DNA of 64,000 nt from Clostridiaceae bacterium. GTDB taxonomy: Bacteria; Bacillota; Clostridia; Lachnospirales; Lachnospiraceae. Below the pieces are notes generated by a model that was given only the letters and a program-made list of their open reading frames with translations, was not told where the DNA came from and ran no database searches. The position numbers and the translations under genes are program-made. Location: NCBI GenBank assembly GCA_910574345.1, contig CAJSZV010000004.1, forward strand, positions 62,001 to 126,000, written 5' to 3'. Shown in pieces: positions 1-64,000 of this stretch. Each line of letters begins with the position of its first letter. Positions within the stretch are counted from its first letter, which is position 1.

Positions 1-351
1 GCCGAGGAACAGCCAAGATGGCAGGAGGTCCTGGAGGAACAGCTGACAACAGGACTGAAAGGTGTGGACCGGACCAGGGTCACCATCGCCTATGAGCCTG
101 TGTGGGCCATCGGGCCTGGGAAGGTGCCGCCGGATGAGGCCTACATTACCAAGATCGGAACCTTTGTGAAAGAGGTGACAGGAGGCATGGATGTGGTCTA
201 CGGCGGAGGCTTAAAGACGGACAATGCCCGGATGCTTGCTTCTGTCCCGGTTATGGACGGCGGTCTCATCGCCCTGACCCGGTTTGCAGGAGAGATCGGA
301 TATTACCCCGATGAGTATCTGGAGATTATAGGAACCTATATGGGAAAGTAA
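1..351 (+). CDS. Triosephosphate isomerase-like protein, 3' part
   Basis: The reading frame is open from the first base, so the 5' end lies outside the window; 116 codons remain. The fragment carries the TIM loop-6 signature YEPVWAIG with the catalytic glutamate, and a phosphate-binding glycine segment VVYGGGLKTDNA near the C-terminus. TIM interconverts dihydroxyacetone phosphate and glyceraldehyde 3-phosphate in the cytosol. Two features differ from housekeeping TpiA: PGK instead of the usual TGK after the WAIG motif, and MDGGLIALTRF where TpiA has a DGALVGGASL-type strand. It lies 15 bases upstream of a LarA-like racemase and a class II aldolase, so it may be a pathway paralogue acting on a tetrose or pentose phosphate rather than the glycolytic enzyme. 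Family assignment is firm; substrate is inference. Confidence 0.85.
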   Translation, partial: AEEQPRWQEVLEEQLTTGLKGVDRTRVTIAYEPVWAIGPGKVPPDEAYITKIGTFVKEVTGGMDVVYGGGLKTDNARMLASVPVMDGGLIALTRFAGEIGYYPDEYLEIIGTYMGK

Positions 352-366
352 AAGGAGGTATTTGAC

Positions 367-1866
367 ATGAAACTTTCATTTGAGTATGGCCAGGGGTTGA
401 TGACGGCAGAACTGCCTGACACTACGGATGTGTTTATTCCCGGTGAGACCGTTCCCGACCCGCCCTGTATCCCGGAGGACCAGATCGAGGCGAAGACGTT
501 GGAGTCCATCCGCAATCCCATGGGAATGGAGCCTCTCTCCAAGCTGGCCCGCAGGGGTTCCAAGGTTACCATCGTATTCCCGGACCGGGTAAAGGGAGGC
601 GAACAGCCCACTTCCCACAGGAAAGTGTCCATTAAGCTGATTCTCAAAGAGCTTTATGACGCGGGAGTGGAGAAAAAGGATATTCTTCTCATCTGTTCCA
701 ATGGTCTCCATCGCAAGAACACGGAGCAGGAGATAAGGGGCGTTCTGGGTGACGAGCTTTTCCATGAGTTCTGGCATACCCATCAGATCATCAACCACGA
801 CAGCGAGGATTATGATCATCTGGTGGATCTGGGAACCACCCAAAGAGGGGATCCGGTTCTGATGAACAAGTATGTCTATGACAGCGATGTAGCCATCCTC
901 ATCGGCCACACCCAGGGAAACCCCTACGGCGGATATTCCGGCGGCTACAAACACTGCGCCACGGGAATCACCCACTGGCGGTCCATTGCCTCCCATCATG
1001 TTCCTGAGGTAATGCACAGGCAGGACTTTACGCCCGTAAGCGGAACCTCTCTCATGCGCACCAAGTTCGACGAGATCGGCCAGCATATGGAAGCGTGCAT
1101 GGGAAAGAAGTTTTTCTGCTGTGACGCGGTGCTGGACACCAGGTCACGCCAGATCGAGATCAACAGCGGCTATGCCAAGGTGATGCAGCCCCATTCCTGG
1201 ATTGCGGCGGACAAGCGCACCTATGTGCCCTGGGCCGAGAAGAAATATGACGTGATGATATTCGGAATGCCTCAGTTTTTCCATTATGGAGAGGGCATGG
1301 GAACCAATCCCATTATGCTTATGCAGGCCATCTCCGCCCAGGTGATCCGCCACAAGAGGATTATGAGCGACCGCTGCGTGATCATCTGTTCTTCCATCTG
1401 CAACGGATACTTCCACGACGAACTGTGGCCCTACACACGGGAAATGTATGACATGTTCCAGAAGGATTACATGAACACCCTGCCGGATATGAACCGATAC
1501 GGAGAGTATTTTGCCACCAACCAGGAATATATCCGCAAATACCGCTACTGCAACGCCTTCCATCCCTTCCACGGCTTTTCCATGATCAGCTGCGGCCACA
1601 TCGCGGAGATGAATACATCGGCCATCTATCTGTGCGGCGCCCAGGAACCGGGCTTTGCCAGAGGCATGGGGCTGAAAACAAGAGCCACCATTGAGGAAGC
1701 CTTAGAAGATGCTAAAAAGAAGTTCGTAGGGCCAAATCCCAACATTTTAGCCCTTCCTAAGACCTTTAAGCTCAGCGCGGTCCATCTGATGATGAAGGAT
1801 GATGTGTATACCGGAAAAGGCGCAGAAGACTGCCATTGCATGGCCCACCAGCATATGCACGGATAG
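367..1866 (+). CDS. LarA-like nickel-pincer racemase/epimerase family protein (DUF2088)
   Basis: 499 residues, preceded by AAAGGAGG seven bases before the ATG. The family contains lactate racemase LarA and related enzymes that interconvert 2-hydroxyacid stereoisomers using a nickel-pincer cofactor. Family motifs seen are GLHRKNTEQE (residues 113-122) and GGYSGGYKHCATGI (188-201), which matches the LarA segment holding the cofactor-linked lysine. Lys195 and His211 keep the 16-residue spacing of LarA Lys184 and His200. The position equivalent to His174 appears to be Asn185, with His181 nearby, so the metal site may differ. The protein is longer than LarA (about 425). Cofactor-synthesis genes larB, larC and larE are not in the window. 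Context between a TIM-like protein and an aldolase suggests a sugar-acid or polyol pathway. Substrate unknown. Confidence 0.8.
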   Translation: MKLSFEYGQGLMTAELPDTTDVFIPGETVPDPPCIPEDQIEAKTLESIRNPMGMEPLSKLARRGSKVTIVFPDRVKGGEQPTSHRKVSIKLILKELYDAGVEKKDILLICSNGLHRKNTEQEIRGVLGDELFHEFWHTHQIINHDSEDYDHLVDLGTTQRGDPVLMNKYVYDSDVAILIGHTQGNPYGGYSGGYKHCATGITHWRSIASHHVPEVMHRQDFTPVSGTSLMRTKFDEIGQHMEACMGKKFFCCDAVLDTRSRQIEINSGYAKVMQPHSWIAADKRTYVPWAEKKYDVMIFGMPQFFHYGEGMGTNPIMLMQAISAQVIRHKRIMSDRCVIICSSICNGYFHDELWPYTREMYDMFQKDYMNTLPDMNRYGEYFATNQEYIRKYRYCNAFHPFHGFSMISCGHIAEMNTSAIYLCGAQEPGFARGMGLKTRATIEEALEDAKKKFVGPNPNILALPKTFKLSAVHLMMKDDVYTGKGAEDCHCMAHQHMHG

Positions 1867-1896
1867 AATTTTTTCGAGAAAGAGAAGGAGGAGATT

Positions 1897-3045
1897 ATGC
1901 CATTAATTCCATTACGCCCCTTATTGGAGGCAACGGTTACATATGGGTTCGGCCAGGGAGCTTTTAATGTCAACGCCGTGGCCCAGGCAAAAGCAGCCAT
2001 TGAGGTTCACGAGATGTTCCGCTCCGCGGCCATCTTACAGGGAGCAGACCTTGCCAACGGTTTTATGGGCGGCAGAACGGATTTTATGAACGCTACTTTG
2101 GAAGACAAGAGGGCAGGGGCGAAAAATATTGCCAATGCGGTGAAAAAGTACGGCGAGAACTCGCCTGTTCCCATTGTGCTCCATCTGGACCACGGGCGGG
2201 ATTTTGACTCCTGCGTGGCAGCCATTGAGGGCGGATATACCTCTGTGATGATCGACGGTTCCTCCCTGCCCTTTAAAGACAATGTGGAACTTACCAGGGA
2301 AGTGGTAAAATATGCCCATGCCAGAGGAGTCAGTGTGGAAGGGGAGTTAGGCGTGCTGGCCGGTGTGGAGGATCATGTGTTCTCCGCTTCATCTACTTAT
2401 ACAAACCCCTTGGATGCAGTGGAGTTTTTTAAGAAGACCGGGGTGGATGCCCTGGCCATCTCCTACGGCACCATGCACGGCGCCTCCAAGGGAAAGAACG
2501 TAAAGCTGAGAAAGGAGATCGCCGTAGCCATAAAAGAGTGCATGAACCATCTGGGGATCTTCGGGGCTTTGGTATCCCATGGTTCCTCCACGGTGCCTAA
2601 ATACATTGTAGATGAGATCAACGGTCTCGGAGGCCAGCTCTCTGACACCTACGGCATCTCTATCGACGAGCTGAAGGCGGCTATTCCCTGCGGAATCAGC
2701 AAAATCAACGTGGACACGGATATCCGTCTGGCAGTGACCAGGAATATGAAGGAACTCTTTTCCAAGTATCCAGAGAAACGAAACAGCCCCTCTGTCGGAC
2801 CTGTGTATGAACTGCTGGAAGCAAAGAAGAATCAATTCGATCCCCGTGTCTTTCTTCCTCCCATTATGGATACAGTGATGTATGGAACTGTTCCCGACGA
2901 GGACGTGGCCGCTGTCGTTGACTGTGTGGAGAGGGGAGTAAGGGAAGTTGTGGGAACTCTCATCGTTCAGTTCGGCTCCTTTGGAAAGGCACCTCTCATA
3001 GAGCAGGTGAGTCTGGAAGAGATGGCGGAAAGATATAAGAAGTAG
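1897..3045 (+). CDS. Class II fructose-bisphosphate aldolase family protein
   Basis: 382 residues; start chosen at the ATG after AGAAGGAGGAG. Class II aldolases cleave ketose bisphosphates to two trioses (or related products) with a zinc ion. Zinc-site motif HLDHG is at residues 96-100, followed by the YTSVMIDGS strand, a YGTMHG histidine segment and ISKINVDTDIR, all characteristic of the family. It is longer than the usual 280-310-residue FbaA because of a C-terminal part (about 300-382) containing FLPPIMDTVMYGTVPDEDV. It is the last gene of the TIM-like/LarA-like/aldolase operon and is followed by a clear terminator. The operon context makes a dedicated catabolic aldolase more likely than the housekeeping FbaA, but the substrate is not readable from sequence. 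Confidence 0.85.
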   Translation: MPLIPLRPLLEATVTYGFGQGAFNVNAVAQAKAAIEVHEMFRSAAILQGADLANGFMGGRTDFMNATLEDKRAGAKNIANAVKKYGENSPVPIVLHLDHGRDFDSCVAAIEGGYTSVMIDGSSLPFKDNVELTREVVKYAHARGVSVEGELGVLAGVEDHVFSASSTYTNPLDAVEFFKKTGVDALAISYGTMHGASKGKNVKLRKEIAVAIKECMNHLGIFGALVSHGSSTVPKYIVDEINGLGGQLSDTYGISIDELKAAIPCGISKINVDTDIRLAVTRNMKELFSKYPEKRNSPSVGPVYELLEAKKNQFDPRVFLPPIMDTVMYGTVPDEDVAAVVDCVERGVREVVGTLIVQFGSFGKAPLIEQVSLEEMAERYKK

Positions 3046-3081
3046 TGAATGCTGTTGGAATACGAATAGTAAAATAAAAAT

Positions 3082-3132
3082 TTACAGCAGGGAACCGACC
3101 AATGTTCAGGTTGTTTCCTGCTGTAATTTTTT
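3082..3132 (+). terminator. Rho-independent terminator of the aldolase operon
   Basis: TTACAGCAGGGAAC pairs with GTTTCCTGCTGTAA (one mismatch) across a loop of about 17 bases, followed by six Ts. It closes the TIM/LarA/aldolase operon. Confidence 0.85.
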
Positions 3133-3490
3133 CGATGATTTACTGTACATGCAGGGGAGCCTTGTTACTGTTGGCAATCGGTTATAGCGGCTGTTATTCT
3201 TTTGGACAGGTGCCGCGGCGAAAACAGGCCATGGAATGGGTACAATGATTTTCTATGTTTGACAGGGATAAAATACAAAAAGCAGGCTTGGCAGCCACCA
3301 CCATGGTTCTGATCTCCAATGCAGATGTGGCGGGAGCGATGACAGAGCCTTGCCTTGGGGAGAGGGAGGTTATGGAAGAACTGTTTGGATTTGGGTGAGT
3401 TTAGATAGAAAAATTAAGTATGAGACTTGCTTAATTCTTTGTATATAATCAGCAAAAATCACATAAAACGCCGAAAATATACGAATGGTA
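3133..3490 (+). other. Gene-poor gap with a small orphan reading frame
   Basis: About 360 bases between the aldolase terminator and the kinase promoter. A 47-codon frame at 3255-3398 begins MFDRDKIQKAGL and ends in ELFGFG, and a second open stretch just upstream contains LLAIGYSG. Neither has a ribosome site of note and I recognise neither. They could be tail fragments of decayed genes. No RNA-like structure is obvious. Confidence 0.3.
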
Positions 3491-3519
3491 TTGCACTCTT
3501 TGTCTATATCGTATAAAAT
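3491..3519 (+). promoter_or_regulatory. Predicted sigma-A promoter of the hybrid kinase gene
   Basis: TTGCAC and TAAAAT are separated by 17 bases, about 35 bases upstream of the ATG at 3555. Prediction from spacing and consensus only. Confidence 0.45.
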
Positions 3520-3554
3520 ATGCATAAACGGAGCGACTGGGAGGGCAGAGGGGT

Positions 3555-6137
3555 ATGGGTTATTCAAAGGAACTTTTTGAACGGGCAGACGAAGACAGGC
3601 TGGATGCCGGCGGCAGTGAGCAGCAGAACAGTATGCGCAGTGTCCAGAATCTGGAGGCTGTTATTAATGAAGGTCTTCGTGCTGCTCTCCTGGAAGAGAC
3701 TCCGGACCAGTCTCTTAAAGTGCTGTTGGAGCATCTTGGAAAAGCGCTCCGCGGGGAACGGACTTACATATTTGAGCGCAATGAATCCGGAGGCGATGAC
3801 AACACCTATGAGTGGGTGGCCGAAGGCGTGGAGCCGGAGAAGGAGAGTCTTCAAAATGTTCCGTCTGAGGTGTGTGCGGTCTGGTATGGGAATTTCAGAG
3901 TCGGTAAACATATCGTCATTGAAGATCTGGAAGAAATCCGAGAGGATGACCCCCTGATGTATGGGACTCTGAAGCGACAGAACATCCATTCCCTTGTAGT
4001 GGTTCCCCTCTATGATAATAAAAAGCCTGTGGGTTTTTACGGTGTGGATAATCCGCCGGCAAAGTCTTTGGAATACGCCTCCAATATGCTTCAGACTGCG
4101 GCATATTTTATCGTATCTTCCTTAAGGCGGCGCAACCTGGTTCGTGAGCTTAAAAAGCGGAGCTATAACGTTCTTCATGCCCTCAGCGTAGATTATCTGG
4201 GCATCTATCAGGTGAATTTTGACACAGACCAGTATGAGATTTACCGGGACAGCAGGCGGATGAGTATGGATTGGGACGTCCGCTTTGAGGGCAGCTATGA
4301 GGCGGCTATGGAGCGGTATATTGACCGGCATGTAATTCCCAGAGATCAGGAACGGCTGCGCGTCATGACAAAAAAGGACTACGTGCTTTCCCAACTCAAG
4401 ATGAGGAAGAAGTTCTATATCCGGTATCAGATAAAAGATAATTCCTATGGATTAAAACACCTGGAGATCCATTTCTCCGTCACGGGGAAAGAAGATGAGA
4501 CAAACTGCGCGCTTTTAGCCCAACGGGATGTGAACGCCGTGGTGGAGCAGGAGAAGAAGTACAAGCTGGAGGCCAGACAGAGTCTGGAAGACATTCTGGA
4601 GGGAGCCAGAACAGGGATTTGGACCATAGAACTGGAAGAGGGCCGTGAGCCGAGGATGTACGCAGACCGGACCATGCGGATACTCCTGGGCGTGTCGGAT
4701 GAGATCGGGCCGGAAGAATGCTACCGCCACTGGTTTGCAAATATTGAACCGGATTATGTGAACATGGTGCAGGAATCGGTGCAGGAGATCCTGGAAGCCG
4801 GACGTTCCGAGGTGACCTATCCCTGGAACCATCCTGAACGCGGGAAAATCTATGTCCGCTGCGGCGGTGTTCCGGACAGACAATTCAAAAACACGGGGGT
4901 CTGCTTAAGCGGATACCATCAGGACATTACGGATACCATGATGACACGGAAGAAACAGGACCAGGCTATTATGGAGCTTCTGGAGAAGGTCAGGCGGGCA
5001 AACTCAGCCAAAAGCGAATTTCTTTCTCATATGTCCCACGATCTGCGCACGCCCATTAACGGTATTCTGGGAATGCTGGCTATTATGGAGAAAACCCAGG
5101 ACGACCGGAATCGGCAGAGAGAGTGCCGGGAGAAAATCCGCGTGTCGGCGGAGCATCTCCTGTCCTTAGTCAACGATGTTCTTCAGATCAGCAAGCTGGA
5201 AAGCGGAAGGCCGGTGGTGGTGGAAGAACCTTTTGACCTTCATGATATCTTGGAAACCTGCATGACTATCTTGTCGGTGCAGGCGGAGGAGGCAGGCATC
5301 CGCCTGGTATTGGAGGAGGTGGACCTGCAGCACAGCAGATTGAAAGGAAACCCTCTGCGTTTAAAGCAGATCTTAATGAATATCATGGACAATGCCGTCA
5401 AATATAACCGAATCCATGGTTCCGTATTTATTCAGGTAAAGGAGACCGCCTGTAAAAACGGAATCGCCAGCTACCGGTTTGTAATCGAAGACACGGGAAT
5501 CGGCATTGGGGAAGATTTCAAAAAGCATATTTTCGAACCTTTTGCTCAGGAACATCAAGATGCAAGAACCCATTATAACGGCGTTGGCCTCGGCATGTTT
5601 ATCGTGAAAAAACTGGTAGACGAGATGAAGGGAACCATTGAGGTGGACAGCCGGATGGGCAAAGGGAGCACGGTCCGGATTACTCTGCCCATTGGCGTTG
5701 ACGGGGCCTGGAGTACCCATCCTGTAGACGAAGAGCGGAATATCCAGGGCAGTATCACCGGAATGCATGTTCTTCTGGTGGAAGATAATGAGATTAACCG
5801 TGAGATTGTGGAGTTTATGCTGGCGCAGGCGGGAGTGAGGGTAGCCACTGCCAATGACGGAAAAGCCGCTGTGGATGTTTTTTCCTCATCCGCGCCGGGA
5901 ACCTTCGACTGTGTGCTCATGGATTTGATGATGCCGGTTATGAGCGGTTATGAGGCGGCCCGTGTGATTCGCGGCCTGAACCGGCCGGACGCAAAAACTG
6001 TGCCTATTATAGCGCTGTCGGCCAACGCATTTGAAGAGGATGTGGCCATGGCAAAGGACGCCGGCATGAATGATCATTTGGCAAAGCCTATTGATATGGG
6101 CAAAATGTTTACGGTTATGCGCCGGTTAAGGCACTAA
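3555..6137 (+). CDS. GAF-containing hybrid sensor histidine kinase with C-terminal receiver
   Basis: 860 residues with no membrane segments, so a cytosolic sensor. Order: a GAF-like sensory region (about 30-190), two PAS-like regions (about 200-330 and 335-450), a HisKA dimerisation helix with SHMSHDLRTPING and the phospho-acceptor His495, a HATPase domain (N box NAVKYN, G1 EDTGIGI, G2 GVGLGMFIVKK) and a receiver domain (about 740-860) with DLMMP acceptor Asp790. There is no HPt domain, so phosphate must pass to an unlinked HPt or stay intramolecular. A weak GGGAGGGCAGAGGGG ribosome site supports the start. It is flanked by a terminator and a convergent operon and appears monocistronic, with no partner regulator beside it. 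The signal sensed is unknown. Confidence 0.9.
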   Translation: MGYSKELFERADEDRLDAGGSEQQNSMRSVQNLEAVINEGLRAALLEETPDQSLKVLLEHLGKALRGERTYIFERNESGGDDNTYEWVAEGVEPEKESLQNVPSEVCAVWYGNFRVGKHIVIEDLEEIREDDPLMYGTLKRQNIHSLVVVPLYDNKKPVGFYGVDNPPAKSLEYASNMLQTAAYFIVSSLRRRNLVRELKKRSYNVLHALSVDYLGIYQVNFDTDQYEIYRDSRRMSMDWDVRFEGSYEAAMERYIDRHVIPRDQERLRVMTKKDYVLSQLKMRKKFYIRYQIKDNSYGLKHLEIHFSVTGKEDETNCALLAQRDVNAVVEQEKKYKLEARQSLEDILEGARTGIWTIELEEGREPRMYADRTMRILLGVSDEIGPEECYRHWFANIEPDYVNMVQESVQEILEAGRSEVTYPWNHPERGKIYVRCGGVPDRQFKNTGVCLSGYHQDITDTMMTRKKQDQAIMELLEKVRRANSAKSEFLSHMSHDLRTPINGILGMLAIMEKTQDDRNRQRECREKIRVSAEHLLSLVNDVLQISKLESGRPVVVEEPFDLHDILETCMTILSVQAEEAGIRLVLEEVDLQHSRLKGNPLRLKQILMNIMDNAVKYNRIHGSVFIQVKETACKNGIASYRFVIEDTGIGIGEDFKKHIFEPFAQEHQDARTHYNGVGLGMFIVKKLVDEMKGTIEVDSRMGKGSTVRITLPIGVDGAWSTHPVDEERNIQGSITGMHVLLVEDNEINREIVEFMLAQAGVRVATANDGKAAVDVFSSSAPGTFDCVLMDLMMPVMSGYEAARVIRGLNRPDAKTVPIIALSANAFEEDVAMAKDAGMNDHLAKPIDMGKMFTVMRRLRH

Positions 6138-6386
6138 GGATATGGGGTGTCATGGACAGGGCTGAAGCAGAAGAAAAGGCCGGTTTTTTTCGGTTCTTTC
6201 TTCTCTGTCGGCTGGTATGCCATTCTCTCCGGCACCGGTTTTGAACGAAAACCTGTCTCCCCTTTGACCTGAGAGTCAGCTTTTTCATACAGCTGTTTGT
6301 GGAGACGGATGACCTCCTCAGGCTTCCTCACGGCATCATATTCTTTTCCCTCATGGGAAAAGAAGTGATCCGTAATGATTCGGGGA

Positions 6387-6812
6387 TTATGTTCCGCAAT
6401 GGATATGAATAGAAAAAAGACTTTCCAACCGGACAGTTTTTCCGTCCATGAAAAGGATCCGGCGGTTGTATTCGTCAATCTTTTTCACTCTGCTGCAGAT
6501 CGTTACGTAAGTCCCTCCTGTCTTTCTTTCATCCGGCTGAAAATAGGTAACTTCAATTTCCGGTTTCCGATCTATATTTTCTTTAATCAGGCGCAGCTTT
6601 TCATTCAATCGGATTTTTTCATCTTCATCCAGTTCAATAAAAGAGTCTGTCAGCCGTGATGTCTCCTCAATGGCCTCATTGTGGCCGGTAAGGGCGGCAA
6701 AAGGCGAAAACTGCGCCGCCCGGCTTAAAAGAGGCATAGGAGTATGTCTTTTTGACACAGGATGAGGGAGACGGATGATATCGTCATATTTGTGTGTGTT
6801 ATGGTATTTCAT
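6387..6812 (-). CDS. YolD-like family protein
   Basis: 141 residues. The N-terminal part contains YDDIIRLPHPVSKRH and SRAAQFSPFAALTGHNEAI, which are typical of YolD-like proteins found beside Y-family polymerases in Firmicutes and their phages. The C-terminal part (ITYFQPDE-like, KKIDEYNRRI) also fits. Its ATG overlaps the stop of the upstream polymerase gene by four bases (ATGA), so the two are translationally coupled. Function of YolD proteins is not settled; association with SOS mutagenesis is known from B. subtilis yolD-uvrX. The final 15 residues (SLFSIHIHCGT) look different from usual family ends. About 250 bases downstream (6138-6386) hold no convincing gene. Confidence 0.85.
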   Translation of the reverse strand: MKYHNTHKYDDIIRLPHPVSKRHTPMPLLSRAAQFSPFAALTGHNEAIEETSRLTDSFIELDEDEKIRLNEKLRLIKENIDRKPEIEVTYFQPDERKTGGTYVTICSRVKKIDEYNRRILFMDGKTVRLESLFSIHIHCGT

Positions 6813-8335
6813 GCCTTATGTCCTCCGATCTGGCGGTTCCGTTCCATAGCGGTTGCCCCTTCCAAAAGATTCATCCCTTTCAGAACTGCATTTTTCCCAT
6901 ATTTCTTTTTTACGGACAGGACGGCTTCCTGCAGCCGCCTTTCCCTGGACTGTAGGTCGGCTTCTTCTTTTTTCTTTTTTTCTAAAGAGGCATAATCCGT
7001 AAATAAATCCAGCTGCTGAAAGTCCTCCTCTTTGGCGGCTTTCGTTTCATCAGCCAGGTGGTCGGCGCCAATGGCTACACGGCGTATCAGAAGCTTGGGA
7101 TCAATGATGCGGTCGTACAGTTCCATGACCGCGTCGGTGATAAGCCTTGCGGAAGAGGTCTGACAGTCCAGTTTTACGGTGCCATGGGCATGTTTCGGGA
7201 CTTTTCGTCCATAACGGTCCGTGGTGATTTCCCCCTGGTAGCGGTTCTTCCTATGGGCAGGGGACAGATTTTCGATGTCATAGCCAATCGTAAGCACGAT
7301 CTGATCTGTGGTCAGCCTTTTTTCCACAAGGTCTAAGACAAGGGAATCTGTCATTTCCCGCACAATCAGCCTGCCTTTTTCCGAATCATAAGGATACTGC
7401 AGGACCTGCCCGGAGCTTATACTGTTGTTTTCCGGACGGTAGGCTTTGATAAGCTCCATGGTAACAGGCTCCCATCCCCATGCGTGGTCAATCAAAAGTT
7501 CCGCGTTGACACCGAACAGATGGTAAAGAAGTTCTTCATTGTGGTAATCCTGGTCCTTGCCCAGGGAGCAGCGGGCAATATCGCCCATGGTAAACAGTCC
7601 CACAGATTCCAGCTTTTTTTCATATCCCCGTCCGACTCTCCAGAAATCGGTAAGAGGGCGGTGGTCCCACAAAAGCTGCCGGTAACTCATCTCATCCAGC
7701 ATGGCGATACAGATTCCATGCTCATCCGGTTCGACATGCTTTGCCACGATATCCATGGCTGTTTTGCACAGATACAGGTTGGTGCCGATCCCGGCTGCTG
7801 CGGTGATTCCTGTTCTGTCAAAGACATGACCTATGATCTTTGCCGCCAGCTCCTTCGGCGTCATCCCATAGGTTTTCAGATACTGGGTCACATCCATAAA
7901 TACCTCATCAATGGAATACACATGCATATCCTCCGGCGCGATGTAGTTTAAATAGATATCATAAATCATCGTGCTGTATTCGAGATATAAGGCCATCCTT
8001 GGAGGGGCGACGATGTAAGACAGCTCTAATTCAGGATGTCTGGCCAGTTGGGGGACAAAGCAGGAGGAGCCGGCAAACCGGCCCTTAGGAGCTTTTCTTC
8101 TGCGTTCCAGATTCACTTCATCCACCCGCTGGATCACCTCGAACAATCTGGCTCTTCCGGGAATGCCATAGGCTTTCAGAGAAGGCGAGACGGCAAGACA
8201 GATGGTTTTTTCTGTCCTTTCCAGGTCCGCCACCACAAGATGCGTCGTAAGCGGATTCAGATTGCGCTTGACACACTCAACAGAAGCATAGAACGATTTT
8301 AAGTCAATGGCAATGTAAAAGCGCGGTTCCTCCAT
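6809..8335 (-). CDS. Y-family translesion DNA polymerase (UvrX/DinB/UmuC type)
   Basis: 508 residues. Catalytic motifs are IDLKSFYASVE (first acidic residue, N-terminal) and YSIDEVFMDVT (acidic pair), with GIGTNLYLCKTAMDIVAK of the palm and a little-finger domain at the C-terminal third. These enzymes insert nucleotides opposite DNA lesions with low fidelity. The length and the GRARLFEV and RRKAPKGRF segments match the long Gram-positive UvrX/UmuC-like class rather than the 350-410-residue DinB. It is first in a two-gene operon with yolD-like. A LexA-like palindrome overlaps the predicted promoter region upstream, which implies DNA-damage induction. Such cassettes are often found on prophages and conjugative elements, but no other mobile genes adjoin it here. 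Confidence 0.9.
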   Translation of the reverse strand: MEEPRFYIAIDLKSFYASVECVKRNLNPLTTHLVVADLERTEKTICLAVSPSLKAYGIPGRARLFEVIQRVDEVNLERRRKAPKGRFAGSSCFVPQLARHPELELSYIVAPPRMALYLEYSTMIYDIYLNYIAPEDMHVYSIDEVFMDVTQYLKTYGMTPKELAAKIIGHVFDRTGITAAAGIGTNLYLCKTAMDIVAKHVEPDEHGICIAMLDEMSYRQLLWDHRPLTDFWRVGRGYEKKLESVGLFTMGDIARCSLGKDQDYHNEELLYHLFGVNAELLIDHAWGWEPVTMELIKAYRPENNSISSGQVLQYPYDSEKGRLIVREMTDSLVLDLVEKRLTTDQIVLTIGYDIENLSPAHRKNRYQGEITTDRYGRKVPKHAHGTVKLDCQTSSARLITDAVMELYDRIIDPKLLIRRVAIGADHLADETKAAKEEDFQQLDLFTDYASLEKKKKEEADLQSRERRLQEAVLSVKKKYGKNAVLKGMNLLEGATAMERNRQIGGHKA

Positions 8336-8388
8336 ATTTCCATTTCCCCCTTTTTGTTATTTTTCCAATCAGGCAGATATGCAGATCT

Positions 8389-8411
8389 ATTATAACAGAA
8401 TATTTGTTCGA
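8389..8411 (-). promoter_or_regulatory. Predicted promoter with LexA-like operator for the polymerase/yolD operon
   Basis: On the minus strand, CGAACAAATATTCTG is followed by TATAAT (8389-8394). GAACAAATATTC (8398-8409) matches the Gram-positive LexA consensus GAAC-N4-GTTC with one mismatch. The box lies directly upstream of the -10 element, where a repressor would block polymerase. No good -35 is visible. Confidence 0.55.
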
Positions 8412-8412
8412 T

Positions 8413-8640
8413 TGCACGCTGATTTTGCAGGGCATGGATATGAAATCTAAAGAAATCCCAAATGCGCAAAATATCCAAGGAGATGCAGATGATCTTTCAG
8501 GATCCCTTTTCCTCTCTGGAACCGAGAAAAACCGTCAACCCACATTGATCCGCCGGAACAGTGCCGGTTTATCAAGCGGTTCGCCTGTGCTGACGAAACC
8601 TGCGGTGAACTTAACATTGAATTGCCTGAAATAACTTGTT
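8413..8640 (+). pseudogene. Internally deleted, frameshifted oppF/dppF (peptide ABC transporter ATPase) relic
   Basis: Three pieces of one gene survive in order. Bases 8413-8460 encode [14 protein letters not shown], matching the strand and switch region before the Q-loop. After a frame change, 8462-8548 encode [19 protein letters not shown] then EPRKTVNP, the diagnostic Q-loop of OppF-type ATPases (QMIFQDP-SSLNPR). Another frame change leads at 8544 to [20 protein letters not shown] and ELNIELPE, which matches the C-terminal cysteine-containing oligopeptide/dipeptide extension. The central region, with signature and Walker B motifs, is missing. The relic lies between the polymerase promoter and the small EamA gene. 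No intact opp genes are in the window. Confidence 0.75.
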
Positions 8641-8681
8641 ATACTATGGATAGAAAAAAGCATGGCGGAAGGAGGAAGGGT

Positions 8682-9095
8682 ATGTGGTTTTTATTTGCGG
8701 TACTGTCTGCGCTGTTTGCGGCATTGACGTCTATACTGGCAAAAATCGGTATCCATGGCGTTAATTCCAACCTCGCCACAGCAATACGGACGGTTGTAGT
8801 CGTTGTCATGTCATGGGGAATGGTATTTTTGACAAATACACAAAAGGGTATCCTGCAGATCAATAAAAAAAGCTGGATTTTTTTGATTCTTTCCGGGCTG
8901 GCCACGGGAGCTTCCTGGCTCTGCTATTACCGGGCCCTGCAGATGGGGGAAGCCTCCAAGGTGGTGCCTGTTGATAAGCTGAGTGTTGTGATTACCCTTT
9001 TACTGGCATTTATATTCCTTCATGAACCATTTACGGCAAAGTCCCTCATGGGCTGCGTATTGATCGGCGCGGGAACACTGTTTATGGTTATATAG
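8682..9095 (+). CDS. Single-domain EamA/DMT family transporter
   Basis: 137 residues, with the start set at the ATG after GGAGGAAGGG; an upstream in-frame TTG extends into the oppF relic and is rejected. It has four or five hydrophobic segments and the EamA pattern LSALFAALTSILAKIGI near the N-terminus and FLHEPFTAKSLMGCVLIGAG near the C-terminus. Full EamA transporters have two such repeats in about 290 residues; this is one repeat, and such short forms are thought to dimerise. Substrate unknown. The 197 bases after it have no gene; the next start is 9292. Confidence 0.8.
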   Translation: MWFLFAVLSALFAALTSILAKIGIHGVNSNLATAIRTVVVVVMSWGMVFLTNTQKGILQINKKSWIFLILSGLATGASWLCYYRALQMGEASKVVPVDKLSVVITLLLAFIFLHEPFTAKSLMGCVLIGAGTLFMVI

Positions 9096-9291
9096 GGAAG
9101 AACTTCATAGGGCAGGAATCAGAGAGAGGAAATTAAAACATGGGTTTGCCGTGAATCACGAATAATAATAAAGTATGGTTCATTCTCATGGTGCTTATTC
9201 TTTATGGTTTTTATAAACAATCCCTTTATATTTAACCATAATGAAGCGATGAGAGGCCAATGCGCTAAAACTATAATTTTAGGAGGGACTT

Positions 9292-11295
9292 ATGAAAAGC
9301 GTAGGAAGAAAAATTTTATTATTTGGCTTAACTGCTGTGATGTCCGTCAGTCTGGCAGCTTGTGGTTCAAAAGAAGAAAGTACCGGCGGAACGTCCGCTG
9401 CAGGTTCGGATACTGCTGCAGCGAAAGAGAATGAAGGAGACGTAACTGCTGGCGGTACATACACTGCAGGTACTTATACAGCTACAGCGAAAGGGAACAA
9501 TGGAGATGTAACTTTGGAAGTTACTTTTGACAGTGACGCCATCAAATCAATCGAGATTAAAGAACATGGTGAGACACCAGGTATTTCTGATGCTCCTATT
9601 GCAAAAATTCCGGAATTGATTATAGCAAATCAATCATTGAACATTGATGCCATTACAGGTGCAACCAACACAAGCAATGCCATTCTTAATGCAGTTGCCG
9701 ATGCGGTAAACCAAGCCGGCGGAGATGCGGAAGCGCTTAAGAAAGTAGAAGTTGCTGATAATAAAACTGCAGGAGAGGCAGTTGAAAAAGAAGCCGACGT
9801 TATCGTAGTCGGAGCCGGCGGAGCCGGTTTAGCTTCCGCGGTATCTGCTGCTGAGGAAGGCGCATCCGTAATTGTCATAGAAAAGAACCCTTATATCGGC
9901 GGTAATACGGTTCGTACAGGCGGCGGTTATGCTTCTTGTGATCCGGAAGCCATCTCCATTCATGAAATGACTGCTGGTCAAATGGCTGAAATCGAAGGTT
10001 TAATCGCCAGAGAAACCGATAATGAAACAGTCAAGGGCTGGCAAAAGAAAGTAGCAGAAGATATGGAAGCTTATAAAGCTGAAGGCAAAACCCAAGTCTA
10101 TGATTCATTAGAATACATGTCACTGCAATACTTCTTCAGATTCAGCCAGGCTGCTGATCCGGAATTATTATATGATTTAGTATCGAAATCCAAACCAACA
10201 AAAGAATGGTTAGGTGAACTGGGATTTGAGTGGACGGATTCACCCAGTTTATTATTAGGCGATACATGGCCGAGATGGTTCTCATCCGTTTCAGCGCATG
10301 GCGGAGATGGGTTCATTTCCGTATTTACAGATGCAATCGAAGAAAAGAGTTACAATGTAGAGATCATTAAAGAAGTCAGAGCCAATGAATTACTGACTGC
10401 TGACGGTAAAGTTGTAGGTGTTAAAGCCACTGCTTCTGACGGAACGGAATATACATTAAACGCTAATAAAGGTGTCGTTTTAGCTACCGGCGGTTTCTCA
10501 GCCAATAAAGAGATGTTAATTGAATACTCTGACGGAAGATGGGCTGACATTTCAAAATTACAGACTGACAACGATCCGGCTATGGTTGGCGACGGAATTA
10601 AGATGGCATTAGAAGTGGGCGCTGATGTTGTTGATATGGGACATTTACAGTTAGTACCAACCTGTGATCCGAAAACCGGTGATGCATATCCCTTCATCGG
10701 TACGGGTACAAACCTGTATGTAAATAAAGAAGGCAAACGATTTGTAAATGAACTTTCTGACAGAGATACCCTTTCAAATGCCGCTTTAGCTCAGACAGAC
10801 GGAATTTTCTATATGGTATGTGATAAAAACAATGCCGGTGTCGGCGAAGACGGTACTACTTATGGAGGACAAAACATTCAGGATTTAATAGATGCAGGCA
10901 TCGTTGTGAAAGCTGATACGTTAGAAGAATTAGCTGAATTGATCGGTGTTGATTCCGCGGCTTTCGTTGAAACAATCGAAAAATTCAACGAAGCTGTTAA
11001 GACAGGTTCTGACCCGGAATTCAATCGTGCTTCTTTTGGCGGCGACTTTATTAACCCTGACGGTAACCCTGGTATCTTTGAAGCTCCTTTCTATGCCGGC
11101 GCGAGAACTCCCTCCGCTCACATTACAAAAGGCGGCTTAAAGGTTAATACAAGTGCTGAAGTCATTGGCACTGACGGCAATACAATTCCCGGATTATGCG
11201 CGGCTGGCGAGGTTACCGGCGGACGCACGGTTGCTGGCTTGCTTGAAGCCATGACATCTGGCCGTACTGCAGGCAAAACAGTTATGGGTAAATAA
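9292..11295 (+). CDS. Lipoprotein flavin reductase: FMN-binding plus FAD-dependent fumarate-reductase-like domain
   Basis: 667 residues. A lipoprotein signal peptide ends at the lipobox LAAC (Cys24), so the enzyme is tethered outside the cell membrane. Residues about 55-145 are an FMN-binding domain with DAITGAT, where Thr125 is the likely site of covalent FMN attachment by ApbE. Residues about 165-665 are a FAD_binding_2 domain: dinucleotide fold VIVVGAGGAGLASA, EKNPYIGGNTVRTGGG, and C-terminal GEVTGGRTVAGLL. Relatives reduce fumarate, urocanate, methacrylate or other unsaturated acids as respiratory electron acceptors. The gene uses many TTA leucine codons and AT-ending codons, unlike the CTG-rich genes around it, which suggests transfer or special expression. 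The ribosome site AGGAGG fits. No cytochrome or ApbE gene is adjacent. Substrate unknown. Confidence 0.9.
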   Translation: MKSVGRKILLFGLTAVMSVSLAACGSKEESTGGTSAAGSDTAAAKENEGDVTAGGTYTAGTYTATAKGNNGDVTLEVTFDSDAIKSIEIKEHGETPGISDAPIAKIPELIIANQSLNIDAITGATNTSNAILNAVADAVNQAGGDAEALKKVEVADNKTAGEAVEKEADVIVVGAGGAGLASAVSAAEEGASVIVIEKNPYIGGNTVRTGGGYASCDPEAISIHEMTAGQMAEIEGLIARETDNETVKGWQKKVAEDMEAYKAEGKTQVYDSLEYMSLQYFFRFSQAADPELLYDLVSKSKPTKEWLGELGFEWTDSPSLLLGDTWPRWFSSVSAHGGDGFISVFTDAIEEKSYNVEIIKEVRANELLTADGKVVGVKATASDGTEYTLNANKGVVLATGGFSANKEMLIEYSDGRWADISKLQTDNDPAMVGDGIKMALEVGADVVDMGHLQLVPTCDPKTGDAYPFIGTGTNLYVNKEGKRFVNELSDRDTLSNAALAQTDGIFYMVCDKNNAGVGEDGTTYGGQNIQDLIDAGIVVKADTLEELAELIGVDSAAFVETIEKFNEAVKTGSDPEFNRASFGGDFINPDGNPGIFEAPFYAGARTPSAHITKGGLKVNTSAEVIGTDGNTIPGLCAAGEVTGGRTVAGLLEAMTSGRTAGKTVMGK

Positions 11296-11399
11296 TTAAC
11301 GATTCTCGTTATTATTAGAACAGGTTCCATCGTTTACTAAAATCTCATGCAATAGAAGCTTATAAAAGTTAAGCAGCATTACTTGGTAAATTAAAAAAT

Positions 11400-11447
11400 A
11401 AAGCATATATACATGACTGCCATAAGTCTGTATATATGCTTTTTATT
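11400..11447 (+). terminator. Rho-independent terminator of the flavin reductase gene
   Basis: AAAGCATATATACATGACT pairs with AGTCTGTATATATGCTTT (one bulged base) around a six-base loop and is followed by TTTATTTAT. Confidence 0.85.
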
Positions 11448-11499
11448 TATAGGAAATTCCCCGAATAAGAGAGGACGGTCTGTTGGAGGAGAAGACTGT

Positions 11500-11600
11500 A
11501 TGAACATACTGGTGATTAAAGGAAGTCCAAAAGGAGACTGTGGTCATCTCCACCTGCGGCTTCTACACTGCCGCAGGCAATTATCCCCTTTTTATAAAGA
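11500..11600 (+). pseudogene. Internally deleted flavodoxin-family (NAD(P)H-dependent oxidoreductase) relic
   Basis: After a good GGAGGAG ribosome site, an ATG at 11500 opens MNILVIKGSPKGD, the N-terminal FMN-phosphate loop of the flavodoxin_2/FMN-reductase family. Immediately afterwards, in another frame, 11537-11584 reads TVVISTCGFYTAAGNYP, matching the STCGFYTAEGNY segment normally more than 80 residues further on. The intervening fold and the C-terminus are missing. The rest of the stretch up to the lacZ start (11600-11792) has no gene. Confidence 0.65.
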
Positions 11601-11670
11601 CCAACCGGATTCTGACTCTTATGTGGGGACTTTTGTATCATTTTGTGCATGTTTTCTCCATTTCCCTTTA

Positions 11671-11699
11671 TGTAAAAATACGGCGGATTGGCTTATAAT
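11671..11699 (+). promoter_or_regulatory. Possible promoter of the lacZ operon
   Basis: A perfect TATAAT (11694-11699) lies 17 bases after a weak TGTAAA, about 94 bases upstream of the lacZ start. No catabolite-response (cre) sequence is obvious. Confidence 0.35.
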
Positions 11700-11771
11700 A
11701 CAGTCAAACACAAGGCCTGTGTAGAGAGTCAGAGATTCGCGAATTGATTTGTACTGCCAAAGGATGCATGA

Positions 11772-16369
<4,598 letters not shown>

Positions 16370-16399
16370 GAGAGGAAAGCACTGGCGGACTTTGAGCAA

Positions 16400-16521
16400 G
16401 GCTGGATAAGCTGTTAAGGGATCTGGAAAAGAAATACGTGTACAATGAACCGGATTCTTTCCTGGTGCTTAAAGATATCCTGGCATCCGTCTGGAAGGAC
16501 GGGAAGAAAAACAGCAGATAG
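16400..16521 (+). other. Orphan C-terminal coding fragment
   Basis: Within the 350-base gap after the transporter, one frame reads LDKLLRDLEKKYVYNEPD then SFLVLKDILASVWKDGKKN and stops at 16521. It has coding-like composition but no start or ribosome site. I do not recognise the family; it may be the tail of a deleted gene. Confidence 0.3.
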
Positions 16522-16545
16522 TTGATATACAGGGCTGTAGGAAGA

Positions 16546-16586
16546 CGAAAAAGGGAGAGGAGGCTTCGGTCTCTTCTCCCTCTTTC
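16546..16586 (+). terminator. Probable terminator hairpin
   Basis: CGAAAAAGGGAGAGGAGGC pairs with GTCTCTTCTCCCTCTTTCG over a TTCG tetraloop, with a few mismatches. The T tract is short, so it may work as a transcript-end stabiliser. Confidence 0.5.
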
Positions 16587-16719
16587 GTCCGGGAAATGTC
16601 ATGGAAGCCGAGAGCGGACGGAAGCACATCAGGGATGAAAAAACGGGTTGTGTTTGCGGCGAAAATAGCGTATGCTGATAGGTAGAAGACAGTATCAATA
16701 TCCAAAAGGAGGAACATTT

Positions 16720-17577
16720 ATGCTGATACCAAAAGAGGGGAAGATTCCCTATGCCGGGTTTGAGACCTGGTACACTGCCGTCGGAAGGGAGGGCAGGACC
16801 CCGCTTATCACATTGCACGGAGGACCGGGGGCGGGCCACGGCTATATGCGTGTGCTGGATCCTCTGTCAGATGTGCGGCAGGTATTGTACTATGACCAGC
16901 TTGGATGCGGCAATTCCCCTGCTGATTCGGATCCCGGACGGTGGACAGTGGAACTGTTTGCGGACGAGCTGGCCAATCTCATTGACCGGCTGGGAATCGG
17001 GTCCTACCATATTTTAGGACAGTCCTGGGGCGGTATGCTGGGAATCTGTTTTGCCGGCAGGCAGCCGGAAGGCCTTAAGAGTCTTATACTGGCGGATTCT
17101 CCGGTATCTGTTCCTGAGTGGAACGCAGAGAGCAGACGGCTGGCAGAAGAACTGCCAACACCTTACCGGGAGACCCTTCTTTACGCCATCGAACATGGGG
17201 AGGACAATTCGCCGGAGTTTCAGGCCGCCATGGGAGCGTTTATGAAGAAGCACTTTATCCGCAGGGATCTGGGCGGGGCTCAGTTTGAAACCTCCCCCAC
17301 GGAGGTATATGTCACCATGCAGGGCCCAAGCGAGCTCCAGCTGACAGGCACCTTGAGAGATGTGGACCTGACGGAGAACCTGAAAAAGATTCAGGTCCCC
17401 ACCCTGGTGCTGGCAGGAAGATATGACCAGTGTACGCCGGCTGTGGTGAGACGGATGCTGGACAATATAGAGAACGTCCGGGCCGTGGAGTTTGAGGAGA
17501 GCGGCCATGTGCCTCAGTTTGATGAAACAGACAAATTTCTTCAGGTGGTGGCCAGGTTTTTGGCGGAGCATGACTGA
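16720..17577 (+). CDS. pip: Proline iminopeptidase-family alpha/beta hydrolase (S33)
   Basis: 285 residues, start set at the ATG after AAAAGGAGG (an earlier in-frame start at 16672 is rejected). It is an alpha/beta hydrolase: oxyanion motif HGGPGAGH, nucleophile Ser102 in GQSWGGML, acid in GRYDQCTP and His in ESGHVPQFDE. S33 family members release N-terminal proline from peptides; some act on other amino acids. The YYDQLGCGNSP segment is typical of this group. No signal peptide is present. The TetR gene follows 58 bases later on the same strand, and a peptide/amino-acid ABC operon with a dipeptidase lies just beyond, consistent with a peptide-use locus. Confidence 0.88.
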   Translation: MLIPKEGKIPYAGFETWYTAVGREGRTPLITLHGGPGAGHGYMRVLDPLSDVRQVLYYDQLGCGNSPADSDPGRWTVELFADELANLIDRLGIGSYHILGQSWGGMLGICFAGRQPEGLKSLILADSPVSVPEWNAESRRLAEELPTPYRETLLYAIEHGEDNSPEFQAAMGAFMKKHFIRRDLGGAQFETSPTEVYVTMQGPSELQLTGTLRDVDLTENLKKIQVPTLVLAGRYDQCTPAVVRRMLDNIENVRAVEFEESGHVPQFDETDKFLQVVARFLAEHD

Positions 17578-17635
17578 TTGGGGACCGGAGGCGAAGATGT
17601 GACCACCCCTCATGACCTGCCGAAAGGAGGAAATT

Positions 17636-18316
17636 ATGAAAAGAGAAGAATCGGAAGAACCTGCTGAAAAGAAAAATTGCCGGGATCAGAGGAAGATAAA
17701 GAAAAAAATATTGTATATTAAAGCGGCGGAGCGGATCATGCGTGATGAAGGAATCAGAGGGCTGAATATTCGAAAACTGGCATCGGAGGTGGGACTTAAC
17801 AGCGCTACTCTGTACAGTTATTTCGAAGATCTGGATGAACTGGTGCTTTTTGCGACGTTTAAATTCCGGAAAGAATACCTGATTCACCTCTCAGACCAGA
17901 TTCTGCCCGGAATGTCCGCTTTTGAGCAATATGTAAAATTATATGAGATTTACTGCGAATACGCCTTTGAAGAACCGGAGATCTTTTTTAATATGTACTT
18001 TGGAAAATACAGTTACAAACTGGGAAATATCCGGGAAGAGTACTATACGATGTTTCCTGAGGAGTCCATCAGGCAGACGCCCATGGTTCAAAACTGGCTC
18101 CATGCAAAGGATGTGTACGAAGGGGAGATGACAGCGGTCCGCTGCTTAGCGGAAGAAGGCGTCATCAAAGAGGAAAATCAGTCCATGGTAGCCAATATGG
18201 TTGTACGCGTTCATGCAAGCTATATGCACGATCTCTTTACCTATAAGCACCGCAGCATCACCATTGCCCGCCACGATTTTATGGACTGCCTCATGCATAT
18301 TTTAAAGACAAATTAG
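17636..18316 (+). CDS. TetR/AcrR-family transcriptional regulator
   Basis: 226 residues; start set at the ATG after GAAAGGAGG rather than the upstream in-frame ATG at 17612. The N-terminal helix-turn-helix is IRGLNIRKLASEVGLNSATLYSYFEDLDELVLFA (about 35-70), a clear TetR DNA-binding domain preceded by a basic, Glu-rich tail. The C-terminal ligand domain has no recognisable specificity. It lies next to an EamA gene and a divergent ABC transporter operon whose shared upstream region holds four copies of a TAATCAYGATTA palindrome, one overlapping a -10 box. It is the obvious candidate to bind them as a repressor (inference). Confidence 0.88.
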   Translation: MKREESEEPAEKKNCRDQRKIKKKILYIKAAERIMRDEGIRGLNIRKLASEVGLNSATLYSYFEDLDELVLFATFKFRKEYLIHLSDQILPGMSAFEQYVKLYEIYCEYAFEEPEIFFNMYFGKYSYKLGNIREEYYTMFPEESIRQTPMVQNWLHAKDVYEGEMTAVRCLAEEGVIKEENQSMVANMVVRVHASYMHDLFTYKHRSITIARHDFMDCLMHILKTN

Positions 18317-18391
18317 TACCCTCCATGTACAGAGGACTGCGGCACAATACGGATTCACTGAAAAGGCAAAGGCGCTCTTTAGGTGAATCTG

Positions 18392-19246
18392 TTATGGTGC
18401 GGCGGTCCTTTTGGCCCTTAGGCTGTTTGATACGATCAAGGTTACAATCACAATGGCGCAGCCCATGACAGCGGCGCCGGACATCCGTTCACGGAGAAAA
18501 AGAAATGTCCAGACAGGGCTCATGACAGGCTCGGACATGGTGATAAAGCTTGCATGGAGGGGAGAAGTGCAGCGGATTCCTATGCTGAAGAACAGCCAGG
18601 CAATGGCCCCGGACACAAGACCGCAGGTCAGTGGAATAAGCCATCCCGTAAAAGAGGCACTTCGTACCGCCGGATCGAGAAACATGACAGGCAGCAAAAA
18701 AAGAAAGGGAATATTACCAAGGATGAGAGATTCCACGGTATCCGCATCTGACAGGCCGCTGAAAAAATATACGGCGGCATAAAAAACACCGGAGCATAAA
18801 GCCAGAAGATCGCCGGACGTGCCGGTGTTTCCCTTACCCCCCATAAGGGTCAGACAGATTCCCACAAGAAGAAACCCGCAGGTGGCAAGCTCCAGGCGGC
18901 TGGGTTTCTTTTTTAACAGAAGGGCATTGAACACAAGAATATGGATGGGCGACGTATTCTGCAGGGTTGTGGCGCTTCCGGCAGTGGTATACTTGTTGGC
19001 CAGCAAAAAAAGGGTGCTCTGTAAAAAGTAGCATACAGCCACCATGCATTTGGTTCTGTTAAGATGGAATCGGTATCGCTTCAGGAAAAAAGTGTACATA
19101 ACCAGGGTAATCACCCCGCGGAAAATAGCTATGCTGAAAGCGTTCCAGTCGCTGGATTTTACCAGGACCCCGCAGATGCTCCAGCAAAATGCCGATAAGA
19201 AGAGAAATAAGCTTCCGTATTGCTTTGCGAATAATTGCCGATTCAT
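18392..19246 (-). CDS. EamA/DMT-superfamily exporter
   Basis: 284 residues with ten hydrophobic segments in two EamA repeats (about 5-135 and 150-280). The start is the ATG after AAAGGAG at 19246; a longer frame to 19405 runs through the promoter and operator region and is rejected. Family members export amino acids or other metabolites or transport drugs. Motif-like segments include LLKKKPSRLELATCGFLLVGI and the second-repeat LREXMS-type FLRERMSGAAVMG. It is convergent with the TetR gene and divergent from livH, so it probably shares the TetR-controlled regulon with the uptake operon. Confidence 0.85.
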   Translation of the reverse strand: MNRQLFAKQYGSLFLFLSAFCWSICGVLVKSSDWNAFSIAIFRGVITLVMYTFFLKRYRFHLNRTKCMVAVCYFLQSTLFLLANKYTTAGSATTLQNTSPIHILVFNALLLKKKPSRLELATCGFLLVGICLTLMGGKGNTGTSGDLLALCSGVFYAAVYFFSGLSDADTVESLILGNIPFLFLLPVMFLDPAVRSASFTGWLIPLTCGLVSGAIAWLFFSIGIRCTSPLHASFITMSEPVMSPVWTFLFLRERMSGAAVMGCAIVIVTLIVSNSLRAKRTAAP

Positions 19247-19316
19247 GACTGATATACTCCTTTTCTTTTGTCCGCCTCTGTGCAAAACTATGAGCGGATA
19301 TTTTTTTGCAGATAAA

Positions 19317-19329
19317 TAATCACGATTTA
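19317..19329. promoter_or_regulatory. Operator copy 1 (TAATCACGATTTA)
   Basis: Imperfect copy of the TAATCAYGATTA palindrome, in the 5' untranslated region of the eamA gene. Like copy 2 it is followed by AATACAC. Confidence 0.6.
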
Positions 19330-19365
19330 AATACACGAAGATTGGATTGGGTGATGAAATAAATG

Positions 19366-19377
19366 TAATCACGATTA
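19366..19377. promoter_or_regulatory. Operator copy 2 (TAATCACGATTA), overlapping the eamA -10
   Basis: Palindrome overlapping by one base and immediately downstream of the predicted TATTCT -10 of the minus-strand promoter. A bound protein would block transcription start of the EamA gene. Confidence 0.65.
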
Positions 19378-19405
19378 GAATACACAAAACACAGAAAAAT
19401 GTCAA
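19377..19405 (-). promoter_or_regulatory. Predicted sigma-A promoter of the EamA gene
   Basis: On the minus strand, TTGACA (19400-19405) and TATTCT (19377-19382) are separated by 17 bases. Operator copy 2 abuts the -10 element. Confidence 0.7.
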
Positions 19406-19493
19406 GAGAGAAAATAGAAAAGATAAATTTGGTGATTATAACAAAAAAAATAAAGTGAAAACTGAAATAAATGAAAAAATAGAAAAAATAGTA

Positions 19494-19523
19494 TTGACAA
19501 TTATTAGAAGTCTATGATATATT
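19494..19523 (+). promoter_or_regulatory. Predicted sigma-A promoter of the liv operon
   Basis: TTGACA (19494-19499) with TATATT (19518-19523) at 18-base spacing. Operator copies 3 and 4 lie about 35 and 75 bases downstream of the expected start, in the leader. The surrounding 250 bases are strongly AT-rich. Confidence 0.6.
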
Positions 19524-19563
19524 TTTGATCATAACCACCATGTGATGCAAAAAATATTAGAAA

Positions 19564-19579
19564 TGTAATCATGATTACA
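19564..19579. promoter_or_regulatory. Operator copy 3 (TGTAATCATGATTACA)
   Basis: Perfect 16-base palindrome in the leader of the liv operon, containing the TAATCATGATTA core. Confidence 0.7.
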
Positions 19580-19604
19580 AAGCAAATTTACAAAAAGAAG
19601 TAAA

Positions 19605-19618
19605 TTAATCATGATTAA
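19605..19618. promoter_or_regulatory. Operator copy 4 (TTAATCATGATTAA)
   Basis: Perfect 14-base palindrome, 41 bases after copy 3 (about four helical turns) and upstream of livH. Confidence 0.7.
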
Positions 19619-19700
19619 AACAGGGGCCGAAAGGGGGGATATTACCTGGCAGGTATGAAGAATCATTTGAAAAGGCAGTTTTGCCGGAAAGGAAGGGGAA

Positions 19701-20579
19701 ATGAGTATATATTTGCAATCGTTAATTGATGGTCTCTTAATAGGGGGTGTGTATGCTACGATTGCCGTGGGGCTCTCTCTGGCATTCGGCGTCATGCGGA
19801 TTATTAACTGGGCACAGGGGGAACTGCTGATGATCAGCATGTTCATTTCCTATTGGATTTTTACGAAGTTTGGAATTGACCCTTACCTTATTATCTTTTT
19901 GACATCGGCAGTTATGTTCGGTATCGGGTATTTGCTGCAGAATACGGTTCTGTCCAATATTCTTGCCCGTGAGACGGCCAGGGAACCCGTAAGCGTGCTG
20001 CTGTTTACGGCAGGCCTTGGCATGTTTTTATCCAACGGAGTTTTGGCCCTTGTGGGCTCTAATCCGGTTTCCGTGATTACAAGATACTCCGGTAAGATGA
20101 TACAGGCGGGGGATATCTACATTTCGCTGCCCAAACTGATTTCCTTTGTCATTGCCCTGATCTGCACCTTGGCCCTTTATTTTTTCCTGCAGAAGTCTGA
20201 GATGGGCCGCGCGATCCGGGCTACGGCCCAGAACCGCCGGATCGCGACGTTAATGGGAATCAATCAGAAAAAGATCTACAATATTGCCTTTGGCATCAGC
20301 ATTGCCCTGGTAGGCTTATCCGGCTCCCTTCTGCTTCCCTATTATACGGTAAGTTATTCCATAGGAGCCACATTCAGTTTTAAATCTTTTGTTATTGTTG
20401 TTCTGGGAGGAAAAGGCAGCGTAGTGGGAGCGTTGGCGGGCGGATTGATCGTGGGGATTATTGAAAAGTTCGGCGGCCTGATTTTCAGCGATACCTATGC
20501 CCAGATGGGAGTATTTATTATCTTTGTCTTGGTGCTGCTGTTCAAACCCAACGGCCTCATGGGCGAAAAAGAAATGTGA
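19701..20579 (+). CDS. livH: Branched-chain amino-acid-type ABC transporter permease LivH
   Basis: 292 residues, hydrophobic throughout with about eight membrane segments. LivH signatures are LIDGLLIGGVYATIAVGLSLAFGVMRIINWAQGEL at the N-terminus and VIVVLGGKGSVVGALAGGLIVGIIEKF near the C-terminus (the EAA-like loop contacting the ATPase). It forms the membrane channel with LivM. First gene of livHMGF; ribosome site GGAAGGGGAA. The family also carries peptides, amides and urea, so substrate cannot be read from the permease. The neighbouring dipeptidase suggests amino acids or dipeptides. Confidence 0.92.
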   Translation: MSIYLQSLIDGLLIGGVYATIAVGLSLAFGVMRIINWAQGELLMISMFISYWIFTKFGIDPYLIIFLTSAVMFGIGYLLQNTVLSNILARETAREPVSVLLFTAGLGMFLSNGVLALVGSNPVSVITRYSGKMIQAGDIYISLPKLISFVIALICTLALYFFLQKSEMGRAIRATAQNRRIATLMGINQKKIYNIAFGISIALVGLSGSLLLPYYTVSYSIGATFSFKSFVIVVLGGKGSVVGALAGGLIVGIIEKFGGLIFSDTYAQMGVFIIFVLVLLFKPNGLMGEKEM

Positions 20580-20598
20580 GGAAGGGTGGTGCTTAAGT

Positions 20599-21582
20599 TT
20601 GAGTAGGAATAAAAAATGGATATGGTTTGGAATAGGGGCTGTTTTTTCCATTACCCTGCCCATGATGGTGAGTAATCCCTATGCCCTGCAGTTTTTTATC
20701 AATATGCTGCTTTTTGCATATCTGGCCACAGGCTGGAACATTATCGGAGGCTATGCCGGGCAGATGGCTCTTGGAAACGGGGTTTATTTCGGTATCGGAG
20801 CATATGTATCCACAGTCCTCTTTGTATATGAAAATCTGTCTCCATGGGTTGGAATGGTCCTTGGGGGAGGAGTCGCCGCTTTCATTGCACTGCTTATGGG
20901 AAGGATGACTTTCCGCTTAAGCGGCTCCTATTTTTCCCTGTCCACAGTGGCTGTTCTTCATGTGATCCGCCTCTTTGTCCTTTCCAGCAACAGGCTTTTC
21001 GGCTATGAGACAAGAGGGGCCCAGGGAATCTATGTGCCCTGGCGGGGACAGAGTTTTTTGAATATGCAGTTTGAGGGAAAGACGGAATATTATTATATTA
21101 TTTTAGCGTTTTTTGTCATAGGGCTTTTTATTTCCTGGTGGATTAAGACTTCCCGCATGGGTTATTATCTGGCGGCGATCAACACCAATCAGGAGGCAAC
21201 AAGTTCCCTGGGAGTCAATGTGATGGGGATGAAACTGAAGGCAAGCTGTATCTCCGCGTTTATGACGGCCCTTGGAGGTTCCTTTTACGCCCAGTTCATC
21301 ATGATGGTGGATCCGTCCAGAGTACTGGGGTATGACTTGTCTGTTCAGATCATGCTCTACGCAGCCATCGGAGGAAGGGGCACCCTGGCAGGACCGGTGA
21401 TAGCCGCCTTTTTGCTGGCTCCCCTCAATGACCTGCTGCGCGCGGTGTTCGGCACCACGGTGTCAGGGCTGTCTTTGGTATTTTATGGGCTGGCCCTTAT
21501 GCTGATCATCTATTTTATCCCCCAGGGCATATGGCCCTATGTCTCGGAAAAGCTTAAGGAAATGAAAGGGAGTGCAAAATGA
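20599..21582 (+). CDS. livM: Branched-chain amino-acid-type ABC transporter permease LivM
   Basis: 327 residues if translation begins at the TTG at 20599, which follows GAGGAAGGGTGG at suitable spacing; no ATG or GTG is better placed, and a longer frame overlapping livH is unlikely. LivM signatures seen are LLFAYLATGWNIIGGYAGQMALGNGVYFGIGAY, FRLSGSYFSLSTVAV and AAIGGRGTLAGPVIAAFLL. About eight to ten membrane segments. Pairs with LivH. Its stop overlaps the livG start by four bases. Confidence 0.9.
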   Translation: MSRNKKWIWFGIGAVFSITLPMMVSNPYALQFFINMLLFAYLATGWNIIGGYAGQMALGNGVYFGIGAYVSTVLFVYENLSPWVGMVLGGGVAAFIALLMGRMTFRLSGSYFSLSTVAVLHVIRLFVLSSNRLFGYETRGAQGIYVPWRGQSFLNMQFEGKTEYYYIILAFFVIGLFISWWIKTSRMGYYLAAINTNQEATSSLGVNVMGMKLKASCISAFMTALGGSFYAQFIMMVDPSRVLGYDLSVQIMLYAAIGGRGTLAGPVIAAFLLAPLNDLLRAVFGTTVSGLSLVFYGLALMLIIYFIPQGIWPYVSEKLKEMKGSAK

Positions 21583-22331
21583 TAGCGGATAAGGAGCGCA
21601 GGACGGTGTTGGAAGCCCGAAATATTGTGAAGCAGTTCGGCGGGCTTACGGCGGTAAATAATGTCTCCATGCATGTGAACGAAGGGGAGATCGTAGGCCT
21701 TATCGGGGCCAACGGCGCGGGAAAGACCACCTTGTTCAATATGATTGCGGGAGTATTCCCCCCTACATCCGGCAGGATTTCTTTTATGGGGCAGGAGATA
21801 CAGGGATTGCCCTGTCACAAGATGTGCAGGCTGGGAATCGGAAGAACTTATCAGATCGTAAAACCTTTCGTGAATCTTTCTGTCCTGGACAATACGGTAG
21901 TGGGAGCCTTAAACCAATGCAAAGATGTGAAATCGGCCCGGGAAAAGGCCAGAAAAACCCTGGACTTTGTAGGGCTTGGCCACAGAATGGATGTTTCCAG
22001 CAGAAATTTAAACCTTCCTGAGCTGAAAAGGCTGGAACTGGCCAGGGCCCTGGCAACGGAGCCAAAGCTTTTGCTTCTTGATGAGGTTATGGCAGGCCTT
22101 AATCCTACAGACAGCGGCCGGGTCATTGAACTGGTGAGACGAATCAGGGATGAGCGGGGGATCACCATCATTGTCATTGAGCATGTGATGAAAGCGATTA
22201 TGACCTTGTCGAACCGGATCTATGTGCTGAACCAGGGCAGCCTGGTTGCTGACGGAACTCCTGAGGAAGTCAGCAAAAACCCTGAGGTTATCAAGTCATA
22301 TTTTGGAGAGAAACGGTATGCTAAAAATTGA
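21579..22331 (+). CDS. livG: ABC transporter ATP-binding protein LivG
   Basis: 250 residues with a complete nucleotide-binding domain: Walker A GANGAGKTT, Q-loop region RLGIGRTYQIVKPF, LivG-type signature SSRNLNLPELKRLELARALA and Walker B LLLLDEVMAGLNP, then H-loop VIEHVM. The signature reads NLPELKR rather than LSYGQQR, a diverged form with no canonical LSGGQ. Start overlaps livM (ATGA); stop overlaps the livF start by 14 bases. Energises the LivHM channel. Confidence 0.93.
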   Translation: MIADKERRTVLEARNIVKQFGGLTAVNNVSMHVNEGEIVGLIGANGAGKTTLFNMIAGVFPPTSGRISFMGQEIQGLPCHKMCRLGIGRTYQIVKPFVNLSVLDNTVVGALNQCKDVKSAREKARKTLDFVGLGHRMDVSSRNLNLPELKRLELARALATEPKLLLLDEVMAGLNPTDSGRVIELVRRIRDERGITIIVIEHVMKAIMTLSNRIYVLNQGSLVADGTPEEVSKNPEVIKSYFGEKRYAKN

Positions 22332-23022
22332 TCAGGCTTTTGTAAATTATGGGAATTTTGAGGCCCTTCACGGGATATCCCTGGAGATTAAAGAGGGAGA
22401 GATCGTAGCCCTCTTAGGCGGCAACGGGGCCGGGAAGACGACGACCATTAATACAGTTTCGGGAACCACAACCCTGGTTTCGGGCGACATTACCTTTAAC
22501 GGAAAAAGCATGAAACACGTTCCGGCCCATGAGAGGGTAGCCATGGGGATTGTCCAGGTGCCGGAGGGAAGAAAACTGTTTCCTTCCATGACGGTCTATG
22601 ACAATCTTCTGGTGGGCTCCTATCTTCCTCAGACGAGAAAGAGCAGGGATGAGAACCTGGAGATGTGCTTTAGTATTTTTCCCAAGCTGGCAGAGCGAAG
22701 ACAGCAGCTGGCAGGTTCCCTCTCCGGGGGAGAACAGCAGATGTGCGCCATCAGCCGCGCCCTCATGTCCTGCCCGAAACTTTTGATGTTGGACGAGCCG
22801 TCCTTAGGACTGGCCCCGGTGGTGGTGGACATGATCTTTGACACCATTGTCAAGATCAACAAGCTGGGGATGACCATCCTTCTTGTGGAGCAGAACGTTC
22901 TGGCCACCTTAGACATTGCCCACAGGGGATATGTGATTGAAGTCGGGAGCAACGTCCTAAGCGGAAGCAACACGGAACTTCTGAACAACGAGGACATGAG
23001 GAAGGCTTATCTGGGAATTTAG
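22318..23022 (+). CDS. livF: ABC transporter ATP-binding protein LivF
   Basis: 234 residues; the ATG at 22318 follows TTGGAGAG inside the end of livG, and the longer frame from 22246 is rejected. Walker A GGNGAGKTT, the LivF-specific VQVPEGRKLFPSMTVYDNL, signature LSGGEQQMCAISRAL, Walker B LLMLDEPSLGLAP and H-loop LVEQN are all present. Partner of LivG. Directly followed by a tandem palindromic repeat before the dipeptidase gene. Confidence 0.93.
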   Translation: MLKIDQAFVNYGNFEALHGISLEIKEGEIVALLGGNGAGKTTTINTVSGTTTLVSGDITFNGKSMKHVPAHERVAMGIVQVPEGRKLFPSMTVYDNLLVGSYLPQTRKSRDENLEMCFSIFPKLAERRQQLAGSLSGGEQQMCAISRALMSCPKLLMLDEPSLGLAPVVVDMIFDTIVKINKLGMTILLVEQNVLATLDIAHRGYVIEVGSNVLSGSNTELLNNEDMRKAYLGI

Positions 23023-23190
23023 AGGAGGAAGGCAAATGCGAAGCATTTTTAGAATGCCTTCCTCCGACATGCCGCCGAACCGGAGGTGAGGGGGCGCTGC
23101 ATTGCAAATAGGAGGAAGGCAAATGCGAAGCATTTTTAGGATGCCTTCCTCCGACATGCCGCCGAACCGAAGGTGAGGGGGCGCCGCATT
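23023..23190. repeat. Tandem pair of an 87-bp palindromic (REP-like) element
   Basis: Copy 1 is 23023-23109 and copy 2 is 23110-23190, differing at about three positions over 81 bases. Each starts with a long hairpin: GGAGGAAGGCA pairs with TGCCTTCCTCC, and AATGCGAAGCATT forms an inner hairpin. A second inverted pair (ATGCCGCC with GGCGCYGCAT) follows. The repeat starts one base after the livF stop and ends 23 bases before the dipeptidase start, so it lies within the presumed operon and probably acts as an mRNA-stability or attenuation element as well as a mobile REP-like sequence. Confidence 0.85.
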
Positions 23191-23213
23191 ATCATTTGGG
23201 AGGTGAGAGATAA

Positions 23214-24509
23214 ATGTGTGACATATTGGTAGCGAACAGAGAGATAACGGCAGAGGGGAATACGATTTTCGGAAAGAACAGCGACAGAAGCTGCAATGAA
23301 CCTCAATATTTTGTATTTATCCCCTCCACGGACCATGGGGAAGAGGAAGTACGGTGTACTTATATTCCAGTTAAGCAGGTAAAACATACGAAAGCCCTAT
23401 TGCTTTCAAAGCCTTCCTGGATCTGGGGCGCCGAGATGGGGGTCAATGAGGACGGGGTCTGCATCGGCAACGAGGCGGTTTACTCCAAAGAGACGAAGAA
23501 GGAACCGGCCCTTCTCGGAATGGATCTTCTGCGCCTGGGACTGGAGCGGGGCGCCACAGCGAAGGAGGCCCTTGGGGTGATCACGGATCTTTTGGAACAG
23601 TACGGTCAGGGCGGAAACGGGAGTTTTGACGGCGAGTTTTATTATGACAACTCTTTTGTGATTGCGGACCATGAGGAAACCTGGTATCTGGAAACAGCGG
23701 GAAAGTACTGGGGTGCAAAGAAGGTCCGGAAAGCCTTGGCGGCATCCAACCATATGATGCTTGGGACGCCCTATTTTATGCATATGGAGACCGTAACCCA
23801 CGCCAAAGAAGCGGGATATGATACGCAGGCGCCCTTTGATTTTGCCGGCTGTTACATGGATTGGGACAGACCCAATAATATCAGCGGTTTTATCAGGAGC
23901 TCTTTGGGACGGCATATGCTGGAACTTCCAGGAACTTCCTTCAAAGTGGAGGACATGATGCGCGGACTGCGCAGCCATTCTACAGAGGATCCCTGGCGGA
24001 AGGGGGATGTGAGCATCTGCAAGCATGCAGTCGGTCCGTCCAGTGAAAGTTCTTCTACCAATTCTTTCATAGCGGTGTTAAAGCCGGAGGAACTCTGCAT
24101 GTGGGGGACAGGGATGTCGACGCCTTGTATGGCGCCTTTTCAGCCTTTCTGGCTGGATGCCTTCAGCGGGAAACTGGTCTATGCCTATGAGGACCAGGAA
24201 AAGGCCATGGAGAGATGGCTGAAGCTGGAAGGATTGAACCGCGCCATGATCAGCGGAAGGATTGATGAAGAGGGATACAGAAAAGAACTGCAGGTTCTCC
24301 AGTCGTCATGGATTTTGGAGGCAGGAAAGGTGCCTGTGTCCGGAAGACAGAAACTTTGTGAAGACATCGCTGGCCAGGCAGAAGAATTTACGGACCGGTG
24401 GATTTTGGAGGCAGGCGGAAAGCAGGAAATCTATACGGATACGAAGATACAGGAATATTGGAACAGAAAAAATGCTGCGTTGGGAAAAGACAGAAGGATT
24501 ACTTATTAA
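23214..24509 (+). CDS. C69-family dipeptidase (N-terminal cysteine hydrolase)
   Basis: 431 residues. The start MCDILVANREITAEGNTIFGKNSDR places a cysteine at position 2, the autocatalytically exposed nucleophile of the C69/U34 Ntn-hydrolase dipeptidases (PepD relatives). GAEMGVNEDGVCIGNEAV and YLETAGKYWGAKKV are also typical. No signal peptide is evident, so it should act in the cytosol on dipeptides. It sits inside the liv operon between livF and the binding protein, which suggests the transported ligand may be, or yield, a dipeptide. Ribosome site GGGAGGTGAGAG. Confidence 0.88.
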   Translation: MCDILVANREITAEGNTIFGKNSDRSCNEPQYFVFIPSTDHGEEEVRCTYIPVKQVKHTKALLLSKPSWIWGAEMGVNEDGVCIGNEAVYSKETKKEPALLGMDLLRLGLERGATAKEALGVITDLLEQYGQGGNGSFDGEFYYDNSFVIADHEETWYLETAGKYWGAKKVRKALAASNHMMLGTPYFMHMETVTHAKEAGYDTQAPFDFAGCYMDWDRPNNISGFIRSSLGRHMLELPGTSFKVEDMMRGLRSHSTEDPWRKGDVSICKHAVGPSSESSSTNSFIAVLKPEELCMWGTGMSTPCMAPFQPFWLDAFSGKLVYAYEDQEKAMERWLKLEGLNRAMISGRIDEEGYRKELQVLQSSWILEAGKVPVSGRQKLCEDIAGQAEEFTDRWILEAGGKQEIYTDTKIQEYWNRKNAALGKDRRITY

Positions 24510-24529
24510 ATAAAGGAGGGACTTGAAAA

Positions 24530-25864
24530 ATGAAACGGATAATTTCTTTGGTTCTTTGCGGGACTTTGCTTGCATCTCTTGCGGCATGCTCAGGGGGTTC
24601 TTCGGGGGGACAGACGTCCACGCAGCAATCGGAGGCAGCAGGGAAAGAGAATGAGACAGCTGCGCCTGCACAGACCGGATCGGATAAAGGCACAGTAAAA
24701 ATAGGCGTACTGCTTCCCTTTACAGGCGCCAGCGCATACTCGGCGGAGCTCGCCAGGGAAGGCTATGACTATGCAGTGGAATATTATAACGGCCAGGGAG
24801 GAATCAAGTCTTTAGGCGGAGCAAAGCTGGAGATTGTCTATGCGGATACCACAGGCGTGACCGAGGTAGGGGTGACCGAGTTTGAGCGGCTTGTCAATGT
24901 GGAGAAGATTGATATTGCCTCCGGACCTTACAACAGCGCGGTTATGGGCGCTGTGGCTCCTCTTGCGGAAAAGTACCAGATGCCTTTTGTCGTTAACCAG
25001 GCTTCATCCCTGAATATCTATACAGCAGGATATACCTATGTATTCAATCCAAGCAATGATGCCCGCACCAATGTCCAGGGCCTGATCGGTATCTGCGACA
25101 TGGTGGAGGAGCTTTACGGGGATAAGATTGACGGCATCGGGCTGATTATGGAAAATACGGAATGGGGGCTTTCCCAGAAGGAAACCTTTGAGAAGTATTT
25201 TACGGATGCCGGAAAAAAAGTGATGATCAATGAGACCATTGAGCCGGGCGCAACGGATTTCAGCAGCCAGATCTCAAAGCTGAAGGCATCGGGAGTGAAG
25301 TTTGTGGTGCCGTGCATCTCTTCTTATAACGACGCGGTTCTCTTTGTTCGCCAGATGAAAGAATATAACTGCAATGCCGGTATTCTGGCAAGCGGCGGCG
25401 TATTCGTCGTGCCGGAGTTTGCCCAGGCCCTGGGGGACGACGCCAATTACATCTTTTCCACTGATACCTGGAATAAGGGATTTTTGGAGAGCAAAGGGGA
25501 AAAGGCAGTGAAGATTCATGACGGATATGTGGAAAAGTACGGGCATGACATGGGAGAAAACGCCGGTATGGCTTGGATTGCCATGAGTACCATTGTGGCG
25601 GCTCTGGAGGAGGCGGGAACAAAGGACAAGCAGACTGTCCGAGATACCCTGTACGGCTTAAATCTGCCTGCGGATTCCGAGTACATGCTGCTGGTACCTT
25701 TTGAGGGAATGAAGTTCGATGAGATTGATGAATCCGGATGCCTGAACCATAATAAGTACGGTTTGTCCTGTATTTCCCAGCTCATTGACGGAAAATGGAA
25801 AATGGTATGGCCCAATGAGATGCTGGGAGAGCATAATCCTCTGGTATGGCCTATTCCGGAATAG
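24530..25864 (+). CDS. ABC transporter substrate-binding lipoprotein (LivJ/Peripla_BP_6 type)
   Basis: 444 residues with lipoprotein signal MKRIISLVLCGTLLASLAAC (lipobox cysteine at 20) and a low-complexity Gly/Ser/Gln/Thr linker to about 55. The mature part begins TVKIGVLLPFTGASAYSAE and holds two Rossmann-like lobes (IDIASGPYNSAVMGAVAPLAEKY, GLIMENTEWG, GAGMAWIAMS-like) of the type I periplasmic-binding fold used with LivHMGF. It is the last gene of the transporter operon and captures the ligand at the cell surface. The ligand is unknown. A strong terminator follows. Confidence 0.9.
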   Translation: MKRIISLVLCGTLLASLAACSGGSSGGQTSTQQSEAAGKENETAAPAQTGSDKGTVKIGVLLPFTGASAYSAELAREGYDYAVEYYNGQGGIKSLGGAKLEIVYADTTGVTEVGVTEFERLVNVEKIDIASGPYNSAVMGAVAPLAEKYQMPFVVNQASSLNIYTAGYTYVFNPSNDARTNVQGLIGICDMVEELYGDKIDGIGLIMENTEWGLSQKETFEKYFTDAGKKVMINETIEPGATDFSSQISKLKASGVKFVVPCISSYNDAVLFVRQMKEYNCNAGILASGGVFVVPEFAQALGDDANYIFSTDTWNKGFLESKGEKAVKIHDGYVEKYGHDMGENAGMAWIAMSTIVAALEEAGTKDKQTVRDTLYGLNLPADSEYMLLVPFEGMKFDEIDESGCLNHNKYGLSCISQLIDGKWKMVWPNEMLGEHNPLVWPIPE

Positions 25865-25878
25865 GAAACATGAAACAT

Positions 25879-25927
25879 AAAAGAAAACGGCAAAATGTGT
25901 TAAAGGCGCATTTTGCCGTTTCCTTTT
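25879..25927 (+). terminator. Rho-independent terminator of the liv operon
   Basis: AAAAGAAAACGGCAAAATG pairs with CATTTTGCCGTTTCCTTTT (one mismatch) around a loop of about 11 bases, with a T-rich right arm. Confidence 0.9.
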
Positions 25928-26096
25928 ATATGGAAGCGAACTTTGTATGCGCCGGGGCACCCCAGGAAAGATTGTCATATAAGCTTACGAGTGCCCGGCA
26001 CCATTGGTAATAAATATTTAAGTAGTTCTTTTACAGGGACAGTGGTATGATAGAGGTTATAGAAACAGCCGTTTTTATCGGCGGACAGGAGAGGAT

Positions 26097-27596
26097 ATGA
26101 GAACAGTAAAGGAACAGGAAATTGCCGCCATGGCGCCCAATGCCAATGCGGCGGCCAATGCCAGAAAAATATCGTCAGGAGGCGGATTTGTATCCTTAAG
26201 ACGGTCTGAGGACGACACCTTTTACATGGGGGAGTGTAAGGGAAGCGGAAAGAACAATTACGTGGTATCTGCGGATTACATAGACGAAGAGCACCCGGTG
26301 TTTCGGTGCACCTGCCCCAGCAGGCAGTTTCCCTGCAAACACAGCCTGGCCCTGCTCTACGAGATGGCTGCCGGGAAAGAATTTGCCCTGACGAAAATCC
26401 CTCAGGATATTCTGGATAAACGTGAGAAGAAAGAGGCCAGGGAGGCAAAGAAACAGTCAGGAGAGAAGAAGCCCGCAACAGAGCGGAGCATAAAGGCGGC
26501 AAAGGCAGCCAGGACAAAGAAGATCAAAAAGCAGCTGGAAGGACTTGAGCTTTTAAGACAGCTGACAGAAAGCCTGATGAAAAGCGGACTGGCGTCTATG
26601 GGAAGCATGTCCTTAAAAACCTATCGGGATCTGGCCAAACAGCTGGGAGATTATTACCTTCCGGGCCCCTTGGTGTATCTGAACCGGCTGATTCTGGAGA
26701 TGGAGGCATGCCAGAAGGACCAGGATCCTAAGCATTATGAACAGGCAGTGGAGATCCTAAAGAAGCTTCGGGCTTTGGAGAAGAAGGCGAAGGCATATCT
26801 TCAGGACAAACTGGACAATGACAGCCCCGATGCCGATGATGACGAGCTGTATGAGGAGCTGGGAGGAATCTGGAAGCTGGAACAGCTAAACGGGCTGGGG
26901 CTTAAAAAGGAGCAGGCCCGCCTGGTGCAGCTGTCCTTTGGGGTGACCTTTGACGCTGCCAGAAAGGAATATATCGACAAGGGATACTGGGTAGATGTGG
27001 ATACAGGGCAGATTGTGCACACCTGCAATTACCGTCCGGTGAAAGCCCTCAAGTATGTGAAAGAGGAGGATTCCTGTTTTGGGCTTTTAAATATTCCCCT
27101 TCTGACCTACTATCCGGGCACGGCAGACAGGAGAGTGCGCTGGGAGTCCGCCTCCTATGAGGACATACCGAGGGCTGTCTATAAAGAGATTATGGAACAG
27201 GCCTACAAAGATCTTCCCGCTGCCATGAAGGCGGTGAAAAATGAGCTGAAGAATACATTGTCGCAGGAGTACTGCCCTGTCATGATATCCTATGAGGAGA
27301 TCGGCATGGTAAAGACCATGAAGGAGGACAGAAAGAAGGAGACCGAAACGTCTGAGGGGAAGGCAGGGGGAGACATGCTCTGCGCCTTAAGGGATCATAG
27401 CGGAAACAGTATAAAACTGCAGAGTCCGGAGGGTATGGACGACACGGTTTCTATCATACCTCTGCTTCCGGAACGGTCTCTTTATAAAGAAGGGGTACTG
27501 TTCGGGCTGGCATATTATGACCCTGCGGACCGGCAGATGGGGATTTATCCATGCAGCCTGATTACAGAGGACGGGATCCTCAGGCTGTTATATTAG
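26097..27596 (+). CDS. SWIM zinc-finger protein of the MoxR-VWA cluster
   Basis: 499 residues. The SWIM motif is Cys71-x-Cys73-x6-Cys80-x-His82 (CTCPSRQFPCKH), a small zinc domain used for DNA or protein binding. It is followed by a Lys/Ala/Glu-rich linker (about 110-150), a helical region with Asp/Glu-rich segment (about 240-260) and a C-terminal region without recognised motifs. Proteins of this kind occur beside MoxR and VWA genes in many bacteria; enterobacterial YehQ is a comparable SWIM protein. It starts the accessory cluster and is four bases from the next frame. The biochemical role is unknown; substrate recognition for the ATPase machine is one possibility. Confidence 0.8.
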   Translation: MRTVKEQEIAAMAPNANAAANARKISSGGGFVSLRRSEDDTFYMGECKGSGKNNYVVSADYIDEEHPVFRCTCPSRQFPCKHSLALLYEMAAGKEFALTKIPQDILDKREKKEAREAKKQSGEKKPATERSIKAAKAARTKKIKKQLEGLELLRQLTESLMKSGLASMGSMSLKTYRDLAKQLGDYYLPGPLVYLNRLILEMEACQKDQDPKHYEQAVEILKKLRALEKKAKAYLQDKLDNDSPDADDDELYEELGGIWKLEQLNGLGLKKEQARLVQLSFGVTFDAARKEYIDKGYWVDVDTGQIVHTCNYRPVKALKYVKEEDSCFGLLNIPLLTYYPGTADRRVRWESASYEDIPRAVYKEIMEQAYKDLPAAMKAVKNELKNTLSQEYCPVMISYEEIGMVKTMKEDRKKETETSEGKAGGDMLCALRDHSGNSIKLQSPEGMDDTVSIIPLLPERSLYKEGVLFGLAYYDPADRQMGIYPCSLITEDGILRLLY

Positions 27597-27617
27597 CGAA
27601 TGAGGAAGGAAAGCAAT

Positions 27618-28400
27618 ATGTCGGAAAAGAATGGGTTAAAGGCCGGGGTTAAAAGGAAAGCCATGGCGGCTGTGCTTCTGCTTATTTTTATGGGTGCCGC
27701 GGCTGTATTTGCTTTCAGCAAGGCCTTTGGCATGGGGGATCCGGTGAGCCGCAACAGCCGGGCGTTTTCTAAAGAGGTAAAGCAGTGGATATCCCAGGCT
27801 CAGGAAGGGGATACCGTTAGCTTGGCGGAACTTGCGCCGTTTTCATGGAACTGGGTGTATACCTTTGATCCGTATACTGCAAAAGCCGAGATGGAGAAGG
27901 TTCTTGGATGCTCAGGAAGGGAGCTGCAGGAGACCGTAAGTGAAGGCATGGTTCAGCTGATCTTTGTGGAGCATGACAGCGCTTTGGGGGAGAACAAAGT
28001 AGTCGGAAGTATCTGCGCATATGGGAGCAATCTGGGGTATGGCGTAGATCTGGGGATACGGTTTGGCAGAAGGAACAACTATGTGATGCTCCCTGAGGGA
28101 ATGGACCGCATGACTCTTAGAACAGAGGGGGAATATCCGCGGCTTGTGTTTGAAGGCGAGACCTTTGAGGGAGTGATCACCGAACTGTACAGACAGTCGG
28201 CTTTGGTATCCGTGGAAGAAGGGTGGCCTATCAGAGATTCGGGAGACCAGGTATTTGTGCAGCTTAATGAGGAACAAACAAAGACGGCTGCCATAGGCGA
28301 CCGGGTAAAAGTAAACTATGACGGCATGGTGATGGAAAGCTATCCTCTGCAGTTAGGCGGGCAGATGGATACGGTGATCTTAAAGGATCTGAAAGAGTGA
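27618..28400 (+). CDS. Membrane-anchored hypothetical protein with DUF3221-like tail
   Basis: 260 residues; start set at the ATG after GAGGAAGGAAAGC, not the ATG at 27600 that lies inside the ribosome site. One membrane segment (AVLLLIFMGAAAVFAFS, about 20-36) follows a Lys/Arg-rich start, so the rest is outside the cell. The last 40 residues (IGDRVKVNYDGMVMESYPLQ) resemble the DUF3221 beta-barrel found in Firmicute surface proteins. It lies between the SWIM and solenoid genes of the cluster with gaps of 21 and 18 bases, so co-transcription is likely. An intruding sequence cannot be excluded; the function is unknown. Confidence 0.65.
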   Translation: MSEKNGLKAGVKRKAMAAVLLLIFMGAAAVFAFSKAFGMGDPVSRNSRAFSKEVKQWISQAQEGDTVSLAELAPFSWNWVYTFDPYTAKAEMEKVLGCSGRELQETVSEGMVQLIFVEHDSALGENKVVGSICAYGSNLGYGVDLGIRFGRRNNYVMLPEGMDRMTLRTEGEYPRLVFEGETFEGVITELYRQSALVSVEEGWPIRDSGDQVFVQLNEEQTKTAAIGDRVKVNYDGMVMESYPLQLGGQMDTVILKDLKE

Positions 28401-28418
28401 GGATAGAAGGAGCAGATT

Positions 28419-30299
28419 ATGAATTTGAGTGTAGTATATGAACTGAGGGACCGGTTAAAGACAGCGGCAGTGGCGGGAACCGGTCTCATAGAGGAGGATT
28501 TCCGGCTTAAAAGGGCTGTGGAGCAGATGGCCCCCCTTGGGAAAGCTTCCCCGGTATTTGGAAGGATTTATCAGATGGCCCGGAAAATCACCCAGCCGGA
28601 CTGCGGCAGCAGGGAGGAGATGGTTTTGGATACCTTGTCTCTTCTGGATGCGGTTTTATGCACCCAGGGAAGCCTTTTAAAAGAGGGGGAGTGGGAAGAG
28701 ATTCCTGGAGGGGATACAAAGGATGGGCTCTGTGTCAACATTCCCTATAGACAGATGGCCCCGGTTCTGGAGGCCTTTAGGGGAACCGGAAGCGGCAGAT
28801 ATGCGGTGATTCGTGATGCCCATGAGGCACAGCCGGAGATCTTTAAGGATTTTAGAATCAAGAACCTTTGTGTAAAAGCCCTGGGGGACAGCTATGGGGA
28901 TCTGGCTGACATGGTGGCTCATTGGCTTCTTGATGAGGGAAGGGGGATCCTTCCTCTCTTAAAGCAGGGCTTTGATCCCGCAGGCAGACGGGACATGGCC
29001 AGACGGGTGGAGATCATAGACGCCATAGCAGGCGGGGATGAGAATGGGTTCTATGTGGAGATGTTTCCGAAGGCCTCAAAGGAAGTGAAAGAGCCTCTTG
29101 CCAGGGCTTTAAGGCACTGTGAAGCCAATGAAGACCTGCTTCTGGATCTGGTGAAATCAGAAAAGGGAAAAGTGAAGGAGGAGGCTCTTTGGTCTCTGGC
29201 TCGTATGAACGGGGAGAAGGCAAGGGAGTTCTGGAAAAAGCAGATGGGTAAAAAGCCGGAGAAGGCAGTGAACTATCTCCAGAATTCCAGGACCATGTGG
29301 GCTTCGGATCTGATTGCAGAGTATCTGATACAGTGGCTGGATACCTTCAAGGAGTCGGGACTTTCTCTAAAACAGTTAAAGGATGAGGACAGGCAGAGGA
29401 TCTACGATCTGTGGAGGGCCGCTTTAGGCAAGTCTTCCCCACAGATGTGCGCATGCTACAAGCGGGTGTACCAGGTACTGCCTAAGGAGACCGCAGAAAG
29501 ACTTTGGGAATCTCTTATGGAAGAACAGCCTGCCGGTCTGTGCCAGACGGCAGAGGAGCTGTATGATGCCTATGGAGACGAGTTCCTTCAGTCCGTATTC
29601 TGGATTGATCTGCTGACAAAGAGCGCAGGGGAGGTCTATGACAGATTCAGCCCTTATCTAAGGCCGGAGGAGCTTCTTGACGCCATAAAACAGATAGGCG
29701 GGAAAAAGAAAGATCCTATGGGAATCTATCAGGTCCTTATGCGTGTAAGCTATGAGGAGAAGGAAGGCTCTTATGTGGTATATCGGGAATCATGGGAGTC
29801 TCCCATTCGGTATCGGACTGTGGTCACCCGGCTGGAGGCAGGGCTGGATCCCCGGTGGTATCCCCTCCTGCTTAAGTCAAAGGACCGGTTTAACGCCCGG
29901 TTCCGCAAACAGGTGCGAAACAGCTTTGACAACAGCTATGACGCCATGGTTGCAGGACTTTTCAGACCGGATAAGGAAGGGCTTAAGGAAGCCTACGGGA
30001 ACTATTTCTATCTGGGAGCCAGGCACCGGGGGCCTGTGGCGGCAGACATACGGATGCTTAAAAAATGCGGCTGGAAGGATTATAAGGGACTCTTGGCTCT
30101 TATGGGAAAGAAGAATGACCACATTGCCACATATGGGATCCGGGAGCTTCTGTGTGAATTGCCTTTGGCCAGTGAGGAACTGGCAGGAGAACTGGAGAGC
30201 CTGATCAAGAGTTATGGGAAGAAAGCAAAGATCGGCGTTGGGGTTTTGGAGATGTGGTGCGAGAAGCTGAAAAGCGGGGTTTTGGCGAGAGATTTATAA
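28419..30299 (+). CDS. Alpha-solenoid (HEAT-like repeat) protein of the MoxR-VWA cluster
   Basis: 626 residues, almost entirely helical by composition. Helix-pair units such as KEVKEPLARALRHCEAN and EDLLLDLVKSEKGKVKEEAL then WSLARMNGEKAREFWKKQ (about 215-285) look like HEAT-type repeats. No catalytic motif or membrane segment is visible. Solenoid proteins of this kind accompany SWIM, MoxR and VWA genes in homologous loci and probably scaffold the complex. Start follows AGAAGGAG. The following gene in this cluster is separated by an AT-rich AAA-ATPase insertion, so the original neighbour was probably the MoxR gene. Function is inference. Confidence 0.7.
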   Translation: MNLSVVYELRDRLKTAAVAGTGLIEEDFRLKRAVEQMAPLGKASPVFGRIYQMARKITQPDCGSREEMVLDTLSLLDAVLCTQGSLLKEGEWEEIPGGDTKDGLCVNIPYRQMAPVLEAFRGTGSGRYAVIRDAHEAQPEIFKDFRIKNLCVKALGDSYGDLADMVAHWLLDEGRGILPLLKQGFDPAGRRDMARRVEIIDAIAGGDENGFYVEMFPKASKEVKEPLARALRHCEANEDLLLDLVKSEKGKVKEEALWSLARMNGEKAREFWKKQMGKKPEKAVNYLQNSRTMWASDLIAEYLIQWLDTFKESGLSLKQLKDEDRQRIYDLWRAALGKSSPQMCACYKRVYQVLPKETAERLWESLMEEQPAGLCQTAEELYDAYGDEFLQSVFWIDLLTKSAGEVYDRFSPYLRPEELLDAIKQIGGKKKDPMGIYQVLMRVSYEEKEGSYVVYRESWESPIRYRTVVTRLEAGLDPRWYPLLLKSKDRFNARFRKQVRNSFDNSYDAMVAGLFRPDKEGLKEAYGNYFYLGARHRGPVAADIRMLKKCGWKDYKGLLALMGKKNDHIATYGIRELLCELPLASEELAGELESLIKSYGKKAKIGVGVLEMWCEKLKSGVLARDL

Positions 30300-30326
30300 A
30301 TAGAAAGTGGGGAATGTATATATAGT

Positions 30327-32027
30327 ATGGGAAGATTTTTAAACAGTAAGGTTCCTTTTGAAATGTTTGTAGCCATGGCTTCGGACCCATATTTTGTAGA
30401 TAAATCCTGGCTTATATCAGAACTGATTCCCTCCCTTGGAAGAGAGAAAAGATTTTTCTGCATTACCAGACCGCGCCGTTTTGGAAAAAGCATTATGGCT
30501 AATATGGTTGGGGCTTTTTTCGGAAAGGCGACAGATGGACGCCAGGTTTTTGGCAATCTTAAAATTGCAGAACTAAAAAATTATCAGAACTATTTAAATC
30601 AATATAATGTAGTTTATATTGATTTTAGTGAGATGCCTGAAAAGTGTACATCATACGATGAATATATTACACGTTTTCTGAAAGGTTTAAGATCGGATTT
30701 GCAGCAGGCATATCAGGAAATACCGGTAGAATCAGAATTGGCGGTTTGGGATATTTTAACGGATATTTTCCAAAAGACAGGGGAGAAATTTGTTTTTGTC
30801 ATAGATGAATGGGATGCGATATTCCATATGCCATTTATTAATGTGGAACAGCAGAAAGAATTTTTGCTTTTTCTGAAATCTCTATTAAAGGGAAAAGTAT
30901 ACCTTGAGCTGGTCTATATGACAGGAGTACTCCCTATTACTTCTTGCCTCACTTCGTTCGGTACTCAGGAATCAGACGATTCCTTCGTTGGTGCATCGGG
31001 TGAAAGCCTGCCAGCAGTCTTTCCTGCGGATGCACCATACTCTAGTGGTTCCGAACTAAATATGTTTCTGGAATATGATATGTCTACCAAAAAGAAGTTC
31101 AGTGAATATTTTGGGTTTCTTGATGAGGAAGTTGACAGACTGTTTGAAATTTATCAGGCAGAATCTGATAATCCTGAAATATCCCGAGAGGATTTGCGTA
31201 TATGGTATGATGGTTATCATACTGCAAGCGGAAAAAGAATATACAATCCTCGTTCGATCGCCAGTGCATTAGGAGATAATGAGCTGGCAGATTATTGGAC
31301 CAGTTCAGGTCCATATGATGAAATTTTTTATTATATTAGAAATAATATGAATGATGTTCGGGAAGATATTGTTCTGATGGTGGCAGGAGAAGGCGTTAAG
31401 GCAGAAATTCAGAATTATGCAGCAGTATCTATGGGATTAAAAACGAAAGATGAGATTTATTCTGCCATGGTAGTATATGGTCTTTTGACCTATGAAAACG
31501 GAAAAGTTTTTATACCAAACAGGGAGATTATGAAACAGTTTCAAAAGCTTTTGATGTCCAAGGATTCTCTTGGATATGTTTATAACCTTGCCAGAGAATC
31601 CGAGAAAATGCTTGAGGCTACACTTTCAGAGGATACTCAGACTATGGTGGAAATCCTTAAATTCGCCCATGATACAGAAGCGCCGATTTTTTCTTATAAC
31701 AGTGAAATCGAGTTGTCTGCAATCGTAAATCTTGTCTATCTGGCGGCAAGAGACAGATATCGTATTGAGCGGGAAGATAAAGCAGGGGAAGGATATGTAG
31801 ATTTTATTTTTTATCCGGAAAGTCCGAATAGTGATGCCATTATTCTTGAATTGAAGATAGACAGCACACCCCAGAAGGCAATTAAGCAGATTAAGGATAA
31901 AAATTATGCACTCCGTTTCAGAGGGAAATTGGGTGAGAAACCCAAATATACAGGCCGTATTTTAGCTGTGGGTATCAGCTATAGCAGAAAAACAAAAAAG
32001 CATTCTTGTAAAATAGAACTGCTGTAA
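30327..32027 (+). CDS. AAA-ATPase-like/PD-(D/E)XK nuclease-like protein (PF09820/PF08011 type), with in-frame insert
   Basis: 566 residues. N-terminal ATPase: YFVDKSWLISELIP, Walker A-like TRPRRFGKSIM and Walker B FVFVIDEWDAIF. C-terminal PD-(D/E)XK-like core GYVDFIFYP...AIILELKID with IKQIKDKNYALRF. This family is abundant, often multi-copy, in gut Clostridia and Bacteroidetes; its role is not established and a mobile or toxin-like behaviour has been suggested by context. The gene is clearly richer in A+T than the flanking cluster genes, pointing to insertion. Residues about 205-237, between MTGVLPI and YSSGSELNMF, are foreign to the family and correspond to a palindromic insert that keeps the frame. 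Confidence 0.85.
   Translation: MGRFLNSKVPFEMFVAMASDPYFVDKSWLISELIPSLGREKRFFCITRPRRFGKSIMANMVGAFFGKATDGRQVFGNLKIAELKNYQNYLNQYNVVYIDFSEMPEKCTSYDEYITRFLKGLRSDLQQAYQEIPVESELAVWDILTDIFQKTGEKFVFVIDEWDAIFHMPFINVEQQKEFLLFLKSLLKGKVYLELVYMTGVLPITSCLTSFGTQESDDSFVGASGESLPAVFPADAPYSSGSELNMFLEYDMSTKKKFSEYFGFLDEEVDRLFEIYQAESDNPEISREDLRIWYDGYHTASGKRIYNPRSIASALGDNELADYWTSSGPYDEIFYYIRNNMNDVREDIVLMVAGEGVKAEIQNYAAVSMGLKTKDEIYSAMVVYGLLTYENGKVFIPNREIMKQFQKLLMSKDSLGYVYNLARESEKMLEATLSEDTQTMVEILKFAHDTEAPIFSYNSEIELSAIVNLVYLAARDRYRIEREDKAGEGYVDFIFYPESPNSDAIILELKIDSTPQKAIKQIKDKNYALRFRGKLGEKPKYTGRILAVGISYSRKTKKHSCKIELL
30938..31038. repeat. Palindromic element inserted in frame in the AAA-ATPase gene
   Basis: Family members run directly from MTG(V/I)LPI to about two residues and then YSSGSELNMF; here about 33 residues intervene. 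The extra DNA forms two hairpins: GGAATC-AGAC-GATTCC (30968-30983) and GGTGCATC...GATGCACC (30990-31036, stem extended by GAAAG with CTTTC). It has no stop in the reading frame. It looks like a small palindromic mobile element comparable in behaviour to Rickettsia palindromic elements. Boundaries are approximate. Confidence 0.6.
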
Positions 32028-32054
32028 AAAAGAATTATAAATATGGAGGAAGCT

Positions 32055-33143
32055 ATGAGTAATAACAATGTTCAGAGGCTGCCGGCGGAGCAGCTGTTTC
32101 AGAAAGAAATCGACACCTTGATTGCCAATGAGAAATATTCGGTGCCCACAGGCTGGCGCATGTCGCCCAGGTCCGTCCTGACTTACATCTGCGGCGGCAG
32201 CTGCGGCGGGATGGAGATTACACCCAAATACATCGGCCATGAACGGCTGGTGGAGATCGCCATCTCCACCCTGGTGACGGACCGGGCCCTTCTTCTTATC
32301 GGGGAGCCGGGTACGGCAAAATCCTGGCTGTCAGAGCATCTGACGGCGGCCATCAACGGCAATTCCACAAGAGTGATCCAGGGGACGGCAGGAACTACGG
32401 AGGAGCAGATCAAGTACTCCTGGAATTATGCCATGCTTATCGCAAGCGGGCCATCTAAGGAGGCCATGATCCCCAGCCCTGTATACAGAGCCATGGAGGA
32501 AGGCGCCATCGCCAGGGTGGAGGAGATCTCCAGGTGTGCCTCGGAGGTTCAGGATGCGTTGATCTCCATCTTGTCGGAGAAGCGGATCTCCGTGCCGGAG
32601 CTTGGCATTGAGGTACCTGCCAGAAAGGGATTTTCCGTGATTGCCACGGCCAACACCAGAGATAAGGGTGTCAATGAAATGTCGGCGGCTCTAAAGCGGC
32701 GGTTTAATATCGTGGTCCTGCCTTCTCCCGAAAGCCTGGAGGCGGAGATGGAGATCGTGAAGACGAGAATTGCCCAGCTGTCAGAGAGCCTGGATCTTTC
32801 CGCCAAGCTTCCCGAAGGAGAGGTGGTGGAGAAAGTATGCACCATTTTCCGGGAACTGAGGGCAGGGGCTACCTTAGACGGGAAGCAGAAGCTAAAGACT
32901 ACCACAGGGGTCTTGTCCACGGCGGAGGCCATCTCTTTACTGGCCAACAGCATGGCTCTGGCCGGGAGCTTCGGAAACGGGGATATCACCGATTATGATC
33001 TGGCGGCAGGCCTTCAGGGAGCTGTGGTGAAAGAGGACGAGAAGGATCAAAAGGTGTGGGAAGAGTACTTAGAGAACATTATGAAGAAGAGGGGATCCAG
33101 ATGGCTTTCCCTCTATAAAGAGTGCAAGGAGTTAAACCGCTGA
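32055..33143 (+). CDS. MoxR-type AAA+ ATPase (YehL-like)
   Basis: 362 residues; start set at the ATG after GGAGGAAGC (the earlier ATG at 32043 precedes the ribosome site). Walker A GEPGTAKS (residues 83-90), a GAIARVEEISRC Walker B region, sensor 1 VIATANTRDKGVNEMS and arginine-finger region LKRRFNIVVLPSP mark a MoxR-family AAA+ ATPase. MoxR proteins act as chaperones that remodel partners, often with VWA proteins carrying a metal-ion-dependent adhesion site. Length and neighbours resemble E. coli YehL. Its stop overlaps the start of the DUF5682-type gene (TGATG), showing coupled translation. Probably a hexamer that drives the VWA and DUF5682 partners (inference). Confidence 0.88.
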   Translation: MSNNNVQRLPAEQLFQKEIDTLIANEKYSVPTGWRMSPRSVLTYICGGSCGGMEITPKYIGHERLVEIAISTLVTDRALLLIGEPGTAKSWLSEHLTAAINGNSTRVIQGTAGTTEEQIKYSWNYAMLIASGPSKEAMIPSPVYRAMEEGAIARVEEISRCASEVQDALISILSEKRISVPELGIEVPARKGFSVIATANTRDKGVNEMSAALKRRFNIVVLPSPESLEAEMEIVKTRIAQLSESLDLSAKLPEGEVVEKVCTIFRELRAGATLDGKQKLKTTTGVLSTAEAISLLANSMALAGSFGNGDITDYDLAAGLQGAVVKEDEKDQKVWEEYLENIMKKRGSRWLSLYKECKELNR

Positions 33144-35467
33144 TGGAAAGACACCCTTTTGTATTTGGAATCCGCCATCTGTCCCCTGCCGGCGCTTACT
33201 ATGTCCGGGACTTTTTAGACCGGGCGGACCCGGAGCTGGTTCTTATCGAGGGGCCTGCAGATTTCACGGATTTAATAGAAGACCTGGGGGCAGAGGAGGT
33301 GAAGCCCCCTGTGGCGGTTATGGCGTACACCAAGGAACTTCCCATAAGAACCATCCTCTATCCTTTTGCAGAATATTCCCCGGAATATCAGGCCCTTTTG
33401 TGGGCAAAGGAGCATGGGCGCAGGTGTCGGTTCTGCGATCTGCCATCTCAGGTGTTTCTTGGGATGCGGGCTGCAAAAGAAGCAAAGGAAGGGGCTCTGC
33501 CAGCGCAGGAAGGCCAACAGGCTGCCGAAAGAGAAGCAGACCAGAGCCAGGGAGGCAGTCGGACAGAAGAATTTGACGTATACCGTGCTCTGGACAGTCA
33601 GTGTCAGGACAAGGATCACGAGACCTTCTGGGAACGGACCATGGAGCAGGCCGGGGACGCTGCCGGCTATGAGGCGGGGGCCAGGGAATTTGGACGCTCC
33701 CTAAGGCAGATGGAACAGAGAGGCGCCAGGGACTACGCTGAGAATCTGGTCCGTGAGGCTTATATGAGAAGGCAGATAGAGGACGCTGTAAAAGAGGGGA
33801 CAACACCCGAAAAAATCGCGGTGATCACAGGAGCCTATCACATAGAAGGGATTCTAGGCAGTGATCTGCCTATGACAGACAAGGAAGAAAAGGCTCTTCC
33901 CCGCCTGGAGTCCATGAAAACTCTGATGCCCTATTCCTACTATAGGCTTTCGGAGCATTCCGGCTACGGGGCAGGCAACCGGGCGCCGGCTTACTATGAA
34001 TATCTGTGGAAGGGGCTTTTGAGGAAGGAACCTGACTACGGAGCCAGACGGTATCTGACAGGCCTGGCATCCTTTCAGAGAAATCATGGAGGGCTGGTGT
34101 CTTCTGCCGAGGTGCTGGAAGCGGCAAGGCTGTCTCAGGCACTGGCAGAGCTTCATGACGGCCGGATTCCGGCCTTAAGAGATCTTCGGGATGCAGCCGT
34201 CACCTGTATGGGCCATGGGTCATTTTCAGAACTGGCACTGGCGGCTGCCGACACGGAGATCGGCACCAGGATAGGGAGTCTTCCCGGTGGCGTGAGCCAG
34301 ACCTCCATTCAGAGCGACTTCTATGAGAAGTTAAAGGACCTGAAGCTGGAAAAATACAAGTCCGTGACAGCGGCAGAGCTTTCCTTGGACCTGCGGGAAA
34401 ACTTAAGGGTGAAGACGAAAAAATCGGCGTTTCTTGATCTGGAGCGGTCCTTTTTTCTCCACAGGCTGAGAGTGCTGGGGATTCAGTTTGCCTCCATCCA
34501 GTCCGTGCGCCAGGACAATGCCACCTGGGCGGAACAGTGGAGCTTAAGATGGACGCCGGAGGCGGAGATCCAGATCGTGGAAGCCGTGCTAAAGGGAGAT
34601 ACCGTGGAGCAGGCCGCTGCCTTTGAGCTTAAGAACAAGCTGGAGGAAAACCAGAGCATTGCCCGGATCGCTGAGATTGTGGAGCAAGCCTTTTACTGCG
34701 GCATGCCGGTTATGGTATCTGCGGCTTTGGAGCATCTCCAGGCCATGGCAGTGGACGGGGCAGGAGTGACGGAGCTCGCAGATACGGCGGGAAGCCTGTC
34801 CGTGGTGATTCAGTACGGGGATATCCGAAGGCTTGACAGAAGGCCTCTGATTCCCATACTGTCCCAGTTATTTCTGCGGGCTTGTCTGATTTTGCCCCAG
34901 GAGTGTGCCTGTGACGATGGGGCGGCAGGGCCCTTAGCCTCGGCTGTAAGCCGGCTTCAGACCGTCAGTGTGGCCCATGATTTTCTGGACAGGGAGCGAT
35001 TTCTTGATGTGCTTGGGCAGATTGCGGCCAGGGACGATTTAAATACCCGTCTTTCCGGCCTGGCAGCCTCCATCCTTTTGGAGCAGGGAGTGATGGACAG
35101 TGAAGAGCTGGGGCGGGAGGTGGAGCGGCGTCTTTCCAGGGGAATCCCGGCGGAGCTTGGAGCCGGATGGTTTGCGGGACTGTCCTCCAGGAACCACTAT
35201 GCCCTTATTGCCAGGCTTACCTTGTGGGAAAAATTAAGCGGGTATCTGGACGAGCTGGACCAGGAGGAGTTTAAGCGGGCTTTGTTGTTTCTGCGTCGGG
35301 CTTTTGCGGATTTTTCTTCCATGGAGAAGAATCAGATCGCCGAAAATCTGGGAGAGATCTGGCAGGTGAACCCGGAACAGGTTAGCGAGGTCCTTGGCGG
35401 GACCCTGACAGAAGATGCCATGGAGATGCTGGAGGGATTGGAGGACTTTGATTTTGGAGATATCTGA
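33143..35467 (+). CDS. DUF5682-type protein of the MoxR-VWA cluster (YehM-like)
   Basis: 774 residues; the ATG at 33143 follows CAAGGAG and overlaps the MoxR stop by one base. The N-terminus FGIRHLSPAGAYYVRDFLD and PELVLIEGPADF is characteristic, with IAVITGAYHIEGIL (about 230-245) and a long helical remainder. The arrangement recalls ChaN/TraB-like haem or peptidase folds (ExP-H motifs: IEGPAD and GAYHIEG), but this is only a pattern resemblance. No membrane segment is present. A low-complexity Gln/Glu/Ala-rich stretch lies at about 115-145. Always seen with MoxR and VWA partners in related loci. Activity unknown. Confidence 0.78.
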   Translation: MERHPFVFGIRHLSPAGAYYVRDFLDRADPELVLIEGPADFTDLIEDLGAEEVKPPVAVMAYTKELPIRTILYPFAEYSPEYQALLWAKEHGRRCRFCDLPSQVFLGMRAAKEAKEGALPAQEGQQAAEREADQSQGGSRTEEFDVYRALDSQCQDKDHETFWERTMEQAGDAAGYEAGAREFGRSLRQMEQRGARDYAENLVREAYMRRQIEDAVKEGTTPEKIAVITGAYHIEGILGSDLPMTDKEEKALPRLESMKTLMPYSYYRLSEHSGYGAGNRAPAYYEYLWKGLLRKEPDYGARRYLTGLASFQRNHGGLVSSAEVLEAARLSQALAELHDGRIPALRDLRDAAVTCMGHGSFSELALAAADTEIGTRIGSLPGGVSQTSIQSDFYEKLKDLKLEKYKSVTAAELSLDLRENLRVKTKKSAFLDLERSFFLHRLRVLGIQFASIQSVRQDNATWAEQWSLRWTPEAEIQIVEAVLKGDTVEQAAAFELKNKLEENQSIARIAEIVEQAFYCGMPVMVSAALEHLQAMAVDGAGVTELADTAGSLSVVIQYGDIRRLDRRPLIPILSQLFLRACLILPQECACDDGAAGPLASAVSRLQTVSVAHDFLDRERFLDVLGQIAARDDLNTRLSGLAASILLEQGVMDSEELGREVERRLSRGIPAELGAGWFAGLSSRNHYALIARLTLWEKLSGYLDELDQEEFKRALLFLRRAFADFSSMEKNQIAENLGEIWQVNPEQVSEVLGGTLTEDAMEMLEGLEDFDFGDI

Positions 35468-36644
35468 GGATAAGCTAAAGGAGCGCATGACAAGATGGCG
35501 TCTCATTCTGGGACAGGAAAGTGAAGAAGGGTTTGACAAGATGAACGGGGGAGAGGATCTGGGACTTACGGAGGAACAGTGGCTCATGGACCAGGCCCTG
35601 GCATGCATCTACAACAGTACTTCCCAGGGAGGCTTCGGACCGGGAGGAAGAGGGGCGGGCCACGGGCCCTCCAATCCCCGGATTACCAGATGGCTTGGAG
35701 ACGTGAGAACCCTCTTTGACAAGGACTTAGTAAAGATCGTCCAGGCGGACGCCATGGAGCGGTGCGGATTAAAGCAGCTGATTTTTGAACCGGAGCTTTT
35801 GGAGAACTTAGAGCCGGATATGAATCTGGCCACCACCATCCTGCTTTTAAAAGACCAGGTGCCGGGGAGGAGCAAGGAGAGCGTCCGGGAATTTATGAAA
35901 AAGATTGTGGAGGAGATCAACAAGCTTTTGGAGAGCGATATTAAGAGGGCGGTGACGGCGGCGGTGAATAAACGGCAGCATTCCCCCATTCCCTCGGCAT
36001 CGGCTCTGGATTTCCCCACCACCATAAGAAGAGGAATCAAAAACTACAGGCCGGAGCTGAAAAAGATCATTCCGGAGCACTATTATTTCTTTGACCGCAC
36101 CTCCACCACGGCGGCCAACAAGTATACCATCATCCTGGATGTGGACCAGAGCGGCTCCATGGGGGAATCGGTGATCTACTCCTCCATTATCAGCTGTATT
36201 CTGGCAAGTATGGCGTCTGTGAAGACCAGGATCGTGGCCTTCGACACCCAGGTGGTGGATCTGACGGAGAAATGTGACGATCCTGTGGATCTGCTGTTCG
36301 GATTTCAGCTGGGCGGCGGCACGGATATCGACAAATCCGTGGCATACTGCAGCCGTTTTGTGGAGAATCCGAAAAAGACCTTGTTCTTTTTAGTCAGCGA
36401 TCTCTGTGAAGGAGGAAACCGGGCGGCTCTTGTAAGAAGACTTTCAGAGCTTAAGGAAAGCGGGGTTACGGTGGTGTGCCTGCTTGCCATAGCTGATGGG
36501 GGTAAGCCTTATTATGACGCCCAGATGGCGGAGAAGATAGCCCGTATGGGGATTCCCTGCTTTGCATGTAATCCCCAGAAGCTGCCGGAGCTTTTGGAGA
36601 GGGCCCTAAAGGGGCAGGAGCTTTTGGAGCTGGCTAAGGAGTGA
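35454..36644 (+). CDS. VWA (CoxE-like) domain protein of the MoxR-VWA cluster (YehP-like)
   Basis: About 396 residues. The start is uncertain: TTG at 35454 gives an N-terminus reading LEISEDKLKERMTRWRLILG and follows GGAGGG/GGAGG; TTG 35448 or ATG 35487 are alternatives, the latter with a ribosome site too close. It overlaps the preceding gene by 14 bases. The VWA domain (about 220-390) has the full MIDAS: DQSGS (231-235), GGTDID and VSDLCEGG. VWA proteins bind divalent metal and act with MoxR ATPases in protein-complex assembly. The N-terminal half is helical. Last gene of the cluster. Convergent with the RloB-like gene 54 bases away. Confidence 0.82.
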   Translation: MEISEDKLKERMTRWRLILGQESEEGFDKMNGGEDLGLTEEQWLMDQALACIYNSTSQGGFGPGGRGAGHGPSNPRITRWLGDVRTLFDKDLVKIVQADAMERCGLKQLIFEPELLENLEPDMNLATTILLLKDQVPGRSKESVREFMKKIVEEINKLLESDIKRAVTAAVNKRQHSPIPSASALDFPTTIRRGIKNYRPELKKIIPEHYYFFDRTSTTAANKYTIILDVDQSGSMGESVIYSSIISCILASMASVKTRIVAFDTQVVDLTEKCDDPVDLLFGFQLGGGTDIDKSVAYCSRFVENPKKTLFFLVSDLCEGGNRAALVRRLSELKESGVTVVCLLAIADGGKPYYDAQMAEKIARMGIPCFACNPQKLPELLERALKGQELLELAKE

Positions 36645-36697
36645 CAAGCAGCCATGGCATGTCTGTGATCAGAAAAATATTCAGATAACAGAATATG

Positions 36698-37447
36698 TCA
36701 TGGCTGAATCTCCAATATCTTTTCCAGCAATAAGTAGACCGTAGTAGCAAAGTATGCCGGATACCGTGCTTCTCTATCAACATGGAGCTCTTTTGCCTGT
36801 TTTACAGCGAGTTTGATTTTAGCAGCATCATAATGCTCCGGAGAAATATGCTTCTTATCTTTTAAGGGAGCCCCAAGTGCACGAAGTCTGTCCCGAAAAT
36901 GCGAGGTAGGCACATAGAGATTATGATCGGTAACGGCAAAACTTTGATCTTCTTCGGTCGGAGCATCATGGTGCAGAAGGAGCCATATTTCAAAAAAAGG
37001 ATTACTGATGGCATAGCCATAACCTTTTTCGTCACATTGCTCCAAGGCCTTGTTCCACTCATCAATCCATGCAGAGCTCAGATGATCGTCCACATCGATT
37101 ATGATCCAAAACTCGTCTTCTGGATACTGTGAAAATTGGTAGATCTGTTCCTTTTGTTCTTTGAACTGCTCAATTCGTTCAACCAGCTGCAAAGGACGGC
37201 TTTTACTGAGCATAACGGATTGCTCCTGAGTTCTGTACCTGTGATGAGTATGGATGGCATCCTCCGCAACAGAGATAAACTGAATTTTACTTCTCATTGC
37301 ATGAAAGATTTGGGATACCCTTTCAAAGTATTCTTCTTCTGTAACACTGCCCTCACAGGAAAGAAAAATAATCTTACTTGAGGCGGGCCTTTCAGGACGA
37401 TAAGGATTCTGGGGTGAGAAGGGAGTACGGCTGGTAATGAGAGGCAT
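36698..37447 (-). CDS. rloB: RloB-like (AbiLii/TOPRIM-type) defence protein
   Basis: 249 residues; start ATG at 37447 overlaps the stop of the upstream ATPase gene by one base (TGATG). RloB-family motifs: FLSCEGSVTEEEYFERV near the N-terminus, IIIDVDDH (central acidic pair) and YAISNPFFEIWLLLHHD. The fold is TOPRIM-like, expected to cut or otherwise process nucleic acid. Paired RloA/RloB-type genes were first noted in restriction loci of Campylobacter, and the lactococcal AbiL phage-abortive system has the same two-protein composition. Here it probably forms a two-gene anti-phage unit with the ATPase. Lower GC than the core genes to the right. Confidence 0.82.
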   Translation of the reverse strand: MPLITSRTPFSPQNPYRPERPASSKIIFLSCEGSVTEEEYFERVSQIFHAMRSKIQFISVAEDAIHTHHRYRTQEQSVMLSKSRPLQLVERIEQFKEQKEQIYQFSQYPEDEFWIIIDVDDHLSSAWIDEWNKALEQCDEKGYGYAISNPFFEIWLLLHHDAPTEEDQSFAVTDHNLYVPTSHFRDRLRALGAPLKDKKHISPEHYDAAKIKLAVKQAKELHVDREARYPAYFATTVYLLLEKILEIQP

Positions 37448-38781
37448 CAATCATTCCCCCTTATCATGGGAATGGCGCCGAACCTGCCGTTCAGATAGGC
37501 CCTAAGGGCATCCTGCCCTTTCTGAATATGAAAGTCAGAAAGGGGTCTTAGTTGTGATTCACCCAAATCATTCTTTTCGACAAACCAGATTTCATCCTGT
37601 CCGAATTTGTCAAGATCAATGAGATTAACGTCATGGGCAGTAAAGACAATCTGATTAAATGTATCATGGCAGTTGGAAGCAAACTCGTTTAACAAGTATT
37701 GAGAAAGCTTTGTGTGAAGACTCCTGTCAATTTCATCAATAAAAAATATGGTTTGGCTGTTTTCCTTCATCACAAACAAAATAGGCAGTAAATCCAGAAG
37801 ACGCTGCGTTCCGTCTGACTCATCTTCCATGTTAAAAGAGATGGTTTTTTCATTTAAGTGATGTTCAAATTTGATCTGAATCATTACTGTATGGCTTATC
37901 TCATTTTCAGCAAAAATAAAGTATTTTCCGTTTAAGCTTACAATACCGCTTTTGATTTCTTCAATTTCTTCCACAATTTCCGCAGGAAGATCAATTTTGT
38001 CTGCATATTCGTGAAAATCAATTTCATCGCTGACAACCGTGAGATTAAACACGCCGGTGTCCATTTTCCTCAAGCTTTCAGCAAGAAAGGTTTTAAAATC
38101 ATGATCCTGCTGCAGTCGCAGGGGAAGTCCTTTTACCGTACTGTCAGGAAAGATTATTTGTATGTTCTGGAACCATTTTATGATAAGTTCTGCCTTTGCC
38201 ACGCCATTGTCGTATAATTTATATAAAAACAGCTGGTTTTTCTGGTTTTCTCCAATGCTGTCCTTTAAGGTTTCGGCCAAACGGCGTTCCTTTGAATTTT
38301 TCCGGGCCAATCTTGACTCAATATCAATCTGGGTTTTTCCGTTCTCATCCGTAGTACGTGTGAAAAGAGGTGCCATGTCATCCTGTGTCAGAATCATAAG
38401 CCATTCTTCGTGGACCTGACGCCTGCTCAAAGAAAAGCCGTATTCATATACCTCCCCATCCAGATAGAACATGAACTGAAAGACAGAAGTATGACTTAAA
38501 TCTTCAAAATAGCCTTTGAACTGATTGATACCGGTTCCTTTTCCGCTTTTTTGGCCGTTGACAATAAAGCTCTTTGCGAAGGCAAGGGATTTAATAAAAG
38601 AGGACTTACCGGAAGCATTGGGGCCGAAGAAGCCTCCTCTTTGCAGGACCTTCCAGTCACCTGCCCTGGTGGTCAGTGTTTTAAAGAAACCCTGGTCTTT
38701 ATGGGATGCCGCAGGAAGCATACTGAATTCAATGGGATGACCAATGGATTTAAAATTGCTGACAATATATTTTAAAAGCAC
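37447..38781 (-). CDS. rloA: RloA/AbiLi-like AAA ATPase of the defence pair
   Basis: 444 residues. The GTG at 38781 is chosen because TTTAGGAGGG precedes it by the right distance; an ATG 36 bases upstream lies before the ribosome site. N-terminus LLKYIVSNFKSIGHPIEFSM and Walker A FGPNASGKSS (52-61) are typical of SMC/OLD-like AAA_15/AAA_21 ATPases; ESDGTQRLLDLLPIL is the ABC-like signature and IFFIDEIDRSLHTKLSQ the Walker B. Family members act with RloB/AbiLii nucleases in phage defence, where the ATPase is thought to sense infection. First gene of the pair, with its own promoter just upstream. Confidence 0.87.
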   Translation of the reverse strand: MLLKYIVSNFKSIGHPIEFSMLPAASHKDQGFFKTLTTRAGDWKVLQRGGFFGPNASGKSSFIKSLAFAKSFIVNGQKSGKGTGINQFKGYFEDLSHTSVFQFMFYLDGEVYEYGFSLSRRQVHEEWLMILTQDDMAPLFTRTTDENGKTQIDIESRLARKNSKERRLAETLKDSIGENQKNQLFLYKLYDNGVAKAELIIKWFQNIQIIFPDSTVKGLPLRLQQDHDFKTFLAESLRKMDTGVFNLTVVSDEIDFHEYADKIDLPAEIVEEIEEIKSGIVSLNGKYFIFAENEISHTVMIQIKFEHHLNEKTISFNMEDESDGTQRLLDLLPILFVMKENSQTIFFIDEIDRSLHTKLSQYLLNEFASNCHDTFNQIVFTAHDVNLIDLDKFGQDEIWFVEKNDLGESQLRPLSDFHIQKGQDALRAYLNGRFGAIPMIRGND

Positions 38782-38815
38782 GATTTCCCTCCTAAACTGA
38801 AAAACGGTTTTTTTC

Positions 38816-38844
38816 ATTATATTTCAAATAACCGGAACATACAA
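38816..38844 (-). promoter_or_regulatory. Predicted sigma-A promoter of the RloA/RloB pair
   Basis: On the minus strand TTGTAT (38839-38844) and TATAAT (38816-38821) are spaced by 17 bases, giving a leader of about 28 bases before the GTG start. Confidence 0.65.
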
Positions 38845-38847
38845 GAT

Positions 38848-38901
38848 ATTTACACTTAAATATAAAAAGAAATTATTTACACTTAAATATAAAAAGAAAT
38901 A
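38848..38901. repeat. Tandem 27-bp direct repeat between divergent promoters
   Basis: Two adjacent copies of ATTTACACTTAAATATAAAA followed by AGAAATW (38848-38874 and 38875-38901), differing only in the last base. They sit between the defence-gene promoter and the plsX promoter, immediately upstream of both, so they may bind a regulator or act as AT-rich UP-like DNA. Confidence 0.85.
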
Positions 38902-38906
38902 CAGTA

Positions 38907-38935
38907 TTGATTTATAAAACGATATCTAGTATATT
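38907..38935 (+). promoter_or_regulatory. Predicted sigma-A promoter of the plsX operon
   Basis: TTGATT (38907-38912) and TATATT (38930-38935), spacing 17 bases, 47 bases upstream of the plsX start. Confidence 0.6.
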
Positions 38936-38982
38936 ATGTAATAGATTATCTCAGGCCCATGGGCCGAAAGGAGAATCACAGT

Positions 38983-39993
38983 ATGATAAAGGTAGCAGTA
39001 GATGCTATGGGGGGAGACTATGCTCCCACGGAGATTGTAAAAGGAGCCATAGAGGCAGTAAGTAAGAAGGAACAGGTCAGTGTGATCCTGGTGGGCCAGG
39101 AAGATAAGATACAGAAGGAATTGGGGAAGTATTCTTACCCTGAGGACCGGGTTTCCGTTGTACATGCCTCTGAGGTCATAGAGACAGAGGAACCGCCGGT
39201 AAACGCCATCCGCAAGAAGAAGGATTCCTCCATTGTGGTGGGGATGAATCTGGTAAAGCGGCAGGAGGCCGATGCCTTTGTGTCTGCGGGAAGCTCTGGG
39301 GCCATATTGGTGGGAGGCCAGATCATCGTGGGAAGGATACGAGGAGTGGAGCGTCCGCCCTTAGCGCCTCTCATCCCTACGGAGAAAGGAGTATCCCTTC
39401 TGATTGACTGCGGAGCCAATGTGGACGCCAGGCCATCTCATCTGGTACAATTTGCGAGAATGGGTTCTATTTATATGGAACATGTCATAGGCATGAAACA
39501 TCCCAGGGTTGCTATTGTGAATATCGGCGCCGAGGAGGAGAAGGGCAATGCTCTGGTGAAAGAGACATTTCCTCTTCTGAAGGCCTGCACGGATATCAAC
39601 TTTATCGGCAGCATAGAGGCCAGGGAGATCCCCCACGGCGGCGCGGATGTCATTGTCAGCGAGGCATTTGTGGGCAATGTAATCTTAAAGCTTTATGAGG
39701 GGGTGGGAGCTACTTTGCTTGGCATGGTAAAGGCCGGGCTTATGACAAGCCTGCGAAGCAAGATAGGCGCCCTTTTAGTAAAGCCGGCTCTCAAAAAGAC
39801 CATGAAGGCCTTTGATGCAAGCCAGTACGGCGGAGCTCCTCTGCTGGGTTTAAAGGGACTGGTGGTGAAGACCCACGGCAATTCCAAGTCCGTGGAGGTA
39901 TGCAACTCCATTATCCAGTGTGTTACCTTTAAGGAACAGGAGATCAATGAAAAAATAAAGGAAAGCCTGCTGCCAATTAAAGAGCAGGAATAA
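38983..39993 (+). CDS. plsX: Phosphate acyltransferase PlsX
   Basis: 336 residues; the ATG after AAAGGAG at 38983 is used, not the in-frame ATG at 38959. PlsX converts acyl-ACP to acyl-phosphate, the donor for the first acylation in Gram-positive phospholipid synthesis, at the inner face of the membrane. Signatures: [21 protein letters not shown] at the N-terminus, [30 protein letters not shown] and [12 protein letters not shown]. Followed by acpP, rnc, smc and ftsY, a very common Firmicute order. FapR control is possible but no clear FapR box is seen. Confidence 0.95.
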
Positions 39994-40018
39994 AAAAGAA
40001 AGAGAGGAAGGTTTTGTT

Positions 40019-40249
40019 ATGGAATTTGAGAAGCTACAGGGGATTATCGCGGAGGTACTGAATGTCAGTGAGGACGAGATCACCACATCCACTACGTTTG
40101 TAGATGATCTGGGAGCCGATTCCCTGGACATATTCGAGATTATCGCTGCCATTGAGGAGCAGTTCGATATCGAGATTCCACAGGAGGAAGCGGAGAAGAT
40201 CGTCACCGTAGGAGATGCGGTAGAGCAGATTAAAGGCGCCTTAAATTAA
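40019..40249 (+). CDS. acpP: Acyl carrier protein
   Basis: 76 residues, acidic, with the phosphopantetheine attachment serine at residue 35 in GADSLDIFE. The usual sequence is DSLD(T/M)VE; here DSLDIFEII. Carries growing acyl chains on a 4'-phosphopantetheine arm and feeds PlsX upstream. Its position between plsX and rnc is standard. A terminator-like hairpin follows before rnc. Confidence 0.95.
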
Positions 40250-40265
40250 ACTCATGAGCTGCAGA

Positions 40266-40296
40266 GGGAAAAAGCCTTGGTATCAGGGCTTTTTCC
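40266..40296 (+). terminator. Attenuator/terminator hairpin between acpP and rnc
   Basis: GGGAAAAAGCC pairs with GGCTTTTTCC around a ten-base loop, followed by TTCT. The short T tract suggests partial termination, which would lower rnc-smc-ftsY expression relative to acpP. Confidence 0.6.
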
Positions 40297-40328
40297 TTCT
40301 TGGCTATACAAGAAAGAAGGAGAGACGT

Positions 40329-41015
40329 ATGAACCAGCGATTACGGGAACTGGAGGAAAAAACCGGCTATGAATTCCAGAATAAAAGGCTGCTCACCCAG
40401 GCCATGACCCATAGTTCTTATGCCAACGAACACCGGCTGGACAAGCTGAAATGCAACGAAAGGCTGGAATTTTTAGGGGATGCGGTTCTGGAAGTGGTGT
40501 CCAGTGATTTTTTGTACCATAAATATGCCAAGTCTCCTGAGGGAGATCTGACCAAGACGCGGGCCAGCATTGTCTGTGAGCCTACACTGGCGTTGTGTGC
40601 AGGCGATTTGGATCTGGGGTCTTATCTTTTGCTGGGCAAGGGAGAAGAGGCGACCGGCGGCAGGGAGCGGAATTCCATTGTGTCCGATGCCATGGAAGCG
40701 CTTATCGGAGCGATTTACCTGGATGGTGGTTTTGCTAATGCAAAAGAGTTTATTGAGCGTTTTGTGTTAAATGATATTGAGCATAAACAGCTCTTTTATG
40801 ATAGCAAGACTATTTTACAGGAAATGGTACAGGCTATGGGAGAGAATCCTCTGTCCTATGAATTGATTCGGGAGGAGGGGCCGGACCACAATAAGGTGTT
40901 TGAATCCCGCGCTTTGGTGGGGGGCGAGGAAGTGGGCCGCGGAACCGGACGGACCAAAAAGGCTGCGGAGAGCATGGCTGCCTACAGGGGAATCCTGAAA
41001 TTAAAACAACAATAG
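40329..41015 (+). CDS. rnc: Ribonuclease III
   Basis: 228 residues; start at the ATG after AAGAAGGAGAGA. It cleaves double-stranded RNA in rRNA maturation and mRNA control. The catalytic signature is NERLEFLGDAVLEVVSSDFLY and the second acidic site is VSDAMEALIGAIYLDGG; a double-stranded-RNA-binding domain (about 155-226) ends in RTKKAAESMAAYRGI. Lies nine bases upstream of smc. Confidence 0.95.
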   Translation: MNQRLRELEEKTGYEFQNKRLLTQAMTHSSYANEHRLDKLKCNERLEFLGDAVLEVVSSDFLYHKYAKSPEGDLTKTRASIVCEPTLALCAGDLDLGSYLLLGKGEEATGGRERNSIVSDAMEALIGAIYLDGGFANAKEFIERFVLNDIEHKQLFYDSKTILQEMVQAMGENPLSYELIREEGPDHNKVFESRALVGGEEVGRGTGRTKKAAESMAAYRGILKLKQQ

Positions 41016-41023
41016 GGGAAACT

Positions 41024-44000
41024 ATGTATTTAAAAAGCATTGAAGTACAGGGCTTTAAATCCTTTGCCAATAAGATTCTCTTTGAATTTCACAACGGAAT
41101 CACCGGCATTGTAGGGCCCAACGGAAGCGGAAAAAGCAACGTGGCCGATGCGGTGCGCTGGGTTCTGGGCGAACAGAGAATCAAACAGCTGCGGGGAGCC
41201 AGCATGCAGGACGTGATCTTCTCAGGAACGGAGACGAGAAAGCCTCAGGGATTTGCCTATGTGGCCATTACCCTGGACAATTCCGATCACCAGCTTGCCA
41301 TTGACTATGACCAGGTGACTGTGGCCAGAAGAATCTACCGCTCAGGCGAGAGCGAGTATTTGATTAATGGAAGTTCCTGCCGCTTAAAAGACATTAATGA
41401 GCTCTTTTATGACACAGGTATCGGCAAAGAGGGGTATTCCATTATTGGACAAGGGCAGATCGACAAGATCTTAAGCGGCAAGCCGGAGGAGCGGAGAGAG
41501 CTTTTTGACGAGGCGGCGGGGATTGTAAAGTTTAAAAGAAGAAAAACCATTGCTCAGAAAAAACTGGAGGACGAGAAGCAGAATCTGGTCCGGGTGAGGG
41601 ACATTCTCTCAGAGCTTGAGAAACGCGTAGGCCCTTTGGCGAAACAATCGGAGACAGCCAGGGAATATCTGCGGTTAAAGGAAGAGCTGAAAGCCTATGA
41701 GGTCAATGTGTTCCTTCATGAGAGCGAGAATATTAAAGTCCAGTTAAAAGAGACGGAGGGCAATGCGGCCATTGTATCCGAAGATTTAAACGAGACCAGG
41801 AAAGCGGCAGATCAGATCAGGAGCACCTATGAGGAACTGGATCAGACCCTTAAGGAGCTGGAAGAGAGGAACAGAGAGAGCCGGGATGAGGCAGGTCAGG
41901 CCAATATGCTTAAAGGCAGTCTGGAAGGCCAAATCAACGTACTTCTGGAACAGATTAACACGGAACATATGAACGCGGAACATATCAGCGCCAGGATAAA
42001 CACCATCGACCAGGAGCTGGAGACCAGAAAGGTTCAGATTCAGGAGTACGAGACGGACAACCTGCAGATAGCCCGGCAGGTAAAGGAAAAACGAAAGGGA
42101 CAGGAAGAAGCTCAGGAGACCCTTCGCCAGGCAGATGAGGCCCTGATGCTTCTGGATCAGAAGATTGAGGCAGCCAAGAGCCAGATTATTCTCACTATGA
42201 ACGAAAAGGCATCTGTGGCGGCAAAACAGCAGCGCTTCGAGGCCATGATGGAGCAGGTACAGGTACGCCGCTCGGAAGTGGCCCAGAAGCTTTTAAAGTC
42301 CAAAAGCGACGAGTCGGTCCAGGAAGAGCAGAAGAAAGAAGAGTTAAGAAAACTGGCTCTGGTGGAAGAACAGCTTAAAAACCTGGCAGTCAGTCAGGAA
42401 ACCCATGAAACCCGAATCAATGAACTGGAATCCGAAGTCAAACGGCTGACCCGGAACTTAAATGCCAGACAGCAGGAATACCGAAGAGATGATACGAAGC
42501 TTGAATCCTTAAAAAATCTGGCGGAGCGATACGAAGGGTACGGCAACAGCATCCGCCGTGTCATGGAGGTGAAAGACCGGGTTCATGGAATCCACGGCGT
42601 GGTGGCTGATATTATCACAACCCAGAAAGAATATGAGACAGCCATTGAGACGGCCTTAGGCGGCAGTATTCAGAACATCGTCACGGATTCCGAGACCACG
42701 GCCAAGCAGCTTATCGAATATCTGAAAAAGAACAAATACGGGCGGGCCACCTTTCTTCCCCTTACCAGCGTGGGACAGAAATCCGGCTTTGCTCAGGAAA
42801 AGGCTTTGAGGGAACCAGGTGTTTTAGGGCTTGCCAGCCAGCTTGTCCAGGCGGACAAGCTATACCAGGGTCTGGTGCGCTATCTTCTCGGAAGAGTGGT
42901 GGTGGTTGACCATATTGACAATGCCATCTCCTTATCCAGAAAATATCAGTATACCCTGCGGATTGTAACCCTGGACGGAGAACTCTTAAGCGCCGGCGGT
43001 TCCATGACGGGCGGAGCCTTTAAAAATACAAGCAATCTTCTGGGAAGAAAACGAGAGATTGAAGATCTGGAAGCAAGCTGCGAGAGAGCCTTAAAGGCAG
43101 CCGAAAAGATTCAGGAAGAACTGTCCATGAACGAGGGGCTGTTAAGTGAGCAGAGAGAAGAGCTGGAGCAGCTGAAAGAAGAGCGTCAGAGTCAATATCT
43201 GGAACAGAATACCATTCAGATGAATCTGTCTCAGCTGGACGACAGGATTCAGGAGATTGCCGAATCCTCTCAGGATATGGTTATGGAAAACCGTCATTTG
43301 GAAGAACAGATCCGGGAGATCGAAAGAAATCAAAAGGAGCTGGCACAAGCCGTCTGGGATCTGGAGTCCCAGAACAGCCTGGAGAGCAGGAATGTAGAGG
43401 AATTGACTGCCCGCCTGGATGAGGACAAGGAGAAAAGAGAACATCTGGCCAAAGATTTATCTGCAGTACAGCTTGACAATGCCAATCTGCAGCAAAAATA
43501 TCAGTTTGTTCAGGAGAATGTCCGCCGTGTCCGCAGTGAGATGGAGAAGCTTGAGGAAGAAAAGAATACCCTGAGCGGCAGCACAAAAGCAAGCGGCCAG
43601 GTCATCGCCGGGAAACAGGATGAGATTGAAAAATTAAAAGGCCTCATAGCCGATGCCCTTTCCAAAGCCTCCCGGGCAGAAAAAGAAGCGGTCCAATACG
43701 CAGCCGAGAGAGAGGTAAAATCCAAAGAGCAGAAACAGCTTTTCGACAAGAGAGAAGAATTGGCAGGACGGGAAGGACGTCTGGATAAAGAACTGTTCCG
43801 CCTTCAGAGTCAGAAGGAAAAACTGGAAGAGCGCATGGAACATCAGGTTGAATATATGTGGAGCGAGTATGAGCTCACTTTCACTGGGGCCCAGGCCCTG
43901 AAAAACCAGGAATGGACCTCCCTGCCTGAGATGAAGAAGCAGACGGAACGGTTAAAAAGCGCCGTCAAAGCCCTTGGCAACGTCAATGTCAATGCCATTG

Positions 44001-44584
44001 AAGATTATAAAGAGGTATCAGAACGGTACGAGTTTATGAAAACCCAGCATGAGGATCTGGTGAAGGCGGAAGAAACCCTCCTTAAGATTATTGAGGAACT
44101 GGATACAGGCATGCGGCGGCAGTTCGAAGAAAAATTCAAAGAGATCCGACGGGAATTTGACCTGGTATTTAAAGAACTGTTCGGCGGCGGCCACGGCACA
44201 CTGGAACTGGTGGAGGGAGAGGATATTTTGGAGGCGGGAATTCAGATCATCTCCCAGCCTCCGGGGAAAAAGCTCCAAAACATGATGCAGCTTTCCGGCG
44301 GTGAGAAGGCGCTGACAGCGATTGCCCTGCTCTTTGCCATCCAGAACTTGAAACCGTCTCCTTTCTGCCTTCTGGATGAGATAGAGGCAGCTTTGGACGA
44401 CTCCAACGTAGACCGATTTGCCGGGTATCTCCACAAGCTCACGGAAAATACGCAGTTTATCGTGATTACCCACAGAAGAGGCACTATGGTGTCGGCGGAC
44501 AGACTCTATGGCATCACCATGCAGGAAAAAGGAGTATCCACTCTGGTTTCTGTAAATCTCATAGAAGAGACTTTAGACAAATAG
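41024..44584 (+). CDS. smc: Chromosome segregation protein SMC
   Basis: 1186 residues, the expected bacterial SMC length. N-terminal Walker [22 protein letters not shown]-loop region, two long coiled coils (about 170-500 and 660-1000) around a hinge (about 510-650, with [19 protein letters not shown]), and C-terminal signature [17 protein letters not shown] with Walker [16 protein letters not shown]. Forms a dimer with ScpAB to organise and segregate the nucleoid. In operon with rnc and ftsY. Confidence 0.97.
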
Positions 44585-44597
44585 GAGGAAGAGGGTT

Positions 44598-45542
44598 ATG
44601 GCAGAAGGAAAAAAAGGGTTTTTTGGACGACTGGTGGAAGGTCTGGCAAAGACCAGAGCCAACATCGTGTCCGGCATGGATTCCATCTTCAGCGGCTTCT
44701 CGGCTATTGACGACGATTTTTATGAGGAGATTGAAGAGATACTGATCATGGGCGATCTGGGCATCCAGACCACTATGTCCATCGTGGAAAATCTCCGGCA
44801 GAAGGTGAAGGAGCAGCACATCAAGGAGCCGTCGGAGTGCAAACATATTCTCATGGAGACTATGAAGCAGCAGATGGATCTGGGTGAAAATGCCTATGAA
44901 TTCGAGAATCGGAAGTCTGTAATCCTGGTCATCGGCGTCAACGGCGTAGGCAAAACCACTTCCGTAGGGAAACTTGCAGGGCAGTTAAAGGACAGCGGCA
45001 AAAAAGTGATCATGGCGGCAGCCGATACCTTCCGGGCAGCTGCCATCGAACAGCTGACGGAATGGTCTCACAGGGCAGGCGTGGAGATTATCGCCCAGCA
45101 GGAAGGCTCCGACCCGGCGGCAGTCATCTTTGACGCCATCGCCGCGGCAAAATCGAGAAACGCCGACGTACTGATCTGCGACACTGCGGGAAGGCTTCAC
45201 AACAAGAAGAACCTGATGGAGGAATTAAAGAAGATCAACCGGATCATTGACAAAGAATATCCTGACGCTTACCGGGAGACTTTGGTGGTTCTCGACGGAA
45301 CCACAGGCCAGAATGCACTTTCCCAGGCAAGGCAGTTTATGGAGGTCGCCGATGTGACAGGAATTATCCTTACGAAACTTGACGGCACGGCCAAAGGGGG
45401 AATCGCTGTGGCCATCCAGTCGGAGCTGGGACTTCCCGTAAAATATATCGGTATCGGCGAGCAGATTGATGATTTGCAGAAATTCAACGCAGATGAATTT
45501 ATCAACGCTCTGTTTAACATCAAGGAAAGAGGAGAGGACTAA
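44598..45542 (+). CDS. ftsY: Signal recognition particle receptor FtsY
   Basis: 314 residues. The SRP-GTPase motifs are G1 [15 protein letters not shown], the insertion box [14 protein letters not shown]3 ICDTAGRLH and G4 [10 protein letters not shown]. The N-terminal acidic A domain is short. It docks the SRP-ribosome complex at the membrane for co-translational insertion. Directly downstream of smc with a GGAGGAAGAGG ribosome site. Confidence 0.96.
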
Positions 45543-45546
45543 AAAG

Positions 45547-46770
45547 ATGATGACACTTGAAAGTTTTGAAGAAGCATCGGAGGCAGTGGGCAGAGTCACC
45601 CAGGAGACAAAACTGGTGTACAGCGAGTATTTTTCCGAACAGACAGGCAACAAGGTATATCTGAAACCGGAAAATATGCAGTATACAGGGGCTTACAAGG
45701 TGAGAGGAGCTTATTATAAGATCAGCACCTTGTCCGAGGAGGAAAAGCAGCACGGACTCATTACGGCTTCCGCAGGCAATCATGCCCAGGGTGTGGCCTA
45801 TGCTGCCAAGCTGGCAGGGATTCCCGCAACCATTGTGATGCCGACAACCACGCCTCTTATTAAGGTGAACCGCACCAGAAACTACGGAGCGGAGGTGATT
45901 CTGGAGGGCAATGATTTCGATGAGTGCTGCGCCTATGCGTACAGACTTGCTGAGGACAAAAACATGACCTTTGTCCATCCCTTCAATGACCTGGCCGTAG
46001 CCACGGGTCAGGGAACCATCGCCATGGAGATCATCAAGGAACTTCCCACTGTGGACTATATTCTGGTGCCCGTGGGCGGCGGCGGACTGTGCGCAGGCAT
46101 CTCCACCCTGGCTAAACTTTTGAATCCCAAGATTAAGGTCATCGGAGTGGAACCGGCAGGAGCCAACTGTATGCAGGAGTCTTTAAAGGCGGGCCATGTG
46201 GTGGAATTAAAGTCAGCGGATACCATTGCTGACGGTACGGCGGTGCGGTGTCCCGGCGATCTGATCTTCCCTTATATTCAGGAAAATGTAGACGATATTA
46301 TCACTATTGAGGACAGCGAACTCATTGTAACCTTCCTTGACATGGTGGAGAACCACAAGATGATTGTGGAGAATTCCGGTCTTTTGACCGTGGCGGCTTT
46401 GAAGCATCTTAATGTGGAAAAGAAAAAAATCGTGGCTGTCTTAAGCGGCGGCAACATGGATGTGATCACCATGGCCTCTGTAGTGCAGCATGGTCTGGTT
46501 CAGAGAGACCGGGTCTTTACCGTATCGGTTCTGCTGCCTGATAAGCCGGGAGAACTGGCGAAGATCTCTACCCTTCTTGCCCAGGAGAAGGGCAATGTCA
46601 TCAAACTGGAGCACAACCAGTTTATCAGCATCAACCGGAACGCAGCGGTGGAGCTTAGAATCACCATAGAAGCTTTCGGAACAGAGCACAAGAATGCCAT
46701 TGTGAGGGCATTAAACGAGGCAGGTTACCGGCCGAAACTGGTAAAGGCGTCCGGTACATACACGGAATAA
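45547..46770 (+). CDS. ilvA: Threonine ammonia-lyase (threonine dehydratase)
   Basis: 407 residues; start at the ATG pair after GGAGAGGAC just past ftsY. It deaminates threonine to 2-oxobutyrate with pyridoxal phosphate; the Schiff-base lysine is Lys51 in TGAYKVRGAY, and VPVGGGGLCAGI is the phosphate-binding loop. One ACT domain lies at about 325-405 (FTVSVLLPDKPGELAKIS), the arrangement of the roughly 400-residue form between biosynthetic IlvA (two ACT-like domains) and TdcB (none). Only four bases follow ftsY, so it may be co-transcribed with the core operon. Confidence 0.92.
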   Translation: MMTLESFEEASEAVGRVTQETKLVYSEYFSEQTGNKVYLKPENMQYTGAYKVRGAYYKISTLSEEEKQHGLITASAGNHAQGVAYAAKLAGIPATIVMPTTTPLIKVNRTRNYGAEVILEGNDFDECCAYAYRLAEDKNMTFVHPFNDLAVATGQGTIAMEIIKELPTVDYILVPVGGGGLCAGISTLAKLLNPKIKVIGVEPAGANCMQESLKAGHVVELKSADTIADGTAVRCPGDLIFPYIQENVDDIITIEDSELIVTFLDMVENHKMIVENSGLLTVAALKHLNVEKKKIVAVLSGGNMDVITMASVVQHGLVQRDRVFTVSVLLPDKPGELAKISTLLAQEKGNVIKLEHNQFISINRNAAVELRITIEAFGTEHKNAIVRALNEAGYRPKLVKASGTYTE

Positions 46771-46790
46771 TGATAAAAATAGGATTTTGC

Positions 46791-46831
46791 AGGCAGCTGA
46801 ACCAGGCAGTGACGACTGGGCAGCTGCCTTT
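46791..46831 (+). terminator. Terminator-like hairpin after ilvA
   Basis: AGGCAGCTG pairs with CAGCTGCCT across a 21-base loop and is followed by TTTAT. Moderate support. Confidence 0.5.
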
Positions 46832-46857
46832 ATGACGGTTTACAGAGGGAGAGAGCC

Positions 46858-48111
46858 ATGGGATTTTTAAAGATAAGGTTTATTTTCGGGGAACAGGTAA
46901 AATATTTTGTAAAATGGGCTTTGATTTCCTGTATCACAGGCCTTCTGGGAGGAGTCATAGGCGGCGTTTTCGGCCACGGAATCCGTATTGCCGCCGCGGG
47001 TTTTCAGAAGTATAACTGGCTTCTCTTTCTCCTTCCTGTGTCAGGCGTCCTGATCGTATGGCTGTATCAGGTGACAGGGGAGGAGAAGAACAGGGGCACC
47101 AATATGATTCTGGCGGCAGTGTCATCCGGTGAAAAGATAACTCTTCCCACAGGGCCATTGATCTTTGTCAGCACCATTCTTACCCATTTGACCGGCGGCT
47201 CCGCCGGAAGGGAGGGAGCCGCCCTGCAGCTGGGAGGAAGTCTTGGAAGCCTTATAGGGAAAATGATCCGATTGGATGAAAAGGATGAGAAAGTGGCAGT
47301 CATGTGCGGGATGAGCGCCTGCTTCGGCGCCCTTTTCGGCACACCTTTAGCCGCCGGTATTTTTTCCATGGAAGTATTCAGCATCGGCATCATGTACTAT
47401 GCAGCCCTGGTACCCTGCCTTTTTGCTTCTTTTATCGGAGCAGGGGTATCGGGCCTTATGGGATTGTCCGGCGAACATTTTACCATTGTGGAGATCCCCG
47501 GCTTTGGTTTGGGACCGGCAGTAATCATTGTGTGCCTGGGAATTTTGTGTGCCGTTTTGAGTGTGGGATTCTGCCTGATTCTTCACGGTTCGGAACATCT
47601 CTACCGCAGATACTTTAAAAACCCTTATGCAAGGATATTGGCGGCTGCCGCTCTGCTGATCTGCATCACGCTCCTTACAGGCAGCCGGGATTATAACGGA
47701 AGCAGCATGGGACTGATCGAGGAGGCTCTGGAAGGCCATGTGAGGTATGAAGCCTTCGTCCTTAAAATGCTGTTCACGGCAGTGACCCTTGGCGCCGGCT
47801 ATAAAGGCGGGGAGATAGTCCCAACCCTGTGTGTGGGAGCCACATTCGGATGCATCGTAGGAAGCCTTCTCGGTTTTTCACCGTCCCTGTGCGCTGCCTG
47901 CGGCATGGCAGCCTTATTTGTGGGGGTAACCAACTGCCCCATATCAAGCCTGATCATCGCCTTTGAGATGTGCGGATTTGAGGCCATGCCTTATTTTGCC
48001 TTGGCGATTGGGGTGAGCTTTACTCTGTCGGGGTATTATGGGCTGTATGGAAGCCAGAAGTTTGTGTATTCCAAGATGAAAACGGAATTGATTAACAGGA
48101 AGGCGAATTAG
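46858..48111 (+). CDS. ClC-family chloride channel/antiporter or fluoride exporter
   Basis: 417 residues with about ten membrane helices. The family motif appears as GGSAGREGAALQLGGSLGS (the G(K/R)EGP region) and GYKGGEIVPTLCVGATFG (second selectivity-filter region). Members exchange Cl- for H+ or export fluoride. The first GSGIP-type motif is not apparent at its usual place, and GREGAA replaces GREGP. Preceded by GGGAGAGAG. Ends just before a strong promoter for the next operon. Confidence 0.88.
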   Translation: MGFLKIRFIFGEQVKYFVKWALISCITGLLGGVIGGVFGHGIRIAAAGFQKYNWLLFLLPVSGVLIVWLYQVTGEEKNRGTNMILAAVSSGEKITLPTGPLIFVSTILTHLTGGSAGREGAALQLGGSLGSLIGKMIRLDEKDEKVAVMCGMSACFGALFGTPLAAGIFSMEVFSIGIMYYAALVPCLFASFIGAGVSGLMGLSGEHFTIVEIPGFGLGPAVIIVCLGILCAVLSVGFCLILHGSEHLYRRYFKNPYARILAAAALLICITLLTGSRDYNGSSMGLIEEALEGHVRYEAFVLKMLFTAVTLGAGYKGGEIVPTLCVGATFGCIVGSLLGFSPSLCAACGMAALFVGVTNCPISSLIIAFEMCGFEAMPYFALAIGVSFTLSGYYGLYGSQKFVYSKMKTELINRKAN

Positions 48112-48133
48112 GGAAAATCCGCCAAAAATCTAA

Positions 48134-48162
48134 TTGACAAACACTTCTTCAAAGTATATAGT
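48134..48162 (+). promoter_or_regulatory. Strong predicted sigma-A promoter
   Basis: Consensus TTGACA (48134-48139) and TATAGT (48157-48162) at 17-base spacing, serving the two membrane-protein genes downstream. Confidence 0.8.
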
Positions 48163-48174
48163 GCAAGTATTACA

Positions 48175-48201
48175 GCCTGTCCCCTGGCAGCGGGGACAGG
48201 C
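48175..48201 (+). promoter_or_regulatory. 5'-end mRNA hairpin
   Basis: GCCTGTCCCC pairs perfectly with GGGGACAGGC across a seven-base loop, beginning about six bases after the expected transcription start and ending ten bases before the AGGAGG ribosome site. It is probably a 5' stabiliser; with no T tract it is not a terminator. Confidence 0.75.
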
Positions 48202-48221
48202 AAATCAGGAGGAAACACAAG

Positions 48222-49562
48222 ATGAAAAAGGCAATCTGCGGTGCAGTAGCAGCCTTCGCCCTAGCAGTGGCTGCGTTTTTTGGTGTCTATGCCGGAAGTC
48301 CATTCATACAGCTTTTGTCCGGCCCTGTGCCTTTGACAGGCAGTTTTGAAGAGGCAAAAGGCGCCTATGTGGAATACCAGGCGGTCTGGCCTGTGGCTTC
48401 TTACGGGGCAGAGTACTATTCCGGCGATCCTGACAGAGTCTCCAAGTGGGGTTATGTTTTGTATGATGAGGAACGTGAGGAATTTCTTAATGTAGTGGTT
48501 TCTGATAGAATGAACAGTTCATTCAGAAGTCTGATGCGTTCCGCCAACCAGGCGGACGATTCAAACCCGTCAAAAGTGACGCCCATAACCGTCAAAGGAA
48601 CACTTTTGCCAATGGAAGACTTTCAAATTGATAAGGTTTTATCAGCCCTGGTAAACGGCGATTCCAAGAGCACCCGGCAGATGGATGAAAAGGCATTTGC
48701 CCAGGAAAGCTGGTATACCGTGGAGCTTGGCAGGATTCAGGGTCTTGGAGCCGGAAACATCTGGCTCATGGTGGTGACCGCAGTCCTGAACGGGGTGATT
48801 TTCATGGTGGCTTTTCCGGGGCTTTTTAAGAGGGAGAAGACGGAAGGCGAGGCGGACGTTTTGTCAGAGGAATTTGCCGGAAGCGGGATGGATCAGCTTA
48901 TGGCGCTGCAGCGAGTATGGCTGGAGCCATGGAATCGGAAAATGGGGAACAAAAACATAAATACCAGTGTTTTCTGTGTTCTTTTTAGCATTGCAGTTCC
49001 TGTGGGTATCGGCCTGGCCGTGAAAATTTCTCTGCCGGGAATTCTTGCTCTTCATCTGCCTCTGGGACTGCTTATTGCAGATGTATTTATTTACACTGCA
49101 TGGCTTACACAGAGAGTGAGTTTCAATACGGGAAAGACGATCGCAGCCTTCCGCCGCAATATCAGGAAAATGCTTTCATCCGAAGAAGCCTGTGAAGAAT
49201 TTGCCGAAGATATTCTGGAAGGCGCCAGAAACGCCTCTTTCAGAGAGCAGGGGAAAAACTCGATGAACTGGGTCGCCGTGGGAGACCGTTACTGGACTGT
49301 GCTGCGCTGCGGCGGTATGGTACATATTGTGGATGCAAACCAGGTGGAGAAAGTGGAGACAGTTACAGAGTCCGGACAGATCCGGGTGGGCAAAGTGAGA
49401 ACCTCCTACATTCAGCATATTGCCGGAATCTATTTTAAGAATTCGACCAGAAAGAAAGGCTGTGATTACAGTCTGGTCTTTGAGTCGGAAGAGGCCCTTG
49501 GCTTTTTAGTTGCGCAGATCAGAAAGCACCGGAACGATACTATAGAGATCACCGCATTATAA
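48222..49562 (+). CDS. Hypothetical membrane protein, paralogue of the next gene (DUF6709-like)
   Basis: 446 residues. Membrane segments at about 5-25, 180-200, 255-275 and 280-300. The first segment is followed by an external domain starting GPVPLTGSFEEAKGAYVEYQAVWP, similar to GSVPLEADMELEDMEGKYV then SYEVLYP in the next gene. The C-terminal cytoplasmic part (about 320-446, WVAVGDRYWTVLRCGGMVHIVDANQVEKV) resembles a small beta-rich, PH-like domain. I cannot assign a function. Expressed from a strong promoter with a 5' hairpin; two-gene operon. Confidence 0.75.
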   Translation: MKKAICGAVAAFALAVAAFFGVYAGSPFIQLLSGPVPLTGSFEEAKGAYVEYQAVWPVASYGAEYYSGDPDRVSKWGYVLYDEEREEFLNVVVSDRMNSSFRSLMRSANQADDSNPSKVTPITVKGTLLPMEDFQIDKVLSALVNGDSKSTRQMDEKAFAQESWYTVELGRIQGLGAGNIWLMVVTAVLNGVIFMVAFPGLFKREKTEGEADVLSEEFAGSGMDQLMALQRVWLEPWNRKMGNKNINTSVFCVLFSIAVPVGIGLAVKISLPGILALHLPLGLLIADVFIYTAWLTQRVSFNTGKTIAAFRRNIRKMLSSEEACEEFAEDILEGARNASFREQGKNSMNWVAVGDRYWTVLRCGGMVHIVDANQVEKVETVTESGQIRVGKVRTSYIQHIAGIYFKNSTRKKGCDYSLVFESEEALGFLVAQIRKHRNDTIEITAL

Positions 49563-49588
49563 TACACAGGAAACAGGGGGTATGATTT

Positions 49589-50632
49589 ATGATTAACAAA
49601 TTACAGATGAAAGAGCTGACGTCCATTCTTCTTTTCGTGGTGATTCTTGGGGTAATCAGCGGCGTGCTGTTCTCTCAGGTAGGGCTTTCCGCTGTAAGCG
49701 CCCTAATGGGAAGTGTTCCCCTGGAAGCAGACATGGAACTGGAGGACATGGAAGGGAAATACGTGTCTTATGAAGTACTGTATCCCTTAGGCGAATATAT
49801 GGAGACGGAAAAGACGACGAAAGTAAACGGCGTCAGCACCGGGACGAAAAAGGAGAGCTCTTCCTATGTGGTGGTTGATGAGGACAGGGGAATCTGCCTG
49901 TCGGTTCTGGTTCCCGCCCGCAAATGCGGCGAGATGGAAGAACTTTGCGACCGGTTCTATGATGCTTTAGAAAATGACGCTCAGATGCCCGCAGAAGGAA
50001 TTGTAGTGCAGGGGTCTTTGGAGCGCCTGGAGGGAGAGGATCTGCATTACTATGAACGTGCCATGCGGTCTGCGGAGCTGCCTATAGAAGACGTGGTATA
50101 TCACATCGGCGACGGCAGAATCGGAAAGAACACCATGAGCAATGTCTATGGAATCAGCGGCATCGCCCTTGCCATGGCAGCCTTGGCTCTGATTCTCATT
50201 ATCAGTACCATGAAAGACCCTGTGAGAAAGCGGGTGAATCGTTATCTTGCGGCTAATCCGGATGTAACCCTGGATCAGCTCAACAATGATTTTGCAGGCG
50301 CGCAGAAAACGGGAACCGTATGGGTAGGAAACAGATGGACCTTTGCCGCCAACTTAAAAGAGGTACTTTTTGCCAACAGGGATGTTGTCTGGGTTCGGAC
50401 AGGAAAAGAAAGGTCGGGAAGGAGCATTTCCTTCCTTGTGTATGTGTATCTCATCGACGGCACCATGAAAAGGCTGTCCATGTCCTCTGAGAAAAATTGT
50501 GAGACTGTCATGAACCGGTATACCATATATCCCCATATTGTCACCGGCAATAATCCTGAATACGCTTATCTGTATCAGCATGACAGAAAAACGTTTCTGG
50601 ATATGAAATACTATGGGGACAGCCGGAATTAG
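49589..50632 (+). CDS. Hypothetical membrane protein, paralogue of the preceding gene (DUF6709-like)
   Basis: 347 residues with membrane segments at about 10-32 and 190-210. External domain between them (GSVPLEADMELEDMEGKYV) and a cytoplasmic C-terminal domain with GTVWVGNRWTFAANLKEVLFANRD, which matches the GDRYWTVLRCGGMVHIVDA region of the gene upstream. It lacks the extra pair of membrane helices of its neighbour. Function unknown; the paired arrangement suggests a hetero-complex. A bidirectional terminator follows. Confidence 0.75.
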   Translation: MINKLQMKELTSILLFVVILGVISGVLFSQVGLSAVSALMGSVPLEADMELEDMEGKYVSYEVLYPLGEYMETEKTTKVNGVSTGTKKESSSYVVVDEDRGICLSVLVPARKCGEMEELCDRFYDALENDAQMPAEGIVVQGSLERLEGEDLHYYERAMRSAELPIEDVVYHIGDGRIGKNTMSNVYGISGIALAMAALALILIISTMKDPVRKRVNRYLAANPDVTLDQLNNDFAGAQKTGTVWVGNRWTFAANLKEVLFANRDVVWVRTGKERSGRSISFLVYVYLIDGTMKRLSMSSEKNCETVMNRYTIYPHIVTGNNPEYAYLYQHDRKTFLDMKYYGDSRN

Positions 50633-50661
50633 GCGGACATTTGCCGGAAGAAAATTTGCAG

Positions 50662-50697
50662 AAAGAAAGCGTCTCCTTTTAAGAGGCGCTTTCTTTT
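50662..50697. terminator. Bidirectional terminator
   Basis: AAAGAAAGCGTCTC pairs with GAGGCGCTTTCTTT (one bulge or mismatch) followed by TTT on the plus strand; the left arm also supplies a T-rich end on the minus strand. The stem contains the last codons and stop of the convergent minus-strand gene. Confidence 0.75.
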
Positions 50698-51260
50698 TGA
50701 GATTCATGAGGCCCTTCTTTTTCCTCAATTCCGGGAAGTTCTGCAAGAGAATTTTTTTTCCCCTGAAACAATTTCCATCCCATCCAGATAAAAAAGAAGG
50801 CGGCAGCAAGCTGGGGAATGGCATGACTCCAGTAGCGGATCACAGAAAACAGTACGGAGGAAATCCCTAAAAGCTCCGACAGCCTGTAAAATCCATTTCC
50901 AAGATGTCTCCAGATGACGCTGATTCCCATAAGAATCAGAATAAGCGCCAAAGGTTTTTTGTAGGTCTCCGTCATTTTTTTGAGTTTGACCGGATCCGTG
51001 TGAAAGAGATAGTCGTCTTCTAAGGCATAGAACTCGTCGTCAGGCATATTGTTTAAGTTGTGTGTGTGGAAAAAACTGTAAAACCACAGTGTGGGAAGCA
51101 AATAAAACATAGGCGGAAACAGAGAGCCAAAGAAGGCGGCGCCCCCCCAAAACAACAGCATAATACTGGCTCCGGCTTTATAGAAACCCAGATACATTTC
51201 CCCTGCGCCGGGAATTAAGGAAATTATAAATGTAAATAGTCTATTTTTTTTATTAGTCAT
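50679..51260 (-). CDS. Membrane protein of the ECF sigma operon (TM2-like)
   Basis: 193 residues. The N-terminus LFTFIISLIPGAGEMYLGFYKAGASIMLLF is a TM2-type helical hairpin (GAGxxYLG), then further membrane segments at about 50-68, 105-120 and 145-165, and a charged tail. Its start overlaps the end of the preceding gene by eight bases. Likely co-regulated with the sigma factor. Similar TM2 proteins occur in bacterial envelope-stress operons; precise function unknown. Confidence 0.7.
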   Translation of the reverse strand: MTNKKNRLFTFIISLIPGAGEMYLGFYKAGASIMLLFWGGAAFFGSLFPPMFYLLPTLWFYSFFHTHNLNNMPDDEFYALEDDYLFHTDPVKLKKMTETYKKPLALILILMGISVIWRHLGNGFYRLSELLGISSVLFSVIRYWSHAIPQLAAAFFFIWMGWKLFQGKKNSLAELPGIEEKEGPHESQKESAS

Positions 51261-51669
51261 AGAAAGACACCTCCAGATTCATTAAGGATTTGGAAAAATC
51301 GTTGATGATTCCGTTCCATTCCTGTATTTTTTCATAAAATTCCATATGGACAGGGGGATTTTCCTGTGGTCCATGAACCGAGTGTCCGGCATACAGCCGC
51401 GGAACGGCCCCCACCGCCGCAATGGAACAGGCCACGGCAAATCCCACCTTCAATCCGTATAAGAACAGTTCTGCTTTTTTGGACAGACGGCCTGTACCGG
51501 CAAGAATCCGCACATCCATGTGCCGGCTTCTTGCCAAAATGGAAGATTTTAAGTTGGCGGGGGCAGAGGTAAGTCCCTGCTGTTCCAGATAATCCCCAAA
51601 GCGCTCTGCTGCGGACAGATCAGAGGCCATGGCCTCCAGAGAAAATTCCGTATTGAACATGTTATCCAT
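51253..51669 (-). CDS. Putative anti-sigma factor
   Basis: 138 residues; the ATG at 51669 lies nine bases after AAAGGAGG. A soluble N-terminal part (about 1-65), one membrane segment (LFLYGLKVGFAVACSIAAVGAV, about 68-90) and an external tail. No zinc-binding HxxxCxxC motif is present. Position between a sigma-70-like gene and a membrane protein, with overlapping coding ends, is typical of membrane-bound anti-sigma factors, but sequence alone does not prove it. Confidence 0.6.
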   Translation of the reverse strand: MDNMFNTEFSLEAMASDLSAAERFGDYLEQQGLTSAPANLKSSILARSRHMDVRILAGTGRLSKKAELFLYGLKVGFAVACSIAAVGAVPRLYAGHSVHGPQENPPVHMEFYEKIQEWNGIINDFSKSLMNLEVSFYD

Positions 51670-52186
51670 CAAACAAATCCTCCTTTCTGTAAAGCTTTCT
51701 AAGCATTGCCTTAGCCCGGTAAATCTGAGTCTGAATCGTCTTTAAGTTCTTCCCGGTCTTTGCTGCCATTTCGGCAGCATCGGTTTCATAGTAAAAATAA
51801 TCCAGAGCCACTTGGCGGTAAGGTTCTTTCAGCTTCAAGCAGCAGTCGTAAAGCTCCTGCCGAAGAGCCGCTTCCATCACTTCCCGTTCAGGAGCAGGTT
51901 CCGGCGGCGAGCAGGTAATCAGAAACTGGTCGTCAGTGGGAATCTGTTTTCTTCCGGAATGCTTCAGATAGTCCAGGCACTTGCGGGAAGCGATCCTGCA
52001 CAGCCAGGCCCGTTCGTTGACGCCGTCAAAACCGGCCAGATTCTTGTAGGCTGAGAGGAAGGTCTCCTGAGTCAGATCCTGGGCATCAAAATAGTCTTTT
52101 GTAAGTTGGAAACAGATGGAATAAATCAGATTCTGATATCTGTCAATCCACTGTTCCAGCTGCATATCTGAGTTAATCCTGCTCAC
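51662..52186 (-). CDS. RNA polymerase sigma factor, ECF subfamily
   Basis: Up to 174 residues. Region 2 has YQNLIYSICFQLTKDYFDAQDLTQETFLSAYKNL and AWLCRIASRKCLDYLK; region 4 has LKEPYRQVALDYFYYETDAAEMAAKTGKNLKTIQTQIYRAKAML, a helix-turn-helix for -35 recognition. The GTG start at 52186 overlaps its own GGGAGG, so the ATG at 52165 may be the true start. First gene of a three-gene operon with a putative anti-sigma factor and a membrane protein. The regulon and signal are unknown. A CGTC element upstream near 52214 could be an autoregulatory ECF -10 but is not convincing. Confidence 0.85.
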   Translation of the reverse strand: MSRINSDMQLEQWIDRYQNLIYSICFQLTKDYFDAQDLTQETFLSAYKNLAGFDGVNERAWLCRIASRKCLDYLKHSGRKQIPTDDQFLITCSPPEPAPEREVMEAALRQELYDCCLKLKEPYRQVALDYFYYETDAAEMAAKTGKNLKTIQTQIYRAKAMLRKLYRKEDLFDG

Positions 52187-52300
52187 CTCCCTTCTTACTT
52201 ATTATAACGACGGGCATATGTTTTTACCTTCATGGAACAGTAAAATATTTTGAAAAATGTTTTTCCGTTTAAAAAAATGGAATTCTTGCCGCATATGTGG

Positions 52301-52421
52301 TATACTAACATATACGATGTCATCACCTGTCAAGGCGGTGCTCTGTGCGCATTGGCGCACTTCCACTATATCACATAAGCAAAACCGGCTGCCATGCTGG
52401 CAAAGTGTTGGGAGGAATACG
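52301..52421 (+). promoter_or_regulatory. Promoter and leader of the GNAT gene
   Basis: A TATACT at 52301-52306 lacks a good -35. The 115-base leader contains a perfect GTGCGC-ATTG-GCGCAC hairpin (52345-52360). I do not recognise a known riboswitch class. Confidence 0.35.
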
Positions 52422-53210
52422 ATGATGATTGAACTGGGAAAAGCGAAACGTCAGAGTGTGAAGGCTGTCTGCGAGGACAGCGCGGAGATACTGGTGAAGA
52501 GAGCCGTGGAAGGCACTCTGGGCCAAGTGTGGGTGCCCAAGCTGCAAAGTACCCCCTATTGTCTGATTGTGGTGGGAGATTTTGCTTATTTACTTGGCCT
52601 TCCGCCTAAAGGAGTGGGGGCATTGGACTTAAAAAGCCAGATTTACGAATCCGCATCCCATGCCTGTATTTATCCCCAGAACGAAAGGTGGAGAAACTGG
52701 CTGGAGGATGAGTTCTGCGGCCGGCTGCGCAGAGTAAGCAGGTATGTTCTGAAGCAGGAGGAAGGCTGTTTTGACAGGGACGTCCTAAGGGAGTACAGGG
52801 ATCGCATCCCCAAAGAATATCACATCAAGCGGATGGATGAGAGGATCTACAGCCTGGCGGTGAAGGAAGAGTGGAGCCGGGATCTGTGCGTCAGTTTCGA
52901 GGACTATGAACATCTAATGGCCAATGGTTTCGGCTATGCGGCCATGAAAGGCCATAAGATTGCGGCGGGCTGTGTGGCATACGGAGCCAGTGAAGGGATC
53001 ATGGAAGTGCGGGTAAAGACGAAGAAGGAATACCGGAGGAACGGCCTGGCTCTGGCCTGCAGTGCAGCCGTTCAGCTGGAATGTATGGATAAGGATGTGA
53101 TGCCCAGCTGGGAAGCCACGGATCAGCGGTCTGTGGAACTGGCCCAGAAGCTTGGGTATGTGCATGAGAAGGAGTATGAAGTGTATCAGGTGGTGGATGT
53201 GGATGAATGA
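52422..53210 (+). CDS. GNAT-family acetyltransferase
   Basis: 262 residues from the ATG after GGGAGGAATACG; a much longer frame from 52257 would cross the promoter and is rejected. The GNAT core is in the C-terminal half: IAAGCVAYGASEGIMEVRVKTKKEYRRNGLALACSAAVQLEC, with R/Q-x-x-G/A acetyl-CoA loop RRNGLA. The N-terminal half matches the class often named GNAT_acetyltr_2 in Firmicutes. It transfers an acetyl group from acetyl-CoA to an unknown amine. A nested palindrome begins at its stop codon. Confidence 0.8.
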   Translation: MMIELGKAKRQSVKAVCEDSAEILVKRAVEGTLGQVWVPKLQSTPYCLIVVGDFAYLLGLPPKGVGALDLKSQIYESASHACIYPQNERWRNWLEDEFCGRLRRVSRYVLKQEEGCFDRDVLREYRDRIPKEYHIKRMDERIYSLAVKEEWSRDLCVSFEDYEHLMANGFGYAAMKGHKIAAGCVAYGASEGIMEVRVKTKKEYRRNGLALACSAAVQLECMDKDVMPSWEATDQRSVELAQKLGYVHEKEYEVYQVVDVDE

Positions 53211-53290
53211 TATGATGCCGTGGGTCCCAAAGCATGTACGGACGTCCATGCCTGCCGTACATGGCCTTTTGCCTCCGGCATCATAATATC
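53209..53290. repeat. Nested inverted repeat between the GNAT gene and deoC
   Basis: Outer arms GATATGATGCCG (53209-53220) and CGGCATCATAATATC (53276-53290) enclose inner arms CATGTACGG (53233-53241) and CCGTACATG (53255-53263), both perfect over nine bases. This would fold into a long two-tier hairpin. There is no terminal T run, so the role may be transcript-end protection of the upstream mRNA or a deoC leader structure. Confidence 0.7.
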
Positions 53291-53321
53291 ATTATAAACG
53301 ATCATAAAAGGAGATGAAAGT

Positions 53322-54011
53322 ATGAACAGAGACAGGATATTCGGAGCAGTGGATCATACGCTTCTGGCGCAGGATGCCACATGGGGGCAGATCCAGGAGA
53401 TTTGCGATGATGCCATAGCCTATCATACGGCATCCGTGTGCATTCCGCCTTCTTATGTGGGGGCTGCCAAGGCCTACGTAGGCGACCGGATGAAGGTATG
53501 CACGGTGGTCGGTTTTCCCAATGGGTACAATACCACGGCATCCAAAGTCTTTGAGACGGAGGACGCTTTGGAGAACGGAGCGGATGAGATCGACATGGTG
53601 ATCAATATCGGCGATTTGAAGGATAGGAGATATGACCGAGTCCTGGACGAGATCCGGTCCATTAAGGCCGTATGCGGAGAGCATGTGCTGAAGGTGATTA
53701 TCGAGACCTGCCTTCTGACAGAGGAAGAGAAAATCAAGATGTGCCAGCTGGTGACAGAAGCCGGCGCCGATTATATCAAGACTTCCACAGGATTTTCCAA
53801 GGCCGGCGCCACCTTTGAGGATATCGCCCTGTTTGGGCGCCATATCGGAAAGGGCGTGAAGATGAAAGCTGCCGGGGGAATCGCTTCTTTTGAAGATGCC
53901 GAGAAATTTCTTGATCTGGGAGCAAAACGCCTTGGAACCAGCAGAATCGTCAAATTAGCGAAGGCGGAGGAAGACCATGGACAAAAAGATGTTGATCAGG
54001 AAGGCTATTGA
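53322..54011 (+). CDS. deoC: Deoxyribose-phosphate aldolase
   Basis: 229 residues. It cleaves 2-deoxyribose 5-phosphate to glyceraldehyde 3-phosphate and acetaldehyde in nucleoside catabolism. The Schiff-base lysine is Lys153 in DYIKTSTGF; Asp/Lys residues of the proton relay are in [13 protein letters not shown] and [10 protein letters not shown]. Overlaps the cytidine deaminase gene by 35 bases, so the two are co-expressed to salvage pyrimidine deoxynucleosides. Ribosome site AAAAGGAG. Confidence 0.95.
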
Positions 54012-54387
54012 GACGCTGCCCAACTCCTATGTGCCCTATTCCCATTTTCATGTGGCGGCGGCTCTTCTGTGTAAAGACGGTACGGTTTATACGGGGATCA
54101 ACATTGAAAATGCGGCCTACACGCCTACCATATGTGCAGAGCGCAGCGCATTTTTCCGGGCCGTGAACGAGGGAAAGAGAGAATTTGATGCCATCGCAAT
54201 CTGCGGAGGCGGGAACGGTGTCATCACGGATTACGTGAGTCCCTGCGGCGTGTGCCGCCAGGTAATGAGGGAGTTTTGCGAACCAGAAACGTTTCGGATC
54301 ATTCTGGCAAAGTCAGAGGATGACTATAAAGAATTTATGCTGAACCAGCTTTTGCCCCTTGGATTCGGTCCGGAGAATCTTCAGTAA
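53977..54387 (+). CDS. cdd: Cytidine deaminase
   Basis: 136 residues, the small tetrameric type. Zinc motif CAERSAFF (Cys, catalytic Glu) and PCGVCRQV; substrate-binding [10 protein letters not shown]. It converts cytidine and deoxycytidine to uridine and deoxyuridine. Starts within the end of deoC. The region from its stop to 54496 has no gene. Confidence 0.95.
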
Positions 54388-54496
54388 TTACCGGGGCTTC
54401 GTTCACAGGGCGGAAAAACGGATAAAAGCGGGAAGAGAGGCCGTCTGAACGGTTGCATTGCTGGAAAGGAAAGCCTGGAAAGTAAAAAAATATAGA

Positions 54497-54525
54497 TTGA
54501 AAAAGAGAGCGTTCTATTGTATAAT
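54497..54525 (+). promoter_or_regulatory. Strong sigma-A promoter of the structured RNA
   Basis: TTGAAA (54497-54502) and perfect TATAAT (54520-54525) at 17-base spacing, with transcription expected to begin near 54532. No reading frame follows. Confidence 0.85.
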
Positions 54526-54530
54526 AAGTC

Positions 54531-54766
54531 ATATGAAAAGGCAGGTTGTAATTCCTGGAATGTTCGACAATCTTACGTATCTTTGAACCTACATTATGAC
54601 ATAAGGGATTCCGATATTTTCTGGTGGATGTCAGGCCTCCCATGAGTGGAAGGCAGAAGCCAGAGTGAGGTCACCCACCTAGCATGGCTAGGCGTCAAAT
54701 TGTAAGAACCGGCATTTTGGGATTACAAAAGATAAAAGCAGCGAGCAATCGCTGCTTTATCTTTTT
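54531..54766 (+). ncRNA. ssrS: Structured non-coding RNA, probable 6S RNA
   Basis: A strong promoter drives a transcript of about 190-235 bases with no plausible protein, ending in a clean terminator. TTGTAAT near the 5' end pairs with ATTACAA near the 3' end, then TCTTAC with GTAAGA; GGTGGATG pairs with CACCCACC to form the apical arm; CCTAGC-ATG-GCTAGG is a side hairpin. A long rod with closing stem, central open region and apical arm fits 6S RNA, the sigma-A holoenzyme-binding regulator of stationary phase. Identity rests on architecture and remembered resemblance, not on a model search; another abundant Firmicute RNA is possible. Confidence 0.62.
54728..54766 (+). terminator. Rho-independent terminator of the structured RNA
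   Basis: AAAGATAAAAGCAGCGA pairs with TCGCTGCTTTATCTTT (one bulge) around a four-base loop and ends in TTTTT. Confidence 0.9.
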
Positions 54767-54826
54767 ATAAAAATATGGTAATCTATAGATAGATACGTAC
54801 ATATATGATAAGAGTGAGGAGCGCAC

Positions 54827-56065
54827 ATGAAGGAACACAAATTTCGGGATTATATCTATTGGGGAGTGACAGCGATTCTGGTGATTATAATCTGTACTGC
54901 AGCGGGGCTTATGTTTGTCCGGTGGCAGTCCGTATGTCAGATTATCCAGTCCCTGGGGCGGATTCTGACTCCCATTACCTTTGGGGCCGTTTTAGCATAT
55001 CTCCTGACTCCCATCTTTAACCGGGTTTACAGATGGGCCGATAACCTTCTGACTCCATGGATGAAACAGGTTAAGAGAAGGAATGCCCTGGCCAAAGCGG
55101 CAGCCACGGCAGTAAGCCTTGGCTTTCTTATTCTGGTAATCACAGGACTTGTATCCCTGATTCTGCCAAGGGTTATTGACAGTGTAAAGGGAATCATCAA
55201 TTCCATTCCCAGCAATGCCGCGAAAGTGGCTTTATGGATCGAGACCCTTTTTGCGGATTATCCCGATATCGAAGTGACGGTTATGAATCTCTATAATCAG
55301 GGAGTGGAAAAGCTTCTCTCCTGGATACAGTCAACCACCCAGCTGATTCCCAATATCGAAAAGGTGATTTCCGGCGTTTATACCAGCGTGGTGAGTGTGG
55401 TGAATCTGGTAAAGAATGCGCTGATTGGTATTATTGTCATGCTGTACCTTCTGAATATCAAAGATACGCTGACCGCCCAGGCAAAAAAGGTCATCTACAG
55501 TCTCTTTCCCCTTCCGGCGGCCAACGAGATGGTGGAAACATGGAGATATATCCACAGCGTGTTCGGCGGATTTATTATCGGAAAACTGGTGGATTCCCTG
55601 ATTATCGGAATTCTCACTTTCATATGGCTGTCTGTAATCAAGATGCCCTATACCGTGCTCATCAGCGTAATCGTAGGGGTGACCAATATTATTCCGTTTT
55701 TCGGTCCCTTTATCGGAGCCATACCCAGCGCGGTTCTGGTGCTTTTGGTAAATCCGAAAAAATGTGTCTGGTTTCTGCTCTCGATTCTGGTGATCCAACA
55801 GCTGGACGGCAATATTATCGGCCCCAAGATCCTTGGAAACTCTACGGGGATCTCCAGTTTCTGGGTTCTGTTTTCCATCCTGCTTTTTGGAGGAATCCTG
55901 GGACCTGTCGGAATGATCATCGGTGTTCCAACCTTTGCGGTCATCTATCGTCTGACTGCCAAATGGATCAACAGGCGGCTTAAGAAAAAAGAACTTTCAA
56001 CCATAACCGATGATTATGGAACCCTGGATCACATTGACGAGAATCACAAAACATATATCAGGTAG
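54827..56065 (+). CDS. AI-2E family transporter
   Basis: 412 residues with about eight membrane segments and the AI-2E (PF01594) pattern: N-terminal LGRILTPITFGAVLAYLLTPI, a central external helical region (about 130-190), and C-terminal IPFFGPFIGAIPSAVLVLL with GNSTGISSFWVLFSILLFGGILGPVGMIIGVP. Members export autoinducer-2, or act as Na+/H+ exchangers or other efflux proteins; the name does not fix a substrate. Five bases upstream of the SpoIID-like gene, so co-transcribed. Ribosome site GTGAGGAGC. Confidence 0.9.
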   Translation: MKEHKFRDYIYWGVTAILVIIICTAAGLMFVRWQSVCQIIQSLGRILTPITFGAVLAYLLTPIFNRVYRWADNLLTPWMKQVKRRNALAKAAATAVSLGFLILVITGLVSLILPRVIDSVKGIINSIPSNAAKVALWIETLFADYPDIEVTVMNLYNQGVEKLLSWIQSTTQLIPNIEKVISGVYTSVVSVVNLVKNALIGIIVMLYLLNIKDTLTAQAKKVIYSLFPLPAANEMVETWRYIHSVFGGFIIGKLVDSLIIGILTFIWLSVIKMPYTVLISVIVGVTNIIPFFGPFIGAIPSAVLVLLVNPKKCVWFLLSILVIQQLDGNIIGPKILGNSTGISSFWVLFSILLFGGILGPVGMIIGVPTFAVIYRLTAKWINRRLKKKELSTITDDYGTLDHIDENHKTYIR

Positions 56066-56070
56066 AGCGT

Positions 56071-58344
56071 ATGAAGAGAAAAAGAATGATAGGATGGCTG
56101 GTTGGGATTCCTCTGACGGTCATCGTGCTGGTTGTGGTCATACTTCTTGGAGAAATTCCAAAAGACGGAGTTACCAGGGCCGCCGCTTACAAGGCGGCGG
56201 CTCTTTGCGGCGGCACAGTGGAAGAGTGCCGCCTGTTATCGGAGAAGGAATCTGCATTTCCTGCCTCCAGCCAGAGGCAGTGGTATGTGAAATATTTAGA
56301 TGCTCTGTACCAGAAGGGATGGATTACGAAGGAACTGGCCCCTCCGGATGAAAAGGAGGCGGAGAGTCTCCTGACTTACGGCGAGGCGGATTACCTGGCG
56401 GCCCAGGTGTCGGAGAATCTGAAAGGCCGGGTGGCAGTGACAGAGAAGAACCGGTCAAAACCATATCCCACAGCGGACTGGTGGAAGCTATATGAGGATA
56501 TGTGCCGGGAGGCAGGAGTGTGGGAGGAAGAGAAAGGTGTGAGAGAGGAAACCTTTCAGGTCTATGGCACCTTTGAGGATATGACCGACGGCGTGTCCTG
56601 GAGGGGTTACACCAGTGAAGGAGTGAGAGGCTTTGAGGGTCTTGGTCTTGGCAACTATCGGGACCGGGAGATAAGGGCTTTGGTCAGCGGCAGCGAGATC
56701 ATCCGTATTATAGAGAAGGTCTCGGATTCCGTGATCTACAAAAATGTCTGGGTCATGGAGGCAAAGGAAAAGGAACTTACTGCGTTTGTAGGCTCTCTTA
56801 CAAGGCATCTGCCTGTAAAGTCAAAGGTAAAAGAACCGCAGGAAATGGTCTGTCAGATTGCTGATGTCTATCTGACGGACGGGGCAGTAAAGAAGATCGT
56901 CATAAAAAAGGAGCGGGTCTCAGGAAAAGTCCTGGAAGTACGGGATGATATGATTGAGATCGAAGGGTATGGACAGGTGCCTTTGGATGAGGATTTTCGG
57001 GTGTACCGTCTCTATGGAGAGCTGAGAAGACAAGGACTTTCTGACGTGCTGGTAGGTTACGATGCCCAGGAATTTGTGGTGGCTGACGGTTATCTATGCG
57101 CGGCTCTCACCCTGCGTCCCGTCAATGCAGAGACCATACGGGTCCTTATTATGAATACGGGGTTCGGAACTATTTTCCATGACTCCATCACCCTGGAGTT
57201 TTTAGGAGCCGGCGTTATGATAACAGGGGATAAAGAGGAGAGGTTTGAAGCCGGAACGATCATGACATTTCGCACAGGGGATCCGAAACTGGCCAGGGAA
57301 CGTGTGATCTTAAGGATGGATGACGAGAATGGGGGTATCCGAATTCCCACCATAAGCAGAGGGGATTCCACCCCCTGCTATCCGGGCCACCTTGAGATCA
57401 AGCAGGAATCGGAAGGCCTTGTTATGGTCAATGAAGTATATCTGGAGGAGTACCTGAAAAGGGTGGTGCCCAGCGAGATGCCGGCCAGCTATGAACCGGA
57501 GGCATTAAAGACCCAGGCCGTCTGCGCCCGGACCTATGCATGGCGCCAGATCATGGCAAACAGCTATAAGAATTACGGCGCCCATGTAGATGACAGTACA
57601 AGATATCAAGTGTACAATAATACAGAAACTTATGAGTCCACAGATGCGGCTGTTAATGACACTTACGGAAAGATGGTAATGTACCATGGCCAGGTGGCGG
57701 AGATCTACTATTTTTCCACATCCTGCGGTCACACCACAGACGGAACTATCTGGGGCGCCGACCCGTCAAGCTATCCTTATCTGAAAGGCGTGGCCGTGAA
57801 GGAGGGGGGAGGCACCCTGGATCTGACGGATGACAAGGCGTTTTCAGAATACATAAAATCCAGTCCCTCCGGTTTTGAATCCCAGTTCGCCATGTACCGG
57901 TGGAATACGAAACTGACAAGCAGCCAGCTTGAGGCGAAAGTGCCCGGTATCGGCAATATTACGGGGCTTACCATGAAGGAGCGGTCAGTGGGAGGAATCG
58001 GCAAAGTCCTGGTGGTGGAGGGAAGCAGCGGTTCCAAGGAGATCCGGGGCGAAGGCCAGATCCGGGGAACTTTGGGCAGCCGGGAGCTGGTAATCGAACG
58101 GCAGGATAAAACCACCGTCACCGGCTGGGATTCCCTTCCCAGCGCATTTGTGGCAATTGAAGCGGGACAGCCGGACTCCAACGGCGTCATTACGTTTACC
58201 ATCTATGGAGGCGGTTACGGACATGGCGTGGGGATGAGCCAGAACGGGGCCCAGGGTATGGCGAAAGCAGGAAAGACTTACCGGCAGATTCTGGAATTCT
58301 TTTATCCCGGAGCGGAAGCGGCGGAAATTGATGAGATATCATGA
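56071..58344 (+). CDS. SpoIID/LytB-domain protein with long N-terminal extension
   Basis: 757 residues, about twice the length of classical SpoIID. One N-terminal membrane segment (WLVGIPLTVIVLVVVILLG) anchors it. A unique region (about 30-410) has a possible beta-barrel and pair of helical parts. The SpoIID domain (about 440-745) has VNEVYLEEYLKRVVPSEMPASYEPEALKTQAVCARTYA with the catalytic glutamate region, STSCGHT and GYGHGVGMSQNGAQGMA. SpoIID is a lytic transglycosylase for stripped peptidoglycan in engulfment; long variants may act on vegetative wall. Follows the AI-2E gene directly and is closed by a terminator. Confidence 0.85.
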   Translation: MKRKRMIGWLVGIPLTVIVLVVVILLGEIPKDGVTRAAAYKAAALCGGTVEECRLLSEKESAFPASSQRQWYVKYLDALYQKGWITKELAPPDEKEAESLLTYGEADYLAAQVSENLKGRVAVTEKNRSKPYPTADWWKLYEDMCREAGVWEEEKGVREETFQVYGTFEDMTDGVSWRGYTSEGVRGFEGLGLGNYRDREIRALVSGSEIIRIIEKVSDSVIYKNVWVMEAKEKELTAFVGSLTRHLPVKSKVKEPQEMVCQIADVYLTDGAVKKIVIKKERVSGKVLEVRDDMIEIEGYGQVPLDEDFRVYRLYGELRRQGLSDVLVGYDAQEFVVADGYLCAALTLRPVNAETIRVLIMNTGFGTIFHDSITLEFLGAGVMITGDKEERFEAGTIMTFRTGDPKLARERVILRMDDENGGIRIPTISRGDSTPCYPGHLEIKQESEGLVMVNEVYLEEYLKRVVPSEMPASYEPEALKTQAVCARTYAWRQIMANSYKNYGAHVDDSTRYQVYNNTETYESTDAAVNDTYGKMVMYHGQVAEIYYFSTSCGHTTDGTIWGADPSSYPYLKGVAVKEGGGTLDLTDDKAFSEYIKSSPSGFESQFAMYRWNTKLTSSQLEAKVPGIGNITGLTMKERSVGGIGKVLVVEGSSGSKEIRGEGQIRGTLGSRELVIERQDKTTVTGWDSLPSAFVAIEAGQPDSNGVITFTIYGGGYGHGVGMSQNGAQGMAKAGKTYRQILEFFYPGAEAAEIDEIS

Positions 58345-58386
58345 TGAGAAAACTGTGACGCGTCCCCAAAGGGGAATGCATATAAA

Positions 58387-58438
58387 CGGCTGTGAAAAAT
58401 GAAGCGGTGCCGTCTCCGTTTTTTCACAGCCGCTTTTT
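58387..58438 (+). terminator. Rho-independent terminator
   Basis: CGGCTGTGAAAAA pairs with TTTTTTCACAGCCG around an 18-base loop, followed by CTTTTT. Ends the AI-2E/SpoIID operon and lies between it and the convergent pfp gene. Confidence 0.8.
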
Positions 58439-58477
58439 CGGTTGCAGAGGAATCCCCCGGCTGAACCGTTACAACGC

Positions 58478-59701
58478 TTAGGGTTTCCGGAAAGCGTAGA
58501 CCGGAAGTCCCTGACTTATAGGCCGCTTCACTTCTCCCTGGATCAGAGGCAGGACATAGGTGAGAAAGTCCGGACTGATATCTGTGCCGTTCTCTATAAT
58601 CCACTGGACTGGGAACGGCTTCTCCCGGTTGCAGACCTGATTCACATCGACCAGGGAGCACTCCATAGCATAGGGTTCCTCACAAGTACGGCAAAAAGCA
58701 ACCATCTGTCCGGAAGCTCCCGAAAGGGCGGCTCTGACTCCGAACGCTCCGGCCAGAGCGGCTTCCTCTATGTCTGCGGCAGAGCTTACCAGGGCGGAAC
58801 ATCGCTGGCTTACATTGAGTTCCACAGAACGGGCTTTGATGCCGAAATGGTTATGGACAAAGTTCTCAAGGACTTTCCCGCATCCGGTCAGCATTTTATG
58901 ACCAAAGTTGTCCAGCCTGGCCTCGTCATTGTACTCACAGATCAGGCGCCCGCTGGAGTCGGCGATTCCCTCCGACACACACACCACCACATTAGGCTGA
59001 CGCTCCAAAGCCCTGGACAGATCTTTTGCAAAGGATCGGAAATCAAAGGCTGTTTCGGGAAGATAGATCAGAAGGGGATTGTCCCCCTGGTATTTCCTGG
59101 CAAGGACACTGGAAGCAGTGATCCACCCTGCGTGGCGTCCCATAAGTTCCACAATGGTCACTGCTCTTTGCTGATACACGGAAGCATCCAAAGCGATCTC
59201 CCTCACAGTGGAAGCCACGTATCTGGCAGCGCTTCCGAAACCTGGGGTATGGTCGGTGAGCATCAGGTCATTGTCAATGGTCTTAGGAATTCCTATAAAA
59301 CGGATGGAAGACCCAATCCGGGCGCCGTAGCGTGACAGCTTGCTTACGGTATCCATGGAATCATTGCCGCCAATATAAAAGAAATAACCGATATTCAAGG
59401 CTTCCAGTTTCCGAAACACCGTGGGGTAGGAAGGCGCAGTCAGATCCTTCGGCAGTTTGTAACGGCAGGAGCCTAAATAAGCCGCCGGAGTCAGTTTGAT
59501 CAGTTCCAACTCTTTCTGGGTCAGTTCTTCCGAAAGGTTCATGTAATCGTCCTTTAAAAAGCCTTCCATTCCGTTGACCATTCCATATACGTGTTCAATC
59601 TCATCTAAATGATTCATTCCCTCAGTGACAACGCCGTAAAGGCTGGCATTGATCACGGCAGTCGGACCTCCGGACTGCCCTACAAGGATATTTTTTTTCA
59701 T
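58478..59701 (-). CDS. pfp: 6-phosphofructokinase, pyrophosphate-dependent type
   Basis: 407 residues. N-terminal VGQSGGPTAVINASLYGVV, GGNDSM where ATP-dependent enzymes have GGDGS, and PKTIDND, where the lysine is the marker of pyrophosphate-using enzymes; GRHAGW is the fructose-6-phosphate site. It reversibly phosphorylates fructose 6-phosphate with PPi, saving ATP in anaerobes. Monocistronic, with its own promoter. A GGAGAC-type ribosome site precedes the ATG. Confidence 0.9.
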   Translation of the reverse strand: MKKNILVGQSGGPTAVINASLYGVVTEGMNHLDEIEHVYGMVNGMEGFLKDDYMNLSEELTQKELELIKLTPAAYLGSCRYKLPKDLTAPSYPTVFRKLEALNIGYFFYIGGNDSMDTVSKLSRYGARIGSSIRFIGIPKTIDNDLMLTDHTPGFGSAARYVASTVREIALDASVYQQRAVTIVELMGRHAGWITASSVLARKYQGDNPLLIYLPETAFDFRSFAKDLSRALERQPNVVVCVSEGIADSSGRLICEYNDEARLDNFGHKMLTGCGKVLENFVHNHFGIKARSVELNVSQRCSALVSSAADIEEAALAGAFGVRAALSGASGQMVAFCRTCEEPYAMECSLVDVNQVCNREKPFPVQWIIENGTDISPDFLTYVLPLIQGEVKRPISQGLPVYAFRKP

Positions 59702-59757
59702 GTTGGAGTCTCCTTCATTTGTACTGGGTATCCTGTATGCGTATCAGCGCACTTCCT

Positions 59758-59786
59758 ATTGTATAATAGATATGATATCTTGACAA
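59758..59786 (-). promoter_or_regulatory. Predicted sigma-A promoter of pfp
   Basis: On the minus strand TTGTCA (59781-59786) and TACAAT (59758-59763) are 17 bases apart, with a leader of about 50 bases. Confidence 0.75.
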
Positions 59787-59803
59787 GCCGGAGAAAATTC
59801 TTT

Positions 59804-59938
59804 TTGAAAAAGTTGAGAATGTGTGTATAGATTTCCCTGGATGGGTAATAATGAGATTAGTACCAAAGAGAAGATTAATACTTATCCTCCCCTTTTTAAT
59901 CGGTTTCGGTGCAAAGGCGCATCGGAACCGATTTTTTT
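59804..59938 (+). ncRNA. Possible small RNA ending in a strong terminator
   Basis: Plus-strand TTGAAA (59804-59809) and TATAGA (59826-59831), 16 bases apart, lead into about 100 bases without a gene that end at a good terminator: AATCGGTTTCGGTGC pairs with GCGCATCGGAACCGATT (59898-59933), then seven Ts. No plus-strand gene lies upstream, as pfp faces the other way, so the terminator needs a transcript of its own. It may be a small RNA or the remains of a gene lost when the element inserted. Confidence 0.35.
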
Positions 59939-60053
59939 GCCGTAAAATCGGGGGTTTTTCATATTTCCCATTTAGAGTAAATGTCGTGTAAATCATGTAC
60001 TACACCACTTTTACACCATTTTTGCTCAAAAACAGTGTAAATTAGACCTCAAA

Positions 60054-61217
60054 TCATGAAACACGTTGAGTTTGAAATAGTCCTGCTATCTTTTGAATTT
60101 CCATGGATTTTGTATCTGGCAGTACATGTGCATACAAATCCATAGTCATTGACAGCTTGCTATGCCCTAAGATAGCTTTTAAGACTTGTGGCTCCATACT
60201 ATTTTCAATGCACCGGGTAGCAAATGTGTGGCGCATTGAGTGAATAGAGAACTCTTTAAAATCCGGCCTTGTTTTCTGTATCTTTCTGGTGATTGTGTCA
60301 ATGGCATTGTTCAGGTATGCCTTTCCTAAAGGACGTCCGGTATTTGTAGTCACTACCAGATTTTCCAAGCCTTCATGGGGCTTCCATTCGCTTGCAAACA
60401 ACATTTTATGCTCCGCTTGCTCCTTCTTGCGTTCTTTTAACAGCGTGTATACATTATCCAGCATAGGAATATCACGGTAACTGCTTTGTGTCTTGGGCGA
60501 ATCTTTGTAGAATCCATATTTATTTTGTACCAGAGTCCCCTGGACATGGATTATCTTATTTTGGAAATCTATATCTTTCCATTCTAAGCCCCTGATTTCA
60601 CCGCTACGCATTCCCGTAGACAATGCCAACTCAAAGGTATAGTAATATTTATGGTTCTTTGATGCCTGTATAAAGATTTCCTGCTCTTCCTTGGACAGAA
60701 CCCGGCGTTCCTGTCTTTCTGACATTTTAGGAAGGGTGGCAAGGGGAACAGGATTCATACGGATTTTTTGATTTTTGTATGCCTGCTTATACATGCCGCT
60801 TAGGACAACAGACACTAACTCAATGGTATTTCTCGAAAATCCCTGTGAATATAGCGTATTATACAGGTTTTGAATTTGTTCAGGACGTAAATCTTTTAAT
60901 TTTTTCTTTCCAAATGGTTCTTTGATATAGGAATCAAAGGTGTCCTCATATACCCCCACGGTTCCCTGCTTAACTGTAGGCTTTTTGTATTCCTTAATCC
61001 AAGTATGAAACCAGTCATTAACCGTGATTACAGATTCCTTTGCATAGAGACCATGCTCTAATTCATATCGCAAATCATCCATTTTTTTCATTAATACCTT
61101 TAAATCCTTGTCATATAATGTATGGCGTTCCCCATAATAGGAGAACCTTCCCATATACAATCCGTCAGCTCTTAAAGTTATGCCTTTGGGTAATTTTTTC
61201 TGTTTTGCTTCTGCCAT
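60054..61217 (-). CDS. int: Tyrosine site-specific integrase (Tn916 Int type)
   Basis: 387 residues. N-terminal arm-binding domain (LPKGITLRADGLYMGRFSY), SAM-like core-binding domain (about 60-165, VNDWFHTWIKEY) and catalytic domain with Arg204 (STGMRSGEIRG), Lys242 (KDSPKTQSS), His326 and Arg329 (HSMRH), His352 (LGHSKLS) and nucleophile Tyr362 (LYAHV). All catalytic residues are intact, so it should be active. It recombines the element ends with the chromosome. AGGAGG ribosome site; located at the very end of the element, downstream of xis. Confidence 0.95.
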   Translation of the reverse strand: MAEAKQKKLPKGITLRADGLYMGRFSYYGERHTLYDKDLKVLMKKMDDLRYELEHGLYAKESVITVNDWFHTWIKEYKKPTVKQGTVGVYEDTFDSYIKEPFGKKKLKDLRPEQIQNLYNTLYSQGFSRNTIELVSVVLSGMYKQAYKNQKIRMNPVPLATLPKMSERQERRVLSKEEQEIFIQASKNHKYYYTFELALSTGMRSGEIRGLEWKDIDFQNKIIHVQGTLVQNKYGFYKDSPKTQSSYRDIPMLDNVYTLLKERKKEQAEHKMLFASEWKPHEGLENLVVTTNTGRPLGKAYLNNAIDTITRKIQKTRPDFKEFSIHSMRHTFATRCIENSMEPQVLKAILGHSKLSMTMDLYAHVLPDTKSMEIQKIAGLFQTQRVS

Positions 61218-61245
61218 AATAATATACCTCCTAGTGAAAAAGTGG

Positions 61246-61271
61246 GGGAGAAGGCGCTAATGCCTTCTCCC
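61246..61271 (-). terminator. Hairpin between xis and int
   Basis: GGGAGAAGGC pairs perfectly with GCCTTCTCCC across six bases; on the minus strand it is followed by CCACTTTTTC. It may attenuate transcription from xis into int. Confidence 0.65.
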
Positions 61272-61285
61272 TGATTGAATTGTTT

Positions 61286-61489
61286 CTATTCGCAATTACC
61301 ACTTACCTGTAAATCGCACCATTTGTCAAATGCGACTCTATCGGCATATACACGTTTTCCCCATCTGATTTCGCAACCGGACGCCCTAATAAGTTTGAAA
61401 GCGTTATTCCTTCCTACACTTGCATATATTTGAAAATCAGATATACTTAGCAGTCTTTTTTGATTCAGTGGTATTGTTCTATTTTCCAT
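61286..61489 (-). CDS. xis: Excisionase (Tn916 Xis type)
   Basis: 67 residues. The sequence LLSISDFQIYASVGRNNAF and KRVYADRVAFDKW match the winged-helix excisionase of Tn916-like elements, which bends the element ends so that Int removes it from the chromosome. Ribosome site AAGGAGGG. Lies 68 bases upstream of int on the same strand. Confidence 0.9.
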   Translation of the reverse strand: MENRTIPLNQKRLLSISDFQIYASVGRNNAFKLIRASGCEIRWGKRVYADRVAFDKWCDLQVSGNCE

Positions 61490-61523
61490 AAATATCCCTC
61501 CTTAAATCTATAGCTTCCATAGT

Positions 61524-63122
61524 TTAATTGCTATATGAGGGATTTTTGATTTTTATATGTGTAAATCCATTAGCACACTTAATGCCTTTTCTAATTTTTT
61601 TCTTTCCGCTTTTATCAGAAAATAAATCCCCGAAAATTTCAGAAAAATTATTTTGCTTTATTGGATTTAACTTGTTTAAATGGCAATAATCGTTGTATCT
61701 ATCATACAATTCTGAAGAAAATAATTTGTCTCCTTCTGAATCTGTAAACTCACAACATTCTTCAGCAAATAGCCGGATAACCTCATTAGGGTCTACATAC
61801 TTATAGTAAGAGTTGGAATTATTATATTTAGTAAAGATATAGTTATGGGAAACAAGTTTTTCATAACTATGTAATGCCTTTATAGTAATCCCGTCTTTCT
61901 CTTGCGATAATATGTCTTTAAGACCGGTAATTTGTTGATTCTTAGGAACCTGGTATTGGAATGGGACTATGACCATTCTATCCATGAAAGCAGAATCTTC
62001 TGACTTAATCATATGATTGGAACCAAATAAAAGTCTTACTTTTGGTTTCATAGTAGTACCAGGTTGAAATTTCTCTTCAATGTACAACTTGTCTAAACCA
62101 GTGATTGCTTTTATCGTTCTTACGGCCTCTGCTGATAATTGATAGTCCGGTAAATCCATACACATATTTAACACCTTATCTTTTAATGAAGCACTTGCAA
62201 AGCGTCCATTAAAGTCAGACGGACTTACATTAGCAACCCATTCCTCCCCTATGAGTGATTCCATTACTGTACCAAGTAAACTTTTTCCAGAGTCTTTGAC
62301 TCCCAGAAACAAGAAAAAACATTTTGCATTCATGTCATGGGATAATAAATATCCTATAACTTCCCATAAGAGCGTATATATATTTCTATCCCCTCCCGCA
62401 ACGGCAGTTAAAAACTTTTCAAATTGTGGGCAAAGGGCAGAAGGGTTATAGTTGCATTTCAGTACATGACGAATAAACAATTTCCCGTCATTTTGAAAAA
62501 TAGTTTTGGTAGGTAAATAAAGCACGCCATTTTGAAATGCCCAATAAGATGTGGAAAAAGCAATATCTTCTCTTACATTTATAGTATGCTCTTTCCTTAT
62601 CAATTTCTTGATTTCGTCATATGTCCTTGAATTTCCACAGTAGTTAATGGTTTCTCCAAAGTTTGCATTAATGATATATGTATCAAAATCATCATCAGAA
62701 TAGTATTCGTATCCTCCTTTTTTGCTGTTAAATACATATAACTTATCTTGATAAACACGGATGTAAAACATTTTTAACAGCTTCTTAAAAATTTGTACTG
62801 GAAAAGGCAAGCTATTACCACTTATTTGCTCATTGTTTGTCCCCATAAATTTTGTTGTAGAGGTAGGAATTGGCATATATATTTCTCTGTCTACATGATT
62901 TGTTGGTGCTGATAGGAGCAGCTTTTTTAGCTTCTCAACAGTGTTTTGGGGCATTATATCTGTTCTTGTATGTTCCGTAGCTAAATTGCTCGTTCGCAAC
63001 GGGGTTGATTCTGGTGTTAAATGGTCATTTTGGATATTATGTTGTGGTTCACCTCCTTCTTTAAAATAGATTGCGTCCATAGTCATTGCAGGCATAGTTA
63101 TAGCTGGTTTTGCTTTCTTCAT
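61524..63122 (-). CDS. Phage/plasmid SF3 helicase (D5/P4 primase-like) replication protein
   Basis: 532 residues; the ATG at 63122 follows GAAAGGAGC, and a longer frame to 63227 crosses a terminator and palindrome and is rejected. The C-terminal half is a superfamily 3 helicase: Walker A GVKDSGKSLLG, Walker B LNMCMDLPD and motif C-like LLFGSNHMIKSEDSAFMDRM. It is preceded by a D5_N-like region with WAFQNGVLYLPTKT. The usual N-terminal primase zinc or TOPRIM motifs are not visible; residues 1-110 look unique. It likely unwinds DNA for autonomous replication of the excised element. AT-rich. Confidence 0.85.
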   Translation of the reverse strand: MKKAKPAITMPAMTMDAIYFKEGGEPQHNIQNDHLTPESTPLRTSNLATEHTRTDIMPQNTVEKLKKLLLSAPTNHVDREIYMPIPTSTTKFMGTNNEQISGNSLPFPVQIFKKLLKMFYIRVYQDKLYVFNSKKGGYEYYSDDDFDTYIINANFGETINYCGNSRTYDEIKKLIRKEHTINVREDIAFSTSYWAFQNGVLYLPTKTIFQNDGKLFIRHVLKCNYNPSALCPQFEKFLTAVAGGDRNIYTLLWEVIGYLLSHDMNAKCFFLFLGVKDSGKSLLGTVMESLIGEEWVANVSPSDFNGRFASASLKDKVLNMCMDLPDYQLSAEAVRTIKAITGLDKLYIEEKFQPGTTMKPKVRLLFGSNHMIKSEDSAFMDRMVIVPFQYQVPKNQQITGLKDILSQEKDGITIKALHSYEKLVSHNYIFTKYNNSNSYYKYVDPNEVIRLFAEECCEFTDSEGDKLFSSELYDRYNDYCHLNKLNPIKQNNFSEIFGDLFSDKSGKKKIRKGIKCANGFTHIKIKNPSYSN

Positions 63123-63184
63123 AAAGTAGCTCCTTTCATTTAAGATACTAATAGGATACCATACTTTTGAAGGGAGGGCTTCTT

Positions 63185-63199
63185 GTTGCAATTTGCAAC
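63185..63199. promoter_or_regulatory. Palindrome GTTGCAATTTGCAAC upstream of the helicase gene
   Basis: Seven-base arms around one central base, 63-77 bases upstream of the helicase start. It is a possible operator or replication-initiator site of the element. No partner regulator is seen in the window. Confidence 0.4.
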
Positions 63200-63202
63200 A
63201 AA

Positions 63203-63233
63203 AAACCATTGATGAACATTTCACCAATGGTTT
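63203..63233 (-). terminator. Terminator after the unknown element gene
   Basis: Minus strand AAACCATTG pairs with CAATGGTTT, followed by TTT, ten bases after the stop of the gene at 63244. Confidence 0.7.
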
Positions 63234-63243
63234 AAGAGATGAT

Positions 63244-64000
63244 TTATGATAGAAAGTTGTTATAATTAAATTCTATAGCCTTTTTTTGTAATTTTGCATA
63301 TCTAAACAAGTCATCACTTCCGTTATAGGTTCTTTTTTTAGGACAAGACAATAGGTGGTTAGCTATTTTGCTTAAACCAGGTATATTGAGGAAAACTATA
63401 GGGGAATATTCTTCTATTTTAGGATATGCATCCAATTCTAAATTATAATATATACTTTGTGATTTGTATATGAATGAATTAGTTTCGTCTTTACTGCTGA
63501 TATCAATTTCTATTTTACTATTTAATTTTACTTTACTTTCATGAAACCATTGTAAGAGTGTGCAATAATTTATATTTATTCTTTCAACGGCCTTTTCTAA
63601 ATCACATTTTATTTTATGGACTATTGAAGGGTTAAATATATCATTGACATTATTTAATAATGGGGAATTAGAATTGCGTGATTGAATTATAAATAAAAAA
63701 TCGTTTACAAGCATAGCCAAATAGGCTCTGATATAAATAGGCTTGCACTTTAATAGTTCTAGCAACAAAGGAATGTAGATATTTTTCATAGTCTGATTAC
63801 TATAATATTTTGTAACCGCAGGCATTAGCAACATTATTGTATTTACGCCGGATATTTTTTCAATAAGCCATTGGTCATTTATGGTAATAGATTCATTAGG
63901 ATAGGTTAAACAATGAAATATTCGGTCAAATGTAAAAAGATTTGGATTCATTCGGCCAGTATTTTTTTTGAAACAATTAATACTATCTAAATCTTTGTGT
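63244..64000 (-). CDS. Unknown element protein, 5' end outside the window
   Basis: The frame is open to the right edge. An ATG at 63951 exists, but it has no ribosome site and 16 more codons upstream (HKDLDSINCFKKNTGR) are open, so the gene probably continues beyond base 64000. At least 235 residues are visible; they are helical, with no membrane segment or motif I recognise (ends DDLFRYAKLQKKAIEFNYNN). Very AT-rich. Its position before the helicase suggests a replication or control role, but this is only context. Confidence 0.65.
   Translation of the reverse strand, partial: HKDLDSINCFKKNTGRMNPNLFTFDRIFHCLTYPNESITINDQWLIEKISGVNTIMLLMPAVTKYYSNQTMKNIYIPLLLELLKCKPIYIRAYLAMLVNDFLFIIQSRNSNSPLLNNVNDIFNPSIVHKIKCDLEKAVERININYCTLLQWFHESKVKLNSKIEIDISSKDETNSFIYKSQSIYYNLELDAYPKIEEYSPIVFLNIPGLSKIANHLLSCPKKRTYNGSDDLFRYAKLQKKAIEFNYNNFLS

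Follow-up and report, generated by a model that had tools for sequence, protein, structure and literature searches.

A five-gene MoxR–VWA set related to E. coli yehLMPQ, with a TIKI/TraB-like domain in its DUF5682 protein

Introduction

Which genes of a tightly spaced bacterial locus form a single system, and what would that system do? The question is raised by seven genes lying on the same (+) strand at positions 26097..36644 of a 64,000-nt window of contig CAJSZV010000004.1 (assembly GCA_910574345.1), the window being the whole stretch of DNA analysed here and all coordinates being positions within it. A preliminary description had named six of these genes, to which one at 30327..32027 is added here, and had proposed them as a multi-protein machine in a defence setting. 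Among the encoded proteins are a MoxR AAA+ ATPase, a VWA protein and a DUF5682 protein, the last carried in Pfam as a family of unknown function.

A similar set, yehLMPQ, is found in E. coli. According to the available part of PMC3893208, seven MoxR subfamilies have been named, the YehL subfamily among them, and E. coli K-12 has two MoxR proteins, YehL being one; literature searches of open-licence papers found, among the papers listed, none giving YehL a function. The portions available of two further sources report yehP at 1.8-fold lower levels in simulated microgravity (PMC3589462) and the construction of a yehQ deletion strain in a butanol-tolerance study (PMC6442406), with a function given in neither; the latter also mentions nine further mutated genes without distinct influence, in a statement where yehQ is unnamed. 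PMC8940909, retrieved as a yeh-gene paper, was discarded as a false match to the name of a medium.

Gene layout and passenger genes

All six open frames of the preliminary description lie on the + strand and match the expected families in Pfam HMM searches (Table 1). The core, however, consists of five genes, encoding the SWIM, helical solenoid, MoxR, DUF5682 and VWA proteins; the six genes are present, but they should not be treated as one six-gene unit, because conservation covers five genes only. The MoxR–DUF5682 junction is TGATG, as had been noted, and DUF5682 likely starts at the ATG at 33143 within it rather than at GTG 33122, the open-frame start from which its residues are numbered here. 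The gap between DUF5682 and VWA, given earlier as 14 bases, is corrected to 19 with the VWA start at ATG 35487. Terminator-like stems, one of which is listed in Table 1, numbered 14 overall in the pattern scan against 10.5 expected, near the chance rate.

Two genes were rejected as parts of the system. The DUF3221-like membrane protein, whose Pfam match reaches 23.2 bits against a cut-off of 26.4, had been seen as an added part linking the machine to the membrane; this role is abandoned, as the gene turned up in 1 of the 80 relatives and, among 41 related genomes, in 4, and is absent from L113, a close relative holding all five core genes. The AAA-ATPase_like/PDDEXK_9 gene was set aside because it is missing from the solenoid–MoxR junction in L015 and L113 and has matches on six contigs of the same genome; GC content at this gene is 0.40, against 0.52–0.55 in surrounding windows.

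Table 1. Features of the locus, in window positions
Feature	Position	Strand	Basis or remark
Terminator-like stem at the boundary between upstream ABC-transporter genes and the five-gene set	25885..25921	+	Pattern scan only
SWIM zinc-finger protein, 499 aa, core	26097..27596	+	Pfam SWIM above cut-off; first gene in most relatives
Membrane-anchored DUF3221-like protein, 266 aa, passenger	27600..28400	+	Weak DUF3221 match below cut-off
HEAT-like helical-repeat solenoid, 626 aa, core	28419..30299	+	Weak HEAT_2 match below cut-off; place conserved
AAA-ATPase_like + PDDEXK_9 gene, 566 aa, passenger between solenoid and MoxR	30327..32027	+	Pfam
MoxR AAA+ ATPase, YehL-like, 366 aa, core	32043..33143	+	AAA_5 E 3.2e-40; Walker motifs conserved
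DUF5682 protein, core	33143..35467	+	DUF5682 E 1.5e-153; junction with MoxR
N-terminal TIKI/TraB (EreA/ChaN-like) domain of DUF5682	33149..34036	+	Profile, domain model, structure matches, invariant residues
C-terminal helical-repeat region of DUF5682, about residues 445–776	34454..35449	+	Whole-protein model; helical-repeat matches
VWA_CoxE protein with MIDAS, 385 aa, core	35487..36644	+	VWA_CoxE E 2.8e-41; MIDAS residues
RloB + RloA-like pair (AbiL-like), convergent neighbour outside the system	36698..38817	-	Pfam RloB, AAA_21; PADLOC AbiLii, AbiLi

Conservation and spread of the five-gene set

Gene order is conserved over tens of genomes, far beyond chance. DUF5682 is present in all 80 relatives found through MoxR, and all five core genes in 66; in 12 of the 14 incomplete loci a contig end plainly truncates the set, and in the other two, L054 without SWIM and L072 without the solenoid, such a truncation is not plain. 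SWIM is likewise found in 23 of 26 loci retrieved through DUF5682. Across other phyla the same parts occur together, with a DUF5691 or DUF4132 protein in the solenoid slot, as recognized by profiles built partly from loci that they then matched (DUF5691, L114–L116 and L119; DUF4132, L094, L117 and L138; a second SWIM profile, L094, L117, L118, L138 and L140), the gene in these source loci being first known from record annotation and partly also from Pfam. Two kinds of gene fusion, DUF5682–VWA and SWIM–DUF5691, were found, and the DUF4132 protein of A. vitis contains a WGR domain. The window solenoid, the fastest evolving core part (mean pairwise identity 0.34), shares its place in the gene order with DUF5691, with hhalign probabilities of 0.6 and 0.1 or less, and aligns weakly with DUF4132 (E 0.046).

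The motifs described earlier as intact are also conserved across aligned relatives: the GTAKS part of the MoxR Walker motif GEPGTAKS in 79 of 79 sequences, the positions of the VWA MIDAS (DxDxSGSM) in 71 of 71 and the SWIM CxC..CxH finger in 68 of 68. Within the genus, 11 of the 26 genomes have the system, and in a phylum sample 7 of 348 genomes exceed the cut-off, the window's genome being counted in both; of 5426 E. coli genomes, 5162 carry yehLMPQ (coverage of at least 80%). This linkage and the fusions favour the multi-protein machine that had been proposed; the five-gene set, shared by many bacteria including E. coli, appears to be an ATP-powered protein-remodelling machine.

Relationship to yehLMPQ

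By sequence, the window locus and E. coli yehLMPQ are related, in agreement with the comparison drawn in the preliminary description: a YehL-like MoxR stands beside DUF5682 and VWA_CoxE, with identities of 40% to YehL, 26% to YehM and 32% to YehP, respectively, and the set includes a SWIM protein, as does E. coli in YehQ. The two SWIM proteins have little in common beyond the finger, and their gene is first in the window but last in E. coli. A further difference lies in the DUF4132 protein YehI, encoded nearby in E. coli, whereas the window carries a HEAT-like solenoid and its gene set has no Pfam match to DUF4132.

DUF5682 carries a TIKI/TraB-like domain

The main new result is that the N-terminal domain of DUF5682 is a member of the TIKI/TraB (EreA/ChaN-like) superfamily, which is defined by a pair of GxxH motifs together with one conserved Glu. 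Alignment with the TraB profile gave a probability of 96% and a score of 71, compared with at most 21 for 100 shuffles, and brought together both GxxH motifs, Glu43, Asp106 and the R-E-x-Y helix; a GumN-type set gave a weak profile match. The best 11 structural matches of the domain model all belong to the superfamily, at a modest Foldseek E value of 0.077. All 98 DUF5682 sequences compared (76 clostridial, the window's included, and 22 others) share His19, Glu43, Asp106, Glu212, G237 and His240, which is a count of sequences and not of independent events because the clostridial set is redundant, and G16 of the first GxxH motif is found in 93 of the 98. DUF5682 shares with the superfamily the fold, both GxxH motifs and the conserved Glu and Asp, and differs in that its domain carries a helical-repeat arm and is linked with MoxR–VWA. 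The protein looks like a disguised metal-dependent hydrolase, and its earlier designation as a possible effector is sharpened to that of the likely active part.

Alternative explanations

The same domain could serve a cofactor-loading chaperone, in which MoxR–VWA would load a client enzyme with a metal or with haem, and DUF5682 would be a ChaN-like carrier of metal or haem, not a hydrolase. NorQ–NorD and related activators, as far as the available sources describe them, are also built on a MoxR–VWA pair, but the present set adds SWIM, solenoid and TraB-like parts and has no recurrent adjoining client: the nearest neighbours, 61 on the upstream and 60 on the downstream side (121 in all), are spread over 89 clusters, with no client enzyme linked. 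SWIM and solenoid proteins are, to our knowledge, not usual parts of cofactor-loading pairs. As the six invariant residues of DUF5682, aligned with TraB, also speak against a carrier, we consider this explanation possible but doubtful.

An anti-phage or conflict system, with SWIM or the solenoid sensing an invader, MoxR–VWA acting as the switch and DUF5682 killing or cleaving, would accord with the patchy presence in the genus and phylum, the fast evolution of the solenoid, the place of the window's set next to RloAB and the existence of MoxR–vWA ternary conflict systems (PMC7159879, available in part), whose bpMoxR model the window MoxR matches above cut-off (32.3 versus 27 bits). The earlier tie to those systems stands as a general likeness, a MoxR–vWA core accompanied by one more conserved component, and fails in its specifics: the third part here is DUF5682, and nothing is fused after the vWA. 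In Pfam searches admitting E values as high as 1, none of the seven genes matched VMAP, iSTAND or another described third component, and the window's VWA protein, whose VWA_CoxE domain spans residues 151–368 of 385, shows no further Pfam domain C-terminal of it and no fused effector domain by Pfam; the words SWIM, TraB and yeh were not found in the available text of Kaur et al. 2020 (PMC7159879). The defence setting had been read from the adjoining RloAB, yet within the flanks covered this pair accompanies the set in a single one of the 80 relatives, and the best match of the core genes to PADLOC 2023 models (E up to 0.01) is 15.3 bits (E 0.0026). About 2 of the 121 nearest neighbours look defence-like (one JetD, one AbiLii) at E up to 1e-15, as a raw count; other PADLOC neighbour matches were read as Clp-like (PDC-M37B and DolB, 6 members each) and as ABC transporters (mad3), an assignment based on equal counts and one member rather than made per protein. 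With no variable effector seen and the E. coli version near-universal, defence was rejected as the leading explanation and is, in our view, unlikely.

Genome upkeep, in which SWIM and WGR/DUF4132 parts would bind nucleic acid, as we presume the SWIM protein of this set does, MoxR–VWA would unfold stuck proteins and DUF5682 would degrade them, fits the frequency of SWIM in both locus sets and the WGR domain in A. vitis, but no more than one of the 69 upstream regions has LexA-type boxes, and we judge it quite improbable. Also in its favour, depletion of DdrO in Deinococcus radiodurans raises a DUF4132 operon and a WGR protein (PMC8533742, available in part), although these may be genes outside any DUF5682 locus.

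Proposed mechanism

The explanation that we favour, a MoxR–VWA motor working a TraB-like DUF5682 hydrolase aimed by SWIM and the solenoid, has roughly an even chance of being right. Starting from the tight linkage, the fusions, the superfamily membership and the invariant active-site-like residues established here, we infer complex formation, metal binding, hydrolysis, a substrate and a physiological role. The products of the five genes would form a single YehL-type machine in the cytoplasm, in which the MoxR ring would burn ATP and VWA would use its metal site to connect the ring with a substrate or partner. Target recognition would fall to the SWIM zinc-finger protein together with the fast-evolving helical solenoid. 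The enzyme would be DUF5682, a hydrolase of TIKI/TraB-like type that is probably metal-dependent and most likely a protease, mounted on a helical-repeat arm and acting on targets opened or delivered by MoxR–VWA. The likely role would be stress-related protein processing or quality control.

A bolder form of this mechanism, which we regard as a long shot, would be a new class of AAA+ protease, in which a MoxR ring and a VWA clutch feed a TIKI/TraB-type metalloprotease without a Clp- or Lon-type chamber, aimed by a nucleic-acid-binding SWIM protein (in other forms WGR/DUF4132). For the removal of proteins stuck on nucleic acid, the comparison is the SPRTN–p97 pathway, of which this class would be a bacterial counterpart, clearing or remodelling such proteins.

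Significance

If the bolder form were true, the new protease class would be widespread in E. coli and overlooked, and if a hydrolase is indeed run by the MoxR–VWA pair, this class of chaperones would have a wider role. The five-part definition, together with a superfamily for the 'unknown' part, makes this orphan locus open to experiment in a laboratory strain, and the testable active-site residues provide a concrete handle on a long-neglected system.

Gene layout

The window covers contig positions 62001-126000 in a host genome of 5.6 Mb. It contains a relative of the E. coli yehLMPQ locus within a run of seven same-strand genes; by our own reading of the flanking frames, this run has an ABC-transporter gene set upstream and plsX-rnc-smc-ftsY downstream. 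All six genes named in the preliminary description are confirmed, but its title omits the seventh, a low-GC gene (AAA-ATPase_like/PDDEXK_9). Among the matches listed for MoxR, the closest named records are Hungatella-labelled metagenome genomes (97% and 95%). Elsewhere in the window, a low-GC stretch at 60054-63951 carries a tyrosine integrase and a D5-like primase-helicase (DUF5906, D5_N); it is the edge of an integrated element and adjoins phosphofructokinase.

Genes of the set and the adjoining pair (window positions)
Feature	Position	Strand	Basis
SWIM protein	26097-27596	+	open frames, Pfam
Membrane-anchored DUF3221-like protein	27600-28400	+	open frames, Pfam
HEAT-like solenoid	28419-30299	+	open frames, Pfam
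AAA-ATPase_like/PDDEXK_9 gene	30327-32027	+	open frames, Pfam
MoxR	32043-33143	+	open frames, Pfam
DUF5682	33143-35467 (frame from 33122)	+	open frames, Pfam
VWA_CoxE	35487-36644	+	open frames, Pfam
RloB/RloA-like pair	36698-38817	convergent with gene set	matches AbiLii and AbiLi models (Pfam, PADLOC)

Core genes and passengers

The MoxR protein was scanned against one genome per species, and the window proteins were compared by BLASTP with the best 80 of at least 565 confirmed candidate loci and tallied per locus. DUF5682 is present in all of these best 80, and SWIM, solenoid, MoxR, DUF5682 and VWA are complete in 66; in 12 of the 14 incomplete loci, the missing gene would fall past the contig end. 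Of the other two, L054 shows no SWIM match in the 1250 bases ahead of its solenoid, and in L072 MoxR is directly preceded by SWIM, near a contig end, and the solenoid is not seen. The usual order across the 80 is SWIM-solenoid-MoxR-DUF5682-VWA, with few exceptions: VWA has moved upstream in L079 (4694-5902, ahead of SWIM), the remaining genes keeping their order, and the solenoid precedes SWIM in L055 and L064. Several loci hold additional solenoid copies. Since the five genes travel together and are fused in places, the proposal of a multi-protein machine stands, and the five very probably constitute one machine.

The membrane protein and the AAA/PDDEXK gene are passengers. The former had been proposed as an added part linking the machine to the membrane, a role that finds no support in its occurrence in one of the 80 loci (L015, within the flanks examined) and in four of 41 related genomes, all four with DUF5682; an internal stop is reported in two of these carriers. 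Matches to the AAA/PDDEXK gene lie on six contigs of the genome that holds the window, and 15 of the 41 related genomes have them too; the gene occupies the same junction in genomes G016 and G022 (L014) and is absent from it in L015 and L113. Two-domain AAA and PD-(D/E)XK genes recur as insertions in the gene set, in the window as AAA-ATPase_like/PDDEXK_9 at the solenoid-MoxR junction (a family multi-copy in the genus). In L053 an AAA_35/PDDEXK_3 gene (4399-5967) separates SWIM from the solenoid, and in L060 another (5575-7164) separates two copies of the solenoid.

Genomic setting

Of the 66 complete loci, 61 have a neighbouring gene upstream and 60 have one downstream; these 121 nearest neighbours form 89 sequence clusters, and the gene set thus sits in many places. 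PADLOC families found among them at E ≤ 1e-15 are PDC-M37B and DolB (6 members), mad3 (3), JetD (1) and AbiLii (1). Six of these 121 neighbours are Clp-type AAA_2 proteins by Pfam, and we take them to be the six PDC-M37B/DolB members; the defence-like neighbours left are, as a raw count, about 2 of 121. Neither this count nor the RloAB pair, seen in one of the 80 MoxR-found loci (L015) within the flanks examined, supports the defence setting suggested earlier. In six loci (L051, L053, L060, L064, L077 and L081), VWA is followed on the same strand by a single cluster of long proteins, Clp-type ATPases by our own reading, a weak hint toward proteostasis. No LexA, CIRCE or CtsR site recurs upstream of the gene set.

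Distribution, forms and fusions

Within the genus, 11 of 26 genomes carry DUF5682, the window's own among them. It occurs in none of 11 from other genera of the family, in two of 24 from the rest of the order and, above the cut-off, in seven of 348 in the phylum sample (own included; three more match below it). A yehLMPQ stretch turns up in 5301 of 5426 E. coli genomes (5162 at ≥80% coverage). The gene set is therefore an accessory locus in Clostridia but close to core in E. coli. Of the E. coli places, 5320 of 5322 are chromosomal. On p11B, a 181 kb conjugative IncF plasmid of E. coli, a yehI-mlrA stretch with yehLMPQ (L121, 1-19470) has an IS26 transposase gene upstream. DUF5682 is present in 36 of 72,556 plasmid records, some chromosome-sized. 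Scans found no relatives in viral contigs, despite PHROGs families matching DUF5682 (phrog_30700, E 1.5e-27) and the VWA protein (phrog_31592, E 2e-59).

From the loci reached through DUF5682, 26 were examined: 10 in genomes of Bacillota, 15 on plasmid records (out of the 36) and one on a phage-labelled scaffold. By our own profiles, 25 of them have MoxR and all 26 have VWA, which is broken into three pieces in L119 and fused in L118 and L140. SWIM is present in 23. A large protein of the solenoid, DUF5691 or DUF4132 kind is present in 22, and record annotation adds two Streptomyces; misses are confined to L106, L111 and L122, which are short records or records ending at the gene set. Form I, SWIM-solenoid or DUF5691-MoxR-DUF5682-VWA, is found in Clostridia, Fusobacterium, Rhizobium, Methylosinus, Methylobacterium, Deinococcus, Hymenobacter, Nocardia and Nonomuraea. 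In form II the position of DUF4132 varies and SWIM, where seen, comes last; this form is found in E. coli, Agrobacterium vitis, Sinorhizobium, three Bacillota of one family and Streptomyces; DUF4132 also occurs in G055 (L111), where SWIM is not seen. Bacillota family f54 has both forms, with SWIM-solenoid first in L104 (G278) and DUF4132 with SWIM last in L107-L109 (G165, G126 and G394). No homology of the window solenoid to DUF5691 is detectable, and the slot they share is one of position. Two fusions tie machine parts together, DUF5682-VWA in Streptomyces (L118, L140) and SWIM-DUF5691 in Hymenobacter (L116); the latter region is split in the sister record L139, where other frames are broken too, which may be a sequencing matter.

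Proposed mechanism and relation to known systems

SWIM and solenoid would pick targets, which a MoxR ring with its VWA partner would open or deliver and DUF5682 might hydrolyse. A TIKI/TraB-like fold in DUF5682 is highly likely, hydrolysis by it somewhat favoured, and the statement as a whole has, in our judgement, from which all these gradings come, an even chance. Divergence of the five genes is correlated (0.76-0.95 over 57 sets), a pattern that common descent would by itself produce as well. In aligned relatives the ATPase, MIDAS and zinc motifs are intact save single positions. Mean identity falls from MoxR (0.81) through VWA (0.73), DUF5682 (0.61) and SWIM (0.53) to the solenoid (0.34), and a constant motor with variable target recognition would fit these rate differences. 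A bolder and less likely reading, in which a nucleic-acid-targeted AAA+ protease machine might operate, draws in part on Deinococcus radiodurans, where, as reported in PMC8533742, DdrO depletion strongly upregulates the DUF4132 operon drA0165-drA0166 and the WGR protein dr2173; MolR is mentioned there as described in the LexA regulon.

YehL is one of seven MoxR subfamilies, with no function attached in the accessible part of PMC3893208. MoxR-vWA ternary conflict systems are described in PMC7159879, with SWIM, TraB and yeh absent from the portion of its text at hand. No function for a yehLMPQ-type locus was found in the literature searched, mostly papers outside subscription. The locus is now better defined than before: it has five core parts and occurs in two forms, and DUF5682 very probably hides a TIKI/TraB-like domain.
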